In this document: positions 1 through 64,000 of the stretch, in pieces
Layout of the letters: each line of letters starts with the position of its first letter
Numbering within the stretch: position 1 is the stretch's first letter
NCBI RefSeq assembly: GCF_900102035.1
Contig: NZ_LT629689.1
Span: 5,614,501 to 5,678,500 of the forward strand
From: Pseudomonas extremaustralis
GTDB lineage: Bacteria > Pseudomonadota > Gammaproteobacteria > Pseudomonadales > Pseudomonadaceae
Length of the DNA: 64,000 nucleotides
Direction: 5' to 3'
Made by a program: the position numbers and the translations under genes
Notes under the pieces: generated by a model
Database searches by the model: none
The model's input: the letters and a program-made list of their open reading frames with translations, nothing else
Told to the model about the DNA's origin: nothing

Positions 1-2
1 GA

Positions 3-479
3 ATGACCCTGAAGACCATCGAAGGTACCTTCATCGCCCCCAAAGGCCGCTATGCCCTGGTGGTTGGCCGCTTCAACAGCTTCGTGGTTGAAAGCCTGGT
101 AAGCGGTGCCGTGGACGCCCTGGTTCGCCACGGTGTGAGCGAGAGCGACATCACCATCATCCGTGCCCCTGGCGCCTTCGAAATTCCACTGGTTGCGCAA
201 AAAGTTGCCCAGCAGGGTGAATACGCGGCGATCATCGCCCTGGGCGCGGTCATTCGTGGCGGTACTCCGCACTTCGAATACGTGGCCGGCGAATGCACCA
301 AGGGCCTGGCCCAGGTGTCCATGGAGTTCGGCGTACCGGTTGCGTTCGGCGTGCTGACCGTGGATTCCATCGAGCAAGCCATCGAACGTTCCGGCACCAA
401 GGCCGGTAACAAAGGTGCCGAAGCTGCCCTCTCCGCCCTGGAAATGGTCAGCCTGCTGGCGCAGTTGGAGGCCAAGTGA
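3..479 (+). CDS. ribH: 6,7-dimethyl-8-ribityllumazine synthase
   Basis: Lumazine synthase condenses 5-amino-6-ribitylamino-uracil with dihydroxybutanone phosphate, the next-to-last step of riboflavin synthesis, in the cytoplasm. The 158-residue protein is full length for the family. It shows the substrate-binding stretch GRFNSFV near residue 22, the GAFEIP motif near residue 57, and [14 protein letters not shown] near residues 81-94, which carries the catalytic His. The start codon is only three bases inside the window, so the ribosome binding site and upstream gene (normally ribBA) cannot be seen. The stop overlaps the nusB start by four bases (ATGA-type junction), as expected for the ribH-nusB-thiL operon of Pseudomonas. 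Confidence 0.97.
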
Positions 480-976
480 TTTCCGACGAGAGCGATCGTT
501 TCAACCCCCGCGACCCGCGCCCTGCAGACGCGGGCAAGCCGTCCAAGAGCGTCAAGCGTCGCGAAGCGCGTCAGCTTGCGACCCAGGCGCTGTATCAGTG
601 GCACATGGCGAAAACCTCGCTGAACGAAATCGAAGCGCAATTTCGCGTCGACAACGATTTCAGCGACGTCGATGCCAGCTACTTCCACGACATCCTGCAC
701 GGCGTCCCGGCCCACAAGACCGAGATCGACATCGCGCTGGCACCCTGCCTGGACCTGACCCTCGAAGAGCTGGACCCGGTTGAACTGGCCGTACTGCGCC
801 TGTCCACCTGGGAACTGCTCAAGCGCGTCGACGTGCCGTACCGCGTGGTGATCAACGAAGGCATCGAACTGGCGAAAGTCTACGGTTCGACCGACGGCCA
901 CAAGTTCGTCAACGGCGTGCTCGACAAGCTGGCCCCGCGCCTGCGCGAAGCCGAAGTGAAGGAACACAAGCGCTGA
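476..976 (+). CDS. nusB: Transcription antitermination factor NusB
   Basis: NusB binds boxA RNA together with NusE (S10) and supports processive transcription of rRNA operons. The 166-residue protein has the all-helical NusB signature: an Arg-rich N-terminus with [15 protein letters not shown] near residue 27, then [18 protein letters not shown] and the C-terminal [28 protein letters not shown]. The start GTG overlaps the ribH stop, implying translational coupling. The N-terminal 25 residues (polar, Pro/Asp-rich) form a tail common in Pseudomonas copies. thiL follows after an 18-base gap. Confidence 0.97.
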
Positions 977-994
977 TCCGCGCTTGAGTTCCCG

Positions 995-1960
995 ATGGGC
1001 GAGTTTGAGCTGATCCGCAAATACTTCGCCGCCGCGCCCTGTGCGCAGGGCGGCGAAGGCATCGCCCTGGGGATCGGCGACGACTGCGCCTTGCTGGCGC
1101 TCCCCGCCGGGGAGCAGTTGGCGATCTCCACCGATACCCTGGTGGCCGGCGTGCATTTTGCCGACCCCTGCGATCCGTTCCTGCTCGGCCAGCGCTCGCT
1201 GGCCGTGGCGGTGAGCGACCTGGCGGCCATGGGCGCCAACCCCCTCGCGTTTACCCTTGCCCTGACCACGCCGACGGTCGATGCCGACTGGCTGCAACGC
1301 TATGCCCAGGGTTTGAACGCCATGGCGCAAAACTGCGGCGTGGGATTGGTGGGCGGCGACACTACGCGTGGGCCGCTGAGCCTGACCATGACCGTGTTTG
1401 GCCGTGTACCGGCCGGACAGGCGTTGACGCGCGGTGGCGCACGGCCGGGGGACCTGCTGTGTGTCGGTGGCGAACTGGGCAACGCCGCCGGGGCTTTGCC
1501 GCTGGTATTGGGGCAATGCACTGCCGACGCGACCATCGCCCATCCGCTGCTGGCCCATTACTGGTCGCCGCAGCCGCAACTGGCCTTGGGCCTGGCGCTT
1601 CGGAGCAAGGCCACTGCGGCGATGGATATTTCCGATGGGCTTTTGGCCGATTGCGGGCATATCGCCAAGGCATCGGCTGTCCGCCTGCTGATCGAGCGCG
1701 AGAAGCTGCCGTTGTCCGAGGCGCTGCTGGCGTTTGTCGGCGAGGACGACGCGCGGGTGGCCGCCTTGAGTGGCGGCGACGACTACGTGCTGGTGTTTAC
1801 CTTGCCGCCTGTCGAATTGGCACCCTTGCTGGCCGCAGGCTGGCCGATCCATGTGATCGGCCGGGTCGAGGCGGGGCAGGGCGTAACCCTGCTCGACAGC
1901 CATGGAGAGGACATCACCCCGGCTGTTCATGGCTATCAACATTTCCGCGAGACGCCCTGA
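995..1960 (+). CDS. thiL: Thiamine-monophosphate kinase
   Basis: ThiL phosphorylates thiamine monophosphate to the active cofactor thiamine diphosphate using ATP. The 321-residue protein is full length. It begins GEFELIRKYF, has the Mg/ATP-binding GIGDDCA motif near residue 26, the DTLVAGVHF stretch, the AVSDLAAMGA motif and a C-terminal SGGDDYVLVF motif, all hallmarks of the PurM-like ThiL fold. It lies 18 bases after nusB. In P. aeruginosa pgpA (phosphatidylglycerophosphatase A) follows thiL; here the next gene is ribA after 129 bases and no pgpA is present. Confidence 0.97.
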   Translation: MGEFELIRKYFAAAPCAQGGEGIALGIGDDCALLALPAGEQLAISTDTLVAGVHFADPCDPFLLGQRSLAVAVSDLAAMGANPLAFTLALTTPTVDADWLQRYAQGLNAMAQNCGVGLVGGDTTRGPLSLTMTVFGRVPAGQALTRGGARPGDLLCVGGELGNAAGALPLVLGQCTADATIAHPLLAHYWSPQPQLALGLALRSKATAAMDISDGLLADCGHIAKASAVRLLIEREKLPLSEALLAFVGEDDARVAALSGGDDYVLVFTLPPVELAPLLAAGWPIHVIGRVEAGQGVTLLDSHGEDITPAVHGYQHFRETP

Positions 1961-2089
1961 CCTGCATAGAACCAGGAAGAAGGCCAATCGAACCGATTGA
2001 TCTTTGTCAGCGATAATTCAGCTTAAGCGTCCGTTGGAACCTGCTGTTACAATGGCCGCCTTTGTAAAAACTGAAATCAGGAGCACCCG

Positions 2090-2707
2090 GTGCCCGTCGT
2101 TTTCGTTGCTGCTTCCAAGCTGCCTACCCCTTTCGCCACGTTCACCATGCATGGCTTTCTCGAAGAAGCTAACGGGCGCGAGCACGTTGTGCTCAGCCTG
2201 GGCGATATCGCTGATGGCGCGCCGGTGCTTGGCCGCATCCACTCCGAGTGCCTGACCGGCGATGCGCTGTTCAGTCAGCGCTGCGACTGCGGTTCGCAAC
2301 TGGAAGCCGCCATGCAGGCCATCGCCCGTGAAGGCCGTGGCGTGCTGCTGTATCTGCGCCAGGAAGGCCGTGGCATCGGCCTGCTGAACAAGATCCGCGC
2401 CTACGAGCTGCAGGATGGCGGCGCCGATACCGTCGAAGCCAACGAGCGCCTGGGTTTCGCCGCCGACCAGCGCGACTATGGCATCTGCCTGCCGATGCTG
2501 CAGCACCTGGGGGTCAAATCCCTGCGCCTGATGACCAACAACCCGCGCAAGGTCAAAGCCTTGACCGAGATGGGCATCACCGTGGCCGAGCGTGTGCCGC
2601 TGCACACCGGGCACAACCCGCATAACAAACTCTACCTGGCCACCAAGGCCAGCAAGCTCGACCACATGATGGGCAACGAGCACCAGGGCGAGGTCGACCG
2701 CGCGTGA
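2090..2707 (+). CDS. ribA: GTP cyclohydrolase II
   Basis: RibA opens the imidazole ring of GTP to give the first riboflavin intermediate with release of formate and pyrophosphate. The GTG start at 2090 is chosen because it follows a good AGGAG ribosome binding site and gives the family N-terminus [15 protein letters not shown]. The 205-residue protein carries the Zn-binding cysteines in [15 protein letters not shown] (residues about 55-69), the [19 protein letters not shown] motif and the DQRDYG segment. It lacks the ribB (DHBP synthase) domain, so it is a stand-alone GTP cyclohydrolase II. The 129-base gap before it suggests its own promoter. Confidence 0.97.
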
Positions 2708-3123
2708 CCCGTGGCCAGGTGAAACGGCGACTGTCCTTCAATTGGTGGCAGTACCTGGCCTTGGCGCTGCTCCCGCTGTTCGTGATCAACCTGGTGTTTG
2801 GCCAGGCCGAACCCTTGCTGCCGGTGCTGGCCATGCCGTTCTTTATCGCCGGCGTGGCCTCGATGTTCCTCAGCCTGCGGTATTTCCATGGCTATAAGCA
2901 CGCGCTGATCGCTACTTCAAAAGCCCTCGACACCCCTGAAGAACCGGCGGCCTGGATCACCCTGGCGGCCCGTCGACGCACGGCGTTGCTGGTGGCTGCC
3001 GTGCCGGCGTGGATCGGTGCGCTGGCGGTGTTCGTCGGTCTGGAAGCCGTGCCGCTGTGCTTGCTGGCGCTGTCGACCCTGGTGCTGTTTTACCTCTACC
3101 GCATCCCGCGTCAGTTGGGATGA
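2704..3123 (+). CDS. Four-helix inner-membrane protein of unknown function
   Basis: This 139-residue protein begins with GTG overlapping the ribA stop by four bases (GTGA) and its own stop overlaps the next start. Four hydrophobic helices are visible: about residues 14-30, 36-56, 94-113 and 114-132. A basic N-terminus and an Arg-rich loop (ARRRTALL) suggest cytoplasmic ends. No family motif was recognised. Its tight coupling to ribA upstream and a BtuF-like gene downstream suggests co-expression but does not identify a function. Confidence 0.8.
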
Positions 3124-3905
3124 AGCGTCGCTGGCTGGCGCTCCTGCTGCTGGCGTACTGCGCCCAGGCCCTGGCGGTCGGGCGGGTGGTCAGCCTGGCG
3201 CCGTCGCTGTCTGAAATGGTGGTCGAACTGGGCGCTGCCGACCTGCTGGTGGGTGTGCTCGATGGCGGTGAGCGCCCGGCGGCGTTGGCCCAGGTGGCGT
3301 CGGTGGGGCATTACGGCCAACTGGACATGGAGCGTCTGCTCAGCCTCAACCCCGACCTGATCCTGCTCTGGCCCGGCAGCGTCGGCCCCGCCCAGCGCGA
3401 GCAGCTGCAGCGCTTGAATATCCCGGTGTACGTCGCCGAACCCCACAGCCTTGAACAGCTCACCACCCAGGTGCAGGCCATCGCCGAGCAATTGGGGCGT
3501 GCCGATGCCGGCCGGCAATTGGCCGCGCAGTTGCGCCAGCGCCTGGCCGACCTGCGCCAGCGCTATCGACGTGCCGAGCCGTTGCGAGTGTTTTACCAGG
3601 TGTGGAACCAGCCGCTGTACACCGTGGGTGGCGGGCAGATCATCAGTGATGCGTTGACGGTATGCGGTGCACGCAATGTGTTCGACGACCTGAATCTGCC
3701 CGCGCCGCAGGTCAGTATCGAATCGGTATTGCAGCGTAATCCCCAGATGATCCTGGTGGGGGATCAGGCTCAGTTGCAGGCTTGGAAGGCTTGGCCCTCG
3801 ATGGCTGCGCGGGTGCGCCTGGTGCCGGATAAGGGCCTGGAGCGGCCCAGCGGGCAAATGCTCGAAGCCGTGGCGCGGTTATGTGAAGTGATTCAGCCCT
3901 TGTAG
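3120..3905 (+). CDS. Periplasmic cobalamin-binding protein, BtuF-like
   Basis: A helical-backbone metal/corrin receptor of the BtuF/FhuD class. The start at 3120 (ATGA overlap with the upstream stop) gives 261 residues and a clear signal peptide: MKRR, then a Leu/Ala-rich core ending near ALAVG. The mature part begins RVVSLAPSLSEMVVELGA, typical of BtuF, followed by PDLILLW, a long connecting helix rich in Gln/Arg, and a C-terminal lobe with VLQRNPQMILVG. It converges with btuB, the TonB-dependent B12 receptor, so the likely role is to accept B12 in the periplasm. The BtuCD permease and ATPase are not in the window. Longer in-frame starts upstream lie inside the preceding gene and are rejected. 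The stop codon lies inside a REP sequence. Confidence 0.88.
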   Translation: MKRRWLALLLLAYCAQALAVGRVVSLAPSLSEMVVELGAADLLVGVLDGGERPAALAQVASVGHYGQLDMERLLSLNPDLILLWPGSVGPAQREQLQRLNIPVYVAEPHSLEQLTTQVQAIAEQLGRADAGRQLAAQLRQRLADLRQRYRRAEPLRVFYQVWNQPLYTVGGGQIISDALTVCGARNVFDDLNLPAPQVSIESVLQRNPQMILVGDQAQLQAWKAWPSMAARVRLVPDKGLERPSGQMLEAVARLCEVIQPL

Positions 3906-4000
3906 GAGCGAGCTTGCTCGCGAAAATCGCAAGAACGCCGCGCTCGTCCGGAATGCCCGCGTTATCGTTCACCCTCTTCGCGAGCAAGCTCGCTCCTACG
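3901..4000. repeat. REPIN (inverted pair of REP sequences) between convergent genes
   Basis: Two copies of the Pseudomonas REP core face each other: TGTAGGAGCGAGCTTGCTCG at 3901 and its near-complement at 3977-3999, about 50 bases apart. Each can form its own hairpin and together they form a long one. The doublet fills the whole gap between the BtuF-like gene and btuB. Both stop codons (TAG at 3903-3905 and the minus-strand TAG at 3996-3998) are part of the REP copies. REPINs are moved by RAYT transposases, none of which is in this window; the hairpin may also serve as a two-way terminator. Confidence 0.92.
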
Positions 4001-5885
4001 GGGTCCAGGTGATGCCGAGCATCCAGGTGCGGCCTTCTTCGCGATAGTCCTGGTTGTTCAGGAAGTCCGGGTCGTTGTAGCTGTAGCGGGCCCGCGCATA
4101 CGTCTTGTCCAGCAGGTTGTCGACCTTCAGCGACAGCGACACTTCACGCGTCACCGCCCAACTGCTGCGCAGCCCGAGCAAGGCATAGCCACCCAGGCGT
4201 TGGGCGTTGTCTTCATCGTCATAGCTGTTGCTGATCGCCTGCCAGCTCGCACCAAGTGCGAATTGATCGAATTGTCGATCCAGGTCCAGGCTCAACGTGC
4301 GCCTCGCCCGGCGGGCCAGGGTATGGCCGCTGTCGCGGTCGCGCGGGTCGATGATTGAAAGCCCCAGGTTGCCTTGCCAGCCAAACAGCTCCTGCTTGAG
4401 CGCCGCTTCAAACCCATTGATTCGCGCGGACGCCACGTTCTGCGGCTTGCCACTGCGGTCGAGGATGATCGCGTCGTTCAAATCGGTGCGGTACAGCGAA
4501 GCTTCCAGGCGCGTGCTGTCGCTCAGTTGGCTGCGCCATTGCAGCTCGTAGCTCTTGGAGGTTTCGGGCTGCAGATTGGGGTTGCTGTACTTCGTGTCCG
4601 GGTAATAGAGATCGTTGAAGGTCGGCGCGCGAAAGCCTTCGCTGTAGGTCAGCAGCACATCGTTATCGGGATTGATCGGCACGGTGAGGGTGCCGCTCCA
4701 GCTGTTCTGGCCGCCAAACTGTTGGTTCTGGTCATGGCGCAGGCCCAGTTCGGTGGAAAACCATTCGCTGTGGAAACGATGCTGGATAAACGCGGCGCGG
4801 TTCCAGCGGCTGTTTTCGGTGAAGGTAGTGGAGCCGTGGAAGCGGTCTTCGTACCAGTCGCCGCCGAGGATCAGGCTGTTGCGGTCATTCAGGGTCAGGT
4901 CGTTCTGCCAGTTGAGCGAGTCGCGGTAAGTGTTGAACACGCTGAAGTCATCGCTGAGGGTGTCGCGCTTGGTATCGAGGTTCTCGCTGTGGCCCAGCTC
5001 CAGGCGCGATTGCCAGCCTTCGCTGAGGCGGGCGTCGACGTAGCCGCTGGCGCTGCTGACGGTGTAGTCGGTGTAGGGTTTCTGGCCGACGGTCTGCCCG
5101 GTGGCGACGACGTAGCGACCGAAGCTGTTGTCGTACTCCGACTTGCCGCGACTATCCAACAGGTTGAATCCCACCTCCAGCGCGTCGCTGAACGAATGGC
5201 TGAGGTTCAGGCTGACGGACTGGTTGCGGTAGGCATCGTGGTCGCCATCGCTGGGGAACGAGGTGCGTGTCGAATTGATGCCGGCGGTTTCATCCAGGCT
5301 CGCGCCCAGGTTGAAGCGCGTGTGTTGATCGCCGCCGGAGAGGCCAAGGCTGCGCTCCCAAGTCTGGTGGCTGCCGAAGCCGAGCTTCAGGCGCGGCTGC
5401 AGGCCCTGTTCGGCGTTGCGTCGGGTAAAGACCTGGATCACCCCGCCGATCGCATCGCTGCCGTAGATCACCGAGCGCGAGCCGCGCAGCACTTCCACCC
5501 GTTCGATCTGGTCGACGTTGAGGTATTGCAGGCCGCTGTCGCCGGAGGTGGTGTTGGCGATGCGTTGGCCATCCACCAGCACCAGGCTTTGTGCGGATTT
5601 GGTGCCGCGAATATAGATCCCGGGCAAGCTGCCACGACCGCCGGTGGGCACGACTTGCACGCCGGGCACACGGCTTAGCAGGTCGGTGAGGCTGGTGGGT
5701 TGCAGGCGGTCGATGTCGTCGCGGGTAAACACGGTGTTGGCGGCGCTGCTGTCATTGCGCGCCTGGACCTGGCGGTTGGCACTGATGACCACATCGGGGA
5801 GTTTCAGCGCGGCGTCGCGGGAGTCGGCGAGCAGGTGGGGGGTTGGCAGAAGCAGCAAGGGCAGGGCAAGGCGAAGGTGATTCAT
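3996..5885 (-). CDS. btuB: TonB-dependent outer-membrane vitamin B12 receptor
   Basis: Takes up cobalamin across the outer membrane using TonB energy. The start at 5885 (MNHLRLALPLLLLP) is preferred over an in-frame ATG 12 bases upstream because it has a GGA at suitable spacing and opens directly into a signal peptide. After cleavage comes the TonB box region DVVISANRQ, then the plug domain with TSLTDLLSRVPGVQV, IYIRGTKSAQSLVLVDGQRI and VEVLRGSRSVIYGSDAIGG. The barrel follows (GFRAPTFNDLYYP, YELQW), ending in an aromatic-rich last strand. The 629-residue length fits BtuB. No cobalamin riboswitch was found upstream; only a REPIN separates it from dxs. Confidence 0.93.
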   Translation of the reverse strand: MNHLRLALPLLLLPTPHLLADSRDAALKLPDVVISANRQVQARNDSSAANTVFTRDDIDRLQPTSLTDLLSRVPGVQVVPTGGRGSLPGIYIRGTKSAQSLVLVDGQRIANTTSGDSGLQYLNVDQIERVEVLRGSRSVIYGSDAIGGVIQVFTRRNAEQGLQPRLKLGFGSHQTWERSLGLSGGDQHTRFNLGASLDETAGINSTRTSFPSDGDHDAYRNQSVSLNLSHSFSDALEVGFNLLDSRGKSEYDNSFGRYVVATGQTVGQKPYTDYTVSSASGYVDARLSEGWQSRLELGHSENLDTKRDTLSDDFSVFNTYRDSLNWQNDLTLNDRNSLILGGDWYEDRFHGSTTFTENSRWNRAAFIQHRFHSEWFSTELGLRHDQNQQFGGQNSWSGTLTVPINPDNDVLLTYSEGFRAPTFNDLYYPDTKYSNPNLQPETSKSYELQWRSQLSDSTRLEASLYRTDLNDAIILDRSGKPQNVASARINGFEAALKQELFGWQGNLGLSIIDPRDRDSGHTLARRARRTLSLDLDRQFDQFALGASWQAISNSYDDEDNAQRLGGYALLGLRSSWAVTREVSLSLKVDNLLDKTYARARYSYNDPDFLNNQDYREEGRTWMLGITWTP

Positions 5886-5904
5886 AGAGCTGTCCATAGC
5901 TTTT

Positions 5905-6004
5905 TGTAGGAGCGAGCTTGCTCGCGAAAAACGTCAACGATAACGCGTGCATCCTGGATGTACGCGTTGCCTGTGAGGTCTTCGCGAGCAAGCTTGCTCC
6001 TACA
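5905..6004. repeat. Second REPIN, between dxs and btuB
   Basis: A second inverted pair of the same REP core: GTAGGAGCGAGCTTGCTCGC from 5906 and its complement ending at 6004. The spacer of about 50 bases includes GCGTGCATCCTGGATGTACGC, itself an inverted repeat. It lies just upstream of btuB and downstream of dxs, both on the minus strand, so it is placed where the btuB leader should be. It may attenuate read-through from dxs into btuB. Confidence 0.92.
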
Positions 6005-6017
6005 GAAGTCTCGGGGG

Positions 6018-7913
6018 TTATAAGCCCAGTAGGGTCATGCGTTCGCGAACCGACGCCTCAATGCCCGCCTCGTCGAGCCCGCACTCCGCGAGCATCTGCG
6101 CTGGCTTGGCATGTTCGACGTACACATCCGGCAAGCCCAGGTGCAGCACCGACTTGAGGATGTTCTCCCGCGCCAGGAACTCGCTGACTGCCGCACCGGC
6201 GCCGCCCATGATGGCGTTTTCTTCGACCGTCACCAGCAACTCATGGCGGGCGGCGATCTCGCGCACCAGCGCTTCGTCCAGCGGTTTGACAAAACGCATG
6301 TCGACCACGGTGGCGTCGATCTTCTCGGCGACTTTCAGCGCTTCGGCCAGTTGCACGCCGAACACCAGGAACGCCGTCTTGCTGCCTTGGCGCCGCACGA
6401 TGCCCTTGCCGATCTCGATCGGTGCCAGGTCTTTTTCGATCACCGCGTTCGGGCCGTTGCCACGTGGGTAGCGCACGGCGGCCGGGCCGTTGTACAGGTG
6501 TCCGGTGCTGAGCATCTTGCGCAGTTCGTTTTCGTCGCTGGGGGTCATCACCAGCATGCCGGGGATGCAGCGCAGGTACGACAGGTCGAAGCTGCCGGCG
6601 TGGGTCGGGCCGTCTTCGCCCACCAGGCCGGCGCGGTCGATGGCGAACAATACGTCGAGGTTCTGCACCGCGACGTCATGCACCAACTGGTCATAAGCCC
6701 GTTGCAGGAAGGTGGAATAGATCGCGACGACCGGTTTGGCGCCTTCGCAGGCCATGCCGGCGGCGAACGTCACCGCGTGCTGCTCAGCGATGGCGACGTC
6801 GAAGTAGCGCAGGGGGAAACGTTCGCTGAACGCCACCAGGTCCGAGCCTTCCTTCATCGCCGGGGTAATGCCCACCAGGCGCGGGTCGGCGGCGGCCATG
6901 TCGCACAGCCATTCGCCGAACACGCCGGAATACTTCGGCCCGCTGGCCTTTTTCGGCGCGGCGGGGGCGTCCAGGGGTTCGAGCTTGGTGATCGCGTGGT
7001 AACCGATCGGGTCGACTTCCGCCGGGGCGAAGCCTTTGCCTTTCTTGGTGACGATATGCAGGAACTGCGGGCCCTTGAGGTCACGCATGTTGCGCAGCGT
7101 GGCGATCAGGGTCGGCAGGTCGTGGCCGTCGATCGGGCCGATGTAGTTCCAGCCCAGCTCTTCGAACAGCGTGCCGGGTACCAGCATGCCCTTGGCATAT
7201 TCTTCGGTGCGGCGGGCTATTTCCCACGCGCCAGGCAGACGCGACAGCACTTTCTTGCTGCCTTCGCGCATGCTGGCGTAGGTACGGCTGGAGAGGATTT
7301 TTGCCAGGTAATTCGACAGGCCACCGACATTGCGCGAGATCGACATGTCGTTGTCGTTGAGGATCACCAGCATGTTGGCGTCCACTTCCGGCGCATGGTT
7401 CAGCGCTTCGAAGGCCATGCCTGCGGTCAGCGCGCCATCACCGATCACCGCAATCGCCTTGCGATCGCTGCCTTGCAGGCGGGAGGCAATCGCCATACCC
7501 AGCGCGGCACTGATCGAGGTGCTGGAGTGGCCGACGCCAAAGGTGTCGTACTCGCTCTCGGAGCGACGCGGAAAGGCGGCGATACCGCCCTTCTGGCGCA
7601 GGGTGCTCATGCGCTCACGACGGCCAGTGAGGATTTTATGCGGATACGCCTGATGGCCCACGTCCCACACCAGCCGGTCGTCCGGGGTGTCGAACACGTA
7701 ATGCAGCGCGATGGTCAGCTCGATGACGCCCAGGCCGGCACCGAAATGCCCACCGGTCTGGCCGACCGTGTAGAGCAATTCCAGGCGCAATTCATCGGCC
7801 AGGGTTTCCAGCTCGGCTTCACCCAGACGACGCAGGCCGTCCGGCGTGGCAGCACGGTCGAGCAGAGGCGTGGACGGGCGTTTGCGGGGAATCTCTTGAA
7901 ACGTCGTGGGCAT
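6018..7913 (-). CDS. dxs: 1-deoxy-D-xylulose-5-phosphate synthase
   Basis: Thiamine-diphosphate enzyme that joins pyruvate and glyceraldehyde 3-phosphate, the entry step of the MEP isoprenoid pathway. The 631-residue protein has [15 protein letters not shown] near residue 83, the ThDP/Mg motif [16 protein letters not shown] followed by NDNDMSIS, the central [13 protein letters not shown] with the catalytic Glu/His, and [15 protein letters not shown]. It lies in the conserved Pseudomonas order xseB-ispA-dxs, with a 110-base gap after ispA that may hold a second promoter. Confidence 0.97.
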
Positions 7914-8023
7914 CAGGCGAATCGTTATAGGTAAAGAAGAGGCGGCAGTTTACCTCAAGCATCGCAAACTGCCCACGCAGAGCGCCGAACTTGGCTGATA
8001 TGCGGCTGCAATGGCCGCGGTTA

Positions 8024-8911
8024 TCAGTGGCGGCGTTCGACGATATACCGCGCGAGGTCCCGCAATGGCTCGGCCGCTGCGTCGAAAGGTCGCAGGGCGG
8101 CCAGGGCCTGGTCGCGTAGTTCAATGGCATATGCCTTGGCCGCCGCAAGCCCGAGCAGCGCCGGATACGTCGGCTTGTCCCGTGCGATATCGGCACCTTG
8201 GCGCTTGCCTAGGGTGGCGGTGTCACTTTCCACATCGAGAATGTCGTCCTGCACCTGGAACGCCAGGCCGATGGCCAATGCGTAAGTCTTCAGCGCCGCC
8301 AATTGAGTGGCCTCGGCACGTCCGCTGGCCAGGGCGCCCAGGTGAACGGCGGCTTCGATCAAGGCGCCGGTCTTGTGGCGGTGCATGTATTCTAGCGCGT
8401 GTCGATCAAGCTTCTGGCCCACCGAGCCGAGGTCGATGGCCTGACCGCCGACCATGCCGGCCGGCCCCGCAGCCACGGCCAGGGCGGTGACCATGCGCAA
8501 ACGGATCTCGGCATTGACGCTGCTCAGCGCCGGGTCCAGCAAGGCGCTGAACGCCAGGCTTTGCAGGCCATCGCCGGCGAGGATCGCGCAGGCTTCATCA
8601 AAGGCTTTATGGGTGGTGGGCTGGCCGCGGCGCAAATCATCGTCGTCCATTGCCGGCAAATCGTCATGCACCAGGGAATAGGCGTGGATCAACTCCACCG
8701 CGCACGCCGCACCGTTGGCCTGCTCGGCCGGCGCGCCCAGGGCTTCGCAGGCCGCATAGGCCAGCAGCGGGCGCACGCGCTTGCCGCCATTCATTACGCT
8801 GTAGCGCATGGCTTCGTAAAGACGCTTGAGTTCGGGGCTTGGCGCAACAAACAAGGGTTCCAATGCCGCATTGACCCGGGCTTGGCTACTGGCCTGATAC
8901 GCATCGATCAT
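8024..8911 (-). CDS. ispA: Farnesyl diphosphate synthase (short-chain polyprenyl synthase)
   Basis: Condenses isopentenyl diphosphate with dimethylallyl and geranyl diphosphate to give farnesyl diphosphate. At 295 residues it has both Asp-rich Mg-binding motifs: [14 protein letters not shown] near residue 79 and [13 protein letters not shown] near residue 222, plus GGKRVRPLL near residue 42. Its start overlaps the xseB stop by four bases, so the two are translationally coupled. Confidence 0.97.
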
Positions 8912-9150
8912 TCGGGCTGTTCCGCATCGAAAGGTTCTTCGGCCAACTCCCCGTCACGCTCCAGCAACACCTGCACCTTCTGCTCCGCCTGCGCCAACGC
9001 GCTCTGGCAATCACGGGTCAGGCCGATGCCTTGCTCAAACGCCGTCAGCGAGTCTTCCAGCGACAACTCGCCGTTCTCCAGACGCTCGACCAGGGTTTGC
9101 AGGTCGGCGAGGGATTGTTCGAAATCGAGTGCAACTTTTTTGCGGGCCAT
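8908..9150 (-). CDS. xseB: Exodeoxyribonuclease VII small subunit
   Basis: The 80-residue XseB forms a helical hairpin that assembles several-fold around the XseA catalytic subunit; the complex degrades single-stranded DNA. The sequence [18 protein letters not shown], then [12 protein letters not shown], is the family signature. It is the first gene of xseB-ispA-dxs; the promoter must lie in the gap above 9150. Its partner xseA is not in the window, which is normal for Pseudomonas. Confidence 0.96.
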
Positions 9151-9514
9151 GGCGGCTATTCCGGTAGACGGTAAACCGGCGCGACACTAGCAGACATGGG
9201 GGATGGGGGCAAATGAGCGGGGGCGTCACTTGCCCGCTGTGTTGACCTGATATCGCGTGCTGCGGCCGCCTGCGGGGAGGCGGATCAGGCAGTTCTGAGC
9301 ATATGTATTGGTTCATTCCCCCCTCAATGCTCGACGTTGGACGCCTGCGCGGCGACCGGCGCTTGCGCCGCTGAGAACGGCAAGTGATGCCAATTCAATA
9401 GGTGAGCGAGATGGTGGAGTCCCTGGTACGTGAGGCGGTTGTGCTTCGGGTTCGGCTCAGGAGCCAGTCGGGTGGTTGGTGTTTTCAGTTGCTCTGGTGA
9501 TATGAAGTTTTGAC
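9151..9514. other. Intergenic region between xseB and the Rhs immunity gene
   Basis: This stretch should hold the xseB promoter (minus strand, near 9151-9230) and the 3' end of the Rhs/immunity transcript. No gene with plausible composition, no tRNA and no clear hairpin terminator was recognised. The part from about 9330 to 9500 has mixed composition and may be a relic of earlier Rhs tip exchange. Confidence 0.4.
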
Positions 9515-9829
9515 TTAGATCTTCTGGGCGCTATAGCTACCAGCAATCACTTGAAAAATGACCTCTCCGCCATTGCTCGCTGTAAAGCAGTAGCTTTTTC
9601 CCGTTTCACTGGGGTCGAGTCTAGTGGCCTCTTGTGAAAGGCTTGAGTTTTCTTCCTCGTACATATCGCATATTTCAGATCCGACGGCGCCTATCCCTTG
9701 AAAGGCAACTAGATCGTTGAATGTGATCTCCCAAGATGCTTCTTGCCAGTCTGTGAACTCCATAATCAATGTGTTTCGGTTACAAGTTACTTTTTCAATT
9801 GTTCCATCAGAAACGGGGAAGGTCGTCAT
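9515..9829 (-). CDS. Putative immunity protein for the Rhs toxin
   Basis: A 104-residue acidic protein starting one base after the rhs stop. It has no recognised family motif. It begins MTTFPVSDGTIEKVTCNRN and is rich in Glu/Asp/Ser with alternating hydrophobic residues, so it could be a small beta-rich fold. Position directly downstream of an Rhs tip, small acidic size and AT-rich composition like the toxin tip but unlike the rhs core are the usual pattern for a cognate immunity gene. The function is inferred from context only. Confidence 0.65.
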   Translation of the reverse strand: MTTFPVSDGTIEKVTCNRNTLIMEFTDWQEASWEITFNDLVAFQGIGAVGSEICDMYEEENSSLSQEATRLDPSETGKSYCFTASNGGEVIFQVIAGSYSAQKI

Positions 9830-9830
9830 G

Positions 9831-12800
9831 TCAGATTCCTGGATGTTTTTCGCCCGGTAGAAAGCCGGTTCCGTGCCCTTCTTTGTAGTTTTCGGGCTTC
9901 ACCTTGATTATTAATTTGTTTTTCTCAGCCTTTTTCCAACTCAAATCATTTGGTTTGAGCTCTATATGGTAGTGCTCGCCGTGATGTCTCGGTACGAATA
10001 GGCCTGCATCGCCTGGATGGCTCTCAAACCTTATTCGGGTATCACTATTGGGGCTCCACTCCATTCGTTGAGTATCATGTTTTGTCTTAGATACTTTGGG
10101 GGGCACTCCTAAAACGTTGGTTAAGTCATTTGGGTCTTTTGGGAAGTGGGTGTGGGCATCGGGTTGGGCTGGCACACCTTCATTAACCTGGTGTTGTAGT
10201 GTTGGCTCCTCAACAGAAATTGATGGTTTACACCCGCCCCCTCCGGGGCAGTTATTCAACCCCAGCGGATCCACCCACCCCGTAGGATTGGGCACGTACT
10301 GGTACGCGTTGATCCCACCCGCCAACCTCACCGGATCCGGCGTCAGGTAGCGACCGATGTCCGGATTGTAGTAGCGATGGCGGTTGTAGTGCAGTCCGCT
10401 TTCTTGATCGAAGTATTGGCCCTGGAAGCGCAGGGGGTTGTCGATTTTTCCGCTGTCGAGGCGGGCGATTTCGCCGTAGGCGCGGTAGTGGGCGGACCAG
10501 ACGATGTCGCCGTCGGCGGCGGTGAGTTCCTGTGGGGTGCCGAGGTGGTCGAGTTGGTAGTGGTAGGGCGTTGTTTTGTCTGGACCAAAGCCTTCCAGCA
10601 GTGCCAGCGGGCGGAAACTGTCCGGTTCGTAGAGATAGCTGCGATGGCGATCTGCATGGTGTTCGGCGATGAGTTTGTCGCCTTGCCAGAAAAACTCCGT
10701 CGTTACCTCATCAACGGTCTTGCTGATGCGCCGCCCGAACGGGTCGTAGCGATAACTGGCGGTTTGGCCATTGGGCTGGGTAATGCCGATCAGCCGGTGC
10801 TGACAGTCATAACGGTATTCGGTGACTAACGCATGCCCACGTCCGCGCCGCTCGCGGATCAGGTTGCCGAAGGCGTCGTAGTCGTAGGAGCGATCGCCCT
10901 GGCTCGTCAGGCGGTTGCCGGCGACGATGTCGGGGCCGGGGCGGTTTTGCATCAGCAGGTTGCCGGCCGGGTCGTGGGCAAAACGTTCCTGGACGTCTTG
11001 GGAGTGGTCGGCACGGGTCAGGCGGTTGAGTGGGTCGTAGTGGTAGCGGTGTTCGCCCTTGCGGGTGTCGAGCAGGCGGGTGAGGTTGCCGGATTGGTCG
11101 TAGTCGTATTGGCGTTGGTAGTGAGGGTGGGCTTGTTGGGTGACGGTGTGGGCGCGCAGGCGTTGCTGGTCGTCGTAGTGATAGTGGCTGAGCAGTTGGC
11201 CCTGCTGGCGTTGATGCTCCTGGCCAGCTTTGAATAGATGAGAGGTCAGCAGGGCGCCATTCAGTTCGACGGTGGCGAGGTGGCCGCCTTTACCGTGGTT
11301 GAACACCAAACGGTTGTTGTCCGGCAGGCGCAGGTGTTGAAGCTGGCCGCAGGCGTCGTAGCCATAGCGTAAGGTGCCCCAGCCTTGGTGTTCGGCGGTA
11401 AGGCGGTTTTGGCGGTCGTATTCGTAGGCCAGCGCCCAGTGGCCGTCGTCGACGCTGAGGAGGTTGCCCTGGCGGTCGTAGGCATAGTCCACAGTGCTGC
11501 CATCGGGCAGGGTTTTTCTTACGAGGCGGCCGGCGTGATCGCGCTCGTAGCGGGTAACCAGCTGACTGCCGTCGTCGCCGTGTTCGGTCTTTTCCTGCAG
11601 GTTGCCATTGAGGTCGTAGGCATAGGCGGTGCGCTGGCCGTCAAAGCCGGTTTCCTGCTGGATCAGGCCGTTGGGGTGGTAGTCGAGTGTGTAGGTCTCG
11701 CCGACTTCGTTTTCGATCTCGGTCAGCAATAACCGGACGTTGTCATAGCGATACTTGACCTGGGTGCCATCGGCATTGATGCGGCGGCTGATCAGGTGCA
11801 GGCCGTCGGCGTATTCGTAGCGGGTGACGTGGCCGCGTTCATCGCGTTCGGCGCTGATTTTTCCGTAGGGGTTGTAGCTGTATTCGCGCTCGGCGCCGCC
11901 TGGCAACACGACGCGAATCAGCCGACCGACGCTGTCCCACTGATACCCGGTCAGCGCACCATGCTCATCCTCGCGCGCCACTTGCCGGCCAAGCTCGTCA
12001 TAGCGATAACGCTTGATCCCGCCATTGGGCAACTGCTCCTCAAGCAATTGCCCGCGTTCATTCCACACCAGCCGATGGCAACTGTGATCCGGGTACCACA
12101 CCCCCACCAGTTGCCCATATCTGTTGTAGCTGTAGTCGGTAATGTGGCCATCGGGATCGGTCCTGCGCGTGACGTCGCCCTGGTCATTGCGCTCGTACTT
12201 CCAGACCGCTTCACCACGCCGCACAACCCGTACGAAACCGTTGTCATGCTCGTAGGTCGTCGGCTCGTCGTCCCCCGGAAACAGCGCCACCAAGCGTCCA
12301 GCTTCGTCGTATTGATAGGCCGTCACCGCCCCGAGCGGGTCCTGCTCAACCGTCAGCCGGCCTTTATCGTCGTAGGATTTGAAGTGCGTGGCGCCATCTG
12401 GATCGATGCGCTGCACCAGCCGCGCACGTTGATCGTGGACATACACTTCCTGGCTGCCATCGGCGTTGTGCAGCGTGACGCGACCGTTGTCGTCCCAGGC
12501 ATAACGCGTGTCCATTTGCGAAAAACTGGCCCAATGCCGGACACATCTGGCCGCCTTGCCAGCGTGTTCCCACGCCCAGAAGAAACTCGCCCCACCGGCC
12601 AGCCCGCGTTCGAGAATGACGTGCTGCTCGTCGTACCGATAAACCTCGCGTTCACCAACGGCATTGGTCGCCGAGATCAGTCGGCCCGCTTCGTCGTAGG
12701 TGTAGGAAACGACGTTTTGTTCAGTCACCCACTCGAACGGTTCAGGCCCCTTGGCGCGCTGAATCTGGTAGTCCACGGCCACGATACGGCCCGTCGCGTA

Positions 12801-14453
12801 GCGCAAGCACAGCGAGCGGCCCACACCGTTATCCAGTCGTTCGATGCGCCCCAGGGCATCCCGGAAAATCCGCAGTCGGTTGTCATACGCGTCGCTGATC
12901 GCCGTCAGCACGCCGTCGCGAAAGTGGAAGAAGCGTGAAGCCTGCGCCAGCACCAGTTCATCCGGCGAAGCGCCCAGATAGATCGCCGCTTCGGCCAGGC
13001 TGTTGGTGATTGCCGGTCGAGAGTCGGACGGCAACGGAAACGCCGTAGTCCGATTCTCATGGTCGGTCCACACCACCGAATCGCCCGACACAGACAGCCG
13101 CTGTGCCAGCGCGTGACTCCAGCCAAAGCCCAAGCCGCAATCCACGTCCACCGCACTGGTGCGGTACACACGCGTCCACTCGAACGGCAAGATCCCGTCT
13201 AGCGCCCCATCGGTCAGGGTCAGCAGTTCCTCGCCGGTGACCATCGACACCGGGCAGCCGTGGGTGACGGTCTTGTCCGACGCCGCCACCGCATCGCCGT
13301 TGGGATTTTTCGCCGAGGTCGGCGCGTCATCCACATGCTCTTTCCGCTTCAGTACCGCGTTCTGCCGTGCCCGCCAGCGCATCTGCAGCGTGCCTCGCTT
13401 CACCCCGCCAACAACGCCGCGAATCGCCACCGCCTTGTAGCGATTCACCGCCTGCATAAATCTGGTCAGAATCTCCAACATGCCCTTAACAAAGCCAACC
13501 GAGGCTTCCAGAATGCGCGCGCCATACCTGACCACCCGCATACTCAGGAATGCCACACCTGCCGCCGGCAGGGCGATGGTCAACACCGCACCAATCACCA
13601 GATCAATCAGCAGCGACACTACAAACCCTGCCGCAGTCTCGGCGATCTGGCCGGGCGGCAATGCGTCCAGCCACACCATCGCCGTGCGCATCAACAGGAA
13701 CAGCGCCGCCTCGTCGCTGGCGAGCAACATCGCCTGTTCCATAACCTTGGGCGCGTCGGTAGCGATTTGCGCCAACCTGGCCGCCTGATCGCCGAGCTGT
13801 TCGATGTGCTTCAACGGGTCTTCAAGGATTGTCTGTACCTGCTTGATGCTGTCCCATACGTCCATGATCGCGGCCCAGCTGCCCGCCAGTCCGCCGCTGC
13901 CAATCGCGCTGGCTGTGGCCAACTCCCAATGAGGTTTGAAACCTGCCCATTGCAAGCGAAGCCACTGCTCCAGATCCGCTGTCAGCCCGGAGTAGGAGGC
14001 AAATAGCGCGTCCACTTGCTGCGCCGAAACACCGCCCTGCACCCGCACCTGATAGCGGTCACCGGCGGTGCAGTGGTGCGAGCCCTTGCCGTGTTCATCG
14101 AGCATGACCACGGTGGCGCTGCCATCATCCAGCCCGATCACTTCAACCGGGATGTCGCCGATCGGCACGTCATACACCGACTCGAAGGTGCTCTCGATCG
14201 TCAGCTTGCCGCCCAACGAACACACGGCAACACTGCCGATAAAGTCTGGGTCGCTCATGCTCACCGTAGTCTGCGAATCCCCCACCCGCAGCACACGATC
14301 CATCCCCAGCAGCGACGGCATATCCGCCGCATCGCTCACAGAATCCAGCGCACGCACATACCACGCCCTCATCTGCTGGCGATACATCGTCAGGCTCTGA
14401 TGAAAGCCATCCAGCTCATGTTCGATAAGGGCAATGTGGGAAGTGTTGGTCAT
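9831..14453 (-). CDS. Rhs-family polymorphic toxin
   Basis: Large Rhs protein, 1540 residues from the ATG at 14453; an in-frame TTG 24 bases earlier is the alternative. The N-terminal 400 residues include a hydrophobic stretch near residues 285-340 (AGFVVSLLIDLVIGAVLTI). There follows the Rhs entry motif VTHGCPVSMVTGEELL and DILPFEWTR-like DUF6531, many YD repeats (YxYDxxGRL), the core-closing RYLTPDPVRLAGG, and PTGWVDPLGL, the usual cleavage boundary. The last 141 residues (genome 9834-10256) are the variable tip, with a His-rich RHHGEHYHIELKP segment and a basic tail; the toxic activity was not identified. No PAAR or VgrG gene is adjacent, so delivery by a type VI system is only likely. Confidence 0.9.
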   Translation of the reverse strand: MTNTSHIALIEHELDGFHQSLTMYRQQMRAWYVRALDSVSDAADMPSLLGMDRVLRVGDSQTTVSMSDPDFIGSVAVCSLGGKLTIESTFESVYDVPIGDIPVEVIGLDDGSATVVMLDEHGKGSHHCTAGDRYQVRVQGGVSAQQVDALFASYSGLTADLEQWLRLQWAGFKPHWELATASAIGSGGLAGSWAAIMDVWDSIKQVQTILEDPLKHIEQLGDQAARLAQIATDAPKVMEQAMLLASDEAALFLLMRTAMVWLDALPPGQIAETAAGFVVSLLIDLVIGAVLTIALPAAGVAFLSMRVVRYGARILEASVGFVKGMLEILTRFMQAVNRYKAVAIRGVVGGVKRGTLQMRWRARQNAVLKRKEHVDDAPTSAKNPNGDAVAASDKTVTHGCPVSMVTGEELLTLTDGALDGILPFEWTRVYRTSAVDVDCGLGFGWSHALAQRLSVSGDSVVWTDHENRTTAFPLPSDSRPAITNSLAEAAIYLGASPDELVLAQASRFFHFRDGVLTAISDAYDNRLRIFRDALGRIERLDNGVGRSLCLRYATGRIVAVDYQIQRAKGPEPFEWVTEQNVVSYTYDEAGRLISATNAVGEREVYRYDEQHVILERGLAGGASFFWAWEHAGKAARCVRHWASFSQMDTRYAWDDNGRVTLHNADGSQEVYVHDQRARLVQRIDPDGATHFKSYDDKGRLTVEQDPLGAVTAYQYDEAGRLVALFPGDDEPTTYEHDNGFVRVVRRGEAVWKYERNDQGDVTRRTDPDGHITDYSYNRYGQLVGVWYPDHSCHRLVWNERGQLLEEQLPNGGIKRYRYDELGRQVAREDEHGALTGYQWDSVGRLIRVVLPGGAEREYSYNPYGKISAERDERGHVTRYEYADGLHLISRRINADGTQVKYRYDNVRLLLTEIENEVGETYTLDYHPNGLIQQETGFDGQRTAYAYDLNGNLQEKTEHGDDGSQLVTRYERDHAGRLVRKTLPDGSTVDYAYDRQGNLLSVDDGHWALAYEYDRQNRLTAEHQGWGTLRYGYDACGQLQHLRLPDNNRLVFNHGKGGHLATVELNGALLTSHLFKAGQEHQRQQGQLLSHYHYDDQQRLRAHTVTQQAHPHYQRQYDYDQSGNLTRLLDTRKGEHRYHYDPLNRLTRADHSQDVQERFAHDPAGNLLMQNRPGPDIVAGNRLTSQGDRSYDYDAFGNLIRERRGRGHALVTEYRYDCQHRLIGITQPNGQTASYRYDPFGRRISKTVDEVTTEFFWQGDKLIAEHHADRHRSYLYEPDSFRPLALLEGFGPDKTTPYHYQLDHLGTPQELTAADGDIVWSAHYRAYGEIARLDSGKIDNPLRFQGQYFDQESGLHYNRHRYYNPDIGRYLTPDPVRLAGGINAYQYVPNPTGWVDPLGLNNCPGGGGCKPSISVEEPTLQHQVNEGVPAQPDAHTHFPKDPNDLTNVLGVPPKVSKTKHDTQRMEWSPNSDTRIRFESHPGDAGLFVPRHHGEHYHIELKPNDLSWKKAEKNKLIIKVKPENYKEGHGTGFLPGEKHPGI

Positions 14454-14588
14454 CCGTGACGTCTCGGCTGCGGGCAAGGCGTCCGAGTCTGCCGCAGCAA
14501 AAAACGCTTGGATGAACGGTTTTGAAAATCAGAATGGGCTTACGAAGAGCGCATCATAGTCAGCGCAAAGTCACGGCTGAGGGCTACT

Positions 14589-14969
14589 TCAAATGGCGAT
14601 TTTGCTCATTGACGAACACTGGCCTTGTGCTTCTTTGAGTTGGGTTTCAAGCGCAATCAGCCCCGTCTGCATCCTCTGCAATGCGGCAATTTGCGTGGAT
14701 AGATCTCGTTTCTTACTGGCAATAGCCTGTTCCGCCCGCTCCCAAGGCAATCCATCGCCTTGGTGGTCTCCAAGGATCTCCTGCAACTCCTTAAGCTTGA
14801 AACCCAACTGCTGCGCGCACTTGATCAACATCAGCCGCTCAACGCTCTGTTGCGAATAAACCCGGTATTGTCCCTGGCGCTGGGGCATGGGCAACAGACC
14901 GATGGCTTCATAGTGACGAATCGCCTTGACGGTCGTGCCCGATAGTCGTGCGGCTGTGCCGATGTACAT
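14589..14969 (-). CDS. MerR-family transcriptional regulator
   Basis: The ATG at 14969 follows GGGAG and yields 126 residues starting MYIGTAARLSGTTVKAIRHYEAIGLL, the N-terminal winged helix of MerR regulators. It continues with YRVYSQQSVERLMLIKCAQQLGFKLKELQEIL and a coiled coil (QIAALQRMQTGLIALETQL). One Cys near the C-terminus is not enough to assign metal sensing. The start lies inside the 3' end of the upstream oxidoreductase gene (62-base overlap), so it probably regulates that gene and is co-transcribed with it. Confidence 0.88.
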   Translation of the reverse strand: MYIGTAARLSGTTVKAIRHYEAIGLLPMPQRQGQYRVYSQQSVERLMLIKCAQQLGFKLKELQEILGDHQGDGLPWERAEQAIASKKRDLSTQIAALQRMQTGLIALETQLKEAQGQCSSMSKIAI

Positions 14970-15552
14970 GAAAACTCCCTTTCTCAACGAGTGCGCCTGC
15001 CTGTTTCAGCCATGTGCTGCGCTGCGCCGGTGTCGACCCCAGTACCGGCCCGAACAGCAGGGTCTTGATCGGCTGGATGCCACAAAACGCCAGGGTGGTC
15101 TTGCGCATCTGATGGATGCCCGGCATGCGATAGAACCAGCGGTAATACCACGGCGGCGTGTCCAGGGTCACTAACAAGTGTGCCGTTCGGCCTTGCAGCA
15201 GTTTGTCGGGGAAAGCCTTGCCAGCGCGGTATTTAAAGGCAAAACCAGGTAGGAAAATACGGTCGATAAACCCCTTCAGCAACGCCGGAATACCTCCCCA
15301 CCAGATCGGGAAAACGAAGGTCAGGTGGGTGGCCCAGAGAATGTCCGACTGCGCGCTGAGCAGATCGGGCTCAAGCGGCTGGATCTGCTGGTAGCCGTCG
15401 TGAAGGATGGGGTCGAACGTCAAGTCACCCAAGCGTAGGACGCGCACCTCATGGCCGGCGATTTTTGCGGCGTGGGTGTAGGTGTCAGCGAGGGTCGAAC
15501 AGAGGCTGGCGTTGGACGGATGGCCGAGGATCACCAGAATGCGTTGGGTCAT
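14908..15552 (-). CDS. Flavodoxin-fold NAD(P)H-dependent oxidoreductase
   Basis: Quinone-reductase-like flavoprotein (NQO1/MdaB-like Flavodoxin_2 fold) of 214 residues. It starts MTQRILVILGHPSNASLCSTLADTY, with the FMN/FAD phosphate-binding loop, then VFPIWWGGIPALLKGFIDRIFLPGFAF, which shapes the flavin site, and LLVTLDTPPWYYRW. Such enzymes reduce quinones or electrophiles by two electrons. The last 20 residues overlap the start of the MerR gene, giving a two-gene regulator/enzyme unit. Confidence 0.88.
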   Translation of the reverse strand: MTQRILVILGHPSNASLCSTLADTYTHAAKIAGHEVRVLRLGDLTFDPILHDGYQQIQPLEPDLLSAQSDILWATHLTFVFPIWWGGIPALLKGFIDRIFLPGFAFKYRAGKAFPDKLLQGRTAHLLVTLDTPPWYYRWFYRMPGIHQMRKTTLAFCGIQPIKTLLFGPVLGSTPAQRSTWLKQAGALVEKGSFHVHRHSRTTIGHDRQGDSSL

Positions 15553-15632
15553 GGGGCGGGCGCCTGAAGAATGGGGCTTTCAGGGTAGGGTGTGCCGTAT
15601 AGGGGAGAGTCAAGATATGTCTGAAACAACGA

Positions 15633-15656
15633 AAGCCTGCTTTTAAGGGCAGGCTT
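15633..15656. terminator. Hairpin terminator downstream of the YcaC-like gene
   Basis: AAGCCTGC and GCAGGCTT form an 8-bp perfect stem around an 8-base loop, 20 bases after the stop of the minus-strand hydrolase gene. T-rich flanks are modest, so it may act weakly in both directions. Confidence 0.7.
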
Positions 15657-15675
15657 ATTGCGAATCTTGGCTGGC

Positions 15676-16308
15676 TTACTTCTGATGAGCCGTCAGCGCC
15701 GCGTAACCATTCATCAAGTTGCGATAGTTGGGAATGCGCTGGGACAACAGATTGCCCAGGCCTTCGATATCGTTGCGCCAGTCGCGGTGCAGCTCACACG
15801 CCACCGAGAACCAGTTCATCATCTGCGCACCGGCCTGGGTCATCCGGTTCCACGCCGCCTGCTGCACCGTAGTATTGAAGGTGCCTGATGCATCGGTCAC
15901 CACGAACACATCAAAGCCTTCTGCCAGTGCCGACAAGGTCGGGAACGCCACGCACACATCCGTCACTACACCGGCAATGATGATCTGCTTACGCCCGGTT
16001 GCCTTGATCGCCTTGACGAAGTCTTCGTTGTCCCACGCGTTGATCTGGCCAGGGCGAGCGATGTATGGCGCGTCCGGGAACATCTCTTTCAGCTCTGGCA
16101 CCAGCGGGCCATTGGGGCCTTGTTCGAAGCTGGTGGTGAGGATGGTCGGCAGATTGAAGAACTTGGCCAGGTCCGCCAGGGCCAGCACGTTGTTCTTGAA
16201 CTCGTTGGGCGAGAAGTCCTGCACCAGGGAAATCAGGCCGGTCTGGTGGTCGACCAGCAGGACTACGGCATCGTCTTTGTTCAAGCGGTTGTAGGTTGGC
16301 GTGCTCAT
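15676..16308 (-). CDS. YcaC-like cysteine hydrolase (isochorismatase superfamily)
   Basis: The 210-residue protein has the isochorismatase-like fold with the expected catalytic set: Asp in VVLLVDHQTGL near residue 20, a Lys in the AIKATGRKQIIIAG region, and the nucleophilic Cys in GVVTDVCVAFP near residue 117. The family member YcaC has unknown substrate; amides or carbamates are plausible. It starts MSTPTYNRLNKDDAVV with a purine-rich region upstream and is followed by a hairpin terminator, so it is a single-gene unit. Confidence 0.9.
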   Translation of the reverse strand: MSTPTYNRLNKDDAVVLLVDHQTGLISLVQDFSPNEFKNNVLALADLAKFFNLPTILTTSFEQGPNGPLVPELKEMFPDAPYIARPGQINAWDNEDFVKAIKATGRKQIIIAGVVTDVCVAFPTLSALAEGFDVFVVTDASGTFNTTVQQAAWNRMTQAGAQMMNWFSVACELHRDWRNDIEGLGNLLSQRIPNYRNLMNGYAALTAHQK

Positions 16309-16650
16309 GGTTGAATCCTTTTTGTTTGGTTGGGTTGGGCGTTGCGTTCAACGTGGGCACAGATTAATGGGTGGGCTGCGGGTGATAAATCGGCTGGCGC
16401 GTGTCTTACCGTCAACTCAAGGGTGACAATGTAGGCATGGTTTTTTTTGTCCGCTCGGTGGACCAAAAAGACCATTCAATTGTGTAGTGCCAGCAGGCCC
16501 CATCCCTTTCATTGGCGGGACGTTTCCGAGAGAATCCCAACCGCATTGCGCCAGCGGGAATGCGTGACTAGGCTGCGGATCGTCACTGCACATTCAGTGA
16601 TCGGGTTTAGTCGCCCGAATCCCGCTAGGCGTATACGCCATCCCAAAGAC

Positions 16651-16750
16651 AGGTGTCTCTCACCTGCACTTTATGGTGGCTGTGCGCAGGGCACCTTTGG
16701 GTGCGCCGGTGCCTAGCGGCCGGTCGACTAACCTGCGTACAGCCGCCACC
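16651..16750 (+). ncRNA. Structured leader resembling C4 antisense RNA
   Basis: A small hairpin AGGTG-TCTCT-CACCT (16651-16665) is followed by a closed multi-branch fold. GGTGGC at 16675 pairs with GCCACC ending at 16750, and CGCAGG pairs with CCTGCG. Inside are a GCACC-TTTG-GGTGC hairpin and a CCGG-CCGG hairpin. The sequence pattern and fold recall the C4 antisense RNA family known from phages P1/P7 and seen near small Pseudomonas genes. The match is from memory of the consensus; an Rfam covariance search would decide. It lies 58 bases upstream of a DUF3077-type gene. Confidence 0.55.
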
Positions 16751-16807
16751 TCTACTCGTTTAGTCGCGAAAGGACGGTGGTAATCACTTACTGCTAGGAG
16801 TTTTGCT

Positions 16808-17044
16808 ATGGATAACGTTGTTTCGAATTCGCCGTCATCGGCTGCCACGAATCCATTTACCGTCAATGAAGAACTCAGCTTCGAGGATGGCTGGGTGCGT
16901 GTGGCGGAGTTGCTGCAGTGCGCGGTGGCGACGTCGCAAGTGCTTGGGGAGCCGCAAGATGTGCCACAGAGAGCGGTGATGCATTTGGTGAAGATGGCAA
17001 AGATGGTTGCGGATCGGGCGGTGGAATGCTTGCAGCCTGAATAA
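16808..17044 (+). CDS. Small DUF3077/DUF6124-type protein
   Basis: A 78-residue acidic helical protein (MDNVVSNSPSS, then PFTVNEELSFEDGWVRVAELLQCA, and AVMHLVKMAKMVADRAVECL). This pattern of a PFxVN segment followed by two helices is common in a family of small Pseudomonas proteins of unknown role, often preceded by a structured RNA like the one at 16651-16750. The ATG at 16808 follows TAGGAG at good spacing. A terminator-like repeat follows 60 bases after the stop. Confidence 0.8.
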   Translation: MDNVVSNSPSSAATNPFTVNEELSFEDGWVRVAELLQCAVATSQVLGEPQDVPQRAVMHLVKMAKMVADRAVECLQPE

Positions 17045-17100
17045 CGCGAGCGGAGAGGCGGGCAGGGCGGGATGCGGCCCGCTGATATTATTCTTACATG

Positions 17101-17121
17101 CATTAAAAAGCCGGCTTGTGG
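17101..17121 (+). repeat. Left 21-bp direct repeat, probable attachment site
   Basis: The 21-base sequence beginning CATTAAAAAGCCGGCTTG recurs perfectly at 20447-20467. Here it also begins a terminator-like hairpin (AAAAAGC...GCTTTTT). Past both copies there is looser similarity, including C-rich TCCCCCATTTGTTCCCCC-like stretches. Together with the integrase relic between them, the two copies are best read as attL and attR of a 3.35-kb island. Confidence 0.75.
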
Positions 17122-17232
17122 TTAGCTTTTTGTCGATATAGGTATTTGAAAATCAAGAACTTATCGTTTTTATAAATCTTTCAGCTCCCCCATTTGTTCC
17201 CCCACTTTTTACGATTTTTACCTGATTTTTTT

Positions 17233-17254
17233 CCGGTTAAAGACCGGCTTTTTT
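17233..17254 (+). terminator. Rho-independent terminator
   Basis: CCGGT-TAAAG-ACCGG stem-loop followed by CTTTTTT. On the complement, the stem is followed by an A/T run as well, so it may work in both directions. It separates the DUF3077-type gene from the 3' end of darG. The rest of the 17045-17444 gap is AT-rich and holds no recognised gene. Confidence 0.75.
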
Positions 17255-17444
17255 AGCAGGATTTGCTCCGTATTTTCTTTCCGTTTTTGCATTGAACTGT
17301 CATCGGAAAAATATCGGGTACTTTGAGTTATTCAGTGCCTATCCGTTTCTTCGAATCGTACGGATTTATGCTTGGAGGCTACAGCAGCTGAAACAAGACC
17401 CTTGTGCAGACTGTTTCCAGCCTGCACAAAAAAGCTGACATCCC

Positions 17445-18533
17445 CTAGCAGGTAGCCATCTCAGGCCTGAAACTACTGGAGGTAAGGCGTTTGAGCGCAA
17501 TGTCAAGCGCCTGATCGTCGAACAGCTTGCTTTTGCGAGCGGCAGCACCGGCTCCGCCATCCCAATGCCTCAACGATTCGCGTATGGCAGGAACAGTCGG
17601 GGAAACCCCTCCCTGGCTCAGCAACCAATCAACCGTTGCCAATAACTCCATGCCAAAGGGCGACTCAAAGCCATCGATCAGCTCAACGGTGCGTTCCAAC
17701 GCTTGGGAATACTCCTTGGCTTCTGTTTTGAGATAGGTTTGCAGAAAGGATTTACGTTCTTCGTCAAACCAGATCACATCACTGATCCCTGCATCACTGA
17801 TGCGTTTGTCGCAATGCAGATAGCTACCATCAAGATTATTGAGCAGATGCTCCAATCGATTGGCATACGGACCGTATTTATGAGCTACAAACTTAAGGTT
17901 CAAAGGGTTCTCGGTGTCCGGCAGCTTTTCTATGGCGCGCTCCAGGAACCAGGCCAGCTTCTGAATCTCAAGCAGGCTGCATTCCATACCTAAAACCCAA
18001 TAGCGTCGAACCAATTCGGCAATGAGCGCGCGAGCAGGCGTGAGCTTTTCCACTCCGCTACGTTTGGCGACATTCAGATACTGGCTGGAAGGTTCGAACA
18101 CTAAGACATCCACATCCAGATCACTCAACACAGCAATAATCTGTTCGCGGACTTCAGGCCATTTCAAGCCACCGTTACCGGCGCCCAGCGGTGGGACGGC
18201 CACAGACTTGACCTGATTTTCAATCAAAAAACGGCGCAGATCATGCAGGCCTTCCGTCACCCAAGCCATCTGCGAAGGTGATCGCCAGTGACGTTTGGTA
18301 GGGAAGTTTACGATCCAGCGGGGGCCTTCCAGTTCGTTGACTGCAGTTACGTGAACTTTGCCTGTCTCCACTTCGCCAGCCTTGCAGGCAGCTGAGTACA
18401 GACGGTAATTCTCCGCGAAGCGCTCTTTGAACATCAGCGCGATACCTTTACCCATCACGCCAACGGTATTCACCGTGTTGACGAGGGCTTCGGTCTTGGC
18501 TTCCAGAAGGTTACCTTGGGTAAATCTGATCAT
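17445..18533 (-). CDS. darG: DarG-type macrodomain antitoxin (DNA ADP-ribosylglycohydrolase)
   Basis: DarG removes ADP-ribose from DNA and also binds DarT directly. The start at 18533 ([12 protein letters not shown]) overlaps the darT stop by four bases; an in-frame ATG 12 bases upstream is less likely. Residues 1-150 form a macrodomain: [24 protein letters not shown] is the ADP-ribose loop, with [15 protein letters not shown] downstream. Residues 165-362 form the DarG-type C-terminal toxin-binding region ([29 protein letters not shown]). The 362-residue length fits the family. Confidence 0.93.
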
Positions 18534-19174
18534 TGGAAATACCATCCCGGACGCGCATGAACAGACAACGTCAGACCTCTAGCGGCCACGTCCTGCTCTA
18601 TGCGTTCTTTCATTGCATCGGTGTAGCACATGATGCCAAGGAGTCCTGTAATCGGTAGGTGATGGTGAATCAGCGCTTCGGCCTGATAACGCTCCATCTT
18701 TCGAGGGTCATCAGGATCACGTTTGAAGTCGCGCCGTTGAAGGATAGGCCAATCGATCTCGCCGAGACTCGCCAGATCACTGTAATAGTTTGTCCAATCC
18801 GGGTAGGCATGTGCGTTTGTGAAGACGAACGGTAGGCCAAGCTGTTCGACGCGGTACAGGCTGGAGACCAGAATTACGATCTCGTCGTTGCTGCGCTGCT
18901 GGACACTCCACCCAGAATGAATGTTTTTCATCATCACAGAGAAGGGAGTGAAATAGAAGGGTACGTAGTCGGCCAGTACCCCCTCCGGTGCTATCGGGAC
19001 GTGCCGGGATCGGCGCTTGTCGATCAAGTCAGCGTTGCCAATGTTCACGTACTGCGGTGCCTGCACGTCCGAATTTGCGCAGTGCAGACCGTTGTCCAAA
19101 ATCCAAGGCAGGTTATCGCGATGGACGATACGCCAAATCAGAGCCTTCTCTGGATTCAGTCTGCTGTAGTTCAT
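18530..19174 (-). CDS. darT: DarT-type DNA ADP-ribosyltransferase toxin
   Basis: DarT uses NAD+ to ADP-ribosylate thymidine bases in single-stranded DNA and blocks replication, including phage replication. The 214-residue protein has the DarT signatures: an NAD-site His in [14 protein letters not shown] near residue 18, the NAD-loop [14 protein letters not shown] near residue 44, [12 protein letters not shown], and the catalytic Glu in [12 protein letters not shown] near residue 165. It lies just upstream of and overlaps darG, with the decayed integrase ending one base before its start. Confidence 0.93.
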
Positions 19175-20295
19175 TTATAAGAACATTCCGGAATTCACAC
19201 TGATTGGGACCTTGAGATTGGCCTCGTGCATTTTAGCCACACAAAGCTGCTCGACCTCATTGGTTGGGACATAAATCCTGGAAAAATCTTTGGGAAGCAC
19301 CACGGAGGGGGAGAGACATTCAGCCATGCAAACGCTTTTGCACTCGGAATCCTGATAATTCCGAGTGTTCATGAGCTCCCAGTCTATGGTTTCGAAACCT
19401 TCGTGATAGTCGAGTAGCTCGATCGCATCATTAGCAAGGGGATGACGAGGGATGATCTTCCAATGGTTTTGCCTGGCAAGAGACCATCGACCCGACTCCA
19501 AGTCAAACTCATCCCAGCATGCGAATCGGACCATATGCGAACGGGCACCGGTCAGGATCAGCAGCTGAGCCGCGACTGATACGTGGCTGGAATCCTTGTG
19601 CAAGGCCTCCATCAGCTTTGGCAGGTCCTGCCATTTCAATGCCGGGTGATGCTGACGTTTGCGCGCTTTCTTTTTTTCATGGCGGCTGAGGAGGTTTTCC
19701 AGATGGCCGCGCCAGCGAGCCGGATTCTCGCCATTCCTGAGGCCGCGGGCTCTGGCGGCATCGAGGATCTGTTCGATTTGCCCACGAACTTCATCCGCTG
19801 TCCGCGTCTTGGTTGACCAGAGTGGCTGCAGAACTTTGATCAAATGCTTGGTATCGATTTGATCGGCTGACAGCTTCCCGAGTGTCGGGAACGCATAGAG
19901 CTCGAGTTTCCTCAGCCAGCCCTTGCGCCATTTCTCCGACCAGCTCGATCCATGAGCATCCCGATAGTCGTTGGCTAATTTTTCGAAGGGGATCAGCTGC
20001 GCGAGCTCCCGGCGTTCAGCTTCGCGTTGGGCGGCTTGCTAGGCCTGTCGCTTGGCGAGTGGGTCAGTGCCGCTGAGGATCTGGGATTTATTTTCGTAGG
20101 CCGCTGCACGCGCTTTTTTGAGGTCGAACTGAGGGTAGCCACCTAACCCCATTTCGCGCCGCTTGCCATTGAGTTGGAAGCGCACACCCAAAATTTCCGG
20201 CCTGAGTCTTTGATAACCAACCGTAGTCCACCGCCGTCTTCGTAGGTGCCTGGGTCGGTCAAATTTTCGACTTGTTTAGCGGTGAGCTTGCTCAT
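19175..20295 (-). pseudogene. Decayed P4-type tyrosine integrase
   Basis: The N-terminus (MSKLTAKQVENLTDPGTYEDGGGLRL, start 20295) and a middle part (ADEVRGQIEQILDAARARGLRNGENPARWRGHLE, then ILTGARSHMVRFACWDEFDLE with the first catalytic Arg) are clear P4-type integrase sequence. They fall in different frames, interrupted by stops and frameshifts between about 19850 and 20140. The C-terminal part that should carry HxxR and the catalytic Tyr is degenerate. The gene can no longer make an active integrase, so the island that carries darTG is probably fixed. Confidence 0.85.
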
Positions 20296-20446
20296 TTTTT
20301 GCTCCTCAGTTCCCCCACCGGTTCCCCCACTTAGTCGTGGAACGCGGAGGATCAAAGCAGAAGTCACAGGAACAAAAGTAGGCTGAAACCCTTGATCTAG
20401 CAAAGTTCTCGCGATTTTCAGTAGACAAGGGTGGCTTTCAAAAAGA

Positions 20447-20467
20447 CATTAAAAAGCCGGCTTGTGG
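20447..20467 (+). repeat. Right 21-bp direct repeat, probable attachment site
   Basis: Perfect copy of the repeat at 17101-17121, placed 150 bases upstream of the integrase relic start as is usual for P4-type elements. It also forms a terminator-like hairpin, AAAAAGCCG...CGGCTTTTT. The following stretch to about 20640 is AT-rich, with a TGTCCCCTCATCTGTCCCCCC run, and holds no recognised gene. Confidence 0.75.
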
Positions 20468-20825
20468 GCGGCTTTTTATGTTTGTTAAGTTATTAATTTG
20501 TATAGTATTTTTATTTTTTATTTTGTTTGTCCCCTCATCTGTCCCCCCATGCCTGCGACGCGTGACATTGAATGCTCAAGCTTTGGCTCGTGGTCGCAAA
20601 CGGACATAGGCTTCTCTCGGTCAGATGAGCCTGGATGCAGCTTCAATGATCTCTGCCATACGCTTTAGGCAAAAATCGGCCAAGAGCACCGTTCAAGGGT
20701 AGTTGCTTAAACGGCTGCTTGGGTTTTTTCAAGTTCCAGCCCAGGATGATAGTGGTGGTCAAAAAAACAGTCACCACTTGATTGAAGTACCCTGCACCTT
20801 GATGAAGAGGCGGCATACTATCGAC

Positions 20826-20897
20826 TATGGCTATGGCTATGGCTATGGCTATGGCTATGGCTATGGCTATGGCTATGGCTATGGCTCTGGCTCTGGC
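20826..20897 (+). repeat. TATGGC hexanucleotide tandem repeat (10 copies) plus two TCTGGC variants
   Basis: Ten perfect TATGGC units run from 20826 to 20885, followed by two TCTGGC units and a TCTGTC. The array ends about 40 bases before the GTG start of the OLD-nuclease gene. A short ORF across it would encode Tyr-Gly repeats, but it has no other support. A change in unit number would shift spacing by six bases and could alter promoter geometry. The surrounding 20468-20942 gap otherwise contains no recognised gene. Confidence 0.95.
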
Positions 20898-20942
20898 TCT
20901 GTCGCTAGAGCACTGACCGCCGTTAACCTTTGAGGAGTCACT

Positions 20943-22670
20943 GTGGCACGCATTCGCCGACTGAAAATCAGCAACTTCAGGTCTATCCAAGCGCTGGATT
21001 GGGTGCCTTCCCCCGGCATTAACTGCCTCATAGGCCCTGGCGACAGCGGAAAATCCACCATCCTCGACGCGATTGACCTCTGCCTTGGCGCTCGCCGAAG
21101 CAGCTCATTCGGCGATATGGATTTCTTCGCTCTGAACGTCGAAGTGCCCATCACCATCAGCGTGACGCTTGGCGATCTCCCTACATCGCTGATGGACATT
21201 GACCTGTACGGCGACTTCCTGCGTGGATTCAATCCCGAAACGGGAGCGGTCGAAGATGAACCGCGGGTGGGTATTGAGACTGTCATCACATTGCTTCTGC
21301 AGGTTGGTGCCGATTTGGAGCCTTCTTGGACGCTTTTCTCTGAGCGCGCGGAACTGCAGCAGCTTGAGCGCACCCTTCCCTGGAAAGAGCGAGCGGCAAT
21401 AGCTCCCGCCCGCATTGGTAGCTTTGCGAGTTCGAACCTGTCATGGAGTCGTGGTTCGGTGCTCAATCGACTTACTGATGAACGAGCGGAGCTTGGTGCC
21501 GAACTAGCGCGCGCCGCCAGGCAGGCAAGAGCGAACTTTGGCAATCAAGCGGCCTCACATCTAATCCAGACGCTTGAGGTCGTGCAGCAGACAGCGCAGC
21601 ATCTCGGCGTTTCGGTCGGGGCGATGCCACTGGCACTCCTTGATGCACACTCTGTGTCGATTGGCGAGGGGGCCATCGCGTTGCACAGCGAGACAGGCAT
21701 TCCGCTACGCTCCCTTGGTACGGGTTCGTCACGCCTGCTAGTGGCTGGGCTTCAGAGGGCTGCGGCCAGCGCCGCGCCAATTGCTCTAGTCGATGAGGTG
21801 GAATATGGACTCGAACCTCATCGGCTAATGCGTTTCCTAGATTCTCTCGGCGCGAAGGACGCTGTAGCTCCGCTGCAGGTCTTCATGACGACGCATTCGC
21901 CGGTCGCGCTTCGCGAGCTGTCCGGCAGCCAGCTGTTCGTTGTTCGATCAGGGCCTGAACGCCACAGCGTTATGACGGCAGGGGGAGCCAATGAAGTACA
22001 GAGCACTCTTCGGACCGACCCGGAGGCGTTCCTCGCCAAATCCATCATCGTCTGCGAGGGGGCTAGTGAGGTAGGTTTCGCGCGTGGCCTTGACCAATGG
22101 TGGGTCAGCCTTGGGGCCACCTCGTTTCTGGCTCATGGAGGTGCTTACGTGAACGCTGGCGGGGGAAGTCCTGATAATAGCCTTATCCGCGGAACCGCAC
22201 TTCGGAACCTAGGCTATCGCGTGTTGGTTTTTGTGGACGCCGACAAGCCGTCTACCGCAGGACTTGCGGAAGCATTCTTGGCCGCAGGTGGGCAAATTCT
22301 TACCTGGCGTCCGGGTCTTACTTTGGAGGATGAGATCTTCCGCCATCTCAGTGACCAAGCACTTGATGCCCTTCTGGCGAAAGCCGAAGCGATAGTGGGT
22401 GTCGAACTGATGAACGAGCATATTCAGACTAGGTCCCAAGGGCGCGTGACGCTGAACGACATCCAGGGTGAAAGACTCGTGGATGGCTACTCACCCGCGA
22501 AGCGAGAGCTACTGGGTACCGCATCCCGTATCCGCAACAGCGGGTGGTTCAAGTCGTTGACAACCTACCAGGAAGTCGCGAGGGACATCGTTGGCCCGTC
22601 TCTGCAGACGGCCGAAGCGGGCTTCATGGCCGTCACGAACCAGCTCTGGACGTTCACAAGTGCCCCTTGA
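20943..22670 (+). CDS. OLD-family ATPase/TOPRIM nuclease (GajA-like, Gabija defence)
   Basis: In Gabija systems GajA is an ATP-regulated DNA-nicking endonuclease that assembles with GajB. The 575-residue protein, matching the usual GajA length, starts at GTG 20943 after GAGGAG. It has an ABC-type ATPase with Walker A GPGDSGKST near residue 31, Walker B ALVDEVEYGLEP near residue 281 and TTHSP near residue 316. A C-terminal TOPRIM follows, with the metal Glu in VCEGASEVGF near residue 371 and FVDADKPS near residue 430. The next gene is a UvrD-like helicase overlapping by 11 bases, the gene pair that defines class 2 OLD/Gabija. Confidence 0.88.
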   Translation: MARIRRLKISNFRSIQALDWVPSPGINCLIGPGDSGKSTILDAIDLCLGARRSSSFGDMDFFALNVEVPITISVTLGDLPTSLMDIDLYGDFLRGFNPETGAVEDEPRVGIETVITLLLQVGADLEPSWTLFSERAELQQLERTLPWKERAAIAPARIGSFASSNLSWSRGSVLNRLTDERAELGAELARAARQARANFGNQAASHLIQTLEVVQQTAQHLGVSVGAMPLALLDAHSVSIGEGAIALHSETGIPLRSLGTGSSRLLVAGLQRAAASAAPIALVDEVEYGLEPHRLMRFLDSLGAKDAVAPLQVFMTTHSPVALRELSGSQLFVVRSGPERHSVMTAGGANEVQSTLRTDPEAFLAKSIIVCEGASEVGFARGLDQWWVSLGATSFLAHGGAYVNAGGGSPDNSLIRGTALRNLGYRVLVFVDADKPSTAGLAEAFLAAGGQILTWRPGLTLEDEIFRHLSDQALDALLAKAEAIVGVELMNEHIQTRSQGRVTLNDIQGERLVDGYSPAKRELLGTASRIRNSGWFKSLTTYQEVARDIVGPSLQTAEAGFMAVTNQLWTFTSAP

Positions 22671-24087
22671 AATCGACATCTTCGCCATCGAGCGTGGCTC
22701 AATAACAGCCCCCGCAGGTTGTGGGAAGACGCAGCTGATTGCTGACACGCTCATCGCGCATACGCAGAGCAAGCCCATCCTTGTCCTAACGCACACGAAC
22801 GCTGGTGTTGCGGCTTTGCGCGCACGCCTGAGACGTGCAGGCGTTCCTAGCTCCGCGTATCGGGTCTCCACCATCGACGGGTTCTCGATGCGTCTCATCG
22901 CCAGGTTCCCGGCGCGAAGCGGCCACAACCCGCAAATCTTGGAGCTCCATCAGCCCAACGCGGACTACCCTGCAATTCGAGAGGCCGCCGGGCAGTTGTT
23001 GCACGCTGGCCACCTTGCCCAGCCTCTCCGTGCCAGCTACGCACGGTTGCTTGTCGACGAGTACCAAGACTGCAATGTCGTCCAGCATGCCATCGTGTCA
23101 GGTTTGGCCCAGGTGCTTCCGACCTGCGTGCTTGGTGACCCCATGCAAGCCATCTTCGGTTTCCGTGGCAATCGACTGGTGCATTGGGCGAACGAAGTTC
23201 AGCCCCAATTCCCGGCGGCGGGTGAACTGAGGATTCCGTGGCGCTGGCGACTGGCCGGTGCTGAAAACCTTGGGCAGTGGTTACTCGCCATCCGGCAACA
23301 ACTTCAGGCTGGCCAGCCGGTGGACCTACGCACGGCTCCGGCAGAAGTACGTTGGGCTCAGCTGAACGCTGGAACCGAAGTCCAGCAGCGCCTAGTGGCC
23401 GCGAGAACTGAGGCCCCCAACGCTCAGGGCAGCGTCCTCATCATCGGGGACGCTATGAACGTGCAAGGCCGCCATCAGCTCACGAGCCAGACACCAGGGG
23501 CCATGGCCGTCGAAGCTGTCGACCTACGAGATCTAGTCAACTTCGCAAGGCAGTTCGACCTGCAAGGCGTCAATCCTCTGGCTCAGCTCGCCGAATTCGC
23601 TTCAAACGTGATGACCGGGGTTGGTGCCGCAAACCTACGAACGCGTGTCGAGTCTCTTCGTGGAGGACGGGCCCGAACGCCTCCGACCCCGGCTGAGGCC
23701 GAGGCCGTTGCATTCGTCGCGGAGCCAACGCTTGACAGAGCGCATCGTGTGCTCAATGCCCTCGCTGACCAGCCTGACTCACGCGTGTTCCGACCAGAAG
23801 TCCTGCACTGCTGTCGCTCTGCCATGCAAGCAGTGGCAGGAGGGGCATCCGACTTTCTGACTGCAGCGATTCAAGCTCGCGAACGCAATCGACATCTTGG
23901 TCGACCGATTGCACGACGTTCGGTTGGCAGCACTTTACTTCTCAAGGGCCTGGAGGCGGACGTCTCGGTGGTTCTGTATCCTGAGTTGATGACAGCCCAA
24001 AACCTTTATGTCGCCCTCACACGGGGCGCAAGGCAAGTAGTTGTGTGCTCTCCCACGGCCATACTCACGCCGGTGCGAAACGGCTGA
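22660..24087 (+). CDS. UvrD-like SF1 helicase (GajB-like, Gabija defence)
   Basis: The GTG at 22660 overlaps the nuclease gene by 11 bases and places the helicase motifs at the usual distance; a longer reading starting at 22591 lies inside the upstream gene. The 475-residue protein has Walker A APAGCGKT near residue 18, motif II VDEYQD near residue 133, motif III GDPMQAIFGFRGN near residue 159 and a C-terminal LYVALTRGARQVVV motif VI near residue 449. GajB senses or unwinds DNA ends and activates GajA. The order and sizes agree with Gabija rather than with housekeeping UvrD, which is longer. Confidence 0.87.
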   Translation: MPLEIDIFAIERGSITAPAGCGKTQLIADTLIAHTQSKPILVLTHTNAGVAALRARLRRAGVPSSAYRVSTIDGFSMRLIARFPARSGHNPQILELHQPNADYPAIREAAGQLLHAGHLAQPLRASYARLLVDEYQDCNVVQHAIVSGLAQVLPTCVLGDPMQAIFGFRGNRLVHWANEVQPQFPAAGELRIPWRWRLAGAENLGQWLLAIRQQLQAGQPVDLRTAPAEVRWAQLNAGTEVQQRLVAARTEAPNAQGSVLIIGDAMNVQGRHQLTSQTPGAMAVEAVDLRDLVNFARQFDLQGVNPLAQLAEFASNVMTGVGAANLRTRVESLRGGRARTPPTPAEAEAVAFVAEPTLDRAHRVLNALADQPDSRVFRPEVLHCCRSAMQAVAGGASDFLTAAIQARERNRHLGRPIARRSVGSTLLLKGLEADVSVVLYPELMTAQNLYVALTRGARQVVVCSPTAILTPVRNG

Positions 24088-24118
24088 GTTGTCTCGTGAT
24101 CAGGGCGTAATTGGCAGG

Positions 24119-24296
24119 AGACTGGTATGCGTTGCTTAAGCTTGGTCGGGTTCCATGGATGGTCAACGTTGATTAGCACGCCCAGCGTCTGCAGGTGCAG
24201 TCCCTCACAGGCTGCATCGGTGGCGACCATTAGCCGAAGCTTACGATCTGGCACGATGCGCTTGAGGGTTTCACGGTCGATGAACGCGAGGTGCAC
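24119..24296 (-). pseudogene. Fragment of an SF2/SNF2-type helicase C-terminal domain
   Basis: The minus strand encodes LRLMVATDAACEGLHLQ followed by LINVDHPWNPTKLKQRI, which is helicase motifs V and VI as found in Snf2/DEAD-like proteins with VATDAASEGLNLQ. No start, Walker motifs or downstream domain exist nearby, so it is a relic of a larger helicase, probably of another defence system once present here. It is antisense to the tail region of the UvrD-like gene. Confidence 0.7.
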
Positions 24297-24393
24297 GACT
24301 GGATACTGGCAAGAATTGAAGAGCGCGGCCTAGCAGAGAGCTCTTCAGCCCGATCTGGTCGTCTGAATGTGGCCAGCTAAAAATTAATCACTG

Positions 24394-24424
24394 CGCCATG
24401 ACCGGCCTGTAGCTGGTCATGGCG
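24394..24424 (+). terminator. Hairpin terminator
   Basis: CGCCATGACC and GGTCATGGCG form a 10-bp perfect stem with an 11-base loop, followed by TTTATG. It lies between the helicase relic and the inovirus-type gene and could end transcripts of the Gabija-like operon. The rest of 24425-24717 is AT-rich (e.g. TAGTTATTAACTA near 24570) and shows no gene. Confidence 0.7.
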
Positions 24425-24717
24425 TTTATGCCGCTTTGGGAAAGCCTGTCTTCTCAGCTAACTCCCCCAAAAGGTGGTTTGGAAAATCTCTTGGTAGGCT
24501 TGGGAATGTTGCTCCTCATCTCCCCGTCTGGCCGTGAGGAGCCATCTGAGACGGTGCTGCTTCTAGTTATATAGTTATTAACTATCGATACATAAAATTC
24601 AATAGGCAGTATGATCCAGCTACACAGCACCTACTGCTCAGACTAGCGATACGTCTTCGGTTAAAAAGTACACAGAGCACGTACCTGATATGCGAACAAC
24701 CAATCAGGTACACCACC

Positions 24718-25665
24718 ATGACCAAGCGCAACACCTACACCTACCTTTCCCAGTCCGACATCGCCATTCAGATTGAACGACTCGTCCAGGCCATCGAGCA
24801 GCATGACAGCCCAGCCTTTCGGTTCAGGCAAACCCGCACAGGTTATGAGCGAGTTGAGGAGACCAGGCTCTCCAGATACTTCACTCACATCCGGCAGATG
24901 ATGGATCTGTTCGATGACCGAGTTGAATACCGCTACAGCGAGCACCTGCGAGCGTTTTGGGAAGCATGCCAGGACATTGGACTGGAGCGTCATCCTGATG
25001 GTCCTGTCTGCTTGAATGAAAGGGGTACGGCTTGGCTCGACCACCACCACAGCATGAACGTCTTGGTTGCTCGGATCCGTCAGTTGACTCGTGAGCGATG
25101 GTATCTCCGCAGGAAGGATGACCTCCGCCTCCAGGCTAAGAAGCAGGAGGGAAGCGTCACCGATTACGTTGATGCTGTGCTTGATCGTTACTCTCGCACC
25201 ACAATAGTCAGGGTCAATCTGTACTACCTCTCGGAAGCGCAGGCAAGGTTACGTGTCGAGCATGTATTCGACGACCTGGATCGGCTGATTGCTGAGCGTG
25301 AGCGCAATCCGATCTTCGACCTTGAGACTGGTTACATCTGCAGTGTTGAACAGGGTGAAGACCGGGGATACCACATCCATGCGGCTTTCTTCTTCAACGG
25401 TAATGAAGTGCGCGGAGACATCTATAAAGCCAAGCAGATTGGTGAGCTGTGGGAGCGGATTACGCGGGGGCAGGGCTACTTCAATAGCTGCAATCACGAC
25501 AAGGAAAAGTACGGAGACAAGTGTGGTATCGGCATGATCCTGCGGAGCGATCGAACGATTCGGCGCAATGTTCATAAAACGGTGCGTTACCTGGTCAAGG
25601 ACGCTCAGCAATTACGGTTGAAGCCGCTCCGTGGCAAGTGCCTGCGCAAAGGATTGCGACGGTAG
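24718..25665 (+). CDS. Inovirus Gp2-like (YagK/YfjJ domain) protein
   Basis: A 315-residue protein with the YagK/YfjJ C-terminal pattern seen in inovirus Gp2-family proteins of chromosomal islands: NPIFDLETGYICSVEQGEDRGYHIHAAFFFNG near residue 200, where the HIH pair recalls HUH-type replication proteins, then IGELWERITRGQGYFNSC and RTIRRNVHKTVRYLVKD. Such genes are probably replication initiators of small phage-like or satellite elements. No coat or assembly genes are present, so this is a lone marker of a past integrated element. Confidence 0.8.
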   Translation: MTKRNTYTYLSQSDIAIQIERLVQAIEQHDSPAFRFRQTRTGYERVEETRLSRYFTHIRQMMDLFDDRVEYRYSEHLRAFWEACQDIGLERHPDGPVCLNERGTAWLDHHHSMNVLVARIRQLTRERWYLRRKDDLRLQAKKQEGSVTDYVDAVLDRYSRTTIVRVNLYYLSEAQARLRVEHVFDDLDRLIAERERNPIFDLETGYICSVEQGEDRGYHIHAAFFFNGNEVRGDIYKAKQIGELWERITRGQGYFNSCNHDKEKYGDKCGIGMILRSDRTIRRNVHKTVRYLVKDAQQLRLKPLRGKCLRKGLRR

Positions 25666-25826
25666 CTATCTACCTGAAATCTTTACAAGTCGCAGCCCTC
25701 GTGCTGGTTCTCAGCTCCCTGACCGGTTAAGGTTCTGCCATCAGCAACACCACCACCGCAAGGAGGCTCCGGGGCGATCATCGCCTGACAAACCTCCCTG
25801 CGTTCACCCGTTTAAAGGATTCCTGC

Positions 25827-27752
25827 GTGAACCAGCAACAGCAAAATCTCGCCGATTTCATCTGGAACGTGGCCGATGTGCTACGTGGCGATTTCAGGCA
25901 GTCCGAGTTCGGTCGCATCATCCTGCCTTTTACTGTGCTGCGTCGTCTGGAGTGCGTGCTGGAACCTACCCGCGACAAGGTGCGCAGCCAGTTTCTGGCA
26001 ATGCACGCCAGCGGCGTGGATATGGATTTGATTCTGCCTACCACCGCCGGGGCTACCTTCTATAACGTCTCGCAGTTTGCTTTGGAAAGCGTCGGCTCCA
26101 CCAGCACCCGCGCCAATCTGGAAAATTACATCGCCAAATTTTCGGCCAATGCCCATCAGGTATTTCAGCACTTCAATTTTGCTGATTGGCTTAGCCGACT
26201 GGAAACCGCCAACCTGCTGTACCTATTGACGCAGAAGTTCGCTAGCATCGATTTGCATCCCAGCGTTATCAGCAACCACGAAATGGGTCTGGTGTTCGAG
26301 CATCTGATCCGAAAGTTCGCTGAGTCCGCCAACGACACCGCCGGAGAGTTCTTCACCCCGCGTGACGTGGTGCGTCTTGCAACTACGTTGATCTTCGCAC
26401 CCGACCATCAGGCGCTGAATGGCGAAGGCGTGGTGCGCACCGTGTATGACTGCGCTGCTGGTACGGGCGGCTTCCTCTCCTCAGCCATCGAGCAGGTGGC
26501 TGAGTGGAACCCCAATGCCCGCCTGGTGCCTTACGCTCAGGAATTGAACCCGGAAACCTACGCCATCTCGGTGGCGGACAAGTTGATTCAGGGTTATGAC
26601 ACCAAGAACATCAAGCTAGGTAACACCCTTTCCAGCGACCTGTTGCCCCATGAGCAGTTCGACTACTGCCTGGCTAACCCGCCGTTCGGCGTGAAGTGGG
26701 AGAAGGTGCAGAAGCAGGTGCAGGACGAGCAGGCCAGTCTTGGTTTCGCCGGGCGCTTCGGTGCCGGCCTGCCACGAGTGGGCGATGGCTCACTGCTGTT
26801 CCTTATGCACCTACTGTCCAAGCGCAAGCCGGCAGAGCAGGGTGGCACACGGATCGGTATCGTCTTGTCCGGCTCTCCGCTGTTCAATGGCGGTGCGGGC
26901 TCCGGCGAATCGGAGATCCGTCGCTGGATTCTGGAGAATGACTGGCTGGAGGCGATCATCGCCCTGCCCAACGACCTGTTCTACAACACAGGCATCGGCA
27001 CCTATATCTGGGTGCTGTCCAACCATAAGGAAGCCGCGCGCAAAGGCCAGGTGCAACTGATCGACGCCACCGCCATGCACGCGCCCATGCGTAAAAGCCT
27101 GGGCAGCAAGCGTAAGTTTCTCGCTGAGGAGCAGATCGCAGAAATTGCCAAGCTGCATGAGGCCGGTAAGAACGGTTCGAACAGCAAGGTGTTTGCCACC
27201 ACCGACTTCGGCTACCGGCGCATCACCGTCGAGCGCCCGCTGCGCCTGCGCTTCTCGGTCACGCCGGACAAGCTCGCCGCTTACCAGGCCACCAAGGGTG
27301 CCGATCAGGTTGAAGAGTTCGCTAACGTTTCCGGCAGCTTCGATAACTTGCCGGCCTTCCTCAACGCCGCTGGCATCAAGAAACTCAGCAAAGGCGCGCT
27401 GAAAGCCGCATTGGCCTGCTTCGGCGAGCGTGCTGCCGAAGCCCAACCGGTACTGGACGACAAAGGCAATATGCAGGCGGACAGCGACCTACGCGAGTTC
27501 GAGAACGTGCCGCTCAACCAGTCCATCGACGAATACTTCGCCCGTGAAGTGCTGCCGCACGTGTCGGATGCCTGGATCGATACCGGCAAGCTTGATGCGA
27601 AGGACGGCCAGGTCGGCATCGTCGGCTACGAGATCAACTTCAACCGCTACTTCTACGTCTACCAGCCACCGCGTGCGCTGGCTGAGATCGATGCCGACTT
27701 GAAGGCAGTGGAGGCGGAGATTGCCGCGCTGCTGGGTGAGGTGACGGCGTGA
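25827..27752 (+). CDS. hsdM: Type I restriction-modification DNA methylase subunit
   Basis: HsdM methylates adenine in the recognised site using S-adenosylmethionine. The GTG at 25827 gives 641 residues beginning MNQQQQNLADFIWNVADVLRG. The methylase core has GEFFTPRDVVRL near residue 173, SAM motif I CAAGTGGF near residue 209 and the catalytic NPPFGVKW near residue 284. The extended C-terminal helical part (VEAEIAALLGEV) contacts HsdS. It overlaps hsdS by four bases. The 161-base gap before it probably contains the operon promoter. Confidence 0.96.
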   Translation: MNQQQQNLADFIWNVADVLRGDFRQSEFGRIILPFTVLRRLECVLEPTRDKVRSQFLAMHASGVDMDLILPTTAGATFYNVSQFALESVGSTSTRANLENYIAKFSANAHQVFQHFNFADWLSRLETANLLYLLTQKFASIDLHPSVISNHEMGLVFEHLIRKFAESANDTAGEFFTPRDVVRLATTLIFAPDHQALNGEGVVRTVYDCAAGTGGFLSSAIEQVAEWNPNARLVPYAQELNPETYAISVADKLIQGYDTKNIKLGNTLSSDLLPHEQFDYCLANPPFGVKWEKVQKQVQDEQASLGFAGRFGAGLPRVGDGSLLFLMHLLSKRKPAEQGGTRIGIVLSGSPLFNGGAGSGESEIRRWILENDWLEAIIALPNDLFYNTGIGTYIWVLSNHKEAARKGQVQLIDATAMHAPMRKSLGSKRKFLAEEQIAEIAKLHEAGKNGSNSKVFATTDFGYRRITVERPLRLRFSVTPDKLAAYQATKGADQVEEFANVSGSFDNLPAFLNAAGIKKLSKGALKAALACFGERAAEAQPVLDDKGNMQADSDLREFENVPLNQSIDEYFAREVLPHVSDAWIDTGKLDAKDGQVGIVGYEINFNRYFYVYQPPRALAEIDADLKAVEAEIAALLGEVTA

Positions 27753-29083
27753 GTCATTACAAGCCGTACCCGGTGTACAAGGATTCCGGGGTGGAGTGGT
27801 TGGGGCAGGTGCCGGGGCATTGGGCTGTCTCGCCACTCAAGTACGTCGTGACTTTCCGTAGCGGAGGCACTCCCAGCAAAGACAAGCAGGAATTTTGGGA
27901 TGGCGATATCCCTTGGGCCTCGGCCAAAGACCTCAAAAAGGAACAGCTTGAGGACACGCAAGATCATCTGACAGAGCTGGCGGTTACATCTGGTGCTGCA
28001 TCTCTGGTTCCTGCAGGAAGCGTTTTGGTTGTGGTCAGGGGAATGATTCTGGCGCGGATATTTCCGGTGGCTGAAGCCATGGTGCCGATGGCAATCAATC
28101 AAGATTTGAAGGCTCTGCATGCGTCGTCGAAGCTGGATGGGAGATTTCTGGCTCATTTGCTCAGAGGCTTGGCAGATGAGTCGCTGTGCCGTCTTGAGGA
28201 GGCCGGGCATGGAACAAAGGCTCTCCGTATGGAGGCATGGACATCCATGCAGCTCACAATTCCACCCAGCGAGGAGCAATGCGCAATTCTTTCCCACCTC
28301 GATCGCGAAACCGTCCGCATCGACGCGTTGGTGGAGAAGAAAGCCCGCTTTATCGAACTGCTGCGCGAAAAGCGCCAGGCGCTGATCACCCATGCCGTCA
28401 CGAAGGGTTTCGATCCGAATGTGAAGATGAAAGACTCCGGCGTAGAGTGGCTGGGAGAGGTGCCTGAGCATTGGGCCGTCTGCAAGCTGAGTTTCCGATA
28501 CTCAGTTGAGCTAGGGAAAATGCTCGACGAGAAAAAGCTCACCAAGACTAGCCTGGTTCCTTACCTTAGAAATCAGGATGTGCAATGGGGGGCCATCAAT
28601 ATCCAAAATCTTCCTGAAATGGATATTCATCCGGCGGAGATTGAACGTTATACCGTCATGGATGGGGATTTGATGGTCTGCGAAGGTGGGGATGTAGGGC
28701 GTGCAGCTATCTGGAGGGGTGAAAGCTCTGTTTTCGGCTACCAGAAAGCTCTACATCGTTTGCGTCCGCGCTTACAAAACACGGATACGGCAGAATTTTT
28801 CTTCTTTTCACTTCTTACCGCAAAAAAGCGCGGGGTTTTTGAGGAATCGGATTCCAAGGCAACTATTGCGCATCTGCCAGCTGAGAAGTTTCGCCAATAC
28901 CGGTTTGCTTTTCCGCCAAAGCGTGAGCAGCGAGAAATTGCAGATCATGTTCGCATTGAGTCCGATAGCCTTGATGTTTTGCTAACTAAAACCGCGCGCA
29001 GCATTGCTCTACTCAAAGAACGCCGCTCCGCCCTAATCACGGCCGCCGTCACCGGCCAAATCGACCTGCGGGAGGCCACATGA
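27749..29083 (+). CDS. hsdS: Type I restriction-modification specificity subunit
   Basis: HsdS has two target-recognition domains, each reading one half of a split DNA site. Both halves of this 444-residue protein begin with the same motif, KDSGVEWLGQVPGHW near residue 10 and KDSGVEWLGEVPEHW near residue 228. Each ends with a coiled-coil spacer (ALVEKKARFIELLREKRQALITHAV near residue 194; SIALLKERRSALITAAVTGQIDLR at the end). The target sequence cannot be predicted from this. Start overlaps hsdM; stop overlaps the GIY-YIG gene by four bases. Confidence 0.96.
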   Translation: MSHYKPYPVYKDSGVEWLGQVPGHWAVSPLKYVVTFRSGGTPSKDKQEFWDGDIPWASAKDLKKEQLEDTQDHLTELAVTSGAASLVPAGSVLVVVRGMILARIFPVAEAMVPMAINQDLKALHASSKLDGRFLAHLLRGLADESLCRLEEAGHGTKALRMEAWTSMQLTIPPSEEQCAILSHLDRETVRIDALVEKKARFIELLREKRQALITHAVTKGFDPNVKMKDSGVEWLGEVPEHWAVCKLSFRYSVELGKMLDEKKLTKTSLVPYLRNQDVQWGAINIQNLPEMDIHPAEIERYTVMDGDLMVCEGGDVGRAAIWRGESSVFGYQKALHRLRPRLQNTDTAEFFFFSLLTAKKRGVFEESDSKATIAHLPAEKFRQYRFAFPPKREQREIADHVRIESDSLDVLLTKTARSIALLKERRSALITAAVTGQIDLREAT

Positions 29084-30027
29084 ACCCAGGCCGCAGCATC
29101 CGTTTGTTTCTGGTGGACGGTACGCCCAATGGACTTCTTACTGCCGAGATCATGAACTGGACCGGCCATGTTCTCACCGGCCCGCGCAGCAAGCTGGCCG
29201 AGCTGGTGCAGCGTCCCGAGTGCGGGCGAACCGGCGTGTATTTTCTGGTCGGCCCCGACCCGGATAACAATCTGCGCTCCAAGGTGTATATCGGCGAGTC
29301 GGATGACGTGGCCAAGCGCCTCAAACAGCACAACCGCCCGGAGGCCTCCGAGGGTACGGCGGGCGGCAAAGACTTCTGGGAAAAGGTTTGTCTGGTCACC
29401 AGCAAGGACCAGAACTTGACCAAGACCCATGTGAAGTATCTGGAAAGCCTGCTGATCAGCATCGCTAACCAAGTCGGCCGCTGCGAGCTGCTTAATGGCA
29501 CTGCGCATGATTATGGCAGTCTGCCGGAGTCCGACCGCGCTGATATGGCCTTCTTCCTAGAGCAGATCCGTACCGTGCTGCCGGTGCTGGGCTTCGACTT
29601 TCTGCGTGAGCTGACCAAGCCTTCCGCTGCCGTCAGTACCAGCCCGGCCATTCCAGTCAGCCACTCGCCGCGCTTCAATCTGGAGGTGCCGCGTTACAGC
29701 ATCAGCGCGCAAGGGCAGGAAATCGACGGCGAGTTCTTTGTGCTCAAGGGCTCTAAGGCCCGCGCCGAGTGGGTGGGTACCGAGCGTGGCTACCAGGGAT
29801 TATTCAAGCAACTGGTCGGCGAAGGCGTCATGGTCGCACAAGGCAGCAATAACCTGGTGTTTAGCGACGACTATGCCTTCAGCAGCCCCAGCGCTGCCGC
29901 CGCCGTGGTGTGTGGCCGTTCCGCCAATGGGCGCACCTCCTGGGTGGTTGAGGGCACGGGGCAAACCTACGCAGCCTGGCAGGATCAGCAGTTAAACAGC
30001 GTTACCCCCGAACCGGAGGCAGAATGA
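29080..30027 (+). CDS. GIY-YIG nuclease-domain protein with DUF4357-like C-terminus
   Basis: A 315-residue protein translated in overlap with hsdS. It has a GIY-YIG domain: GRTGVYFLVG near residue 48 and KVYIGESDDVAKRLKQH near residue 68, with a Glu/Asn set in VKYLESLLISIAN. A DUF4357-like C-terminal part (FFVLKGSKARAEWVG, then GYQGLFKQLVGEGVMV) follows. Proteins of this build are frequent accessory genes inside type I restriction loci; a role as an extra nuclease or regulator is inferred. Confidence 0.85.
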   Translation: MNPGRSIRLFLVDGTPNGLLTAEIMNWTGHVLTGPRSKLAELVQRPECGRTGVYFLVGPDPDNNLRSKVYIGESDDVAKRLKQHNRPEASEGTAGGKDFWEKVCLVTSKDQNLTKTHVKYLESLLISIANQVGRCELLNGTAHDYGSLPESDRADMAFFLEQIRTVLPVLGFDFLRELTKPSAAVSTSPAIPVSHSPRFNLEVPRYSISAQGQEIDGEFFVLKGSKARAEWVGTERGYQGLFKQLVGEGVMVAQGSNNLVFSDDYAFSSPSAAAAVVCGRSANGRTSWVVEGTGQTYAAWQDQQLNSVTPEPEAE

Positions 30028-30097
30028 GCAAGCCAGACACTTTTCTGTGCAGCTCAGCGAGTCAGTTGTCGGGCACCCATAATTTTAGGAGGGCGTC

Positions 30098-31564
30098 ATG
30101 ACCTTGGAACGTAATGCCGATTACCTGATCAGCTTGGTCAGGGAGCTGTGTAAGCTCCCGGCCGAAACCCCGTGGCTGGAGTTCAAACACAACAACGCCG
30201 ATCCACAGGAAATTGGTGAGTACCTAGCTGCTTTATCCAATGCGGCAGCTCTGGACGGCAAGAGCAATGCCTATCTGGTCTGGGGTGTGAGTGACAAGAC
30301 CCATGAGATTGTCGGTACTACTTTCAAACCGCACAGCGCGAAGAAAGGTAACGAGGAGCTCGAAAGCTGGCTGCTGCGACTGCTGAGTCCTCGGCTGCAT
30401 TTTCGTTTTCATGCCTTCGAAGTCGACGGCAAACCTTTGGTTTTGTTGGAAATCCCCAGCGCACACAGTAAGCCGACGACCTTTGAGGGGCGTGAGCTAA
30501 TCCGGATTGGCTCGAACAAGAAACCGTTGAAAGACTTCCCTGAACAAGAGCGTGCGCTCTGGCGAGTATTCGACCGAACCCCCTTCGAGGAGCTGTCGGC
30601 GGCAAGCAATCTGGATGCTTCTGAGGCTTTGGCCTTACTTGATTACCCTGCTTATTTCCAATTGCTGGGGCTTCCACTGCCTACGGATCAGAGCGGTATT
30701 CTCAGCCGTCTGCAAGAAGATGGCATGCTGCGTTGTGATGCGGCCAAGCGCTGGGAGATCACCAACCTCGGCGCGATTTTGTTTGCCCGTGAGTTGCAGA
30801 AATTCAAAGGGCTAGCGCGCAAGGCGGTGCGGCTGATTGTTTATGAAGGCAAGGGGCGTCTGAAAACCGTACGTGAGCAGCAGGGGCACAAGGGCTATGC
30901 CAGCGGTTTCGAGGGGTTGATTGATTTTCTCAGTGCACTGCTACCTCGAAATGAGGTAATTGGAAAGGCCCTGCGCAAGGATGTGCCGATGTACCCGGAC
31001 TTGGCAGTGCGTGAGCTGATTGCCAATGCCCTGATCCATCAGGATTTCTCTGTGTCGGGTGCAGGCCCTATGGTGGAGATTTTTGATGACCGCCTTGAGA
31101 TCACCAATCCCGGTGAGCCTCTGGTCGATGTTGATCGTTTTCTCGATAGTCCGCCTCGCTCACGCAATGAGGCGCTGGCCTCTTTTATGCGACGCGTCGG
31201 CATCTGTGAAGAACGGGGTAGCGGCGTGGACAAGGTGGTTTCCGATACGGAACTCTATCAATTACCACCGCCGCGCTGGGAGCGCCCTGATGGCTCTCTA
31301 CGGGTCGTACTGTTCGCTCACCGAGCACTCAAGGACATGGACAAGCAGGAGCGGGTATATGCCTGCTATCTGCATGCTTGCCTGCGTTATGTGCTGCGTG
31401 ACCCGATGACTAATACGACGCTGCGTGAACGCTTTGGAATCGATGCCAAAAACAGTGCGATGGCATCGCGGATTATTCGGGACGCAAAAGAGGTACAGGT
31501 TATCAAGCCCTATGAAGAGGGACAGTCCAACAAAAACTCACGCTATCTGCCCTACTGGGCTTGA
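30098..31564 (+). CDS. AlbA_2/Schlafen-like ATP-binding protein with HATPase-type C-terminus
   Basis: The 488-residue protein has an N-terminal AlbA_2 (Schlafen-related) domain: ETPWLEFKHNNADPQEIGEYLAALSNAAAL near residue 23 and NAYLVWGVSDKTHEIVGT. A middle segment with LIRIGSNKKPL follows, then a HATPase_c_4-like part, AVRELIANALIHQDFS and GPMVEIFDDRLEITNPG, ending RNEALASFMRRVGICEERGSG. Proteins of this family act as regulators or defence accessories. It follows the GIY-YIG gene by 70 bases with its own AGGAGG site and sits between hsdS and hsdR. Confidence 0.87.
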   Translation: MTLERNADYLISLVRELCKLPAETPWLEFKHNNADPQEIGEYLAALSNAAALDGKSNAYLVWGVSDKTHEIVGTTFKPHSAKKGNEELESWLLRLLSPRLHFRFHAFEVDGKPLVLLEIPSAHSKPTTFEGRELIRIGSNKKPLKDFPEQERALWRVFDRTPFEELSAASNLDASEALALLDYPAYFQLLGLPLPTDQSGILSRLQEDGMLRCDAAKRWEITNLGAILFARELQKFKGLARKAVRLIVYEGKGRLKTVREQQGHKGYASGFEGLIDFLSALLPRNEVIGKALRKDVPMYPDLAVRELIANALIHQDFSVSGAGPMVEIFDDRLEITNPGEPLVDVDRFLDSPPRSRNEALASFMRRVGICEERGSGVDKVVSDTELYQLPPPRWERPDGSLRVVLFAHRALKDMDKQERVYACYLHACLRYVLRDPMTNTTLRERFGIDAKNSAMASRIIRDAKEVQVIKPYEEGQSNKNSRYLPYWA

Positions 31565-31570
31565 GTGGCG

Positions 31571-31690
31571 TTGTATTTGACGGGTATTTGATTCGTCGTC
31601 TGTTGGGCGGCATATTTTCAAGGCTAAAGCCTCTAAATCATTACGCTTGCGGCGTTAGCCTGATGTTTTTTGTATTTGATGGGTATTTGA
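31571..31690 (+). promoter_or_regulatory. Paired GTATTTGA direct repeats upstream of hsdR
   Basis: Two 21-base blocks, TTGTATTTGAYGGGTATTTGA, at 31571-31591 and 31670-31690 differ at one base. Each block itself contains GTATTTGA twice, 11 bases apart (one helix turn), so there are four copies. Between them GGCTAA...TTAGCC can form a hairpin. The arrangement in the 229-base gap between the AlbA_2 gene and hsdR looks like a set of operator sites for independent control of the restriction subunit. Confidence 0.6.
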
Positions 31691-31793
31691 CTGGTGGCTC
31701 AGCTTGTCGGCACCGAGCATTAGACGAACTCAAGACCAACTTTAGACAAACTGCCTCTCTCAGATAGGGGCGGGCCAGACGAAGGATCGCCCC

Positions 31794-34700
31794 ATGAGCC
31801 ACATCCACCACGAATGCGAACTCGAACGCCATATCGTCGAGCAACTGGCTGCTGCTGGTTGGTTGGTCGGCAAGTCCGCCGACTATGACGCGGCGCGGGC
31901 GCTGTTCCCTGATGATGTGCTCGGTTGGCTGGAGGAAAGCCAGCCGCAGGCCATGGCCAAGTTGCATGCCATGAACGGTACTGGCACTCGCGATGTGGTG
32001 CTGGATCGGCTGGTTAAACAACTGGAAAACAAGGTCGATGGCGGAACGGTGAATGTGCTGCGTTACGGCTTCGCCGTGGCCGGTGGCGGCACCTTAGCCA
32101 TGAGCCAGGGGTTACCGGAGGATGATCGCAACGAGACGGTGATTCAGCGCTATGCGAGCAACCGCCTGCGCGTGGTACCGCAGCTGCGTTTCTCGTTGGA
32201 CAAGACCGACGAGATCGACCTGGCCTTCTTTATCAATGGTATTCCCGTGGCTACGGTGGAGCTTAAGACCGACTTCACCCAGTCGGTGCAGGCTGCCATG
32301 CAGCAGTACCGGATGGACCGCAAGCCGGAGCGCAAGAGTGGCGGGTTTGAACCGCTGCTGACCTTCAAGCGTGGTGCAGTGGTGCACTTCGCCATGAGCG
32401 ACAGCGATATCCGCATGACCACCAAACTGGCCGGGGATTCGACTTTCTTTCTGCCGTTTAACCGGGGAAACGATGGCGCGGCGGGTAATCCACCCGGCGA
32501 CAATGACAGCTACCCGGTGAGCTACCTTTGGAAGCGGGTGCTGCAGAAGGATAATTGGCTGCACATCTTCCATCGCTACGTGCTTCAGGAGCGCAAGGAA
32601 GCCCAGGATTTGAACGGCAAGACCTACTTCAAGGAAGGTTTGATTTTCCCGCGCTTCCATCAGTGGGAAGGCGTAACCAAGATGATCGACGCGGTGCGCA
32701 TCGAGGGTGCCGGGCAGCCTTATCTGATCCAACACAGCGCTGGCTCGGGCAAGACCAATACCATTGCCTGGACGGCGCATTCGTTGATCCGCGTGCGTCG
32801 CCCGGATGGCGAGCCGTATTTCCATAGCGTGATCGTGGTCACTGACCGCCAGGTGCTGGATCAGCAGTTGCAGGATGCCATCCAGCAGATCGAGCACCAG
32901 GCAGGGGTGGTGTGCGCCATCGACCGTCAGCAATCCAGCCTCCCCAAGAGCCAGCAGTTGGCCAAGGCAATGCTAGACGGCGTGCCGATCATCGTCTGTA
33001 CCCTGCAGACTTTTCCCTATGCACAGAAGGCCATTCTAGGTGAAACCAGCCTGCGTGACCGTCGTTTCGCCATCATTATCGACGAGGCGCACAGCTCCAC
33101 TGGCGGCAGTACCGCCGATGACCTGCGCTATGTGCTGACCGGGCAGAGTGAGGACGAGTGGGACAGACTGAGCAAAGAGGAGCGTTTATCGGTATGGCAG
33201 TCATCGCGTAGCCGACCGGGCAATGCCAGCTACTTTGCCTTTACCGCCACGCCCAAGCATTCGACTCTAAGTTTGTTTGGCCGCCCGCGAAATGCGGCGC
33301 AGCCGGTGAACCAGGAAAATCCTCCGGCACCGTTTCACCTTTACACCATGCAGCAGGCCATCGAGGAAGGCTTTATCCTTGATGTGCTGAAGAACTACAC
33401 CGGCTATAACGTGGCGTTCAAAATCGGCAGCGAGTTTGTCGACGACAAACGTGTGGACGAGAAGAGTGCCCGGCGCAAGCTGGCCAAGTGGCTGTCACTG
33501 AATCCGGTGAACGTGGGGCAGAAGGTCGAGCTGATCGTCGAGCACTTCCGCAAGAACGTTGCACACTTGCTCGGTGGTCAGGCCAAGGCCATGGTGGTGA
33601 CCAGCTCGCGTGCCGCTGCGGTGAAGTACCACTTGGCGCTGCTGGACTACTGCCAGCGCAAGGGCTACGACAACGTGCAGGCGATGGTGGCGTTCTCCGG
33701 TGAGGTGCCCAATAGCGATGTGCAGGAAACCGGCCTGCCTGCGGATCACCAGTTCAGCGAGACCAACTTAAACCCCGGCCTCAATGGCCGCGATATGCGA
33801 AAGGTGTTCGACACCCCGGATTACCGGGTGATGATCGTTGCCAACAAGTACCAGACCGGCTTCGACCAACCCAAGCTGGTGGCAATGTACCTGGACAAAA
33901 AAATCTCGGGTGTGGAGGCAGTGCAGACGCTGTCGCGGTTGAATCGAACCTTCCCCGGCAAGGACAAGACCTACGTCATCGACTTTGCTAACGAGGCAGA
34001 AGAGATCCTGGCAGCGTTCAAGACCTTCTACCGTGATGCTCAAGTGGCAGATATTCAGGACCCGAACATTGTCTACGACATCAAGCAGCGCTTGGATGGC
34101 ATGTTCATCTATGAAGCCGCTGAGGTCGAGGCGTTTGGCGAAGCCATCGTGAATCGCAATGTCACTCACCAGAAGCTTTATTCGCTGACTCAATCAGCCA
34201 CCGACCGTTTCAATGGCAAGCTAAAGACCCTCAACGATGGCATCGACCAGTGGGAAAAGGCCTGGGAGGCCGCTCACGACAACGGTGACGAAAAGGGGAT
34301 GGAGTACTCCGACGTACAACGGGCGGAGTACTGCATGGGTCGTGATGAATTGATGATCTTCAGCGAGAGCCTGACCAAGTTCGTCCGCACCTATGAGTAC
34401 ATTGCTCAACTGGTGGAGTTCGGCGACCCTGCGCTGGAAGCTTTCGCCAGCTACGCTCGGCTGCTGCGTAAACGCTTGAAGGGCGTCAGCGCCGAACAGG
34501 TGGATCTGGATGATCTCAAACTCAGCCACTACAAGATCAAAAAAGGAGAGGGGCTGGCAGGGCTTTCAGCCGTGGGTGAGGCACCTGAGCTATATGGCAT
34601 CACCGATAACGGCTTGCGCGACGCCCGCGACCGGGAGAAAAAATACCTCACCGAGCTGATCGAAAAGCTCAATAACGCTTTCGGCAAAGACATCACCGAT

Positions 34701-34982
34701 ACAGATCAAGTGGCATTCGCGGTGCATGTGTCCGAAAAGCTGCGTGGCGATACCGTGGTCATGGCTCAGGTGCAGAACAACACCATGGACCAGGCGATGA
34801 AGGCTGACCTGCCGAGCAAAGCCATCCAGGCCATTGCCAGTGCAATGAGCAGTCACACTAGCATGGCGACCAAGCTGCTGAGCGACGAATCCACGCGAGA
34901 TGTGTTCCTGACGGTCGTGTATGAGCTGCTGAAGAAGGATGCGGGAATAGAGTTGTTGAGCTCGACTAGAACGAGCATTTAA
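31794..34982 (+). CDS. hsdR: Type I restriction enzyme subunit (nuclease-translocase)
   Basis: HsdR translocates and cuts DNA far from the recognition site when bound to HsdM/HsdS. The 1062-residue protein has the N-terminal PD-(D/E)XK nuclease (DEIDLAFFING, then VATVELKTDF near residue 155), SF2 motor Walker A QHSAGSGKTN near residue 313, DEAH box IIIDEAHSSTGG near residue 427, FTATPKHSTL, and motif VI-like VQTLSRLNRTFPG. The family-typical start HECELERHIVEQLAAAGW follows soon after the ATG. Length fits the family, and the gene looks intact. Confidence 0.96.
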   Translation: MSHIHHECELERHIVEQLAAAGWLVGKSADYDAARALFPDDVLGWLEESQPQAMAKLHAMNGTGTRDVVLDRLVKQLENKVDGGTVNVLRYGFAVAGGGTLAMSQGLPEDDRNETVIQRYASNRLRVVPQLRFSLDKTDEIDLAFFINGIPVATVELKTDFTQSVQAAMQQYRMDRKPERKSGGFEPLLTFKRGAVVHFAMSDSDIRMTTKLAGDSTFFLPFNRGNDGAAGNPPGDNDSYPVSYLWKRVLQKDNWLHIFHRYVLQERKEAQDLNGKTYFKEGLIFPRFHQWEGVTKMIDAVRIEGAGQPYLIQHSAGSGKTNTIAWTAHSLIRVRRPDGEPYFHSVIVVTDRQVLDQQLQDAIQQIEHQAGVVCAIDRQQSSLPKSQQLAKAMLDGVPIIVCTLQTFPYAQKAILGETSLRDRRFAIIIDEAHSSTGGSTADDLRYVLTGQSEDEWDRLSKEERLSVWQSSRSRPGNASYFAFTATPKHSTLSLFGRPRNAAQPVNQENPPAPFHLYTMQQAIEEGFILDVLKNYTGYNVAFKIGSEFVDDKRVDEKSARRKLAKWLSLNPVNVGQKVELIVEHFRKNVAHLLGGQAKAMVVTSSRAAAVKYHLALLDYCQRKGYDNVQAMVAFSGEVPNSDVQETGLPADHQFSETNLNPGLNGRDMRKVFDTPDYRVMIVANKYQTGFDQPKLVAMYLDKKISGVEAVQTLSRLNRTFPGKDKTYVIDFANEAEEILAAFKTFYRDAQVADIQDPNIVYDIKQRLDGMFIYEAAEVEAFGEAIVNRNVTHQKLYSLTQSATDRFNGKLKTLNDGIDQWEKAWEAAHDNGDEKGMEYSDVQRAEYCMGRDELMIFSESLTKFVRTYEYIAQLVEFGDPALEAFASYARLLRKRLKGVSAEQVDLDDLKLSHYKIKKGEGLAGLSAVGEAPELYGITDNGLRDARDREKKYLTELIEKLNNAFGKDITDTDQVAFAVHVSEKLRGDTVVMAQVQNNTMDQAMKADLPSKAIQAIASAMSSHTSMATKLLSDESTRDVFLTVVYELLKKDAGIELLSSTRTSI

Positions 34983-35050
34983 CCAAAAAAGTTATGGCAG
35001 GACCTGGCATGCAGTCTGCGTAGAGCCAGAGAACATAAAAGGAGTTTTCG

Positions 35051-38000
35051 ATGGAATTGAACGCACCTGCCACCACTGCTGCTAAGGCATGGCTAAGTGA
35101 ACTCCTGTTCATCCGGACTATGTTTAAAGGTCCTGACGGTAAGCCACTCTACAGCTATCACGTTACTGAGTCTGAGTATCGGTCACTAATTGAAATGTTG
35201 AGCAGCTACTTTAGAAGAGGCTCAGTACAAAACTACTCAACTCACCTGGCTGCTTGCTTTTGCCTGTTTGTCAGTGAGCAGTATCGGCGCGACTACAACA
35301 GCTCATGGTCATGGTCGGGGCCGGAAACAATACTTGGGATCTCCTTGTCCCCGCAGCAGCATGCCAGCCTGACAAGTAGCGGGCTGGCGTACTGGAGTAG
35401 ACCGATACGCTTTCGTGAGAATAGTCGCGACTGGCTCGGCTCTCTATTTGCCGAAGGCGGCCTTCCTTGGCCACTGGTGCAAAGTGAGTCGCACGGATTT
35501 GGACGGGCTGTGCGCAGGGGGATCAAGCACTTCTATCGCACTGAAGGTAACCGCAGAACAACAGCGGATTTGATGGCGGACTTCGAAAATGAGCTACCGC
35601 TCATCTTCCGCAACTTGGAAACGCGACGGCTGCTGGCGGGCATCGTTGATCAGCTCATGTATCTGGTCGAGCACTACCCCTTGAAGGATCAACAGGATCC
35701 AGCCAACTACCTAGATAAGGTCGCACCAGGCTGGACGGATGCCTTCCCAATTCCGCTGGATGAAAGCAACTCCCGCACGCTGCTCAATGATTGGCTACGC
35801 GATGCAGGACAGAAACGTCAGGAGCGCAAGGAGGCCTTAGAGAAGGCCAGGGTCTTCACTTGCGAGCATTTTCTGTATGGCACATTGCCTCAGTGGTTGA
35901 TCCGCACCGAATTGATCCTGCCTCAGGAGGCAACATTCGTAGTCGATCCGACGAGTCTGGGCAGTACCCGCCTTGAGTTGGCTTATTACGAAGGTGAAAG
36001 GCTCTTGGCCAGAGGTCCCGCCGTTTACGGCCAGCTCACTGAACAAGGCTTCAAGGTCCGCTTCTCCAACCCTCAGGTCACACTCGAACGTCGCAGACTT
36101 GACGAGCCGCTGAGCCTTCGGTTGCTGGATAACGGGCGAATGGTTCATTGCCAGTTCTTCGATGGTAGTGCCCTCGACTACCACGACATACCCTTGATTT
36201 TCGAGAATCGCTCCGAACGCTGGCAACTGGTCGCTTCGTCCAGTTGCTCGCTGTCATCCGGATTGGTTCGACTCCGAGTCCCCCCGGGCTTTGCCACCAA
36301 TTGCGAAGGTGGCGCTGCAAATTTTCTGCTCGAGGATCAGGAGAACGGCCTCTGGCTGGAGGCAAACGTCAACCTATCTCTGGTAAGGGGGGATGACCAC
36401 TATCAGGTCGAGCTGAATCAGGCAGACAACGATGACGCTAAACCAACTCTCACGGGTATATTTGCACTTTACGAAAGCTCTCCTGCGATGGTCTACCTTG
36501 GCTGGCCCAACCTAGAACTGCCTGAAGGCTACCCTCATGCCAGAGAGGACTTGCTTGAGTTCGTCAATGGCGAGCTACTGGACCGTCAACGTAGCAGCCG
36601 TTGTGGCTCAGCTCGTTATACCTTACGCACCCGCTCGGGCAAGACACTATTGCAGCGCCGTTTCGGTGTCCTACCCAGAGATTTCAATCTTTCGCTATTC
36701 CCGGGAGTACGAGAACAGCCTGCACGTCTCCAGATCAAAGGGGTTGCACAACTAGATTTACACGTCGTCAGCAATGCTCTGGTAGTGGAACGGGACGAAA
36801 ATTCACTTTACATGCGCCACCAAGGTGAGGCCCCCCCTTCGACCTTTGTTCTCGAATTAGGCCAAGGACTGCCGTCTCTCCAGCTTCACCTGCCCTATCC
36901 TTACCAGGGGGCACGCCTGCTGGATCAATATGGCAATCCGTCGCGAGCCAGGGAGTTGATATTGGCCGATCTGATGGGCCATCGCATTTCACTGACCTCA
37001 GGTCTTACCCAGGGACAGAACTTCCATATGCAGCTGGAGCTGATATGCGCGGAACAGCCGCATCCGCAGCGGACATACAGCATCCGGGTAGGCTCAGCAC
37101 CTGTAATGCTCAACCTGTTCAGCTACTTAGGCGACATGCAGAACATGTTGGGGGCAGTGGATGAACAGGATGCCTACATCAGATTTTCTCTGGAAACCGA
37201 ACAACCGCTGCTGAAGCTCGATATACGCCGCTATGGTGGCCAGCTGCAGTGGGAGGGACGGCATGCCTTCTACGTGAGTGGCGTTTCTAATACCTCCGTA
37301 CTGGATGGCGTGCAGGCTGAAGCCATGCTCCTATCCGACCCCAAGCGTACCCCGTTGCAATTGACCGAGAGGACCAGCGAAGCCGTTGGCATCGGCAGCT
37401 TTGAGATACCGCAAGCCATGCAGCCCCGTGGACCGTGGCTGATCTACCCGGCAGAATCCTCAAGCATTCGCTTTCGCCCGGCTTTATACGTGGTACCTGT
37501 CAATGGCTTGGATACCGCCGCTGAAATATGCTCACTGCACCGTGCTGCAGAGGTTTTTCACCCTGAGCACAATCCGCATGCCATCGACCAACAGATTGCA
37601 GCCATGGCGTACGATTTCAACCACAGCGGCTGGCAGTACTTGGCTGACTTGAAGCAGAACTACCGCCACCTGCCACTCTCTTCCTTCGAAACCTGGAAGG
37701 CTCTTTCGCGCAATCAAGAGGCGTTGAGTTTCTCGGTGTTTCGCCTTGAGATGGATGAGTCGTTCTGCGCACGCATCCGCGATGAACTCTCCGTCATCTG
37801 GGAAACCATCCCGCTTCCACTGTGGGCACAGGCCTATCGACTGTTCCACGACTATATGCGACTGACCGGACTTCCTGACGCACTGGTCAATACTCTCGTC
37901 TCGAAGCGCGCCGAGGCACTGCGTTGCATCGTTTCCGGCTTCGATTACCTTGGGGACTACCTAAGCACTGGCAATTGCAGCTCATTAAAGAAGCTACCTC

Positions 38001-38350
38001 TGGAGCAGGTTCTGCCGGCTTGGTATCAGGGCCTAAGGCACCTGCATGAAGCCAATCGGAACTGGCCTACCTTGCTGGGCAGCGAACTTTCCAGCTGGAT
38101 TGACAGGCAGTTGCTGCCGCCTCTGGTGAAAGCTCTTTCGCTGGCGGAGTTCACCGATGCAGTGGCCTATCTACCGATCTTCATGGCTTTTGTCACCGCT
38201 GGACGGGCCAAAATCACCGACTTGCCAGCAACGCCGGCCTATTTGAAATTTGCTATCCGTCTGGTTGCCGACTTCGACCGCCAAGGCTGGTTCATACCGG
38301 TACATGCCTTGGTGGTGTCCTATTTACTCGCCTCGCAGAACGAGGCATAA
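35051..38350 (+). CDS. DruH-like protein of a Druantia type III system
   Basis: A 1099-residue protein with no recognised catalytic motif. It starts after AAGGAG at good spacing and is followed nine bases later by the helicase gene, so the two form one operon. The middle third is beta-rich (many short strands with Gly/Asp turns); the C-terminal part is helical (SCYLSTGN-like turns, VTAGRAKITDLPATPAYLK). Druantia type III consists of just DruH, a large protein of unknown function, and DruE, a large DUF1998 helicase. Size, order and partner agree with this; sequence identity to DruH was not tested. Confidence 0.72.
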   Translation: MELNAPATTAAKAWLSELLFIRTMFKGPDGKPLYSYHVTESEYRSLIEMLSSYFRRGSVQNYSTHLAACFCLFVSEQYRRDYNSSWSWSGPETILGISLSPQQHASLTSSGLAYWSRPIRFRENSRDWLGSLFAEGGLPWPLVQSESHGFGRAVRRGIKHFYRTEGNRRTTADLMADFENELPLIFRNLETRRLLAGIVDQLMYLVEHYPLKDQQDPANYLDKVAPGWTDAFPIPLDESNSRTLLNDWLRDAGQKRQERKEALEKARVFTCEHFLYGTLPQWLIRTELILPQEATFVVDPTSLGSTRLELAYYEGERLLARGPAVYGQLTEQGFKVRFSNPQVTLERRRLDEPLSLRLLDNGRMVHCQFFDGSALDYHDIPLIFENRSERWQLVASSSCSLSSGLVRLRVPPGFATNCEGGAANFLLEDQENGLWLEANVNLSLVRGDDHYQVELNQADNDDAKPTLTGIFALYESSPAMVYLGWPNLELPEGYPHAREDLLEFVNGELLDRQRSSRCGSARYTLRTRSGKTLLQRRFGVLPRDFNLSLFPGVREQPARLQIKGVAQLDLHVVSNALVVERDENSLYMRHQGEAPPSTFVLELGQGLPSLQLHLPYPYQGARLLDQYGNPSRARELILADLMGHRISLTSGLTQGQNFHMQLELICAEQPHPQRTYSIRVGSAPVMLNLFSYLGDMQNMLGAVDEQDAYIRFSLETEQPLLKLDIRRYGGQLQWEGRHAFYVSGVSNTSVLDGVQAEAMLLSDPKRTPLQLTERTSEAVGIGSFEIPQAMQPRGPWLIYPAESSSIRFRPALYVVPVNGLDTAAEICSLHRAAEVFHPEHNPHAIDQQIAAMAYDFNHSGWQYLADLKQNYRHLPLSSFETWKALSRNQEALSFSVFRLEMDESFCARIRDELSVIWETIPLPLWAQAYRLFHDYMRLTGLPDALVNTLVSKRAEALRCIVSGFDYLGDYLSTGNCSSLKKLPLEQVLPAWYQGLRHLHEANRNWPTLLGSELSSWIDRQLLPPLVKALSLAEFTDAVAYLPIFMAFVTAGRAKITDLPATPAYLKFAIRLVADFDRQGWFIPVHALVVSYLLASQNEA

Positions 38351-38359
38351 GGAGTTGCA

Positions 38360-41300
38360 ATGCATTTTTTTAGGGATTTGATTCAGCAAAGCCTTGAACG
38401 TACCCGCGAGGCGACGCTGGGTGTTCTGGGCATCAATCATCCGGGCCTTCGTCAGCATCTGAGTCAAAGTATGGTGAACGAGCTTGGGGCCGACGGTTGT
38501 TTCCTGGCCCCACCAGTGTTCGAGCACACTTTTGGCTGGAAGGAGTCCAAGCTGCGCCTGCAGGATCTGCAGGATGAGCAGCTACTGTCATCCTGCCTGC
38601 TTGATACATTGGAGAATGCGCCGGCTTACCAGTTCCCGAGAACTGCACATCCCTACGTTCACCAAGTGCAGGCTTGGCGTACCCTGCGCGACGAAAAACC
38701 GCGCTCGGCCGTCATCACTACCGGCACCGGCTCGGGCAAGACCGAATGTTTCATGGTGCCGATCCTAGAAGATCTGGTTCGCGAGCATGAGTGCAGTGCG
38801 GCAGCCCTGGTGGGCGTCCGCGCTCTATTCCTCTACCCACTCAATGCCCTGATCAACTCCCAGCAGGAGCGCCTTGACGCCTGGACTCGCAAGTACAGCG
38901 ATAACATCCGCTTCTGCCTTTACAACGGCAAGACCGAAGAGCGCGCCGACAAAGTCCGCAAGGAACAGCAACAGAAGCCCAATCAGATCCTGTCGCGGGA
39001 ACTGCTACGCAGGGAGCCCGCTCCCATCCTGATGACCAACGCCACTATGCTGGAGTACATGCTGGTACGCCAGGTCGACAGCCCGATTCTGGAGATCTCG
39101 AAGCAGCAACAGTCACTACGCTGGATCGTCCTCGACGAGGCTCATACCTACGTGGGTTCCCAAGCAGCCGAACTGTCCCTATTGCTTCGCCGGGTAGTCC
39201 AGGCTTTTGGAATGCAGTCCGAGCAAATTCGTTTCATCGCTACCTCGGCCACTATAGCTGGCGCTGATGCCGAAGAGCGACTGAAACACTATCTGGCAAA
39301 CCTTGCAGGTGTTGCACTTGATCAGGTTGAGGTCATAGGCGGCTCGCGCTTTTGGCCAGATCTTGCGTTCGACTCGCCAGGCGAAGACATCGCCCTTACG
39401 ACCATCTGCGATATCGATCCGGACGCCGAAGTATCTCCTACGCGCTTTGAGGCATTGTGCCAGAGCAACATTGCTCGGCGCCTGCGTCACGTCGTGATCA
39501 CCGCTCTCACGCCACTTGACCTTAACGACCTGATAGCTGAGGTTGCTGGGCATTTGCAGGGAGGCACCCGGCTCGAACAGCAGCGGGAGGTGCTCGACTG
39601 GCTCGACACCATGACCGGTACTCACCCGGATAAAAGCCAGCCTCCGTTTCTCAAGCTTCGGGTTCACCTGTTCCAGCGCATGCTTCATGGCCTCTGGGCT
39701 TGTGTCGACCCACAGTGCAGAGCGAAATCCAGTCATCTGCAGGACTGGTTGTTCGGTAACGTATATGTGAACCAGCGAGCACGCTGCGAGTGCCATGCCC
39801 CGGTGTATGAGTTGGGTTTCTGTGATGACTGCAAGACACCTCACCTTCTGGCCGAGGATCGCAACGGTGAGTTGCACCAGCCTAGTCCCTATGCGGGTGA
39901 CGAGTTCGCTCTCAACCACGAACAGGGCGGCGAGGACTCACCTGCCGAAGTGGCAAGAATCGACGCCGGCAGTAAGGGGCTGATCATTGCTGGGATGCAG
40001 GCAGCACACGACCCCTATTTCTCGTACAACTTGGACCTCGAAAGTCAGAAGTTGGGTGGCGTGAACGCTACCCGCAATATCGGCATCGTGTTGGTAGAGG
40101 AGGCAAACTCCTGCTGCAGCAATTGCGATCACTCATCATTTGGCACCAACGATTTTATACGCAAGGCATACCTCGGTGCGCCCTTCTATGTTGCCAACGC
40201 CGTACCGACGGTTCTGGAATTCTGCCCCGATCCTGACAAGGAAGATTGCAATGGCCGTTCCCCCGAGGAACTGCCGGGGCGCGGACGCAAGCTGATCACC
40301 TTCACTGACAGCCGCCAGGGCACGGCGCGAATGGCAGTCAGAATGCAGCAGGAGGCAGAGCGTTCACGGCTACGGGGGCTGGTGTTCGAAAGTCTGCGAA
40401 ATGAGCAAGCCAAGGTCGACGCCGCTCCCAAAGACACTCCTAGCGGCAGTCCTGCAGAAATGCTCGTTCTAGCAGACAGCCTGGAAAAACAGGGCTTGGC
40501 CGGTACGGCGGCAGATCTGCGTAAAAAAGCTGAGCTTTTGCAGAGCGGCGCCTCTCTGGTAAGCCCGGCCAGAGTTATTCCCTGGCAGCAGATGGCCCAA
40601 ACCATTGCAGCAGCGAAGGATATTGACCAATTCATTTTGCGCTACAACCGCTATGCCAATCCGGCGTTATTTGATGGCTATGAAGGCGGTCTGACTATGG
40701 CGCGTTTACTGCTGGCGCGCGAATACGCCCGGCGGCCCAAGAATCAAAACAGTACAGAAACGCTGGGGCTAGTCAAGGTTGGCTACCAGGGGTTGAACAA
40801 GGTTTCGGCGCCTCCGCCGCTGTGGGTCGATACTCGGGCCACTCTCGCAGAAGGCGATGCTAATGATCCCAGAAGCTCTCTGACACCGGAAGACTGGCGC
40901 GATTTCCTGAAAGTGGCCCTCGATTTCTACGTCCGGGAAAACACGTTCATCCCAATGGAAACCAAAATGCGTCGCTGGATGGGCAGCCGCTTCAGCCCAA
41001 AGGCGCTCTATTCGCCTAAGAGGGAGGACGTGCAGGAAAGCAACACCATCAGAAAATGGCCACAGATCAAGCCTGGGACGCCGAATCGTCTGATCAAGCT
41101 GCTCGAGCTGGCAACCGGCCTTGATCGCAACCTGAGTGCGGATGCCGACAAGATCAACAGCTGGCTAGAGGCGGCATGGACGGCACTAGTCAGTGCAGGC
41201 ATTCTGGAGGCCTCCGATACTGGCCATCGTCTGCGCCTGGAAACTCTTACCTTCTCGCTGCCTACCGAGGGCTGGGTCTGCCCGCTGACTCGGCGTATCT

Positions 41301-44300
41301 TCGACACCACCTTCCGTGGTCTGACGCCCTATCTGCCGCAAAAAATACAGAGCCAGGATTACCGTTGCCAAAAGATCCAGCTACCAGCTTTTAGTAGTCT
41401 CAAGGACGATGGCAGCCCATTGCGCAAGCAAATGCAGATCCGTCAATTGGTCGCAAAAGATCCAATAATTGCCCAGTTACGTCAGGAGTCACTGTGGACT
41501 GATATCAGCGACCGTACAGTCGAGGGTGGTTTTTACTATCGGACAGCTGAACACTCGGCCCAACAGTCGGCAAAACGGCTGGATAACTATGTTGAGGAGT
41601 TCAAGCGTGGCGACATCAACGCGCTGAATTGCTCCACCACCATGGAGATGGGGGTGGATATCGGCGGCATTTCCGCCGTGGTGATGAATAACCTACCGCC
41701 ACATCCAGCCAACTATCTGCAGCGCGCCGGCCGGGCCGGACGACGCAAGGAAGCGCGGGCTATTGCCTATACGCTTTGCAAGGCCGACCCACATAATCAG
41801 CGAGCCTTCGCCAATCCTAAGTGGCCGTTCGTAACCGCCATTCCGGCCCCAATCATTACGCTCAGCTCAGCGCGTATTGTGCAGCGGCATGTCAACTCTA
41901 TGTTGCTGGCGTTATTCCTGCGCATGCACAGCAGCAATGATGGCGATCGTACCAAGCTTACCCTGCACTGGTTTTTCGCCCCGGACGACTCGCCCTGCCA
42001 ACACTTCAAGGCCTGGCTAACGGCGAGCGCCGAGGAATATGGTAGTCCGGTGAAGCAACTGGTGCGTGGCACCTGTTTGGAGGGCCGCTCGCTCAGCTCA
42101 ATCACTGGTGGAGCCCGACTGGCGTTGCACGATCTCGAGGAACGCTGGTTAGGTGAGTATCGTAATATTAATCAGAAGCTTCAGGCCGCCAGCGACGGGC
42201 CTTACAAGAAGGCACTGGCACTGGAAAAACAGCGCCACGAGAATGAGTACCTGCTTCGCTATCTGGCGTCCTCTGCATTCCTGCCTGGATATGGCTTTCC
42301 TACGGATGTAGTGAGCCTCAAAACTTACAATGTCGAAGACTTCTTGCATCAACATAGAAAAGAGGATGCTAGTCGCGAAGACAGCATCTTCGACAACAAG
42401 GAAATGCCATCACGCAGCTTGAATATCGCAATTCGTGAATATGCTCCCGGCGCACAGGTAGTGATCGATGGACGCGTCTATCGTTCCGCCGGTGTCAGCC
42501 TGCAGTGGCATGCTGATGGACAGGTCAACGAGGCACAAAAGTTCGATATCGCCTGGCGCTGCTCGGAGTGCGGTAGCACTGGGGTGATCGAAAACGCCTA
42601 TGCAAACGACGCAGGGCTGTGCTGCTCGCATTGCACGACGCCGATTCCATCCAGCGAGCGCCGCATGGTGCTTCGTCCGGGCGGCTTCGTAACCGACTTT
42701 TACGAGGAAACCACCAACGACGTCACTTCGCAAAAGTTCATCCGCGTCGAGCGACCGCGCATCCAGCTGATTGGAGAAAGCATTGCGCTGCCTGATGAAC
42801 GCTGCGGCTTTGTGCGCTTTGGTCATGAAGGCAGTGTTTTCCATCACTCATCCGGCGAACATGAAAAAGGTTATGCCGTCTGCATGACCTGTGGACGTGC
42901 CGAGTCCATCCTCGCCTCGGGCGAAGTGCCTAAGGATTTGCAGCCCGATAAAGCCCACCGCCCGGTTGGCGGAGTTGCCGGCAGCCGCAAGGAGAGAGAT
43001 TGTTCGGGCGAAGCGGTCAAGGCTGGTCTGCATCTTGGTTATCAGATTCGCACCGATGTATTGGAAATATTCCTCAGGAACCCACTCACTGGAGAATGGC
43101 TACTTGACTCAATCAAGGGGCGTCTGATCGCCGCGACTATCGGCGTCGCCATGCGCGATGTGATCGCCGACCGACTCGGTATTGCCAGCGGAGAGATGGG
43201 TTTCAGCTATCGTTTGGATCGCGACAGAGACAGCAGGCAAGGGCGCTCCGTCATCCAGTTGTTCGATGAAGTCAGCGGTGGTGCCGGTTTCGTTCTGGCC
43301 GGCCTGAGCGATCTCGCTCTGCTACTGAATAAGGCGCTGGAGCGCCTGCGCTGCCCAGTCGACTGCGAGAATGTCTGCTCGCATTGCCTAGCCAGCCAAG
43401 ATAGCCGTGTCGAGCGCGAGGAACTGGACCGCAAACTGGCGCTGCAATGGCTGAGTGAGTCTCAACTGGTTGAACACCTTGGGCTTCCAGATGTATTCGT
43501 AAACATCCATGGCGCTCGCCACTGCTCCGTTGGCCCGCTGCGTGAGCTGAGTTTCGCCGTTAGTTCGTTGGATCGCCGTGATCAAACAGGATCGATCCTA
43601 GTGTGTCTACACGGCGACCATGTGAACTGGGATCTCGACCATCCACGTTTTAGGGAGCAGGTGCTTACCTGGGCAATCGCCGAGCGGCTCAAAGTCAGGA
43701 TCGGCATTACCGATTCCGCTTTGTTGAGTGCCGAGCAAAAGGAAACCCTAGCATTGCTTGCACGTTTGGGCGTTGAGCTACTCGAGCTGGATGCTACAAA
43801 TCTGCAAGCTCCCCACCTGATTGCCCAGTTGTCATCTCAAGCAGGCGTCGGAAGCCTGTATAGCAGCATGAACAGTGTTGGAGTTCCCGGGGGCGATTGG
43901 CTACAAGGTCATTCTGATGTGGTCTGGGTCACCAGCAGACTGATGGCAGCAGTGCCAGGAAATACCATCGACAGCAGTGGCTGGAACCAACGCAAGCAGG
44001 GAGCGCGCATTGTTGAAATCACCTCGCAGCTCGATGGCCCAGTCAACACTCTGAGAAGACGCCTAACTACCCTGATCGACGCCCAGATGCCGGAGCTGGC
44101 CACCCTGATTACCAATGATCAGGCAGTGTCCATCAGCTACTCGGATCGCTACCTGAAGTCGCCGTGGTCTCTGATGCTGCTAAGCGGCTTCCTGGAACTG
44201 TTCCGTAGTGATTATCTGCAATCGTTATCAGTACAAACTCTGGCGCCGAGCGGTAACCAGCCAAGTTATCTGCTCAGCCATGATTGGATGCGGGCGGATA

Positions 44301-44623
44301 ATCAGCAGGCCATTCTCGAGCTCTGGCTCAAGAGCCAGTTTGATATCGTCCCGAACATCAACATCAACATCATGAGCAGCCCCCGTGACTTGCTTCACTG
44401 CCGGGTTATCACGGTGAGCTGGGCGTCGGGTAGGGTCAGCAAGATTTTGCTGGATCAGGGTATGGGCTACTGGAGAGGCCGCATGCCATATAGGGATCAA
44501 ATGAATTTCGACTTCGGTACCTCACACCACGAACAGGCCAGGCAGATGATTGAAAAATATTCAAATGCGCATATGCATCAGGGGGGAGAGTGGCCGACTT
44601 ATATCAGTTGCGTCATTGATTGA
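38360..44623 (+). CDS. DruE-like DEAD/DEAH helicase with DUF1998 (Druantia type III)
   Basis: A 2087-residue SF2 helicase. Walker A TTGTGSGKTEC is near residue 120, DEAH box IVLDEAHTYVGS near residue 255, motif V CSTTMEMGVDIGG near residue 1092 and motif VI YLQRAGRAGRRKEA near residue 1117. Cys clusters suggest Zn sites: CDDC near 490, CSECG...CCSHC near 1402-1425, and CPVDCENVCSHC near 1665. The last belongs to a DUF1998 domain that also includes FDEVSGGAGFV. The C-terminal 350 residues include a PLD-fold-like stretch but no clear HKD motif. The size and DUF1998 place it with DruE; DISARM drmA/drmB and MrfA are shorter or split. It starts nine bases after druH. Confidence 0.82.
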   Translation: MHFFRDLIQQSLERTREATLGVLGINHPGLRQHLSQSMVNELGADGCFLAPPVFEHTFGWKESKLRLQDLQDEQLLSSCLLDTLENAPAYQFPRTAHPYVHQVQAWRTLRDEKPRSAVITTGTGSGKTECFMVPILEDLVREHECSAAALVGVRALFLYPLNALINSQQERLDAWTRKYSDNIRFCLYNGKTEERADKVRKEQQQKPNQILSRELLRREPAPILMTNATMLEYMLVRQVDSPILEISKQQQSLRWIVLDEAHTYVGSQAAELSLLLRRVVQAFGMQSEQIRFIATSATIAGADAEERLKHYLANLAGVALDQVEVIGGSRFWPDLAFDSPGEDIALTTICDIDPDAEVSPTRFEALCQSNIARRLRHVVITALTPLDLNDLIAEVAGHLQGGTRLEQQREVLDWLDTMTGTHPDKSQPPFLKLRVHLFQRMLHGLWACVDPQCRAKSSHLQDWLFGNVYVNQRARCECHAPVYELGFCDDCKTPHLLAEDRNGELHQPSPYAGDEFALNHEQGGEDSPAEVARIDAGSKGLIIAGMQAAHDPYFSYNLDLESQKLGGVNATRNIGIVLVEEANSCCSNCDHSSFGTNDFIRKAYLGAPFYVANAVPTVLEFCPDPDKEDCNGRSPEELPGRGRKLITFTDSRQGTARMAVRMQQEAERSRLRGLVFESLRNEQAKVDAAPKDTPSGSPAEMLVLADSLEKQGLAGTAADLRKKAELLQSGASLVSPARVIPWQQMAQTIAAAKDIDQFILRYNRYANPALFDGYEGGLTMARLLLAREYARRPKNQNSTETLGLVKVGYQGLNKVSAPPPLWVDTRATLAEGDANDPRSSLTPEDWRDFLKVALDFYVRENTFIPMETKMRRWMGSRFSPKALYSPKREDVQESNTIRKWPQIKPGTPNRLIKLLELATGLDRNLSADADKINSWLEAAWTALVSAGILEASDTGHRLRLETLTFSLPTEGWVCPLTRRIFDTTFRGLTPYLPQKIQSQDYRCQKIQLPAFSSLKDDGSPLRKQMQIRQLVAKDPIIAQLRQESLWTDISDRTVEGGFYYRTAEHSAQQSAKRLDNYVEEFKRGDINALNCSTTMEMGVDIGGISAVVMNNLPPHPANYLQRAGRAGRRKEARAIAYTLCKADPHNQRAFANPKWPFVTAIPAPIITLSSARIVQRHVNSMLLALFLRMHSSNDGDRTKLTLHWFFAPDDSPCQHFKAWLTASAEEYGSPVKQLVRGTCLEGRSLSSITGGARLALHDLEERWLGEYRNINQKLQAASDGPYKKALALEKQRHENEYLLRYLASSAFLPGYGFPTDVVSLKTYNVEDFLHQHRKEDASREDSIFDNKEMPSRSLNIAIREYAPGAQVVIDGRVYRSAGVSLQWHADGQVNEAQKFDIAWRCSECGSTGVIENAYANDAGLCCSHCTTPIPSSERRMVLRPGGFVTDFYEETTNDVTSQKFIRVERPRIQLIGESIALPDERCGFVRFGHEGSVFHHSSGEHEKGYAVCMTCGRAESILASGEVPKDLQPDKAHRPVGGVAGSRKERDCSGEAVKAGLHLGYQIRTDVLEIFLRNPLTGEWLLDSIKGRLIAATIGVAMRDVIADRLGIASGEMGFSYRLDRDRDSRQGRSVIQLFDEVSGGAGFVLAGLSDLALLLNKALERLRCPVDCENVCSHCLASQDSRVEREELDRKLALQWLSESQLVEHLGLPDVFVNIHGARHCSVGPLRELSFAVSSLDRRDQTGSILVCLHGDHVNWDLDHPRFREQVLTWAIAERLKVRIGITDSALLSAEQKETLALLARLGVELLELDATNLQAPHLIAQLSSQAGVGSLYSSMNSVGVPGGDWLQGHSDVVWVTSRLMAAVPGNTIDSSGWNQRKQGARIVEITSQLDGPVNTLRRRLTTLIDAQMPELATLITNDQAVSISYSDRYLKSPWSLMLLSGFLELFRSDYLQSLSVQTLAPSGNQPSYLLSHDWMRADNQQAILELWLKSQFDIVPNININIMSSPRDLLHCRVITVSWASGRVSKILLDQGMGYWRGRMPYRDQMNFDFGTSHHEQARQMIEKYSNAHMHQGGEWPTYISCVID

Positions 44624-44643
44624 TTGTTACTAAATATCTGCGC

Positions 44644-44701
44644 GGTCGGAATTGTGGGTAATTGCATGGACTTGACCACCCTTTTGCATTCGACTTGACC
44701 A
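44644..44701 (-). repeat. Left imperfect inverted repeat bounding the kinase-helicase cassette
   Basis: Read on the minus strand this 58-base block begins TGGTCAAGTCGAATGCAAA and carries GGTCAAGT twice, 23 bases apart. It matches the block at 51776-51833 read on the plus strand at roughly four of five positions (26 of the first 30). Repeated short motifs at an end are typical of IS21-family termini. The rest of the 44624-45060 gap has no gene; it contains a short GGATCCCAAA tandem duplication near 44945-44968. Confidence 0.7.
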
Positions 44702-45060
44702 GTGCGCATGATCTCCTTACTGGCTGGAATCGACCCAAAGCAAACGGTGGCGAAAGGCAAAAGTCAGCCAAGAGCAGACGGCCCTAGGGATGGTCAGTTG
44801 CCGGATCTAGCGATCGCTTAGCCCGTCAGTGGGGAGTGAAGGGATCGTGGCGCAGTTAGCCGTTGACATCGTCAAGACGCCGAGCTTTGAGCGCGGGTTA
44901 AGTTGAAGTGAGTCGCAAGAAAGCGAAGACTGTAGGTTGGGCGGATCCCAAAAAAACGGATCCCAAATCGCTAAATCACCCGATCTTACATTTCAGTGCG
45001 CCGCCATTTCCATTAACGTATGGCAGATTGACTCCATCATAAAAACGTTTCGGGGATTGC

Positions 45061-48000
45061 ATGGACGTACGCTATTGGGAAGGAGGTCTCCTTTCTTTTG
45101 AGATCGACGCTATCGACAAGATGGCCAAAGCATTTGGGCCCAAAGAGCTTCCTCCGGAACCGGTGGCAGGCTCTACGAAAGGGAAGTCGTTTGACGTTCT
45201 GAAACAATTGAAGAAGCCTGAGGCAGGCCATGGCGTATGGCCTTGGCGCGGCTACGCAGGTTTTCGTTTCGCGAACTCGCGGGGGGCAGACGGGGAGTTC
45301 GACCTCGTCATCGTTACCCACAGCCTCGTTCTTGTTGTCGAACTTAAGCACTGGCGCGGTGAGATCACCAACCACGGCGGTAAATGGCACCAGGACGGGA
45401 AGGAAACAGAAGTATCCCCGGTAGACAAAACCCGTAGGAAAACATATGAGTTGAGGAAACGAATCAAGGGTCTCAAGTCTCGGCTGCCTGGCGGGAAAGA
45501 GCCTTGGATCGACTTCTGCGTTGTGCTCACCGGAAAATGCACTTTGAATCTTCCCGAGGTCGAGATGCAGCACGTCATGGTGCTGGACGACTTTCTGGAA
45601 ATGGCCGATCCTAAGCGGTTTAAAGACCGATTCAACGCGCGCTCGAATATCGGCTTGAACGAGCATTTCGGCTTCTTCGACGGCATCATCAATGAAGGAA
45701 CGGTAAAGCCCAAAGAGCTTGTTGTCGACGACTACCGTGCGCAGTCGCAAGCGGTATTCACGCACCCAACAGACGTCTACCGAGAGTACGACGCGGTCAA
45801 TATCCACAACAAGGATGACCGTGCGATGGTCCGTCTATGGGACTTTTCGAAGCTCGATGACACCCGTGCTCGAACGGCTGAAGGACGATACCGAATCCTC
45901 TCGCGCGAGAGGGATGTAATGGTCCACCTGCGTCGGCGAGATCAGGAATTGATGAATCGCTGCGCTCGCCCGAAGCGTAATACCAGCCCCGACAGTGTCA
46001 CCGAGCAATATGCCGAGTTGCTTGAAATGCCCGACGGGCATTACCGTCTAAACGAGTTCATAAACCGTTTTGTAGAGCGGATGACTGCGCATGAGCGCGT
46101 CCAGCTTTTTAAAATCCTTCTGGCTCAATTTGCTGGGCTGCATGGATTCAAAATTGCTCACCGTGATCTGGGTGACCACAGCGTGTGGTTCTCTCCATCG
46201 TCATCGATCGCTCTTTCCAACTTCATCAGCGCCTACTATCAGCCTGTAGGTACTCTCGGCGATTTGCGTACTTTGCTGAGCATCGGTGCTATCGCGCTCC
46301 CTGAAGACCAGAACACCGCGATGGAAGGCAGCACGCCATTTCGTCGTGATGTCTTCGCGCTCGGGCTGATGGGTTGGCATCTGCTTCAGGCCAGGCCAAT
46401 GCCTCTGAAGCTCGACGTCGCCTACGTTGCGGGTGTTCAAGCTCAGGTTGAGTCATCAGAAGACTGGCCTGCCAAGGTGCTCGTACAAGCGTTGCAGAAT
46501 GATCCGAAGGAGCGATTCGATCACGCCAGCGCATTTCAGCAGGCATTGAGCGACTCCACACCGGATAACTCCGCAAGCTTTGAATTTGATAACCGGCGAC
46601 TTGACGTTTTCTCTACCGATCTACGACTGAGCTCCGCGTACCGGGAGGACGACGAGCCTATCACCGACACGGCTGAGAAACTGATCTACCGATCGGGCCC
46701 CTTGGTCGTGAAATCGTGGCCGTCAATCAACGCCCGGGATCCCAAGGACGGTCAAGGGCCGATGTTGATGGCTTTCTTCGAAGTCCTGGAGCAACTGAAG
46801 GGCAGCGGTTTTACCTTTTTGCCAAAAATTGAACACTTTGGTTACGATCGCAGCGGCAACCCATTCCTGGCTCAGGAGCATATCGACGGTGAGCACTGGG
46901 ATGAGCTGAAGGGGTTGTCGGTTGAGACCCGTATCGTCGTCGCCCATGGGCTAATCGACGCAGTTGATGGTTTGCATGGCCAGCAATTGAGTCACGGCGA
47001 TCTGCATCCACACAACGTTAAAGTAAATGTCGGTTCGGCCCCTGAAAACACCCAGGTCTACCTGCTCGACTGTCCAGATTTCTCGGCTTCAGGTACATCA
47101 CCGGTCAACACCCGCTACAGCCCCGTATTGGAAAACTGCACACCAGCAGAGCGAGACAACTTCGCTGTGATGCGAATGGTGTTTGAGCTCCTGGACATGG
47201 ACTGGGACGCGCCGTCGCAGAAGGATATTCCCGTCCTGAGAGCAGCCGTTGCGCACGAAATGGATACAGAATCGGGCTTTCTTTCTTTGGACCGTTTTAA
47301 GGACGCTTTGGAGGCCGCTTTCGCACCTGCAAAAACGATCGAAACCGTCTCTGTCGTTCTACGCAACAGAAGTGGCGAGGCATTTGAGATCCTGCCGGAC
47401 AACGGGAAAGTATTTGTTGTCGTGAAGCCCTACCAAAGAGCCCCCACCAAAGCCCTTGAGGTGACGTTCGCGGGTGTCGGAGGGCAATTGACGGCTGAGT
47501 TCGATCCTGCTTCCAGGCATTTTGTAAATGCGTTCAAAGCCAATCAGGAGATGCGCGTTCCGGCTTATCTGGCGCGTCAGGCAAACCACCACATAGAGGC
47601 TCGGTTCAGCGTCTCGGGCGGTACCAGCGTCAATGTCTATGAGCTGACCAAGCTTCTGGCCAAAGACGAGGCATTTCTAAGCTTAGCCGCACAGGTGCAT
47701 GACGCCGAAGTGCGTAAGCAAGCGGCGATTGAGGACGGTGAAAGTGTTGCGGACTCGATTACCGGTGAGGACGAGGACAACGGGCTTGCCATAGATGAGG
47801 CGCAGCTAGAAGCTGTAAAGTTGCGCAGTTTCCCTGTCAGTCAAATATGGAAAACCATCACCTCCACCGAGCTTGAGGCCCAGCCTTCTTTCCGTGTTTC
47901 CGAAGAGCCGCACTTTCACAAGGATGGCGTAGGCCTTTTGATTCCCTACTCTATGGATGCAAAGGCCCTTGAGGGGTTTGAAGCGGGAGACAACATCCGG

Positions 48001-50097
48001 CTGATCCTCCGGGACGGGGAGAAGGACATTGATATCGGTGAGATCAACCTGGGCATGAGCGTGCGTGATGCAGTCTATGTCCCTGCCTCCAGTCGTTCAA
48101 AACGCGTACAGGCAGGCTCCCAGTTGTTCATCCAAAGTCAGCAGAACAAGACATCAATGACGCGTCGTCGTGGTGCGATGGAGCGGATCCTGAACCGGCA
48201 GTCAGTGCTGCCTGATTTGATGGATTACTTCGACGAGAAATGCAAGCTGGCACCAAGGGGGTATGCTGAAGAGCCTACCGTTTCGGACTTTGCAGTGTAC
48301 GAACGCACCACAGCGAGTGGTACGGTCATCGGGCTGAACGAAGCCCAGCGCGCCGCGTTCACGCAGCTCATCACTACAGGGCCAGTAGGCCTTTTGCAGG
48401 GACCTCCAGGGACAGGTAAAACTGAGTTCATCGCGGCCTTCATCCATTACCTGATCAGCAAGGTCGGAGTGCGAAACATCCTTCTTGTCAGCCAGTCTCA
48501 TGAGGCTGTGAATACTGCAGCAGAACGGATCCGCGCGCACTGCCGTCGACTGAACACCGAGCTCAACGTTGTACGCTTCAGCAACCGCGACCAGGTTGTT
48601 TCTGAGGAGCTCCTGGACGTTTATTCTCGCAACATTGTCGACCGTCAGAGAAATGGGTTTAGCGCTGAGCTGAAGGAACGCGTGGGTTCCATGGCTTCGT
48701 CGTTGGGTTTGGGCAAAGCTTTCGTCCAGACGATGGTGGATGTGAATCAGCGAGTGTTCCACTTGGTTCGGTCGTTGAAAAAGCTGGACGAGGAAATTCA
48801 GCGTGCACAAAAGGGCAACGGGGCAGATCGAAGGGCGTTGCAGACGCTGAAGTCCTCTCTGATGGGCGAGCTGAATCTGAATGCCACCTTGTTTCTTGGC
48901 GAACTGGTTGAGGGCGAAAGCACTCCCCAAGAATTACTGGAGCGCGTCTATGACCATGTCCAAACCGTTCATGGAGTTAGGCCCCCAGAGTTTAAACACT
49001 GCCTTGACCTGATTCAGCTTTCTCAGGAGTACGTTGAGCGTCTGTCGAGCAACAGGGCCAATTATGATGAGTTCCTGATGCGGTCCAGGACATTGGTTTG
49101 CGGAACGTGCGTGGGTATTGGGCTGCAACATCTCAAGCTTTCAGAAACCCACTTCGACTGGGTCATCATCGACGAAGCTGCTCGATCGGCGCCGAGTGAA
49201 TTGGCGATCGCCATGCAGGTGGGCTCTCGGGTCCTGCTAGTCGGCGACCACAACCAGCTGCGCCCTACGTATGAGGAAGAACATAAGGCAGCCATTGCCC
49301 GTTCCCTGGGTGTCACCACGAGCTCAGCCGAATTCCAGCAGGTCATGCGAAGCGACTTCGAGCGAGTGTTCCAATCCCCGTATGGTCGTGCCACACGGGC
49401 GACGCTCAATACGCAGTATCGAATGCTCCCAGCGATTGGCGATCTAGTTAACGAGATCTTCTACGACATTGACCTTGAGAACGGCTACAGACCAAGTCCT
49501 GCCTATTTTTCGCAAAACGTGCCCGAGTGCCTGTCACATGTGGTCACTTGGGTCGACACCAGCGAGTTAGGCAAAAAAGCCTACGACAGCGGCACGCTGA
49601 GCCTGTCCAACAGTGCTGAAGCGGACGCGATCATCCGACTGCTGGAAGAAATCGCAGAGGACACCGAATTTTGTGCGGGCATGGCTAAGGAGATGGCCGA
49701 ATCGCAAGAGCCCCCAATCGGGGTCATCTGCATGTATCTCGACCAGAGGAAACTGGTGAGAAAGAGGTTTGCCGAGAAAAACTGGTCGGAGGAGTTCCGC
49801 AAGCTCGTAAAAATCGAGACCGTCGACAGTTATCAGGGTAAAGAAAACAACATAATCATCGTCTCACTGACCCGGGCCAAAGCGGATCAATCACCTGGCT
49901 TTCTGGCGACCCCGAATCGTATCAACGTCGCGATGTCACGCGCGATGGAGCGGTTGGTCATCGTAGGCAGTTTGAAAATGTGGAGCGGTAGGAACGCGAG
50001 GCTTCCATTAGGTCACGTAGCCAGCTTTATCCAGACGAAACAGGACACGATCAACTATTGCATCAAACCAGTGACGCCGGCCAGGAGGGTTGTCTGA
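45061..50097 (+). CDS. NERD - double kinase - SF1 helicase fusion protein (Mokosh type I MkoA-like)
   Basis: A 1678-residue fusion. Residues about 60-170 are a NERD nuclease-like domain (GEFDLVIV...VVELKHW, with the D-ExK pattern near 81-97). Residues 260-490 form a first kinase-like fold with HRDLGDHSVW near 367 but no DFG, so possibly inactive. Residues 560-790 form a second kinase fold with SHGDLHPHNVKV near 644 and LLDCPDF. The C-terminal 600 residues are a Upf1-like SF1 helicase: Walker A GPPGTGKTE near 1116, IIDEAARS near 1370, GDHNQLRPTY, LNTQYRMLP, DSYQGKENN and NVAMSRAMERLVIVG. Kinase plus RNA/DNA helicase followed by a PLD-like partner matches Mokosh type I in outline. A NERD-kinase pair also recalls PglW, but PglW lacks this helicase. 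Confidence 0.78.
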   Translation: MDVRYWEGGLLSFEIDAIDKMAKAFGPKELPPEPVAGSTKGKSFDVLKQLKKPEAGHGVWPWRGYAGFRFANSRGADGEFDLVIVTHSLVLVVELKHWRGEITNHGGKWHQDGKETEVSPVDKTRRKTYELRKRIKGLKSRLPGGKEPWIDFCVVLTGKCTLNLPEVEMQHVMVLDDFLEMADPKRFKDRFNARSNIGLNEHFGFFDGIINEGTVKPKELVVDDYRAQSQAVFTHPTDVYREYDAVNIHNKDDRAMVRLWDFSKLDDTRARTAEGRYRILSRERDVMVHLRRRDQELMNRCARPKRNTSPDSVTEQYAELLEMPDGHYRLNEFINRFVERMTAHERVQLFKILLAQFAGLHGFKIAHRDLGDHSVWFSPSSSIALSNFISAYYQPVGTLGDLRTLLSIGAIALPEDQNTAMEGSTPFRRDVFALGLMGWHLLQARPMPLKLDVAYVAGVQAQVESSEDWPAKVLVQALQNDPKERFDHASAFQQALSDSTPDNSASFEFDNRRLDVFSTDLRLSSAYREDDEPITDTAEKLIYRSGPLVVKSWPSINARDPKDGQGPMLMAFFEVLEQLKGSGFTFLPKIEHFGYDRSGNPFLAQEHIDGEHWDELKGLSVETRIVVAHGLIDAVDGLHGQQLSHGDLHPHNVKVNVGSAPENTQVYLLDCPDFSASGTSPVNTRYSPVLENCTPAERDNFAVMRMVFELLDMDWDAPSQKDIPVLRAAVAHEMDTESGFLSLDRFKDALEAAFAPAKTIETVSVVLRNRSGEAFEILPDNGKVFVVVKPYQRAPTKALEVTFAGVGGQLTAEFDPASRHFVNAFKANQEMRVPAYLARQANHHIEARFSVSGGTSVNVYELTKLLAKDEAFLSLAAQVHDAEVRKQAAIEDGESVADSITGEDEDNGLAIDEAQLEAVKLRSFPVSQIWKTITSTELEAQPSFRVSEEPHFHKDGVGLLIPYSMDAKALEGFEAGDNIRLILRDGEKDIDIGEINLGMSVRDAVYVPASSRSKRVQAGSQLFIQSQQNKTSMTRRRGAMERILNRQSVLPDLMDYFDEKCKLAPRGYAEEPTVSDFAVYERTTASGTVIGLNEAQRAAFTQLITTGPVGLLQGPPGTGKTEFIAAFIHYLISKVGVRNILLVSQSHEAVNTAAERIRAHCRRLNTELNVVRFSNRDQVVSEELLDVYSRNIVDRQRNGFSAELKERVGSMASSLGLGKAFVQTMVDVNQRVFHLVRSLKKLDEEIQRAQKGNGADRRALQTLKSSLMGELNLNATLFLGELVEGESTPQELLERVYDHVQTVHGVRPPEFKHCLDLIQLSQEYVERLSSNRANYDEFLMRSRTLVCGTCVGIGLQHLKLSETHFDWVIIDEAARSAPSELAIAMQVGSRVLLVGDHNQLRPTYEEEHKAAIARSLGVTTSSAEFQQVMRSDFERVFQSPYGRATRATLNTQYRMLPAIGDLVNEIFYDIDLENGYRPSPAYFSQNVPECLSHVVTWVDTSELGKKAYDSGTLSLSNSAEADAIIRLLEEIAEDTEFCAGMAKEMAESQEPPIGVICMYLDQRKLVRKRFAEKNWSEEFRKLVKIETVDSYQGKENNIIIVSLTRAKADQSPGFLATPNRINVAMSRAMERLVIVGSLKMWSGRNARLPLGHVASFIQTKQDTINYCIKPVTPARRVV

Positions 50098-51536
50098 TGG
50101 AGCTTAACCCAGTTGTTCTATTCGAGCTGGACGTCGTGGTCCCTGCGCAACAGTTCCGTATCGAGTACACCCTTGTGGACAAAGGGGGGTTACCGGTTGT
50201 ACCGGAATTTCTTCTGCGACTGCTCAAGATTTCAGCGCTGCTGCCAGCTGAAATCGGCAATTATTTTGGGTTTACAGCTCAAGAGCTGAGTTTTGCAATC
50301 ACACCTTTTTTACAAACGGGCGAGCTTAAAACGCGCCCGGATGGACGAATAGAGTTGACGGATAAGGGCCGTAGCTTGTTCGCAGGCAACCATGAGTCAC
50401 CGATTGTGAAACGCAAGGAAGAGCGCGAGCAGATGTTCGTGTTTGATCTCCTAACGTTTACATGCCTGGGGAAAAGTCTAGGGGATGCAGATTCTAAAAG
50501 GTGCCTGGAATTGCAGGCACCCAGCGATACGCTCTCTGAGTCAGGTACGAAGGCCGTCGGTGCCTTCATGCGGCAAATCTACGACATTCATCGGGCTGGA
50601 CACCTGGGTGGGCAGTCGCAGGATGCTGGGCCGCCGGAGCTCTACAAAGTTGCGGGTGTGCAAAAAGTAAGAGACGGTTGGGAGAAAATAGAAGAGCGCG
50701 TCAGCCTTGATGCCGACTCTCGGCTGGTACGCTTTGTCGCGAAGGAAGGGCTGCGGGAAAACGAGATCTACATGCGTCAGCGTACGGAGCAGTTGAGCCG
50801 AATGCTGGGCAGAGAAAACCTCGATCAGGTTCTGCAGCTCGCCGACATCCTGGGCGATTCGGACGCCTACGACTTCGTGTCTTCAAATGGTCTGGACCTT
50901 TCTGCCCTGTACTACAGCGCGAGTGCCGTTGCACAGGTTAGAGAGTCTTCCGGGCTGCGACTTTTTGGATCGCTACAGCTGCAGCAAAACTGGGACAGAG
51001 TTTTTTCCGTGCTGCGCAAACATCAGAAAGCAGTTCAGAGTGAATCCCACGCTGCTCCGATCAGCCTGTCCTGGATGGCTCCGGCTTCACATGAGCTCTG
51101 GGGACGCTCGGCCAGGCATGAGCAGATGTGCAGTGCATTTTCTGATTTATCAAAAACAAAAAGCAAGGGAGGCGCGAATGATGGAAAACTTGTATTCGAC
51201 GCCAAAATGCTTATCCCGGTTTCTGCCAGTGACGATTGGCCGGCGATCAAGCGCGCAAAAGCAGATTGCAATAAGGCTAGACTGCTGCTTTGTGGCTTTG
51301 TTGAGTCAGAGCAACTGGCGCCGCTTGAGGCAATCGTCATTCACGGCAAATGCGCGGTCGTGGTTTACCATTTAATTTTGCCGGCGTTGTCCCCAGTGCC
51401 GATACCCTTTGGTTTCATCACCGAGGATCCCGCCAAGATCCTTAATGTTGAAAACCTCATCAACCGCACGATGGGCGAGTACGTCACAGGTAATACACCG
51501 CGTTTCCTCGGCAGCTTCGAACCACCTGCGACCTGA
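50097..51536 (+). CDS. Winged-helix/PLD-like partner of the kinase-helicase (MkoB-like)
   Basis: The ATG at 50097 overlaps the last base of the upstream stop and follows AGGAGG, giving 479 residues; longer readings lie inside the helicase gene. Residues 35-105 look like a winged helix (LLRLLKISALLPAEIGNYFG, LKTRPDGRIELTDKGR). The C-terminal part, residues 385-450, resembles a phospholipase D-fold half with KARLLLCGFVE and VIHGKCAVVVYHL. The HxK is present but the Asp of HxKxxxxD is replaced by Val and no second copy was seen, so it may be inactive or atypical. Tight coupling implies one complex with the kinase-helicase. Assignment to MkoB is tentative. Confidence 0.65.
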   Translation: MELNPVVLFELDVVVPAQQFRIEYTLVDKGGLPVVPEFLLRLLKISALLPAEIGNYFGFTAQELSFAITPFLQTGELKTRPDGRIELTDKGRSLFAGNHESPIVKRKEEREQMFVFDLLTFTCLGKSLGDADSKRCLELQAPSDTLSESGTKAVGAFMRQIYDIHRAGHLGGQSQDAGPPELYKVAGVQKVRDGWEKIEERVSLDADSRLVRFVAKEGLRENEIYMRQRTEQLSRMLGRENLDQVLQLADILGDSDAYDFVSSNGLDLSALYYSASAVAQVRESSGLRLFGSLQLQQNWDRVFSVLRKHQKAVQSESHAAPISLSWMAPASHELWGRSARHEQMCSAFSDLSKTKSKGGANDGKLVFDAKMLIPVSASDDWPAIKRAKADCNKARLLLCGFVESEQLAPLEAIVIHGKCAVVVYHLILPALSPVPIPFGFITEDPAKILNVENLINRTMGEYVTGNTPRFLGSFEPPAT

Positions 51537-51775
51537 GCGCTACGAACGTAGAGACACTGGCAGTAGTGGAGGGTAGAGGCGTCGATCTTTCGACCCGTGG
51601 GTCGGCTGCTTTTGCGTACACCAGATGATTGCGAACATTTTGTTAGCCCCCTCGCCGCGATGGCTTGGGGTCGGCGCTCAGGACTTGGGGATGGATGTGC
51701 ATCATTGATGGCACACCCCAGGTAGTGCCCACCCCCGTAGCGCTGCTGTAGTCCTCCAATAACTCGCTAAGCGGG

Positions 51776-51833
51776 TGGTCAAGTCGAACGCAAATGCCTG
51801 GTCAAGTGGTGTGCAATTTCCCAAATTGCGGTC
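51776..51833 (+). repeat. Right imperfect inverted repeat bounding the kinase-helicase cassette
   Basis: Begins TGGTCAAGTCGAACGCAAA, with GGTCAAGT twice, 23 bases apart; inverted match to 44644-44701. It abuts the outer end of the IS21-family element, a few bases from its terminal repeats. The stretch from 51537 to 51775 between the partner gene and this repeat holds no recognised gene. Confidence 0.7.
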
Positions 51834-51942
51834 TTGCATGGGCATTCCACGCCATCCGGCCACTCAGTCCACCAACATCCGGCCACCTATTCCACGGTCA
51901 TCCGGCCGGGCAGTCGGAGCGCAGCGACGCAGGTTTGCATTG

Positions 51943-52201
51943 TTAGTCTGAAGTCTCTGTCGCCGTCAATTTCGTTGCGCGTCTGCGCATCGATTCGCCC
52001 TTCAGTTCGATCCGATAAGCGTTGTGCACCAGCCGGTCGAGGATCGCATCGCCCAAGGTCGGATCGCCGATCAGCGCATGCCATTTGTCCACCGGCATTT
52101 GGCTGGTCACCAGCGTCGAGCGGTTGCCGTAGCGGTCGTCCAGCAGTTCAAGCATGTCGCGCCGTTGCGCAGCGGTAAACGGCGCCAGGCCCCAGTCGTC
52201 C
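51943..52201 (-). pseudogene. istB: 3' part of istB (IS21 helper ATPase), cut by the RIT element
   Basis: The minus strand encodes DDWGLAPFTAAQRRDMLELLDDRYGNR...STLVTSQMPVDKWHALIGDPTLGDAILDRLVH, the C-terminal half of the IstB ATPase with the GNRSTLVTSQ sensor region. It joins precisely with the N-terminal part ending LLILD at 55667: deleting the RIT restores LLILDDWGL. IstB cannot be made in one piece, so this IS copy is probably unable to transpose on its own. Confidence 0.93.
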
Positions 52202-52204
52202 AAT

Positions 52205-52222
52205 AATGTTGAGCTCAACATT
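52205..52222. repeat. 18-bp perfect palindrome at the left RIT boundary
   Basis: AATGTTGAGCTCAACATT is its own reverse complement. It lies between the istB sequence (ending 52201) and the left 33-bp terminal repeat of the RIT (from 52225), with no counterpart at the right end. It is therefore either an unpaired terminal part of the element or a junction left by the recombination. Confidence 0.85.
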
Positions 52223-52224
52223 AC

Positions 52225-52257
52225 TGGACTTATGTTACGCACCTCGTTATGTGGAGT
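52225..52257 (+). repeat. Left 33-bp terminal inverted repeat of the RIT
   Basis: Perfect inverted match to 55634-55666. Contains CCTCGTTATGTGGAG, whose inverted imperfect copy ACTCAACATAACGAG lies 45 bases further inside. Confidence 0.93.
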
Positions 52258-52362
52258 AGCGGCTTTCAGCCCGCCATTGGTCTGACTTTGGAGTGTCCGT
52301 ACTCAACATAACGAGTCCCAGGGGTAACGTGGATTTCTCCATCGAACGCAATGGAGAACATC

Positions 52363-53595
52363 ATGCTCTCTCGAATCTTCCCCAAGACACATCGACGCTA
52401 TGTCGAATCGCCCGCTGGCTGCTGGTTCGAAGGCTTTGCGGACTGGCTAACGTCCGTCGGCTACGCACGCGGTCCCACTTGCCATCACGTTCACAGACTT
52501 AAACTGGTGCTTGAACGCATCGAATCGATCGCACCGGATGCCAATTTCTCGGTACACCAACTCGATACGATATTCACTTCGGTGCGAACTCGACCTCAAT
52601 ACCGTGCAACCCGGTGTGCCTTTGAACGCTTTCTGGCTGCTCGCAGGCTTCTGACCATAGAACCCGATGTCGATCGGTTTGTCCCGCTACTCAAGGTATA
52701 CCGCCATCACCTCATTGAGGTTCGCGGCTTGGCGCCGCCAACGGTAAGTCAACATATCTCGACCATTGCCGAATTTCTGACGCAGTCCGTGCCACATGAG
52801 GCGGCGCTTCTGGATCTGTCGGCGCCAGCCGTAGAACAGTTTGTCATTACCAAGGGCCAACTGATGAAGCGCCAGAGCCTGCAGCATCCTATCGCCAGAT
52901 TGCGTGCCTTTCTCCGCTACTGTTTCGACCACGGCTATATTCAGGAACGTCTCTATATGATCGACACGCCGCGCACCTATCGCGATGAAGCCCCGCCGCG
53001 TGCTATTGCCTGGCATTTGGTGCAGCAACTATTGCAGTCAGTCGATCGCAACAGCAAAGCCGGTTGGCGCGACTACGCCATCCTGCACTTGATGGCTTAC
53101 TACGGATTGCGGCCATCGGAGATCGTGGCGCTCACCGTGGCATCGATAGATTGGACAGCCCGGACGTTGCGTGTCGATCAGCGTAAGACCCGCTCGATCT
53201 TGATCCTGCCGCTATCCGATCCAACGCTGAGCCTGCTCAAGCGATATTTGCATTGCGGTCGGCCTAGCAGCACTTGGCCGGAATTGTTCCTGCGGGTAAG
53301 AACACCGCTGGCTCCGATACAGCATTATGCGGTCTGCGAACTCTACGAGAAGCGCGCGCGGCAAAGCGGACTGTCGCTCGGTGGCAGCTCTTCCTATTGC
53401 CTGCGCCACGCCTTCGCCATGCGACTGCTTGAGCGCGGTGTAGGCGTCAAGGCGATCGGCGATCTGCTTGGGCATCGCTCGCTGGAAAGCACTTGCGTTT
53501 ACCTTCGGCTGCAAACCGAGTCGTTACGTGACGTGGCACTACCCCTTCCATGCCGGCATGCTGCGCAAAAGGGGGATCACCATGTTCTCCACTGA
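52363..53595 (+). CDS. RIT tyrosine recombinase, first gene
   Basis: 410 residues from the ATG at 52363, which has GGAG at good spacing; an in-frame ATG 12 bases upstream is possible. The N-terminal SAM-like core-binding domain is followed by the catalytic domain with Arg in YYGLRPSEIVAL near residue 250, then LRHAFAMRLLERGVGVKAIGDLLGHRSLESTCVYLR, which supplies HxxR-type residues, the second His and the nucleophilic Tyr. The stop overlaps the next start by 14 bases. Looks intact. Confidence 0.9.
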   Translation: MLSRIFPKTHRRYVESPAGCWFEGFADWLTSVGYARGPTCHHVHRLKLVLERIESIAPDANFSVHQLDTIFTSVRTRPQYRATRCAFERFLAARRLLTIEPDVDRFVPLLKVYRHHLIEVRGLAPPTVSQHISTIAEFLTQSVPHEAALLDLSAPAVEQFVITKGQLMKRQSLQHPIARLRAFLRYCFDHGYIQERLYMIDTPRTYRDEAPPRAIAWHLVQQLLQSVDRNSKAGWRDYAILHLMAYYGLRPSEIVALTVASIDWTARTLRVDQRKTRSILILPLSDPTLSLLKRYLHCGRPSSTWPELFLRVRTPLAPIQHYAVCELYEKRARQSGLSLGGSSSYCLRHAFAMRLLERGVGVKAIGDLLGHRSLESTCVYLRLQTESLRDVALPLPCRHAAQKGDHHVLH

Positions 53596-54553
53596 GACCG
53601 CACTCGACCTGAGCATTGCGCGCTATCTGCAACTTCAGCGATCGCTTGGTCGAGCTTATGAAAATGAAGAGCGTGTCCTCACGTCGGTCCGCCGGTTCCT
53701 GGTGGCGGCGACAGGTACAGATCTGGACTACGATCGCTTCCTTGAGTGGTGCAACACGCTCGCCGGGCTTAGCAGCACGGTGCGACGCAACCGGCAGCGC
53801 ATCGTGCGCAATTTTTGCCTGTATCGACAGCGCACCGAACCGCAGTGCTTTGTACCCGACCCCAACCACTTCCCACGACCCTGTCCCGCTGTCACCCCCG
53901 TCATCTTCGGTTCGAGCGAGGTCGCGAGTATGCTCGCGGCTGCGGAGCAATTAGGTCCGGTGCCCACGTCGCCTCTGCGGCCAGCGGTCCTGCGGCTGGC
54001 CGTCGTGCTCCTCTATACGGCAGGATTACGTCGCGGCGAACTGCTACGGCTGACCCTAGCCGATGCCGACTCGGCGCAAGGCGTATTGCATATCCGCGAA
54101 TCGAAGTTCCACAAGTCCCGCTTCGTTCCACTATCGCAGGACGCCCATCGTGAACTGCGCGCCTATCTCAAGCAGCGGCTGGCGCCGCCCTTCAGCATCA
54201 CGCCGAATTCTCCCTTGCTGTGCAACTGCGCCAGAGGCTTGCGCGGCTATACGGGGACAGGAATAAGCCGTGGCATCCAAACGCTATTCCAAACGGCAGA
54301 TGTTCACAGTAGCGATGGTCGACGGCCGCGGATTCATGACTTTCGGCATAGCTTTGCCGTTCAGGCACTGCTGCGTTGGTATCGGCAAGGCGCCGATGTG
54401 CAATCCAACTTACCGAAACTAGCGCTGTATATGGGACACGTGTCGATTGTCTCTACCGCTTATTACCTGCGCTGGATGCCGGATATTGCGGCAGCGGCCA
54501 GTGATCGCTTCCAAGACCACTTCGGCCATTTGATTGTTGGAGGTGCGCCATGA
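53582..54553 (+). CDS. RIT tyrosine recombinase, second gene
   Basis: 323 residues; the ATG at 53582 is chosen because it follows AAGGGGGA and begins the family start MFSTETALDLSIARYLQLQRSLGR. Catalytic residues are visible in AGLRRGELLRL near residue 147, HDFRHSFAVQALLRWY near residue 253, and YMGHVSIVSTAYYL with the nucleophilic Tyr. It overlaps both neighbours (14 bases before, four after), which ties production of the three recombinases together. Confidence 0.9.
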   Translation: MFSTETALDLSIARYLQLQRSLGRAYENEERVLTSVRRFLVAATGTDLDYDRFLEWCNTLAGLSSTVRRNRQRIVRNFCLYRQRTEPQCFVPDPNHFPRPCPAVTPVIFGSSEVASMLAAAEQLGPVPTSPLRPAVLRLAVVLLYTAGLRRGELLRLTLADADSAQGVLHIRESKFHKSRFVPLSQDAHRELRAYLKQRLAPPFSITPNSPLLCNCARGLRGYTGTGISRGIQTLFQTADVHSSDGRRPRIHDFRHSFAVQALLRWYRQGADVQSNLPKLALYMGHVSIVSTAYYLRWMPDIAAAASDRFQDHFGHLIVGGAP

Positions 54554-55575
54554 AGCCCGCTCGGCCCAACTCGCTTGGTAATTGCATCACGCACTTCTTC
54601 CGGGAATACCTGCCCGAGCTCCGTGGCATGAGCCTGCACACGATTCGCAGTTATCGCGATGCTGTCGTGCTGTACTTGCGATTTGCCTCAGCTCGCAGCA
54701 AACGAGGCGTCGAGGATTTGGACCTCGACGATTTTACGGCAGATCGAGTCAGCCAATTCCTGACGCATCTGGAACAGGAGCGTCACAATGGTGTCGCGAC
54801 GCGCAATGCACGGCTGGCCGCTATCCATACCTTTGCCCGATTCCTGGCCAGCGAACACCCGGAGCATCTAGCCGAGCTGCAGCGGGTACTTGGGCTGCCG
54901 TTCAAGCGCGGCGCCCGAAGCGTACCCATGGCGTATTTCGAGGCTGACGAAGTCGACGCGATGCTCAATAGCATTGATCGCACTACCAACTCGGGGCGGC
55001 GCGACTATGCGTTGTTTGCACTGATGTTCAATACCGGTGCGCGCGTGCAGGAGGTACTCGATCTGCAGGTACGCGACGTGAGAACCGAGCCACCGCACCA
55101 AGTACGTCTGCGTGGCAAGGGCGGGAAGATTCGTTTATGTCCCATCTGGCCGCATACCGCGGGGTTGTTGCGGGAACTGGCTCAGCAGTCGGTACAGACC
55201 CTAACGCCGGAGGCGTTTCTGTTCACCAACCGACACGGTGCCAAACTCACGCGGTTCGGTGTTCGCTACCTCCTCAAGAAATATGTGGCCGCGGGTACAC
55301 CGGTGGCCAACACCATGCGAGAGAAGCGACTTCATCCGCATTCGCTTCGACACGCCACAGCGGTTCATTTGCTCAAGGCTGGCGTTGACTTCGCCACCAT
55401 TAGCCAGTGGCTGGGCCATGCGACGCTGAACACCACCATGGTCTATGCCCGGGTGGATTTGGATATCAAGCGCCAAGCGCTTGCCCAGGTGTTCCCCGAA
55501 GTACTGGCACCGCCACGTGCCGGCCATCTGTCGCCGGCTGCGGTCGATGTGGTCGATTGGCTGAAACGGCTGTGA
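54550..55575 (+). CDS. RIT tyrosine recombinase, third gene (XerC/D-like)
   Basis: 341 residues, starting ATGA-overlapped with the second gene. Core-binding domain HTIRSYRDAVVLYLRFA; catalytic Arg in NTGARVQEVLDLQ near residue 162, HSLRHATAVHLLKAGVDFATISQWLGHATLNTTMVYARVD near residue 263 with HxxR, H and Tyr. It ends 58 bases before the right terminal repeat. Confidence 0.9.
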   Translation: MKPARPNSLGNCITHFFREYLPELRGMSLHTIRSYRDAVVLYLRFASARSKRGVEDLDLDDFTADRVSQFLTHLEQERHNGVATRNARLAAIHTFARFLASEHPEHLAELQRVLGLPFKRGARSVPMAYFEADEVDAMLNSIDRTTNSGRRDYALFALMFNTGARVQEVLDLQVRDVRTEPPHQVRLRGKGGKIRLCPIWPHTAGLLRELAQQSVQTLTPEAFLFTNRHGAKLTRFGVRYLLKKYVAAGTPVANTMREKRLHPHSLRHATAVHLLKAGVDFATISQWLGHATLNTTMVYARVDLDIKRQALAQVFPEVLAPPRAGHLSPAAVDVVDWLKRL

Positions 55576-55633
55576 GTGGTTATGTGGAGTTCGGGCGGCT
55601 GGAGTCGGCGCAGCGCGCCATGTTTACTGCTCA

Positions 55634-55666
55634 ACTCCACATAACGAGGTGCGTAACATAAGTCCA
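55634..55666 (-). repeat. Right 33-bp terminal inverted repeat of the RIT
   Basis: Exact reverse complement of 52225-52257. A GTCCA lies at its outer edge (55662-55666) and also at 52198-52202 in istB, a possible 5-bp shared target sequence. Confidence 0.93.
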
Positions 55667-56162
55667 GGATCAGGAGGTCGGTCTTGGCATAACCCGCCAT
55701 CAGTTTCGCGAAGCGCCCGTCGCCGTGGGCCAGGCCTAGTTCTTCCATCAAGCGCGGCAAGCGCAGATAACGCACGCTGTAACCGTCGCGGCAGGCCTTG
55801 TGAGCCAGCGCGCAGGCGAGCCAGGTTTTGCCCACGCCAGTTGGGCCGCCGATGATCAGGTTCAGGCCGTCGCGCAGCCACTGGCCGCTGCCCAGTTGCA
55901 GGATCAGAGATTTGTCCAGGCCGCGCGGGCTGCGGTAGTCGATGTCTTCCAGGCAGGCGTTATGGCGCAGTCGTGCGGCTTTGAGGCGAGTAGTCAGGCG
56001 GGCGTCTTCGCGCTCGGTCAGCTCGCGGTCGACCATCAGACCGAGGCGTTCGTCGAAGCTGAGATCGTTGATGTCAGGCGTTGCGTGTTGTTCGCCAAGC
56101 GCCTTGATCATGCCGTGCAGGCGCAGGGTTTGTAGCTTGTCGAGTGTCGGGTTGGGCAGCAT
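55667..56162 (-). pseudogene. istB: 5' part of istB (IS21 helper ATPase), cut by the RIT element
   Basis: The minus strand encodes the start MLPNPTLDKLQTLRLHGMIKAL, Walker A IIGGPTGVGKTWLACALAH near residue 107, and ends GYAKTDLLILD at the RIT boundary, where the Walker B Asp lies. The frame runs on into RIT sequence for about 75 codons without meaning. IstB normally stimulates IstA transposition. Confidence 0.93.
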
Positions 56163-56181
56163 GTTGGTGCTCCTTTTTCAG

Positions 56182-57711
56182 TCAGTGGTAGTAGCCAGGG
56201 CCGCGCAGATTGATGTGTTCTTCGGGCAGTAACGGCAGGTTTTGCTGGGCAAGCGGCAGCCGTTCCAGCCCTTGGCGCAGGATCGATTCCAGGCTTTTGT
56301 AGCTGCACGCGCCCAGTGCCAGCGCTCGCTGGCAAGCGGCTTCCAGCCGCTCTTCGCCGTGCTGTTTGCTCAGGCGCAGGATCCCCAGGCAGGCGCGGAA
56401 GCCGTGCTGCGGATGGATTCGGCGTTCGAGGATGTAGGCGATTACACCTGCGGTGTTCGGCCCGGTCTGCTCAGCCCAGTGGATCAGTCGCTGCGGCGTC
56501 CATTCGGCATGTTCGCGGTGACTTTTGGGCATGTGCTCGGTTTGGGTGGTGTGGCGGCCTTTGTGCGGCGAGCGCACATGGCTGGCCACCCGCTGGTTGG
56601 CGTGGAAGCACTCGACGGTCTTAGCGGTTAGCCGCACTTCGAGTTGGTGCTTCACCAGCTGGTACGGCACCGAGTAGTAATGGCCCTCGACCTCGACGTG
56701 GTAGTCGATGTGCACCCGCACCTTTTTCCATTCGGCGTAGACATACGGATGTTCTGGTAGCGGTTGCAGTGCGGGTTGGTCAATGGTCTCGAAGGCCGAG
56801 CGGCGTGAGCCGGGCAGCTTCTTGAAGGGCTTCTGATTGAGGCGATCCAGCAGCAGCGCGATGGCTGTGTTGAGTTCGCCCAAGGAGAAGAACTGGCGGT
56901 TGCGCAGCACCGCCAGGATCCACCGCTCGACTACCTGTACGCCGACTTCAACCTTGGCTTTGTCCTTGGGTTTACGCGAGCGCGCGGGTAGCACGGCTAC
57001 GCCGTAATGCTCGGCGAGATCGCGGTAACTGGGGTTGATGTCCGGCTCGTAGCGATGCGCTTTGGTAACGCCGCTGCGCAGATTGTCCGGTACCAGGATC
57101 TGCGATGTACCGCCGAGAAAGGCGAAGCAGCGTACGTGCGAGCCCAGCCAGTCGGGCAGTTTCTGCGACCAGGTGGCCTCGGCGAAGGTATAGCTGGACG
57201 CGCCGAGGACGGCGACGAAGATCTGCGTCTGGCGGATCTCGCCGGTTCGCCGATCAATGACCGGCACCGTCTGGCCGGCGTAATCGACAAACAGCTTTTC
57301 GCCCGCACGGTGCTCCTGGCGCATGACCACATCGACCTTGGCAGCCCAGAGGCGGTAGTGCTCGCAGAACCAGCTGTACTGGAAGCCTTGCGGATGGGCG
57401 AGTCGATACTCTTGCCAAAGCAGGGCCAGGGTGACGCCGGAGCGGCGCAACTCGGCGTGAACCCATGCCCAGTCGGGCATCGGACGCTGATCGCTGGGAA
57501 CGGCGGGCGGCGGTGGAAAAAGCCGCCGTTGCAACTCGGCGTCCGTTAGCGCAGACGGCCAAGTCAGGCCGCTGGCAGCAAAGCGATTGAGGTACTCACC
57601 GACGCTGGCTCGACCCACTTGCAAGCTGACAGCGACCTGGCGGGCAGATAGGCCGACCTCGAATTTGAGACGTAGCACTTCTCGAATCTTACGCATGGAT
57701 AACCGCTCCAC
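56182..57711 (-). CDS. istA: IS21-family transposase
   Basis: 509 residues. N-terminal HTH (MRKIREVLRLKFEVGLSARQVAVSLQVGRASV) that binds the multiple terminal repeats, then the DDE catalytic domain with the first Asp in GEKLFVDYAGQTVPVID near residue 147, a second region ASSYTFAEATW, and the C-terminal PYVYAEWKKVRVHIDYHVEVEGHYYSVPY, a hallmark of IstA. Open reading frame is intact; its helper istB is broken. Confidence 0.94.
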   Translation of the reverse strand: MERLSMRKIREVLRLKFEVGLSARQVAVSLQVGRASVGEYLNRFAASGLTWPSALTDAELQRRLFPPPPAVPSDQRPMPDWAWVHAELRRSGVTLALLWQEYRLAHPQGFQYSWFCEHYRLWAAKVDVVMRQEHRAGEKLFVDYAGQTVPVIDRRTGEIRQTQIFVAVLGASSYTFAEATWSQKLPDWLGSHVRCFAFLGGTSQILVPDNLRSGVTKAHRYEPDINPSYRDLAEHYGVAVLPARSRKPKDKAKVEVGVQVVERWILAVLRNRQFFSLGELNTAIALLLDRLNQKPFKKLPGSRRSAFETIDQPALQPLPEHPYVYAEWKKVRVHIDYHVEVEGHYYSVPYQLVKHQLEVRLTAKTVECFHANQRVASHVRSPHKGRHTTQTEHMPKSHREHAEWTPQRLIHWAEQTGPNTAGVIAYILERRIHPQHGFRACLGILRLSKQHGEERLEAACQRALALGACSYKSLESILRQGLERLPLAQQNLPLLPEEHINLRGPGYYH

Positions 57712-57875
57712 GACGACCTCTCTGCTTCGATAAAAGAGGTCGATGGTAGTGAATTAATCCTGCGTTGCTGCCTGCTTTAAGGGTGGCCGGATGAGCGTGG
57801 AACGGGTGGCCGGATCACCGTGGAATCAGTGGCCGGATGTTCATGGAATAGGTGGCCGGATGGCCGTGGAATCCG

Positions 57876-58152
57876 CACCTTGAAGTCATAACCGAGAAAA
57901 GTGAAGCTCGTGGCGACATTGTGCCGCTCGAATATGTCGATGTAGACAATCTTCGACTTTTCTTCGTTGATAGTTAGGCCCACTTCACCCATCCGTTGCG
58001 TCAGACTTTCCCTGATACGAACAGCCTCGCTCATCCTTGTGCAGTGAATAACAATATCGTCAGCATACCGTTCGAACGGCACACCGCGATGCGTCCTATC
58101 CATCCAGCGATCAAAGGCATAATGCAGGAATAAATTGGCTAACAAGGGCGAA
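57876..58152 (-). pseudogene. Group II intron reverse transcriptase, middle fragment
   Basis: The minus strand reads ISPLLANLFLHYAFDRWM, then GVPFERYADDIVIHC with the catalytic YADD box, and ends FTFLGYDFKVR at the IS21 boundary. This is reverse transcriptase motifs 4-6. The missing motif 7, thumb and maturase/endonuclease domains are not found across the IS21 element. Confidence 0.9.
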
Positions 58153-59823
58153 ATTACGCCGCGTACGTTCTTGCATACTTTTCTCTCCGGTGCCTGAGCC
58201 AGTCGACGTCACGCTGGCGTTGAACCCGGGATCCGGATCAATCCGGAACACCACCAAAATTTCGTCCTTATGAATTTCGACACGCTTGACCAGGCTGCGG
58301 ATGATCTCGCGTTTTGTGACGAAATCCAGTGCGCCCAATCGGTCATGGGCAGCCGCGGCAAACTCTTCGAGACGATTAATGACGAGAAACAACTCGCGCT
58401 GACCCACCTGATGACGCCGTGAGTCCTGAATCTGCTGATCAAGCTGTTCCAGGCGGCGCTTCAAGTTCCGCATCTTCGGATCAAAGTCCGTTTTGTCGAT
58501 CATACCCTCGGCATAACTATCGATGAGCCGCGACTTGCCTTTATCCAGCTGCAGTCGTTGTCGTTCCAGCGCTGCGGTATCAGGATTTGTTTGTTCTTTT
58601 TCTTCGAGGACACCCAGCCGGCGTTCATATTCATTCTTTAGCCTTCCAGGGTGCGCGAGCAGTTCAACAACCTGCTGCCAGACCAGTTCATCGAGACGAT
58701 CCGTTCGTATTTGCTGATTGTCACAGACGCGTTCGCCACCAAAGCGGTAGGCATCGGTTCCAATGCAACGATAATAGGCATAGTCCCGGCGTTGGCCTTT
58801 GGCCGCTGCCTTGCTGACCTTTTTACCGTAATAGGCGTAGTGACAATGGCCGCAAACGGTCAAGCCCTGAAGCAAATAGACCGCACCATGACTGCGCTGA
58901 CGTGCTCTGCGATTCTCGGCAAGCTGCTCTTGAACAGACTGAAACAATCCTTCGCTGACGATTGCCGGTACAGATATCTCGACCCACTGACCTGGATCCG
59001 TACGTACGGTTGAATACCCCTTCCTGGGCACCTCGGCACTGTGGCGTTGTGCGCGTATCCGAGGTAAACGATCACGCGTCTGTGTTTTGCCGAAAGCAGC
59101 TCGTCACATGTAGGCTGGATTTTGCAATATCCCCCACACGGTACTGCGATCCCAGTACGGTTTACCTGAGGCGGTTAAGGTGCCTGTTGCCCCAAGGCGC
59201 CGTACCACTTCGCCGATGCTCAGTCGCTCCATCCCAATCCACTGAAATATGGCTCTGACCGTCGCCGCTTGTGGCAATTCGATGACGTACTGTGCGGGTG
59301 CTCCATCAAGTTGCTTACGAATGTAGCGATAACCGTAGGGCGCAGTCGAAAGCACATTGATGCTGCCGCGTTTGGACGCATGAAGCTTGCCGCGACGATT
59401 GCGCTCCATGATTTTGGCACGTTCATATTCCGCGATCATGCCCTGCATTTGCAACAGCAACGACTCCTCCGGCATGACGCCAATGGCATGATTGAGAAAC
59501 ACAACCTGCACGCCACACGCCGATAGCTCTTCCATCAGCAATGCCTGATGAGCATATTTTCGCGACAGCCGGTCTGGGGACAGAACGTAGAGACGATCGA
59601 CCAAGCCAAGTGCAGCGCGGTCTCTGAGCCGTTCCAATTGTGGGCGAATCAGCGTCGCGCCGCTGACGCCGACATCGACAAAGCGCATGTCTTCAGCAAC
59701 CTGGGCTCCATCAGCCACGATCCGCTCTGTCAACGCGGCAATCTGGCTTTCAATCGTGCCGCGTTTAGCATGTTGGTCAGAGGACACGCGGGCGTAGAGC
59801 GCCACCATCACCGTCTGGCTCAT
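58111..59823 (-). pseudogene. Large serine recombinase with an in-frame stop
   Basis: The N-terminal 239 residues carry the resolvase catalytic domain: VALYARVSSDQHAKRGTIESQ with the nucleophilic Ser, VGVSGATLIRPQLERLRD and LSPDRLSRKYAHQ. The remainder, in the same frame, has a recombinase domain, a Zn-ribbon (CGHCHYAYYGKK...CIG...C) and a coiled coil (LKRRLEQLDQQIQD). The two are separated only by TGA at 59104-59106, where family logic (NPAYM-G-RAAFGKTQ) expects GGA, a one-base change. The last 14 or so codons come from intron sequence beyond the element end. Confidence 0.9.
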
Positions 59824-60154
59824 TGCTCACCTCGCTTGGCAGCACGATGCTTTGTCACAGAGGGCTGGGATGGCGACAATTCTGAGGACGCCCGCGATTC
59901 TGTCGGCTTAAGCTGCTCGTAGGCCCTCTCGAGCTGCTCACAAGAGAACCGATTTGGCTCAAAAGCCAGACGAATATGCCAGATACGCGGTTTTCGGCTC
60001 ATGACTGAAGTCTCCCATCAGTGGGGGTAATGCCCTCAATGACGAGAGCAATCTCGACGTCGGGGCATCCTGCATGCCTTGGGGCGAAACTGTCCCTGGC
60101 AATGCGCAGCCCCCATTTTATCCGAGAGTTTGCTCTGTTGTTGCCGGCGTAATA
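58153..60154 (-). mobile_element. 2-kb serine-recombinase element inserted in the intron reverse transcriptase
   Basis: The element splits the codons for GTPQGGVISP of the reverse transcriptase. Left and right junctions read AAATTACGCCGCG (58151-58163) and GCCGGCGTAATAAC (60143-60156). The outside parts rejoin to the expected GGVISP sequence, and the inside parts join to CGGCGTAATTACGCCG, a perfect palindrome as expected for the core of an attP site. The cargo is only the broken recombinase and a 60-codon upstream gene. The exact crossover lies within the shared ATT; boundaries are good to about three bases. Confidence 0.82.
59820..60002 (-). CDS. Small conserved-looking protein upstream of the serine recombinase
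   Basis: A 60-residue basic protein (MSRKPRIWHIRLAFEPNRFSCEQLERAYEQLKP, ending KHRAAKRGEQ). Its stop overlaps the recombinase start by four bases (ATGA), so the two are translationally coupled. It may be a small directionality or regulatory factor of the element; no family was recognised. Confidence 0.65.
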   Translation of the reverse strand: MSRKPRIWHIRLAFEPNRFSCEQLERAYEQLKPTESRASSELSPSQPSVTKHRAAKRGEQ

Positions 60155-60807
60155 ACACCTCCTTGAGGTGTTCCCCGTCCACGCTCCTGAAGCAACCCCG
60201 CCTCACTCCGCATCGACGCTTGTAGCCAGCGTCGACAGTACAAGATCACCCAATTCGTCATCTGATGATGCTCCAGAGCCTTGATGATCAGGTCATGCCC
60301 AACGTGGTCAAAGAACGCACTTATGTCCACTTCCAGTACCCAGTTCTTGCGTCGGCACCGAATGGAACACTGACGCAGAGCGTCGTGGGCCGATCTCCCT
60401 GGTCTATACCCATACGAGTCAGCATGGAAAATCGGATCGATCACAGCCTCCACGTATCTTTTCACCGCGCCTTGGGCTACCCGATCAGAAACAGTTGGGA
60501 TGCCAAGGATGCGTTCCTTGCCGTTGTCTTTCGGAATGCGTTTTTCCCGCACAGATGGCGGGAAATACGATCCTGAGCACAACCGGTTCCAGATGCGGTA
60601 AAGGTTTTGATCTCGTTGCCGACCAAAGTCCGTGAGCGTCTGACCATCACAGCCCGGCGCACCACGGTTACGACGTACATCTTGATATGCCATCCACACC
60701 AGCGACTTCGGTATTTCGAATGCTTTTCGCTGCACTAAAACGTCATCCTCGTTCGAGTTGTGTCCTGCACAACGAAAGTGATCCCCACCCCTTCGCTCCA
60801 GTCCCAT
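60155..60807 (-). pseudogene. Group II intron reverse transcriptase, N-terminal fragment
   Basis: The minus strand encodes IPKSLVWMAYQDVRRNRGAPGCDGQTLTDF (motif 0/1), ERILGIPTVSDRVAQGAVKRYVEAVIDPIFHADSYGYRPGRSAHDAL (motif 2), WVLEVDISAFFDHVGHDLI (motif 3, catalytic Asp) and GRGTPQGGVIT, where the reading frame leaves for the inserted element. The proper start may be the ATG at 60807 or a later codon near NSNEDDVLVQRKAF. Confidence 0.92.
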
Positions 60808-61270
60808 TACAGGCCCTTCGTCACTACTACGGGTGAGTCCGTCCCTATCCCTGCGATACGTGCCGAGGATAGGTTCTCACGTTCCCCAAAATGGCTTGGC
60901 TCAGGTTCTTGCTGCCTTAACAACGGGTGCCGTGCAGTCGGTAGACAGGTGTCCTCTGCACTTCTCGGGGCCCGGCTTTACAAGCCCGTTTTGACACCAG
61001 CTAAGATTTCGTCGCTTCATCAGTCAGTTCACTTGCGTTCAACTACCTGAGCCTTACGTGACAGTAGTTTCTCTGCCTTTACCCGAATCGCTCACCACCA
61101 GCATGCTGAACATGCTCGCAGCATCGGGTCGTTTGGTCAGTGCGCCTGTACGCCCTGACCGGAGGGCCGACCTCCATCCATTTTGGAACATGGATTGTCA
61201 CGCCACCATTTTCATGCCGTCATGACTTCTCCTTCGTGACACACAAAACCAATTCTTATGTCCTAGCCGT

Positions 61271-61546
61271 CTACAGTCGTGTGTTGCCTATCGGCACCGT
61301 GCCGTCGTTCAGGTAACGACTCAGCGCTGTCCAGCGCCTGAATTTTTCGCGTGTCCATACATACGCAGATCCTCTCCAGTGATGAGCGTGCTGAGCCAAA
61401 AGTGAGCACGCCAAATCCCCGACAGCAGTCGATACCGTGGGGCGTTCACGGAGGTGAAATAGATCTGAAATATTTTCGGATGTGATTTCGATCGGTAACA
61501 GCTGGTGCTTGCGGTAACTGAACTTGGGTTGACTTGCCGATCTCAA
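61271..61546 (-). pseudogene. Fragment with IS66-transposase-like end
   Basis: A 91-residue reading frame whose last 23 residues, FRRWTALSRYLNDGTVPIGNTRL, resemble the RYLDDGxxPIDNNRVE segment of IS66 TnpC transposases, cut right where the essential part should follow. The first 65 residues are not recognised. It lies between the intron 5' end and the efflux operon, diverging from the latter, in the place where a regulator of the operon would be expected. Confidence 0.4.
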
Positions 61547-61552
61547 GACCTA

Positions 61553-61572
61553 TAATTACCAAATGGTAATTA
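61553..61572. promoter_or_regulatory. Palindromic operator in front of the efflux operon
   Basis: TAATTACCAAATGGTAATTA has two 8-base arms (TAATTACC / GGTAATTA) around a four-base centre, 13 bases before the adaptor start. Such palindromes near EmrAB-type operons are usual sites for MarR or TetR repressors; no such gene is seen within the window. Confidence 0.7.
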
Positions 61573-61585
61573 ATGGTGGTTGTAG

Positions 61586-62770
61586 ATGCTCCGACAATCT
61601 GCGGCAAAAAGTGGGGATGCGACGTGCAGATCTCGTCGCAGAATAAAAAGTAGATGGGCGTTAATAGTGGGTTGGCCGCTTGTTACAACCAGAGTGCGAA
61701 TGTCAAGGCGCTTTGCTATGGCATCGTCCGTGCTGTTCGCTTCTGCGGTGGCAGTCTGGTACCCGATTCCTTACAGGGATAGTGTGACTACTGATGATGC
61801 CTACGTCCGGGCCGATCTGACCCCGCTAGTATCACACGTTGAAGGATATCTCGTGGATGTGCCGATCCGCGACAATCAGAGAGTGCGCTCTGGCGATTTG
61901 TTGGCATTAGTGCAGGATACTGATTATCGAGAAAAGGTTGCCGAAGCTCAGGCTAAGGCTGATTTAGCCGCTGCCGCGCTGGTCGAATCTCGCAGCCAAA
62001 AGCAATATCAACAGATTCAAGTAGAAGCGGCTGCGGCATCCTTACGGGCTTTACAGGCTGAGTTGGATCGCGCAGTTGCTGATCACAGTCGCTATCATGC
62101 TTTACTGCCAAGTGGATCGGTGTCTCGCCAGCAGGTTGATGGTATTGATGCAGACGTTAAGCGTTTGAGCGCTAATCTTGCCCAGAGGCGCGCCGAGTGG
62201 ATGGCGGCGCAACAGCGGGAGAAAATGAGCAATGCGAGTATAAACAAGGCGAGAGCCAATCTTCAGGCTGCACAGTCGAGTCTGAATCTGCGCAATATAG
62301 ATCTTGGCTGGACACGTATCACGTCTCCGGTTGATGGCGTCATTGGCGAGCGTCATGTGCGTCCTGGTATGTATGTGCGCACCGGAACGCTGATCGCCGA
62401 TGTAGTTCCGCTGCCACATGTTTGGGTGGTCGCAAATTTTAGGGAAAGCGAGATAACGCATATACGCCCAGGACAGCGCGTTACTATTTTGGTTGACAGT
62501 CTGCCTGGCCAAGCATTCGAAGGTAAGGTTGACAGTCTTCAGCCTGCCAGCGGGGCGCAGTTTGCTTTGCTTCCAGCCGACAATGCGACAGGTAATTTCA
62601 CTAAGGTAGTTCAGCGTTTTCCGGTGAAGATCACACTTGACCCGAGTCAGGATTCGCAGTCCTCTCTGCTCCCGGGTATGTCCGTTACTACGACCATTCA
62701 CACATCAACCGGACTGAGTTCAGGAAATTTTATTGATTGGTTAACCGGCTGGCTGCGAGGGCGGGTGTGA
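61586..62770 (+). CDS. HlyD/EmrA-family efflux adaptor protein
   Basis: Periplasmic membrane-fusion protein linking an inner-membrane pump to an outer-membrane channel. 394 residues from ATG 61586; ATG 61697 is an alternative that shortens the basic tail. One membrane span (FAMASSVLFASAVAVWYPI near residue 43) is followed by TTDDAYVRADLTPLVSHVEGYL, the EmrA-type barrel-sandwich start. Then comes a long coiled-coil hairpin (residues 110-225), LGWTRITSPVDGVIGERHVRPGMYV near residue 238, and VVANFRESEITHIRPGQRV. The stop overlaps the next start by four bases (GTGA). Confidence 0.9.
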   Translation: MLRQSAAKSGDATCRSRRRIKSRWALIVGWPLVTTRVRMSRRFAMASSVLFASAVAVWYPIPYRDSVTTDDAYVRADLTPLVSHVEGYLVDVPIRDNQRVRSGDLLALVQDTDYREKVAEAQAKADLAAAALVESRSQKQYQQIQVEAAAASLRALQAELDRAVADHSRYHALLPSGSVSRQQVDGIDADVKRLSANLAQRRAEWMAAQQREKMSNASINKARANLQAAQSSLNLRNIDLGWTRITSPVDGVIGERHVRPGMYVRTGTLIADVVPLPHVWVVANFRESEITHIRPGQRVTILVDSLPGQAFEGKVDSLQPASGAQFALLPADNATGNFTKVVQRFPVKITLDPSQDSQSSLLPGMSVTTTIHTSTGLSSGNFIDWLTGWLRGRV

Positions 62771-64000
62771 GTGACTCTTTAGGCCCTGCCGTATCAGAAG
62801 TGAATAGTCGGCTGAAGTCGCGACTTTTTCCCGGATCTTTGATTCGATGGGATCGTCGGCGTTTTTCGGCCTGCGTGGCCGCTATTGCTGCAGCCTGGAT
62901 GACCGTGCTCGGTGCCCGATACGTTGTGCTGGGATTTGCCGATGTACGGGGTGGTTTAGGCCTGGGGGTTGACGAAGGTACTTTGCTTTCTTCAGCTTAT
63001 GCCGCTGGAGATGTCGTCGGCGTGGTGATTGGCTGCTGGTTGGCAACTGCGTTATCACTTCGACGGGTGTTGTTAGGGGCAACGTTGCTCTTTATGGCTA
63101 CCTCGGTATTAATGGCGTTCAGCCCTCCTTATGCTGCTCAGGTCATCGTTCGCTTTGCACAGGGTATGGCCGGCGGGGTCCTATTACCGATGGCGATAGT
63201 TGCGCTATTGCGAACTCTACCGGCTAGGCATCGTGCTCTTGCTTTGGCACTGTATACCTCCGCCTCGACTCTGGCCCCGCAGTTGGCCGCTGCAATCACA
63301 GGCTGGCTGCTCGACCACTGGGGATGGCGCGCACTGTTTCTCGCAAACCTACTGCCTGGCATATTCGCATTGATCGCGGGTTTCTATGGTCTGCCGCGCG
63401 AAAGACTGCGTTTGCGGCCTTTGCTTCATATGGATCGGTTTGGAATGCTCCTGTTCGTTGGCGGGCTTGGCATGCTCGCCTGTGCTTTCGATCAGGGTAA
63501 TCGGCTTGATTGGTTACAGGCAACCCCAATTAGAGTGTTGCTATTCGCCGGTACGGTTGCCATATGCGGATTTATATATCACGTGGTCAGAGTGAGGCAT
63601 GATCGCCTGCTAAATGTAGAACTGCTGTCGAGACGCAATATAGTACTGGGCATTTTGGGAATTTTGCCTTTCAGTGTCGCCGTGACAGGTTGCAGCTATG
63701 TGATTCCCCAATTCCTTATACAGATACACAGCTATCATCCGCGCGAATTGGGAGCGGTACTGTGGGATGCAGGCTGGCCGCAATTGATTAGTTTTGCGGG
63801 CGCGGTAGTGTGCTTGGATAGGAAATGGTTGGGAGGTCCCCGTCGTTTACTTGTATTGGGGGGCGTATTGGTCGCCACGGGTGCTCTGCATGACAGCTTG
63901 AACATCGACGGCTCATGGGAGGGCGGTGAGTTGCGCATTGGGCAGATATTGCAGGGCTTAGGGCTGCCCCTGATCTTGTTGCCACTGCTGTATTTGTATG
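62767..64000 (+). CDS. DHA2-family MFS drug transporter (EmrB-like), cut by window end
   Basis: The start GTG at 62767 overlaps the adaptor stop, giving MSDSLGPAVSE; the frame is open to the window end (411 codons seen, family length about 500). Many hydrophobic helices are visible, from AAIAAAWMTVLGARYVVLG to GLPLILLPLLYLY, including the loop VRFAQGMAGGVLLPMAIVALLRTLP and RALALALYTSASTLAPQLAAAITGWLLDHWGWRALFLANLLPG, the DHA2 antiporter pattern after helix 4-5. Probably exports drugs or fatty acids with the adaptor by proton antiport. The outer-membrane channel gene is not in view. Confidence 0.9.
   Translation, partial: MSDSLGPAVSEVNSRLKSRLFPGSLIRWDRRRFSACVAAIAAAWMTVLGARYVVLGFADVRGGLGLGVDEGTLLSSAYAAGDVVGVVIGCWLATALSLRRVLLGATLLFMATSVLMAFSPPYAAQVIVRFAQGMAGGVLLPMAIVALLRTLPARHRALALALYTSASTLAPQLAAAITGWLLDHWGWRALFLANLLPGIFALIAGFYGLPRERLRLRPLLHMDRFGMLLFVGGLGMLACAFDQGNRLDWLQATPIRVLLFAGTVAICGFIYHVVRVRHDRLLNVELLSRRNIVLGILGILPFSVAVTGCSYVIPQFLIQIHSYHPRELGAVLWDAGWPQLISFAGAVVCLDRKWLGGPRRLLVLGGVLVATGALHDSLNIDGSWEGGELRIGQILQGLGLPLILLPLLYLY

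Follow-up and report, generated by a model that had tools for sequence, protein, structure and literature searches.

The Mokosh type II protein MkoC is a helicase-phospholipase D (PLD) fusion in a single protein. Mokosh was reportedly first described by Millman 2022. A table of a 2023 review names both NERD and a PLD-like domain among the parts of Mokosh type I (PMC10952713). The succession of NERD, dead kinase and live kinase has been published for PglW and for some DndF proteins, according to excerpts of a 2026 BREX paper (PMC12839542). In PglW, the second kinase alone has a predicted ATP site, and the K677A substitution abolishes autophosphorylation (PMC4365076).

The window, a 64,000-nucleotide stretch of Pseudomonas extremaustralis DNA, very probably contains, judging from sequence, a complete Mokosh type I operon composed of mkoA and mkoB in its NERD form (Table 1). 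The Mokosh type I outline proposed in the initial annotation agrees with the PADLOC models for both proteins. The model PDLC03921 matches MkoA with 1921.8 bits, aligning residues 1-1671 to positions 1-1600 of 1607, and an open reading frame check places the protein in one frame. The model PDLC03923 matches the product of the adjacent gene, which lies in the expected order, with 374.3 bits over positions 3-445 of 454. A TTG at position 50058 considered as the start of mkoB was replaced by the ATG at 50097. The large frames flanking the operon belong to Druantia III and to tyrosine recombinases, and the setting is a chromosomal defence island of Pseudomonas. A pair on a plasmid of P. mandelii is 98.9% (MkoA) and 98.3% (MkoB) identical to that of the window, and its neighbours are small other genes, not DruE, in a gene table that is incomplete. 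Therefore, the mkoA-mkoB pair looks like a free-standing unit. The two genes are adjacent at all 30 NERD-type loci examined. MkoA from an E. coli plasmid is 40% identical to that of the window. Among 5426 complete E. coli genomes, 332 (~6%) contain relatives of a single E. coli copy. The operon is already catalogued and not new, and the locus itself is ordinary. Its structure, the family membership of its products by profile, their domain content, and the intact or degenerate state of their active sites are established here.

Table 1 Features of the Mokosh type I operon in the window
Feature	Coordinates	Strand	Description	Basis
mkoA	45061..50097	+	1678 aa; NERD, pseudokinase, kinase, Upf1-like SF1 helicase	PADLOC, Pfam
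NERD domain	45193..45531	+	residues 45-157	PF08378, 53.4 bits, E 4.2e-14
Pseudokinase region	45766..46575	+	residues 236-505	profile of 18 relatives vs PDB sequences
Kinase region	46576..47370	+	residues 506-770	profile of 18 relatives vs PDB sequences
Upf1-like SF1 helicase core	48334..49971	+	residues 1092-1637	AAA_11/AAA_12 (PF13086/PF13087)
mkoB	50097..51536	+	479 aa; start overlaps mkoA stop by one base (TGATG)	PADLOC

The domain reading of MkoA in the initial annotation, with an N-terminal nuclease-like NERD domain, two kinase folds of which one is without DFG, and a Upf1-like helicase in the same chain, is upheld by profile matches. The PD-(D/E)xK-like residues of NERD, E79, D81, E94, and K96, are all intact, and they are kept in each of the 22 aligned MkoA rows that have the region in frame, including that of the window; a NERD profile finds no match among PDB sequences at E 1. 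The profiles of both kinase regions match solved protein kinases, the first with a best E of 3.1e-17 (for example, 4eqm) and the second with 3.5e-11. The Pfam signal for kinases in the MkoA of the window itself is weak (Pkinase, 12.5 bits), and the first region alone matches no Pfam family at E 0.1. The first kinase has R258 at the expected site of the VAIK lysine, H367-R368-D369, and S386-N-F replacing DFG; the aspartate of DFG is changed to serine or threonine in all 24 aligned MkoAs. In the second kinase all checked catalytic residues are present, namely K551 (conserved in 23 of 24 aligned rows), H645-G-D647 (D647 in 22), N652 (22), and D670 (24), and three of the 24 rows are without one or two of them. 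The helicase contains the Walker motifs GPPGTGKT at 1114 and DEAA within IDEAARS at 1370, and also GDHNQLRP at 1395 and SYQGKE at 1590. The solved chains closest to it are NAM7/Upf1, followed by Sen1 and Dna2.

MkoB of the window consists of a winged-helix-like N-terminal region, which is also found in PLD-type MkoB, and a C-terminal region without HKD. The winged-helix label is based on weak matches, among them four to PDB sequences with E 0.57-0.84; the two best of these align profile positions 48-93 with a cadmium-efflux regulator. Pfam and PDB sequences provide no usable PLD or other known fold for the C-terminal half, and no PLD family of Pfam is detected at E 1 in this MkoB or in 10 of its relatives. 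The PLD-like domain of the review table is thus not found by sequence profiles in the system of the window, and the NERD-form MkoBs examined are also without PLD; the absence is therefore a property of the form and not of the locus. The initial annotation was right that the partner is without the catalytic PLD motif, since HxKx4D is absent; the nearest string, HQKAVQSE, is located elsewhere than HGK. Its further claim that the protein retains only the HGK of the PLD signature does not hold. HGK forms residues 416-418, with V at the position of the aspartate, and occurs in two of 55 aligned MkoBs, that of the window and a 90%-identical relative. Because of this distribution, and because the C-terminal half has no PLD profile similarity, HGK is not a PLD remnant. 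Its interpretation as a worn HKD is rejected on the basis of the same count and of a failed profile comparison, described below, for which the positive control worked. The triplet is, as far as the alignment indicates, peculiar to the closest kin of this MkoB, and the sequence of the protein carries no sign of a worn-down phospholipase-D nuclease.

Loci assigned to Mokosh type I have two architectures. The NERD form, represented by 30 loci, combines NERD, pseudokinase, kinase, and helicase with an HKD-less MkoB, whereas the PLD form, represented by 14 loci, combines a pseudokinase and helicase with a PLD MkoB, which in one case (locus L082) is degenerate. All 30 NERD-type loci and none of the 14 PLD-type loci have NERD. 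A strict HKD occurs in the MkoB of 13 of the 14 PLD-type loci, whereas the MkoBs of the 30 NERD-type loci have none outside their N-terminal part. NERD and the second kinase had been regarded as additions in the copy of the window. However, both are spanned by the 1607-position PADLOC model of MkoA and occur at the 30 NERD-type loci, with all or part of NERD in a frame of its own at three of them, and NERD is in the review table (PMC10952713). The initial annotation had itself proposed that known MkoA proteins with NERD and both kinase folds would make this a standard Mokosh I. Such proteins exist, and by that rule the locus is a standard Mokosh I, in its NERD form. The possible seat of the nuclease in NERD instead of PLD is a matter for the NERD form as a whole, not for the locus of the window.

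The MkoB model PDLC03923 at E 1e-10 was matched in one of 369 genomes of the class, namely that of the window. PDLC03922 at E 1e-15 was matched in six of the 369, one of which holds a PLD-form locus (L014); the other five have partial matches, and MkoA was not found in the short loci taken from them. PDLC03920 at E 1e-60 was matched in 14 of 398 genomes, six of which have long frames that are NERD-type. PDLC03921 matched in 92 of 95 genomes, as well as in 13 of 14 genomes used as controls, and since most of the listed rows are kinase or helicase parts alone, only its six near-full-length matches entered the MkoA set. Three partial matches are PglW or mad6-like.

The intact NERD beside an MkoB without HKD, and the opposite distribution of the two domains across loci, would fit the initial proposal that MkoB is a PLD nuclease with a partly lost HKD, the activity of which moved to NERD in the copy of the window. 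That proposal is nevertheless improbable, given the rarity of HGK, the lack of PLD similarity in the C-terminal half, and the shape of the helicase tree. In this quick tree, in which several long branches are flagged, the 25 NERD-type rows and the 13 PLD-type rows are each set apart from all others by a single branch (SH-aLRT 99), so the NERD/PLD contrast is a single one and repeated nuclease swaps are not supported. Furthermore, L082 has a degenerate PLD and no NERD, which indicates that the loss of HKD does not need NERD.

The same tree raises the possibility that PADLOC unites two distinct systems under Mokosh type I. In one, a helicase with NERD and kinase domains is paired with an HKD-less MkoB; in the other, the helicase carries a pseudokinase and its MkoB is a PLD protein. 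The system of the window, which belongs to the first, would then share with the second only the helicase type, the kinase-like domain, and the winged-helix-like module. Other helicases fall between the two clades. The two MkoB forms have only the N-terminal ~115 residues in common (hhalign E 3.7e-6 for the full profile and 1.3e-10 for the cut domain); their C-terminal halves do not match, with probabilities of 0.1-0.4% in five hhalign comparisons, whereas the positive control, a comparison of one PLD half of PLD-type MkoB with the other, gives E 1.1e-11. However, a single clade of both types is not rejected by the AU test (p 0.082), and when L048 and L049 are left out, the two types together form one side of a branch with support of 84. 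In both forms a kinase-like domain precedes the helicase, and the neighbouring gene encodes the common N-terminal region; these similarities speak for a shared plan. The division into two distinct systems thus has somewhat less than an even chance. Equally tentative is its extension to alternative nucleases: the system of the window may be a PglW/mad6-like NERD-pseudokinase-kinase front grafted onto a Upf1-like helicase, without PLD and with phosphorylation-gated, helicase-coupled cutting by NERD, and in the other system, which has a dead kinase only, a separate PLD subunit may cut. In the Mokosh literature from 2022 on, covered as titles and abstract openings with subscription journals mostly outside coverage, no paper separating the two forms was found. 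If there are two systems, claims that treat Mokosh as a system with PLD would not be transferable to the NERD form, and Mokosh would be tied to PglW, the reportedly essential kinase of which suggests specific point mutants.

In the mechanism that seems most likely for the NERD form, the Upf1-like helicase of MkoA would engage phage nucleic acid and translocate on it. MkoB, with its winged-helix-like N-terminus and family-specific C-terminal domain, may help in substrate recognition or gating. The pseudokinase-kinase pair would autophosphorylate and switch MkoA on, and NERD, with its intact PD-(D/E)xK-like site, would then cut nucleic acid. Each of these activities, and the sequence in which they follow one another, is inferred from the precedent of PglW or from protein anatomy alone. 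The chances that NERD is the effector nuclease of the NERD form are about even. It is rather unlikely that the effector is instead the second kinase, phosphorylating a host or phage protein, with NERD only binding nucleic acid or serving as a backup. The conserved residues of the second kinase are consistent with that alternative, as is the reported requirement of PglW kinase activity for phage resistance. The NERD of PglW appears to be a backup nuclease in the excerpts of the BREX paper (PMC12839542). The separate frames at three of 30 loci also point this way; NERD may be dispensable, or these copies may be decaying or mis-assembled. By contrast, the complete conservation of E/D/ExK among in-frame rows is expected for an enzyme under selection.

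PglW of BREX type 2 and mad6-like kinases contain, like MkoA, NERD, a dead kinase, and a live kinase in the same order. The MkoA model matches one PglW and two mad6-like proteins of relatives with 118, 192, and 144 bits over approximately its first 650 positions, and the front end of MkoA is, by these profiles, that of BREX PglW and mad6-like proteins. The PglW model PDLC02512 matches MkoA of the window with 107.5 bits in two stretches, the better of which covers 61-498 in the N-terminal part. The module of NERD and two kinases is thus present; however, the best stretch does not extend to the C-terminal half of PglW, and no BREX gene is found among the large frames beside the operon. In PglW, the kinases are followed by wHTH modules and an inactive STAND domain, and no helicase is described in the excerpts (PMC12839542). 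The model of the type II protein MkoC matches MkoA with E 3.1e-28, the best stretch, 1364-1660, being in the helicase part. The PLD form of Mokosh type I (PDLC03920 and PDLC03922) likewise has a kinase-like domain and a Upf1-like helicase, and its MkoB, encoded directly after MkoA, has the same N-terminal region. By contrast, it is without NERD, its MkoB has two PLD/HKD motifs, and its single kinase-like domain is without the aspartate of HRD and has GFE replacing DFG in 12 of 12 cases. Compared with the NERD form (PDLC03921 and PDLC03923), the sequences diverge without a substantial difference, and the near-full-length matches, gene order, domains, and kept residues are alike.

The chain encoded by mkoA matches PDLC03921, the PADLOC model for MkoA of NERD-form Mokosh type I, with 1921.8 bits, residues 1–1671 aligning to positions 1–1600 of the 1607 in the model, and MkoB matches PDLC03923 with 374.3 bits. 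The initial annotation had read MkoA as a NERD domain, two kinase folds, and a Upf1-like helicase in one chain, and this reading is borne out by Pfam for the NERD and helicase and by profile matches to kinases in the PDB for the two regions in between. It had also regarded the NERD and second kinase as additions that could make the locus a variant or a separate system. This part does not hold: the comparison with known MkoA proteins, set beforehand, points to a standard Mokosh I, because PDLC03921 already covers all four parts, including the NERD and both kinases. The locus is not new; it is a well-formed, ordinary NERD-form member of Mokosh type I. A table in PMC10952713 assigns the NERD domain PF08378 to Mokosh type I and Nhi-like systems, and a PLD-like domain to Mokosh types I and II and Azaca. 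A tblastn search retrieved 157 plasmid records with at least 80% of MkoA covered at one place. When one E. coli copy served as the megablast query, 332 of the 5426 complete E. coli genomes contained relatives, and in 309 genomes these extend over at least 80% of the two genes.

Among solved chains, MkoA best matches NAM7/Upf1, followed by Sen1 and Dna2, in each case via the helicase. Single sequences generally match Pfam Pkinase weakly, as does the MkoA of the window (12.5 bits). Fourteen of the 18 members of the alignment of each kinase region match Pkinase at E ≤ 0.1, with the window's own sequence missing from the matches for region 1. Profiles built from the alignments of regions 1 and 2 find protein kinases in the PDB with best E-values of 3.1e-17 and 3.5e-11, respectively; the NERD profile has no match among PDB sequences at E 1. 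The columns that we take to be the kinase and nuclease motifs, from the alignment and general knowledge, were counted in 24 NERD-type MkoA proteins, the window's among them. All 22 rows in which the NERD is in frame retain its residues E79, D81, E94, and K96. In the first kinase, an arginine replaces the VAIK lysine and the HRD aspartate is retained in 24/24 proteins; the position of the DFG aspartate is occupied by serine (23/24) or threonine (1/24), in agreement with the earlier proposal that one kinase fold lacks DFG. The second kinase retains K551 in 23, D647 and N652 in 22, and D670 in all 24 proteins, with departures confined to three rows (L023, L025, and L051; L-numbers denote loci fetched from other genomes or records). 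Therefore, the order of the parts is NERD, dead kinase, live kinase, and helicase.

Features of the window and domains of MkoA
Feature	Position	Strand	Remark
1548-residue frame	9831–14477	−	No PADLOC match at E 0.001
Frame preceding GajB	20943–22670		
GajB protein	22591–24087		Upstream of Mokosh
Type I restriction-modification set, HsdM/HsdS/HsdR-like	25827–34982		Upstream; PDC-S14 and AlbA_2/HATPase proteins in between
DruH and DruE, Druantia III	35051–44623		Directly before Mokosh in island order
mkoA	45061–50097	+	ATG to TGA, 1678 residues
mkoB	50097–51536	+	ATG start
Three successive overlapping tyrosine-recombinase frames	52351–55575		Downstream of mkoB
NERD	MkoA residues 45–157		Pfam, 53.4 bits
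Kinase region 1	MkoA residues 236–505		
Kinase region 2	MkoA residues 506–770		
Upf1-type helicase	MkoA residues 1092–1637		Pfam

The ATG of mkoB sits within the stop codon of mkoA; the TTG at 50058, previously taken as the start, adds 13 residues ahead of the methionine with which the closest relatives begin. The closest named matches are from Pseudomonas, and the MkoB frame on a P. fontis contig is 100% identical to that of the window, whose host genome is a single contig of 6.67 Mb; the P. fontis contig may come from the same or a close strain. At five of the 30 NERD-type loci (the window itself, L004, L030, L061, and L063), MkoB is the same as in the window or shares at least 91% identity with it.

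Residues 416–418 of MkoB, HGK, had been proposed as the remnant of a PLD signature. The corresponding columns read HGK in only two of 55 aligned MkoB proteins, the window's and a relative 90% identical to it, and the strict HxKx4D motif occurs in two of the 55 rows, at other places in the protein. Conserved instead are, for example, the invariant E411 and G439, and H425 (54/55 rows). Pfam identified no PLD in 10 diverse MkoB relatives at E 1, and hhalign of the C-terminal half with the PLD part of PLD-type MkoB gave a probability of 0.2%. In controls, the two PLD halves of PLD-type MkoB align mutually (E 1.1e-11); the N-terminal regions of the two MkoB forms align with E 1.3e-10 and the full profiles with E 3.7e-6. 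Because HGK is rare, Pfam found no PLD, and hhalign failed beside working controls, we conclude that the MkoB of the window carries no evidence of a PLD at the level of sequence, and HGK is not a remnant of one. A PLD fold might be retained beyond sequence similarity. Weak hits suggest that the shared N-terminus may be a winged-helix.

Scanning the fetched loci with profiles built in this analysis, with duplicate cuts and the truncated L009 and L070 left out, identified NERD-type MkoA and MkoB at 30 loci and the PLD form at 14 (L046, L047, and L071–L082), in a sample chosen by similarity searches and thus not random. Both forms go by the name Mokosh type I. The NERD is present at 30/30 NERD-type loci, at three of them wholly or partly in a neighboring frame (L023, L026, and L052), which may reflect decay, sequencing error, or a genuine split; the profile found it at none of the 14 PLD-form loci. 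A strict HKD string occurs in one of the 30 NERD-type MkoB proteins (L069, HRKLFTFD at position 117, distant from the expected site of the PLD motif), and in the PLD form at 12 loci (L046, L047, and L071–L080) and in one piece of L081, the two MkoB pieces of which are separated by an IS3 transposase gene. L082 (G209:C54; the same locus as L014) has an MkoA frame of 1260 residues lacking a NERD, and an MkoB with a degenerate motif, SDAK where SHAK is expected, and no strict HKD. In a 12-row alignment of PLD-type MkoB, the histidine and lysine are invariant in both motifs. The sole kinase-like domain of PLD-form MkoA lacks the HRD aspartate and has GFE in place of DFG in 12/12 rows. L049 (G513) contains a 2268-residue frame in which about 1070 residues precede an MkoA-like kinase-helicase that occupies the second half and scores 559 bits against PDLC03920. 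The record of Pseudomonas phage vB_PaeS-D14H (L027) holds a NERD-type Mokosh pair between two integrase-annotated genes.

A tree of the helicase cores of 25 NERD-type and 13 PLD-type proteins and nine other helicases, calculated by a quick method and with several long branches flagged, places each form on one side of a branch with an SH-aLRT of 99, with the other helicases in between. A tree constrained to unite the two forms is not rejected by the AU test (p 0.082); when L048 and L049 are left out of the count, the forms already group together with a support of 84. On this evidence, the two forms constitute, as judged from their helicases, two deep clades, sister or not.

The region upstream of Mokosh (20943–44623) is a defense island, and the tyrosine-recombinase frames are possibly its mobility module. 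A search across the 64-kb window found no tRNA genes.

The anatomy of the two proteins suggests a mechanism in which the helicase of MkoA would be a motor engaging nucleic acid, the pseudokinase-kinase pair would act as a switch, the NERD is the predicted, likely cutter, and MkoB is a putative recognition or gating subunit.

The front end of MkoA is shared with PglW and mad6-like proteins, and therefore partial model matches can confuse annotation. The PADLOC PglW model matches the MkoA of the window with 107.5 bits in two stretches, the best at 61–498. About the first 650 positions of the MkoA model match two proteins from other genomes nearest to mad6 (L008, 192 bits; L010, 144 bits) and a clear PglW (L012, 118 bits; 1351 bits to PglW). 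PMC12839542, which is absent from the papers listed for the word Mokosh, describes a NERD, an inactive kinase, and an active kinase in PglW and a subset of DndF. According to PMC4365076, PglW has a predicted ATP site in the second kinase only, its K677A substitution abolishes autophosphorylation, and phage resistance requires its kinase activity. Like MkoA, L008, L010, and L012 combine the E/D/(D/E)xK pattern of the NERD with a dead kinase and a live kinase, the latter with its lysine, catalytic aspartate, and asparagine. However, their first kinase lacks the HRD aspartate, whereas that of MkoA keeps HRD and lacks the DFG aspartate. Therefore, the first kinases of these otherwise similar front ends are dead by different routes.
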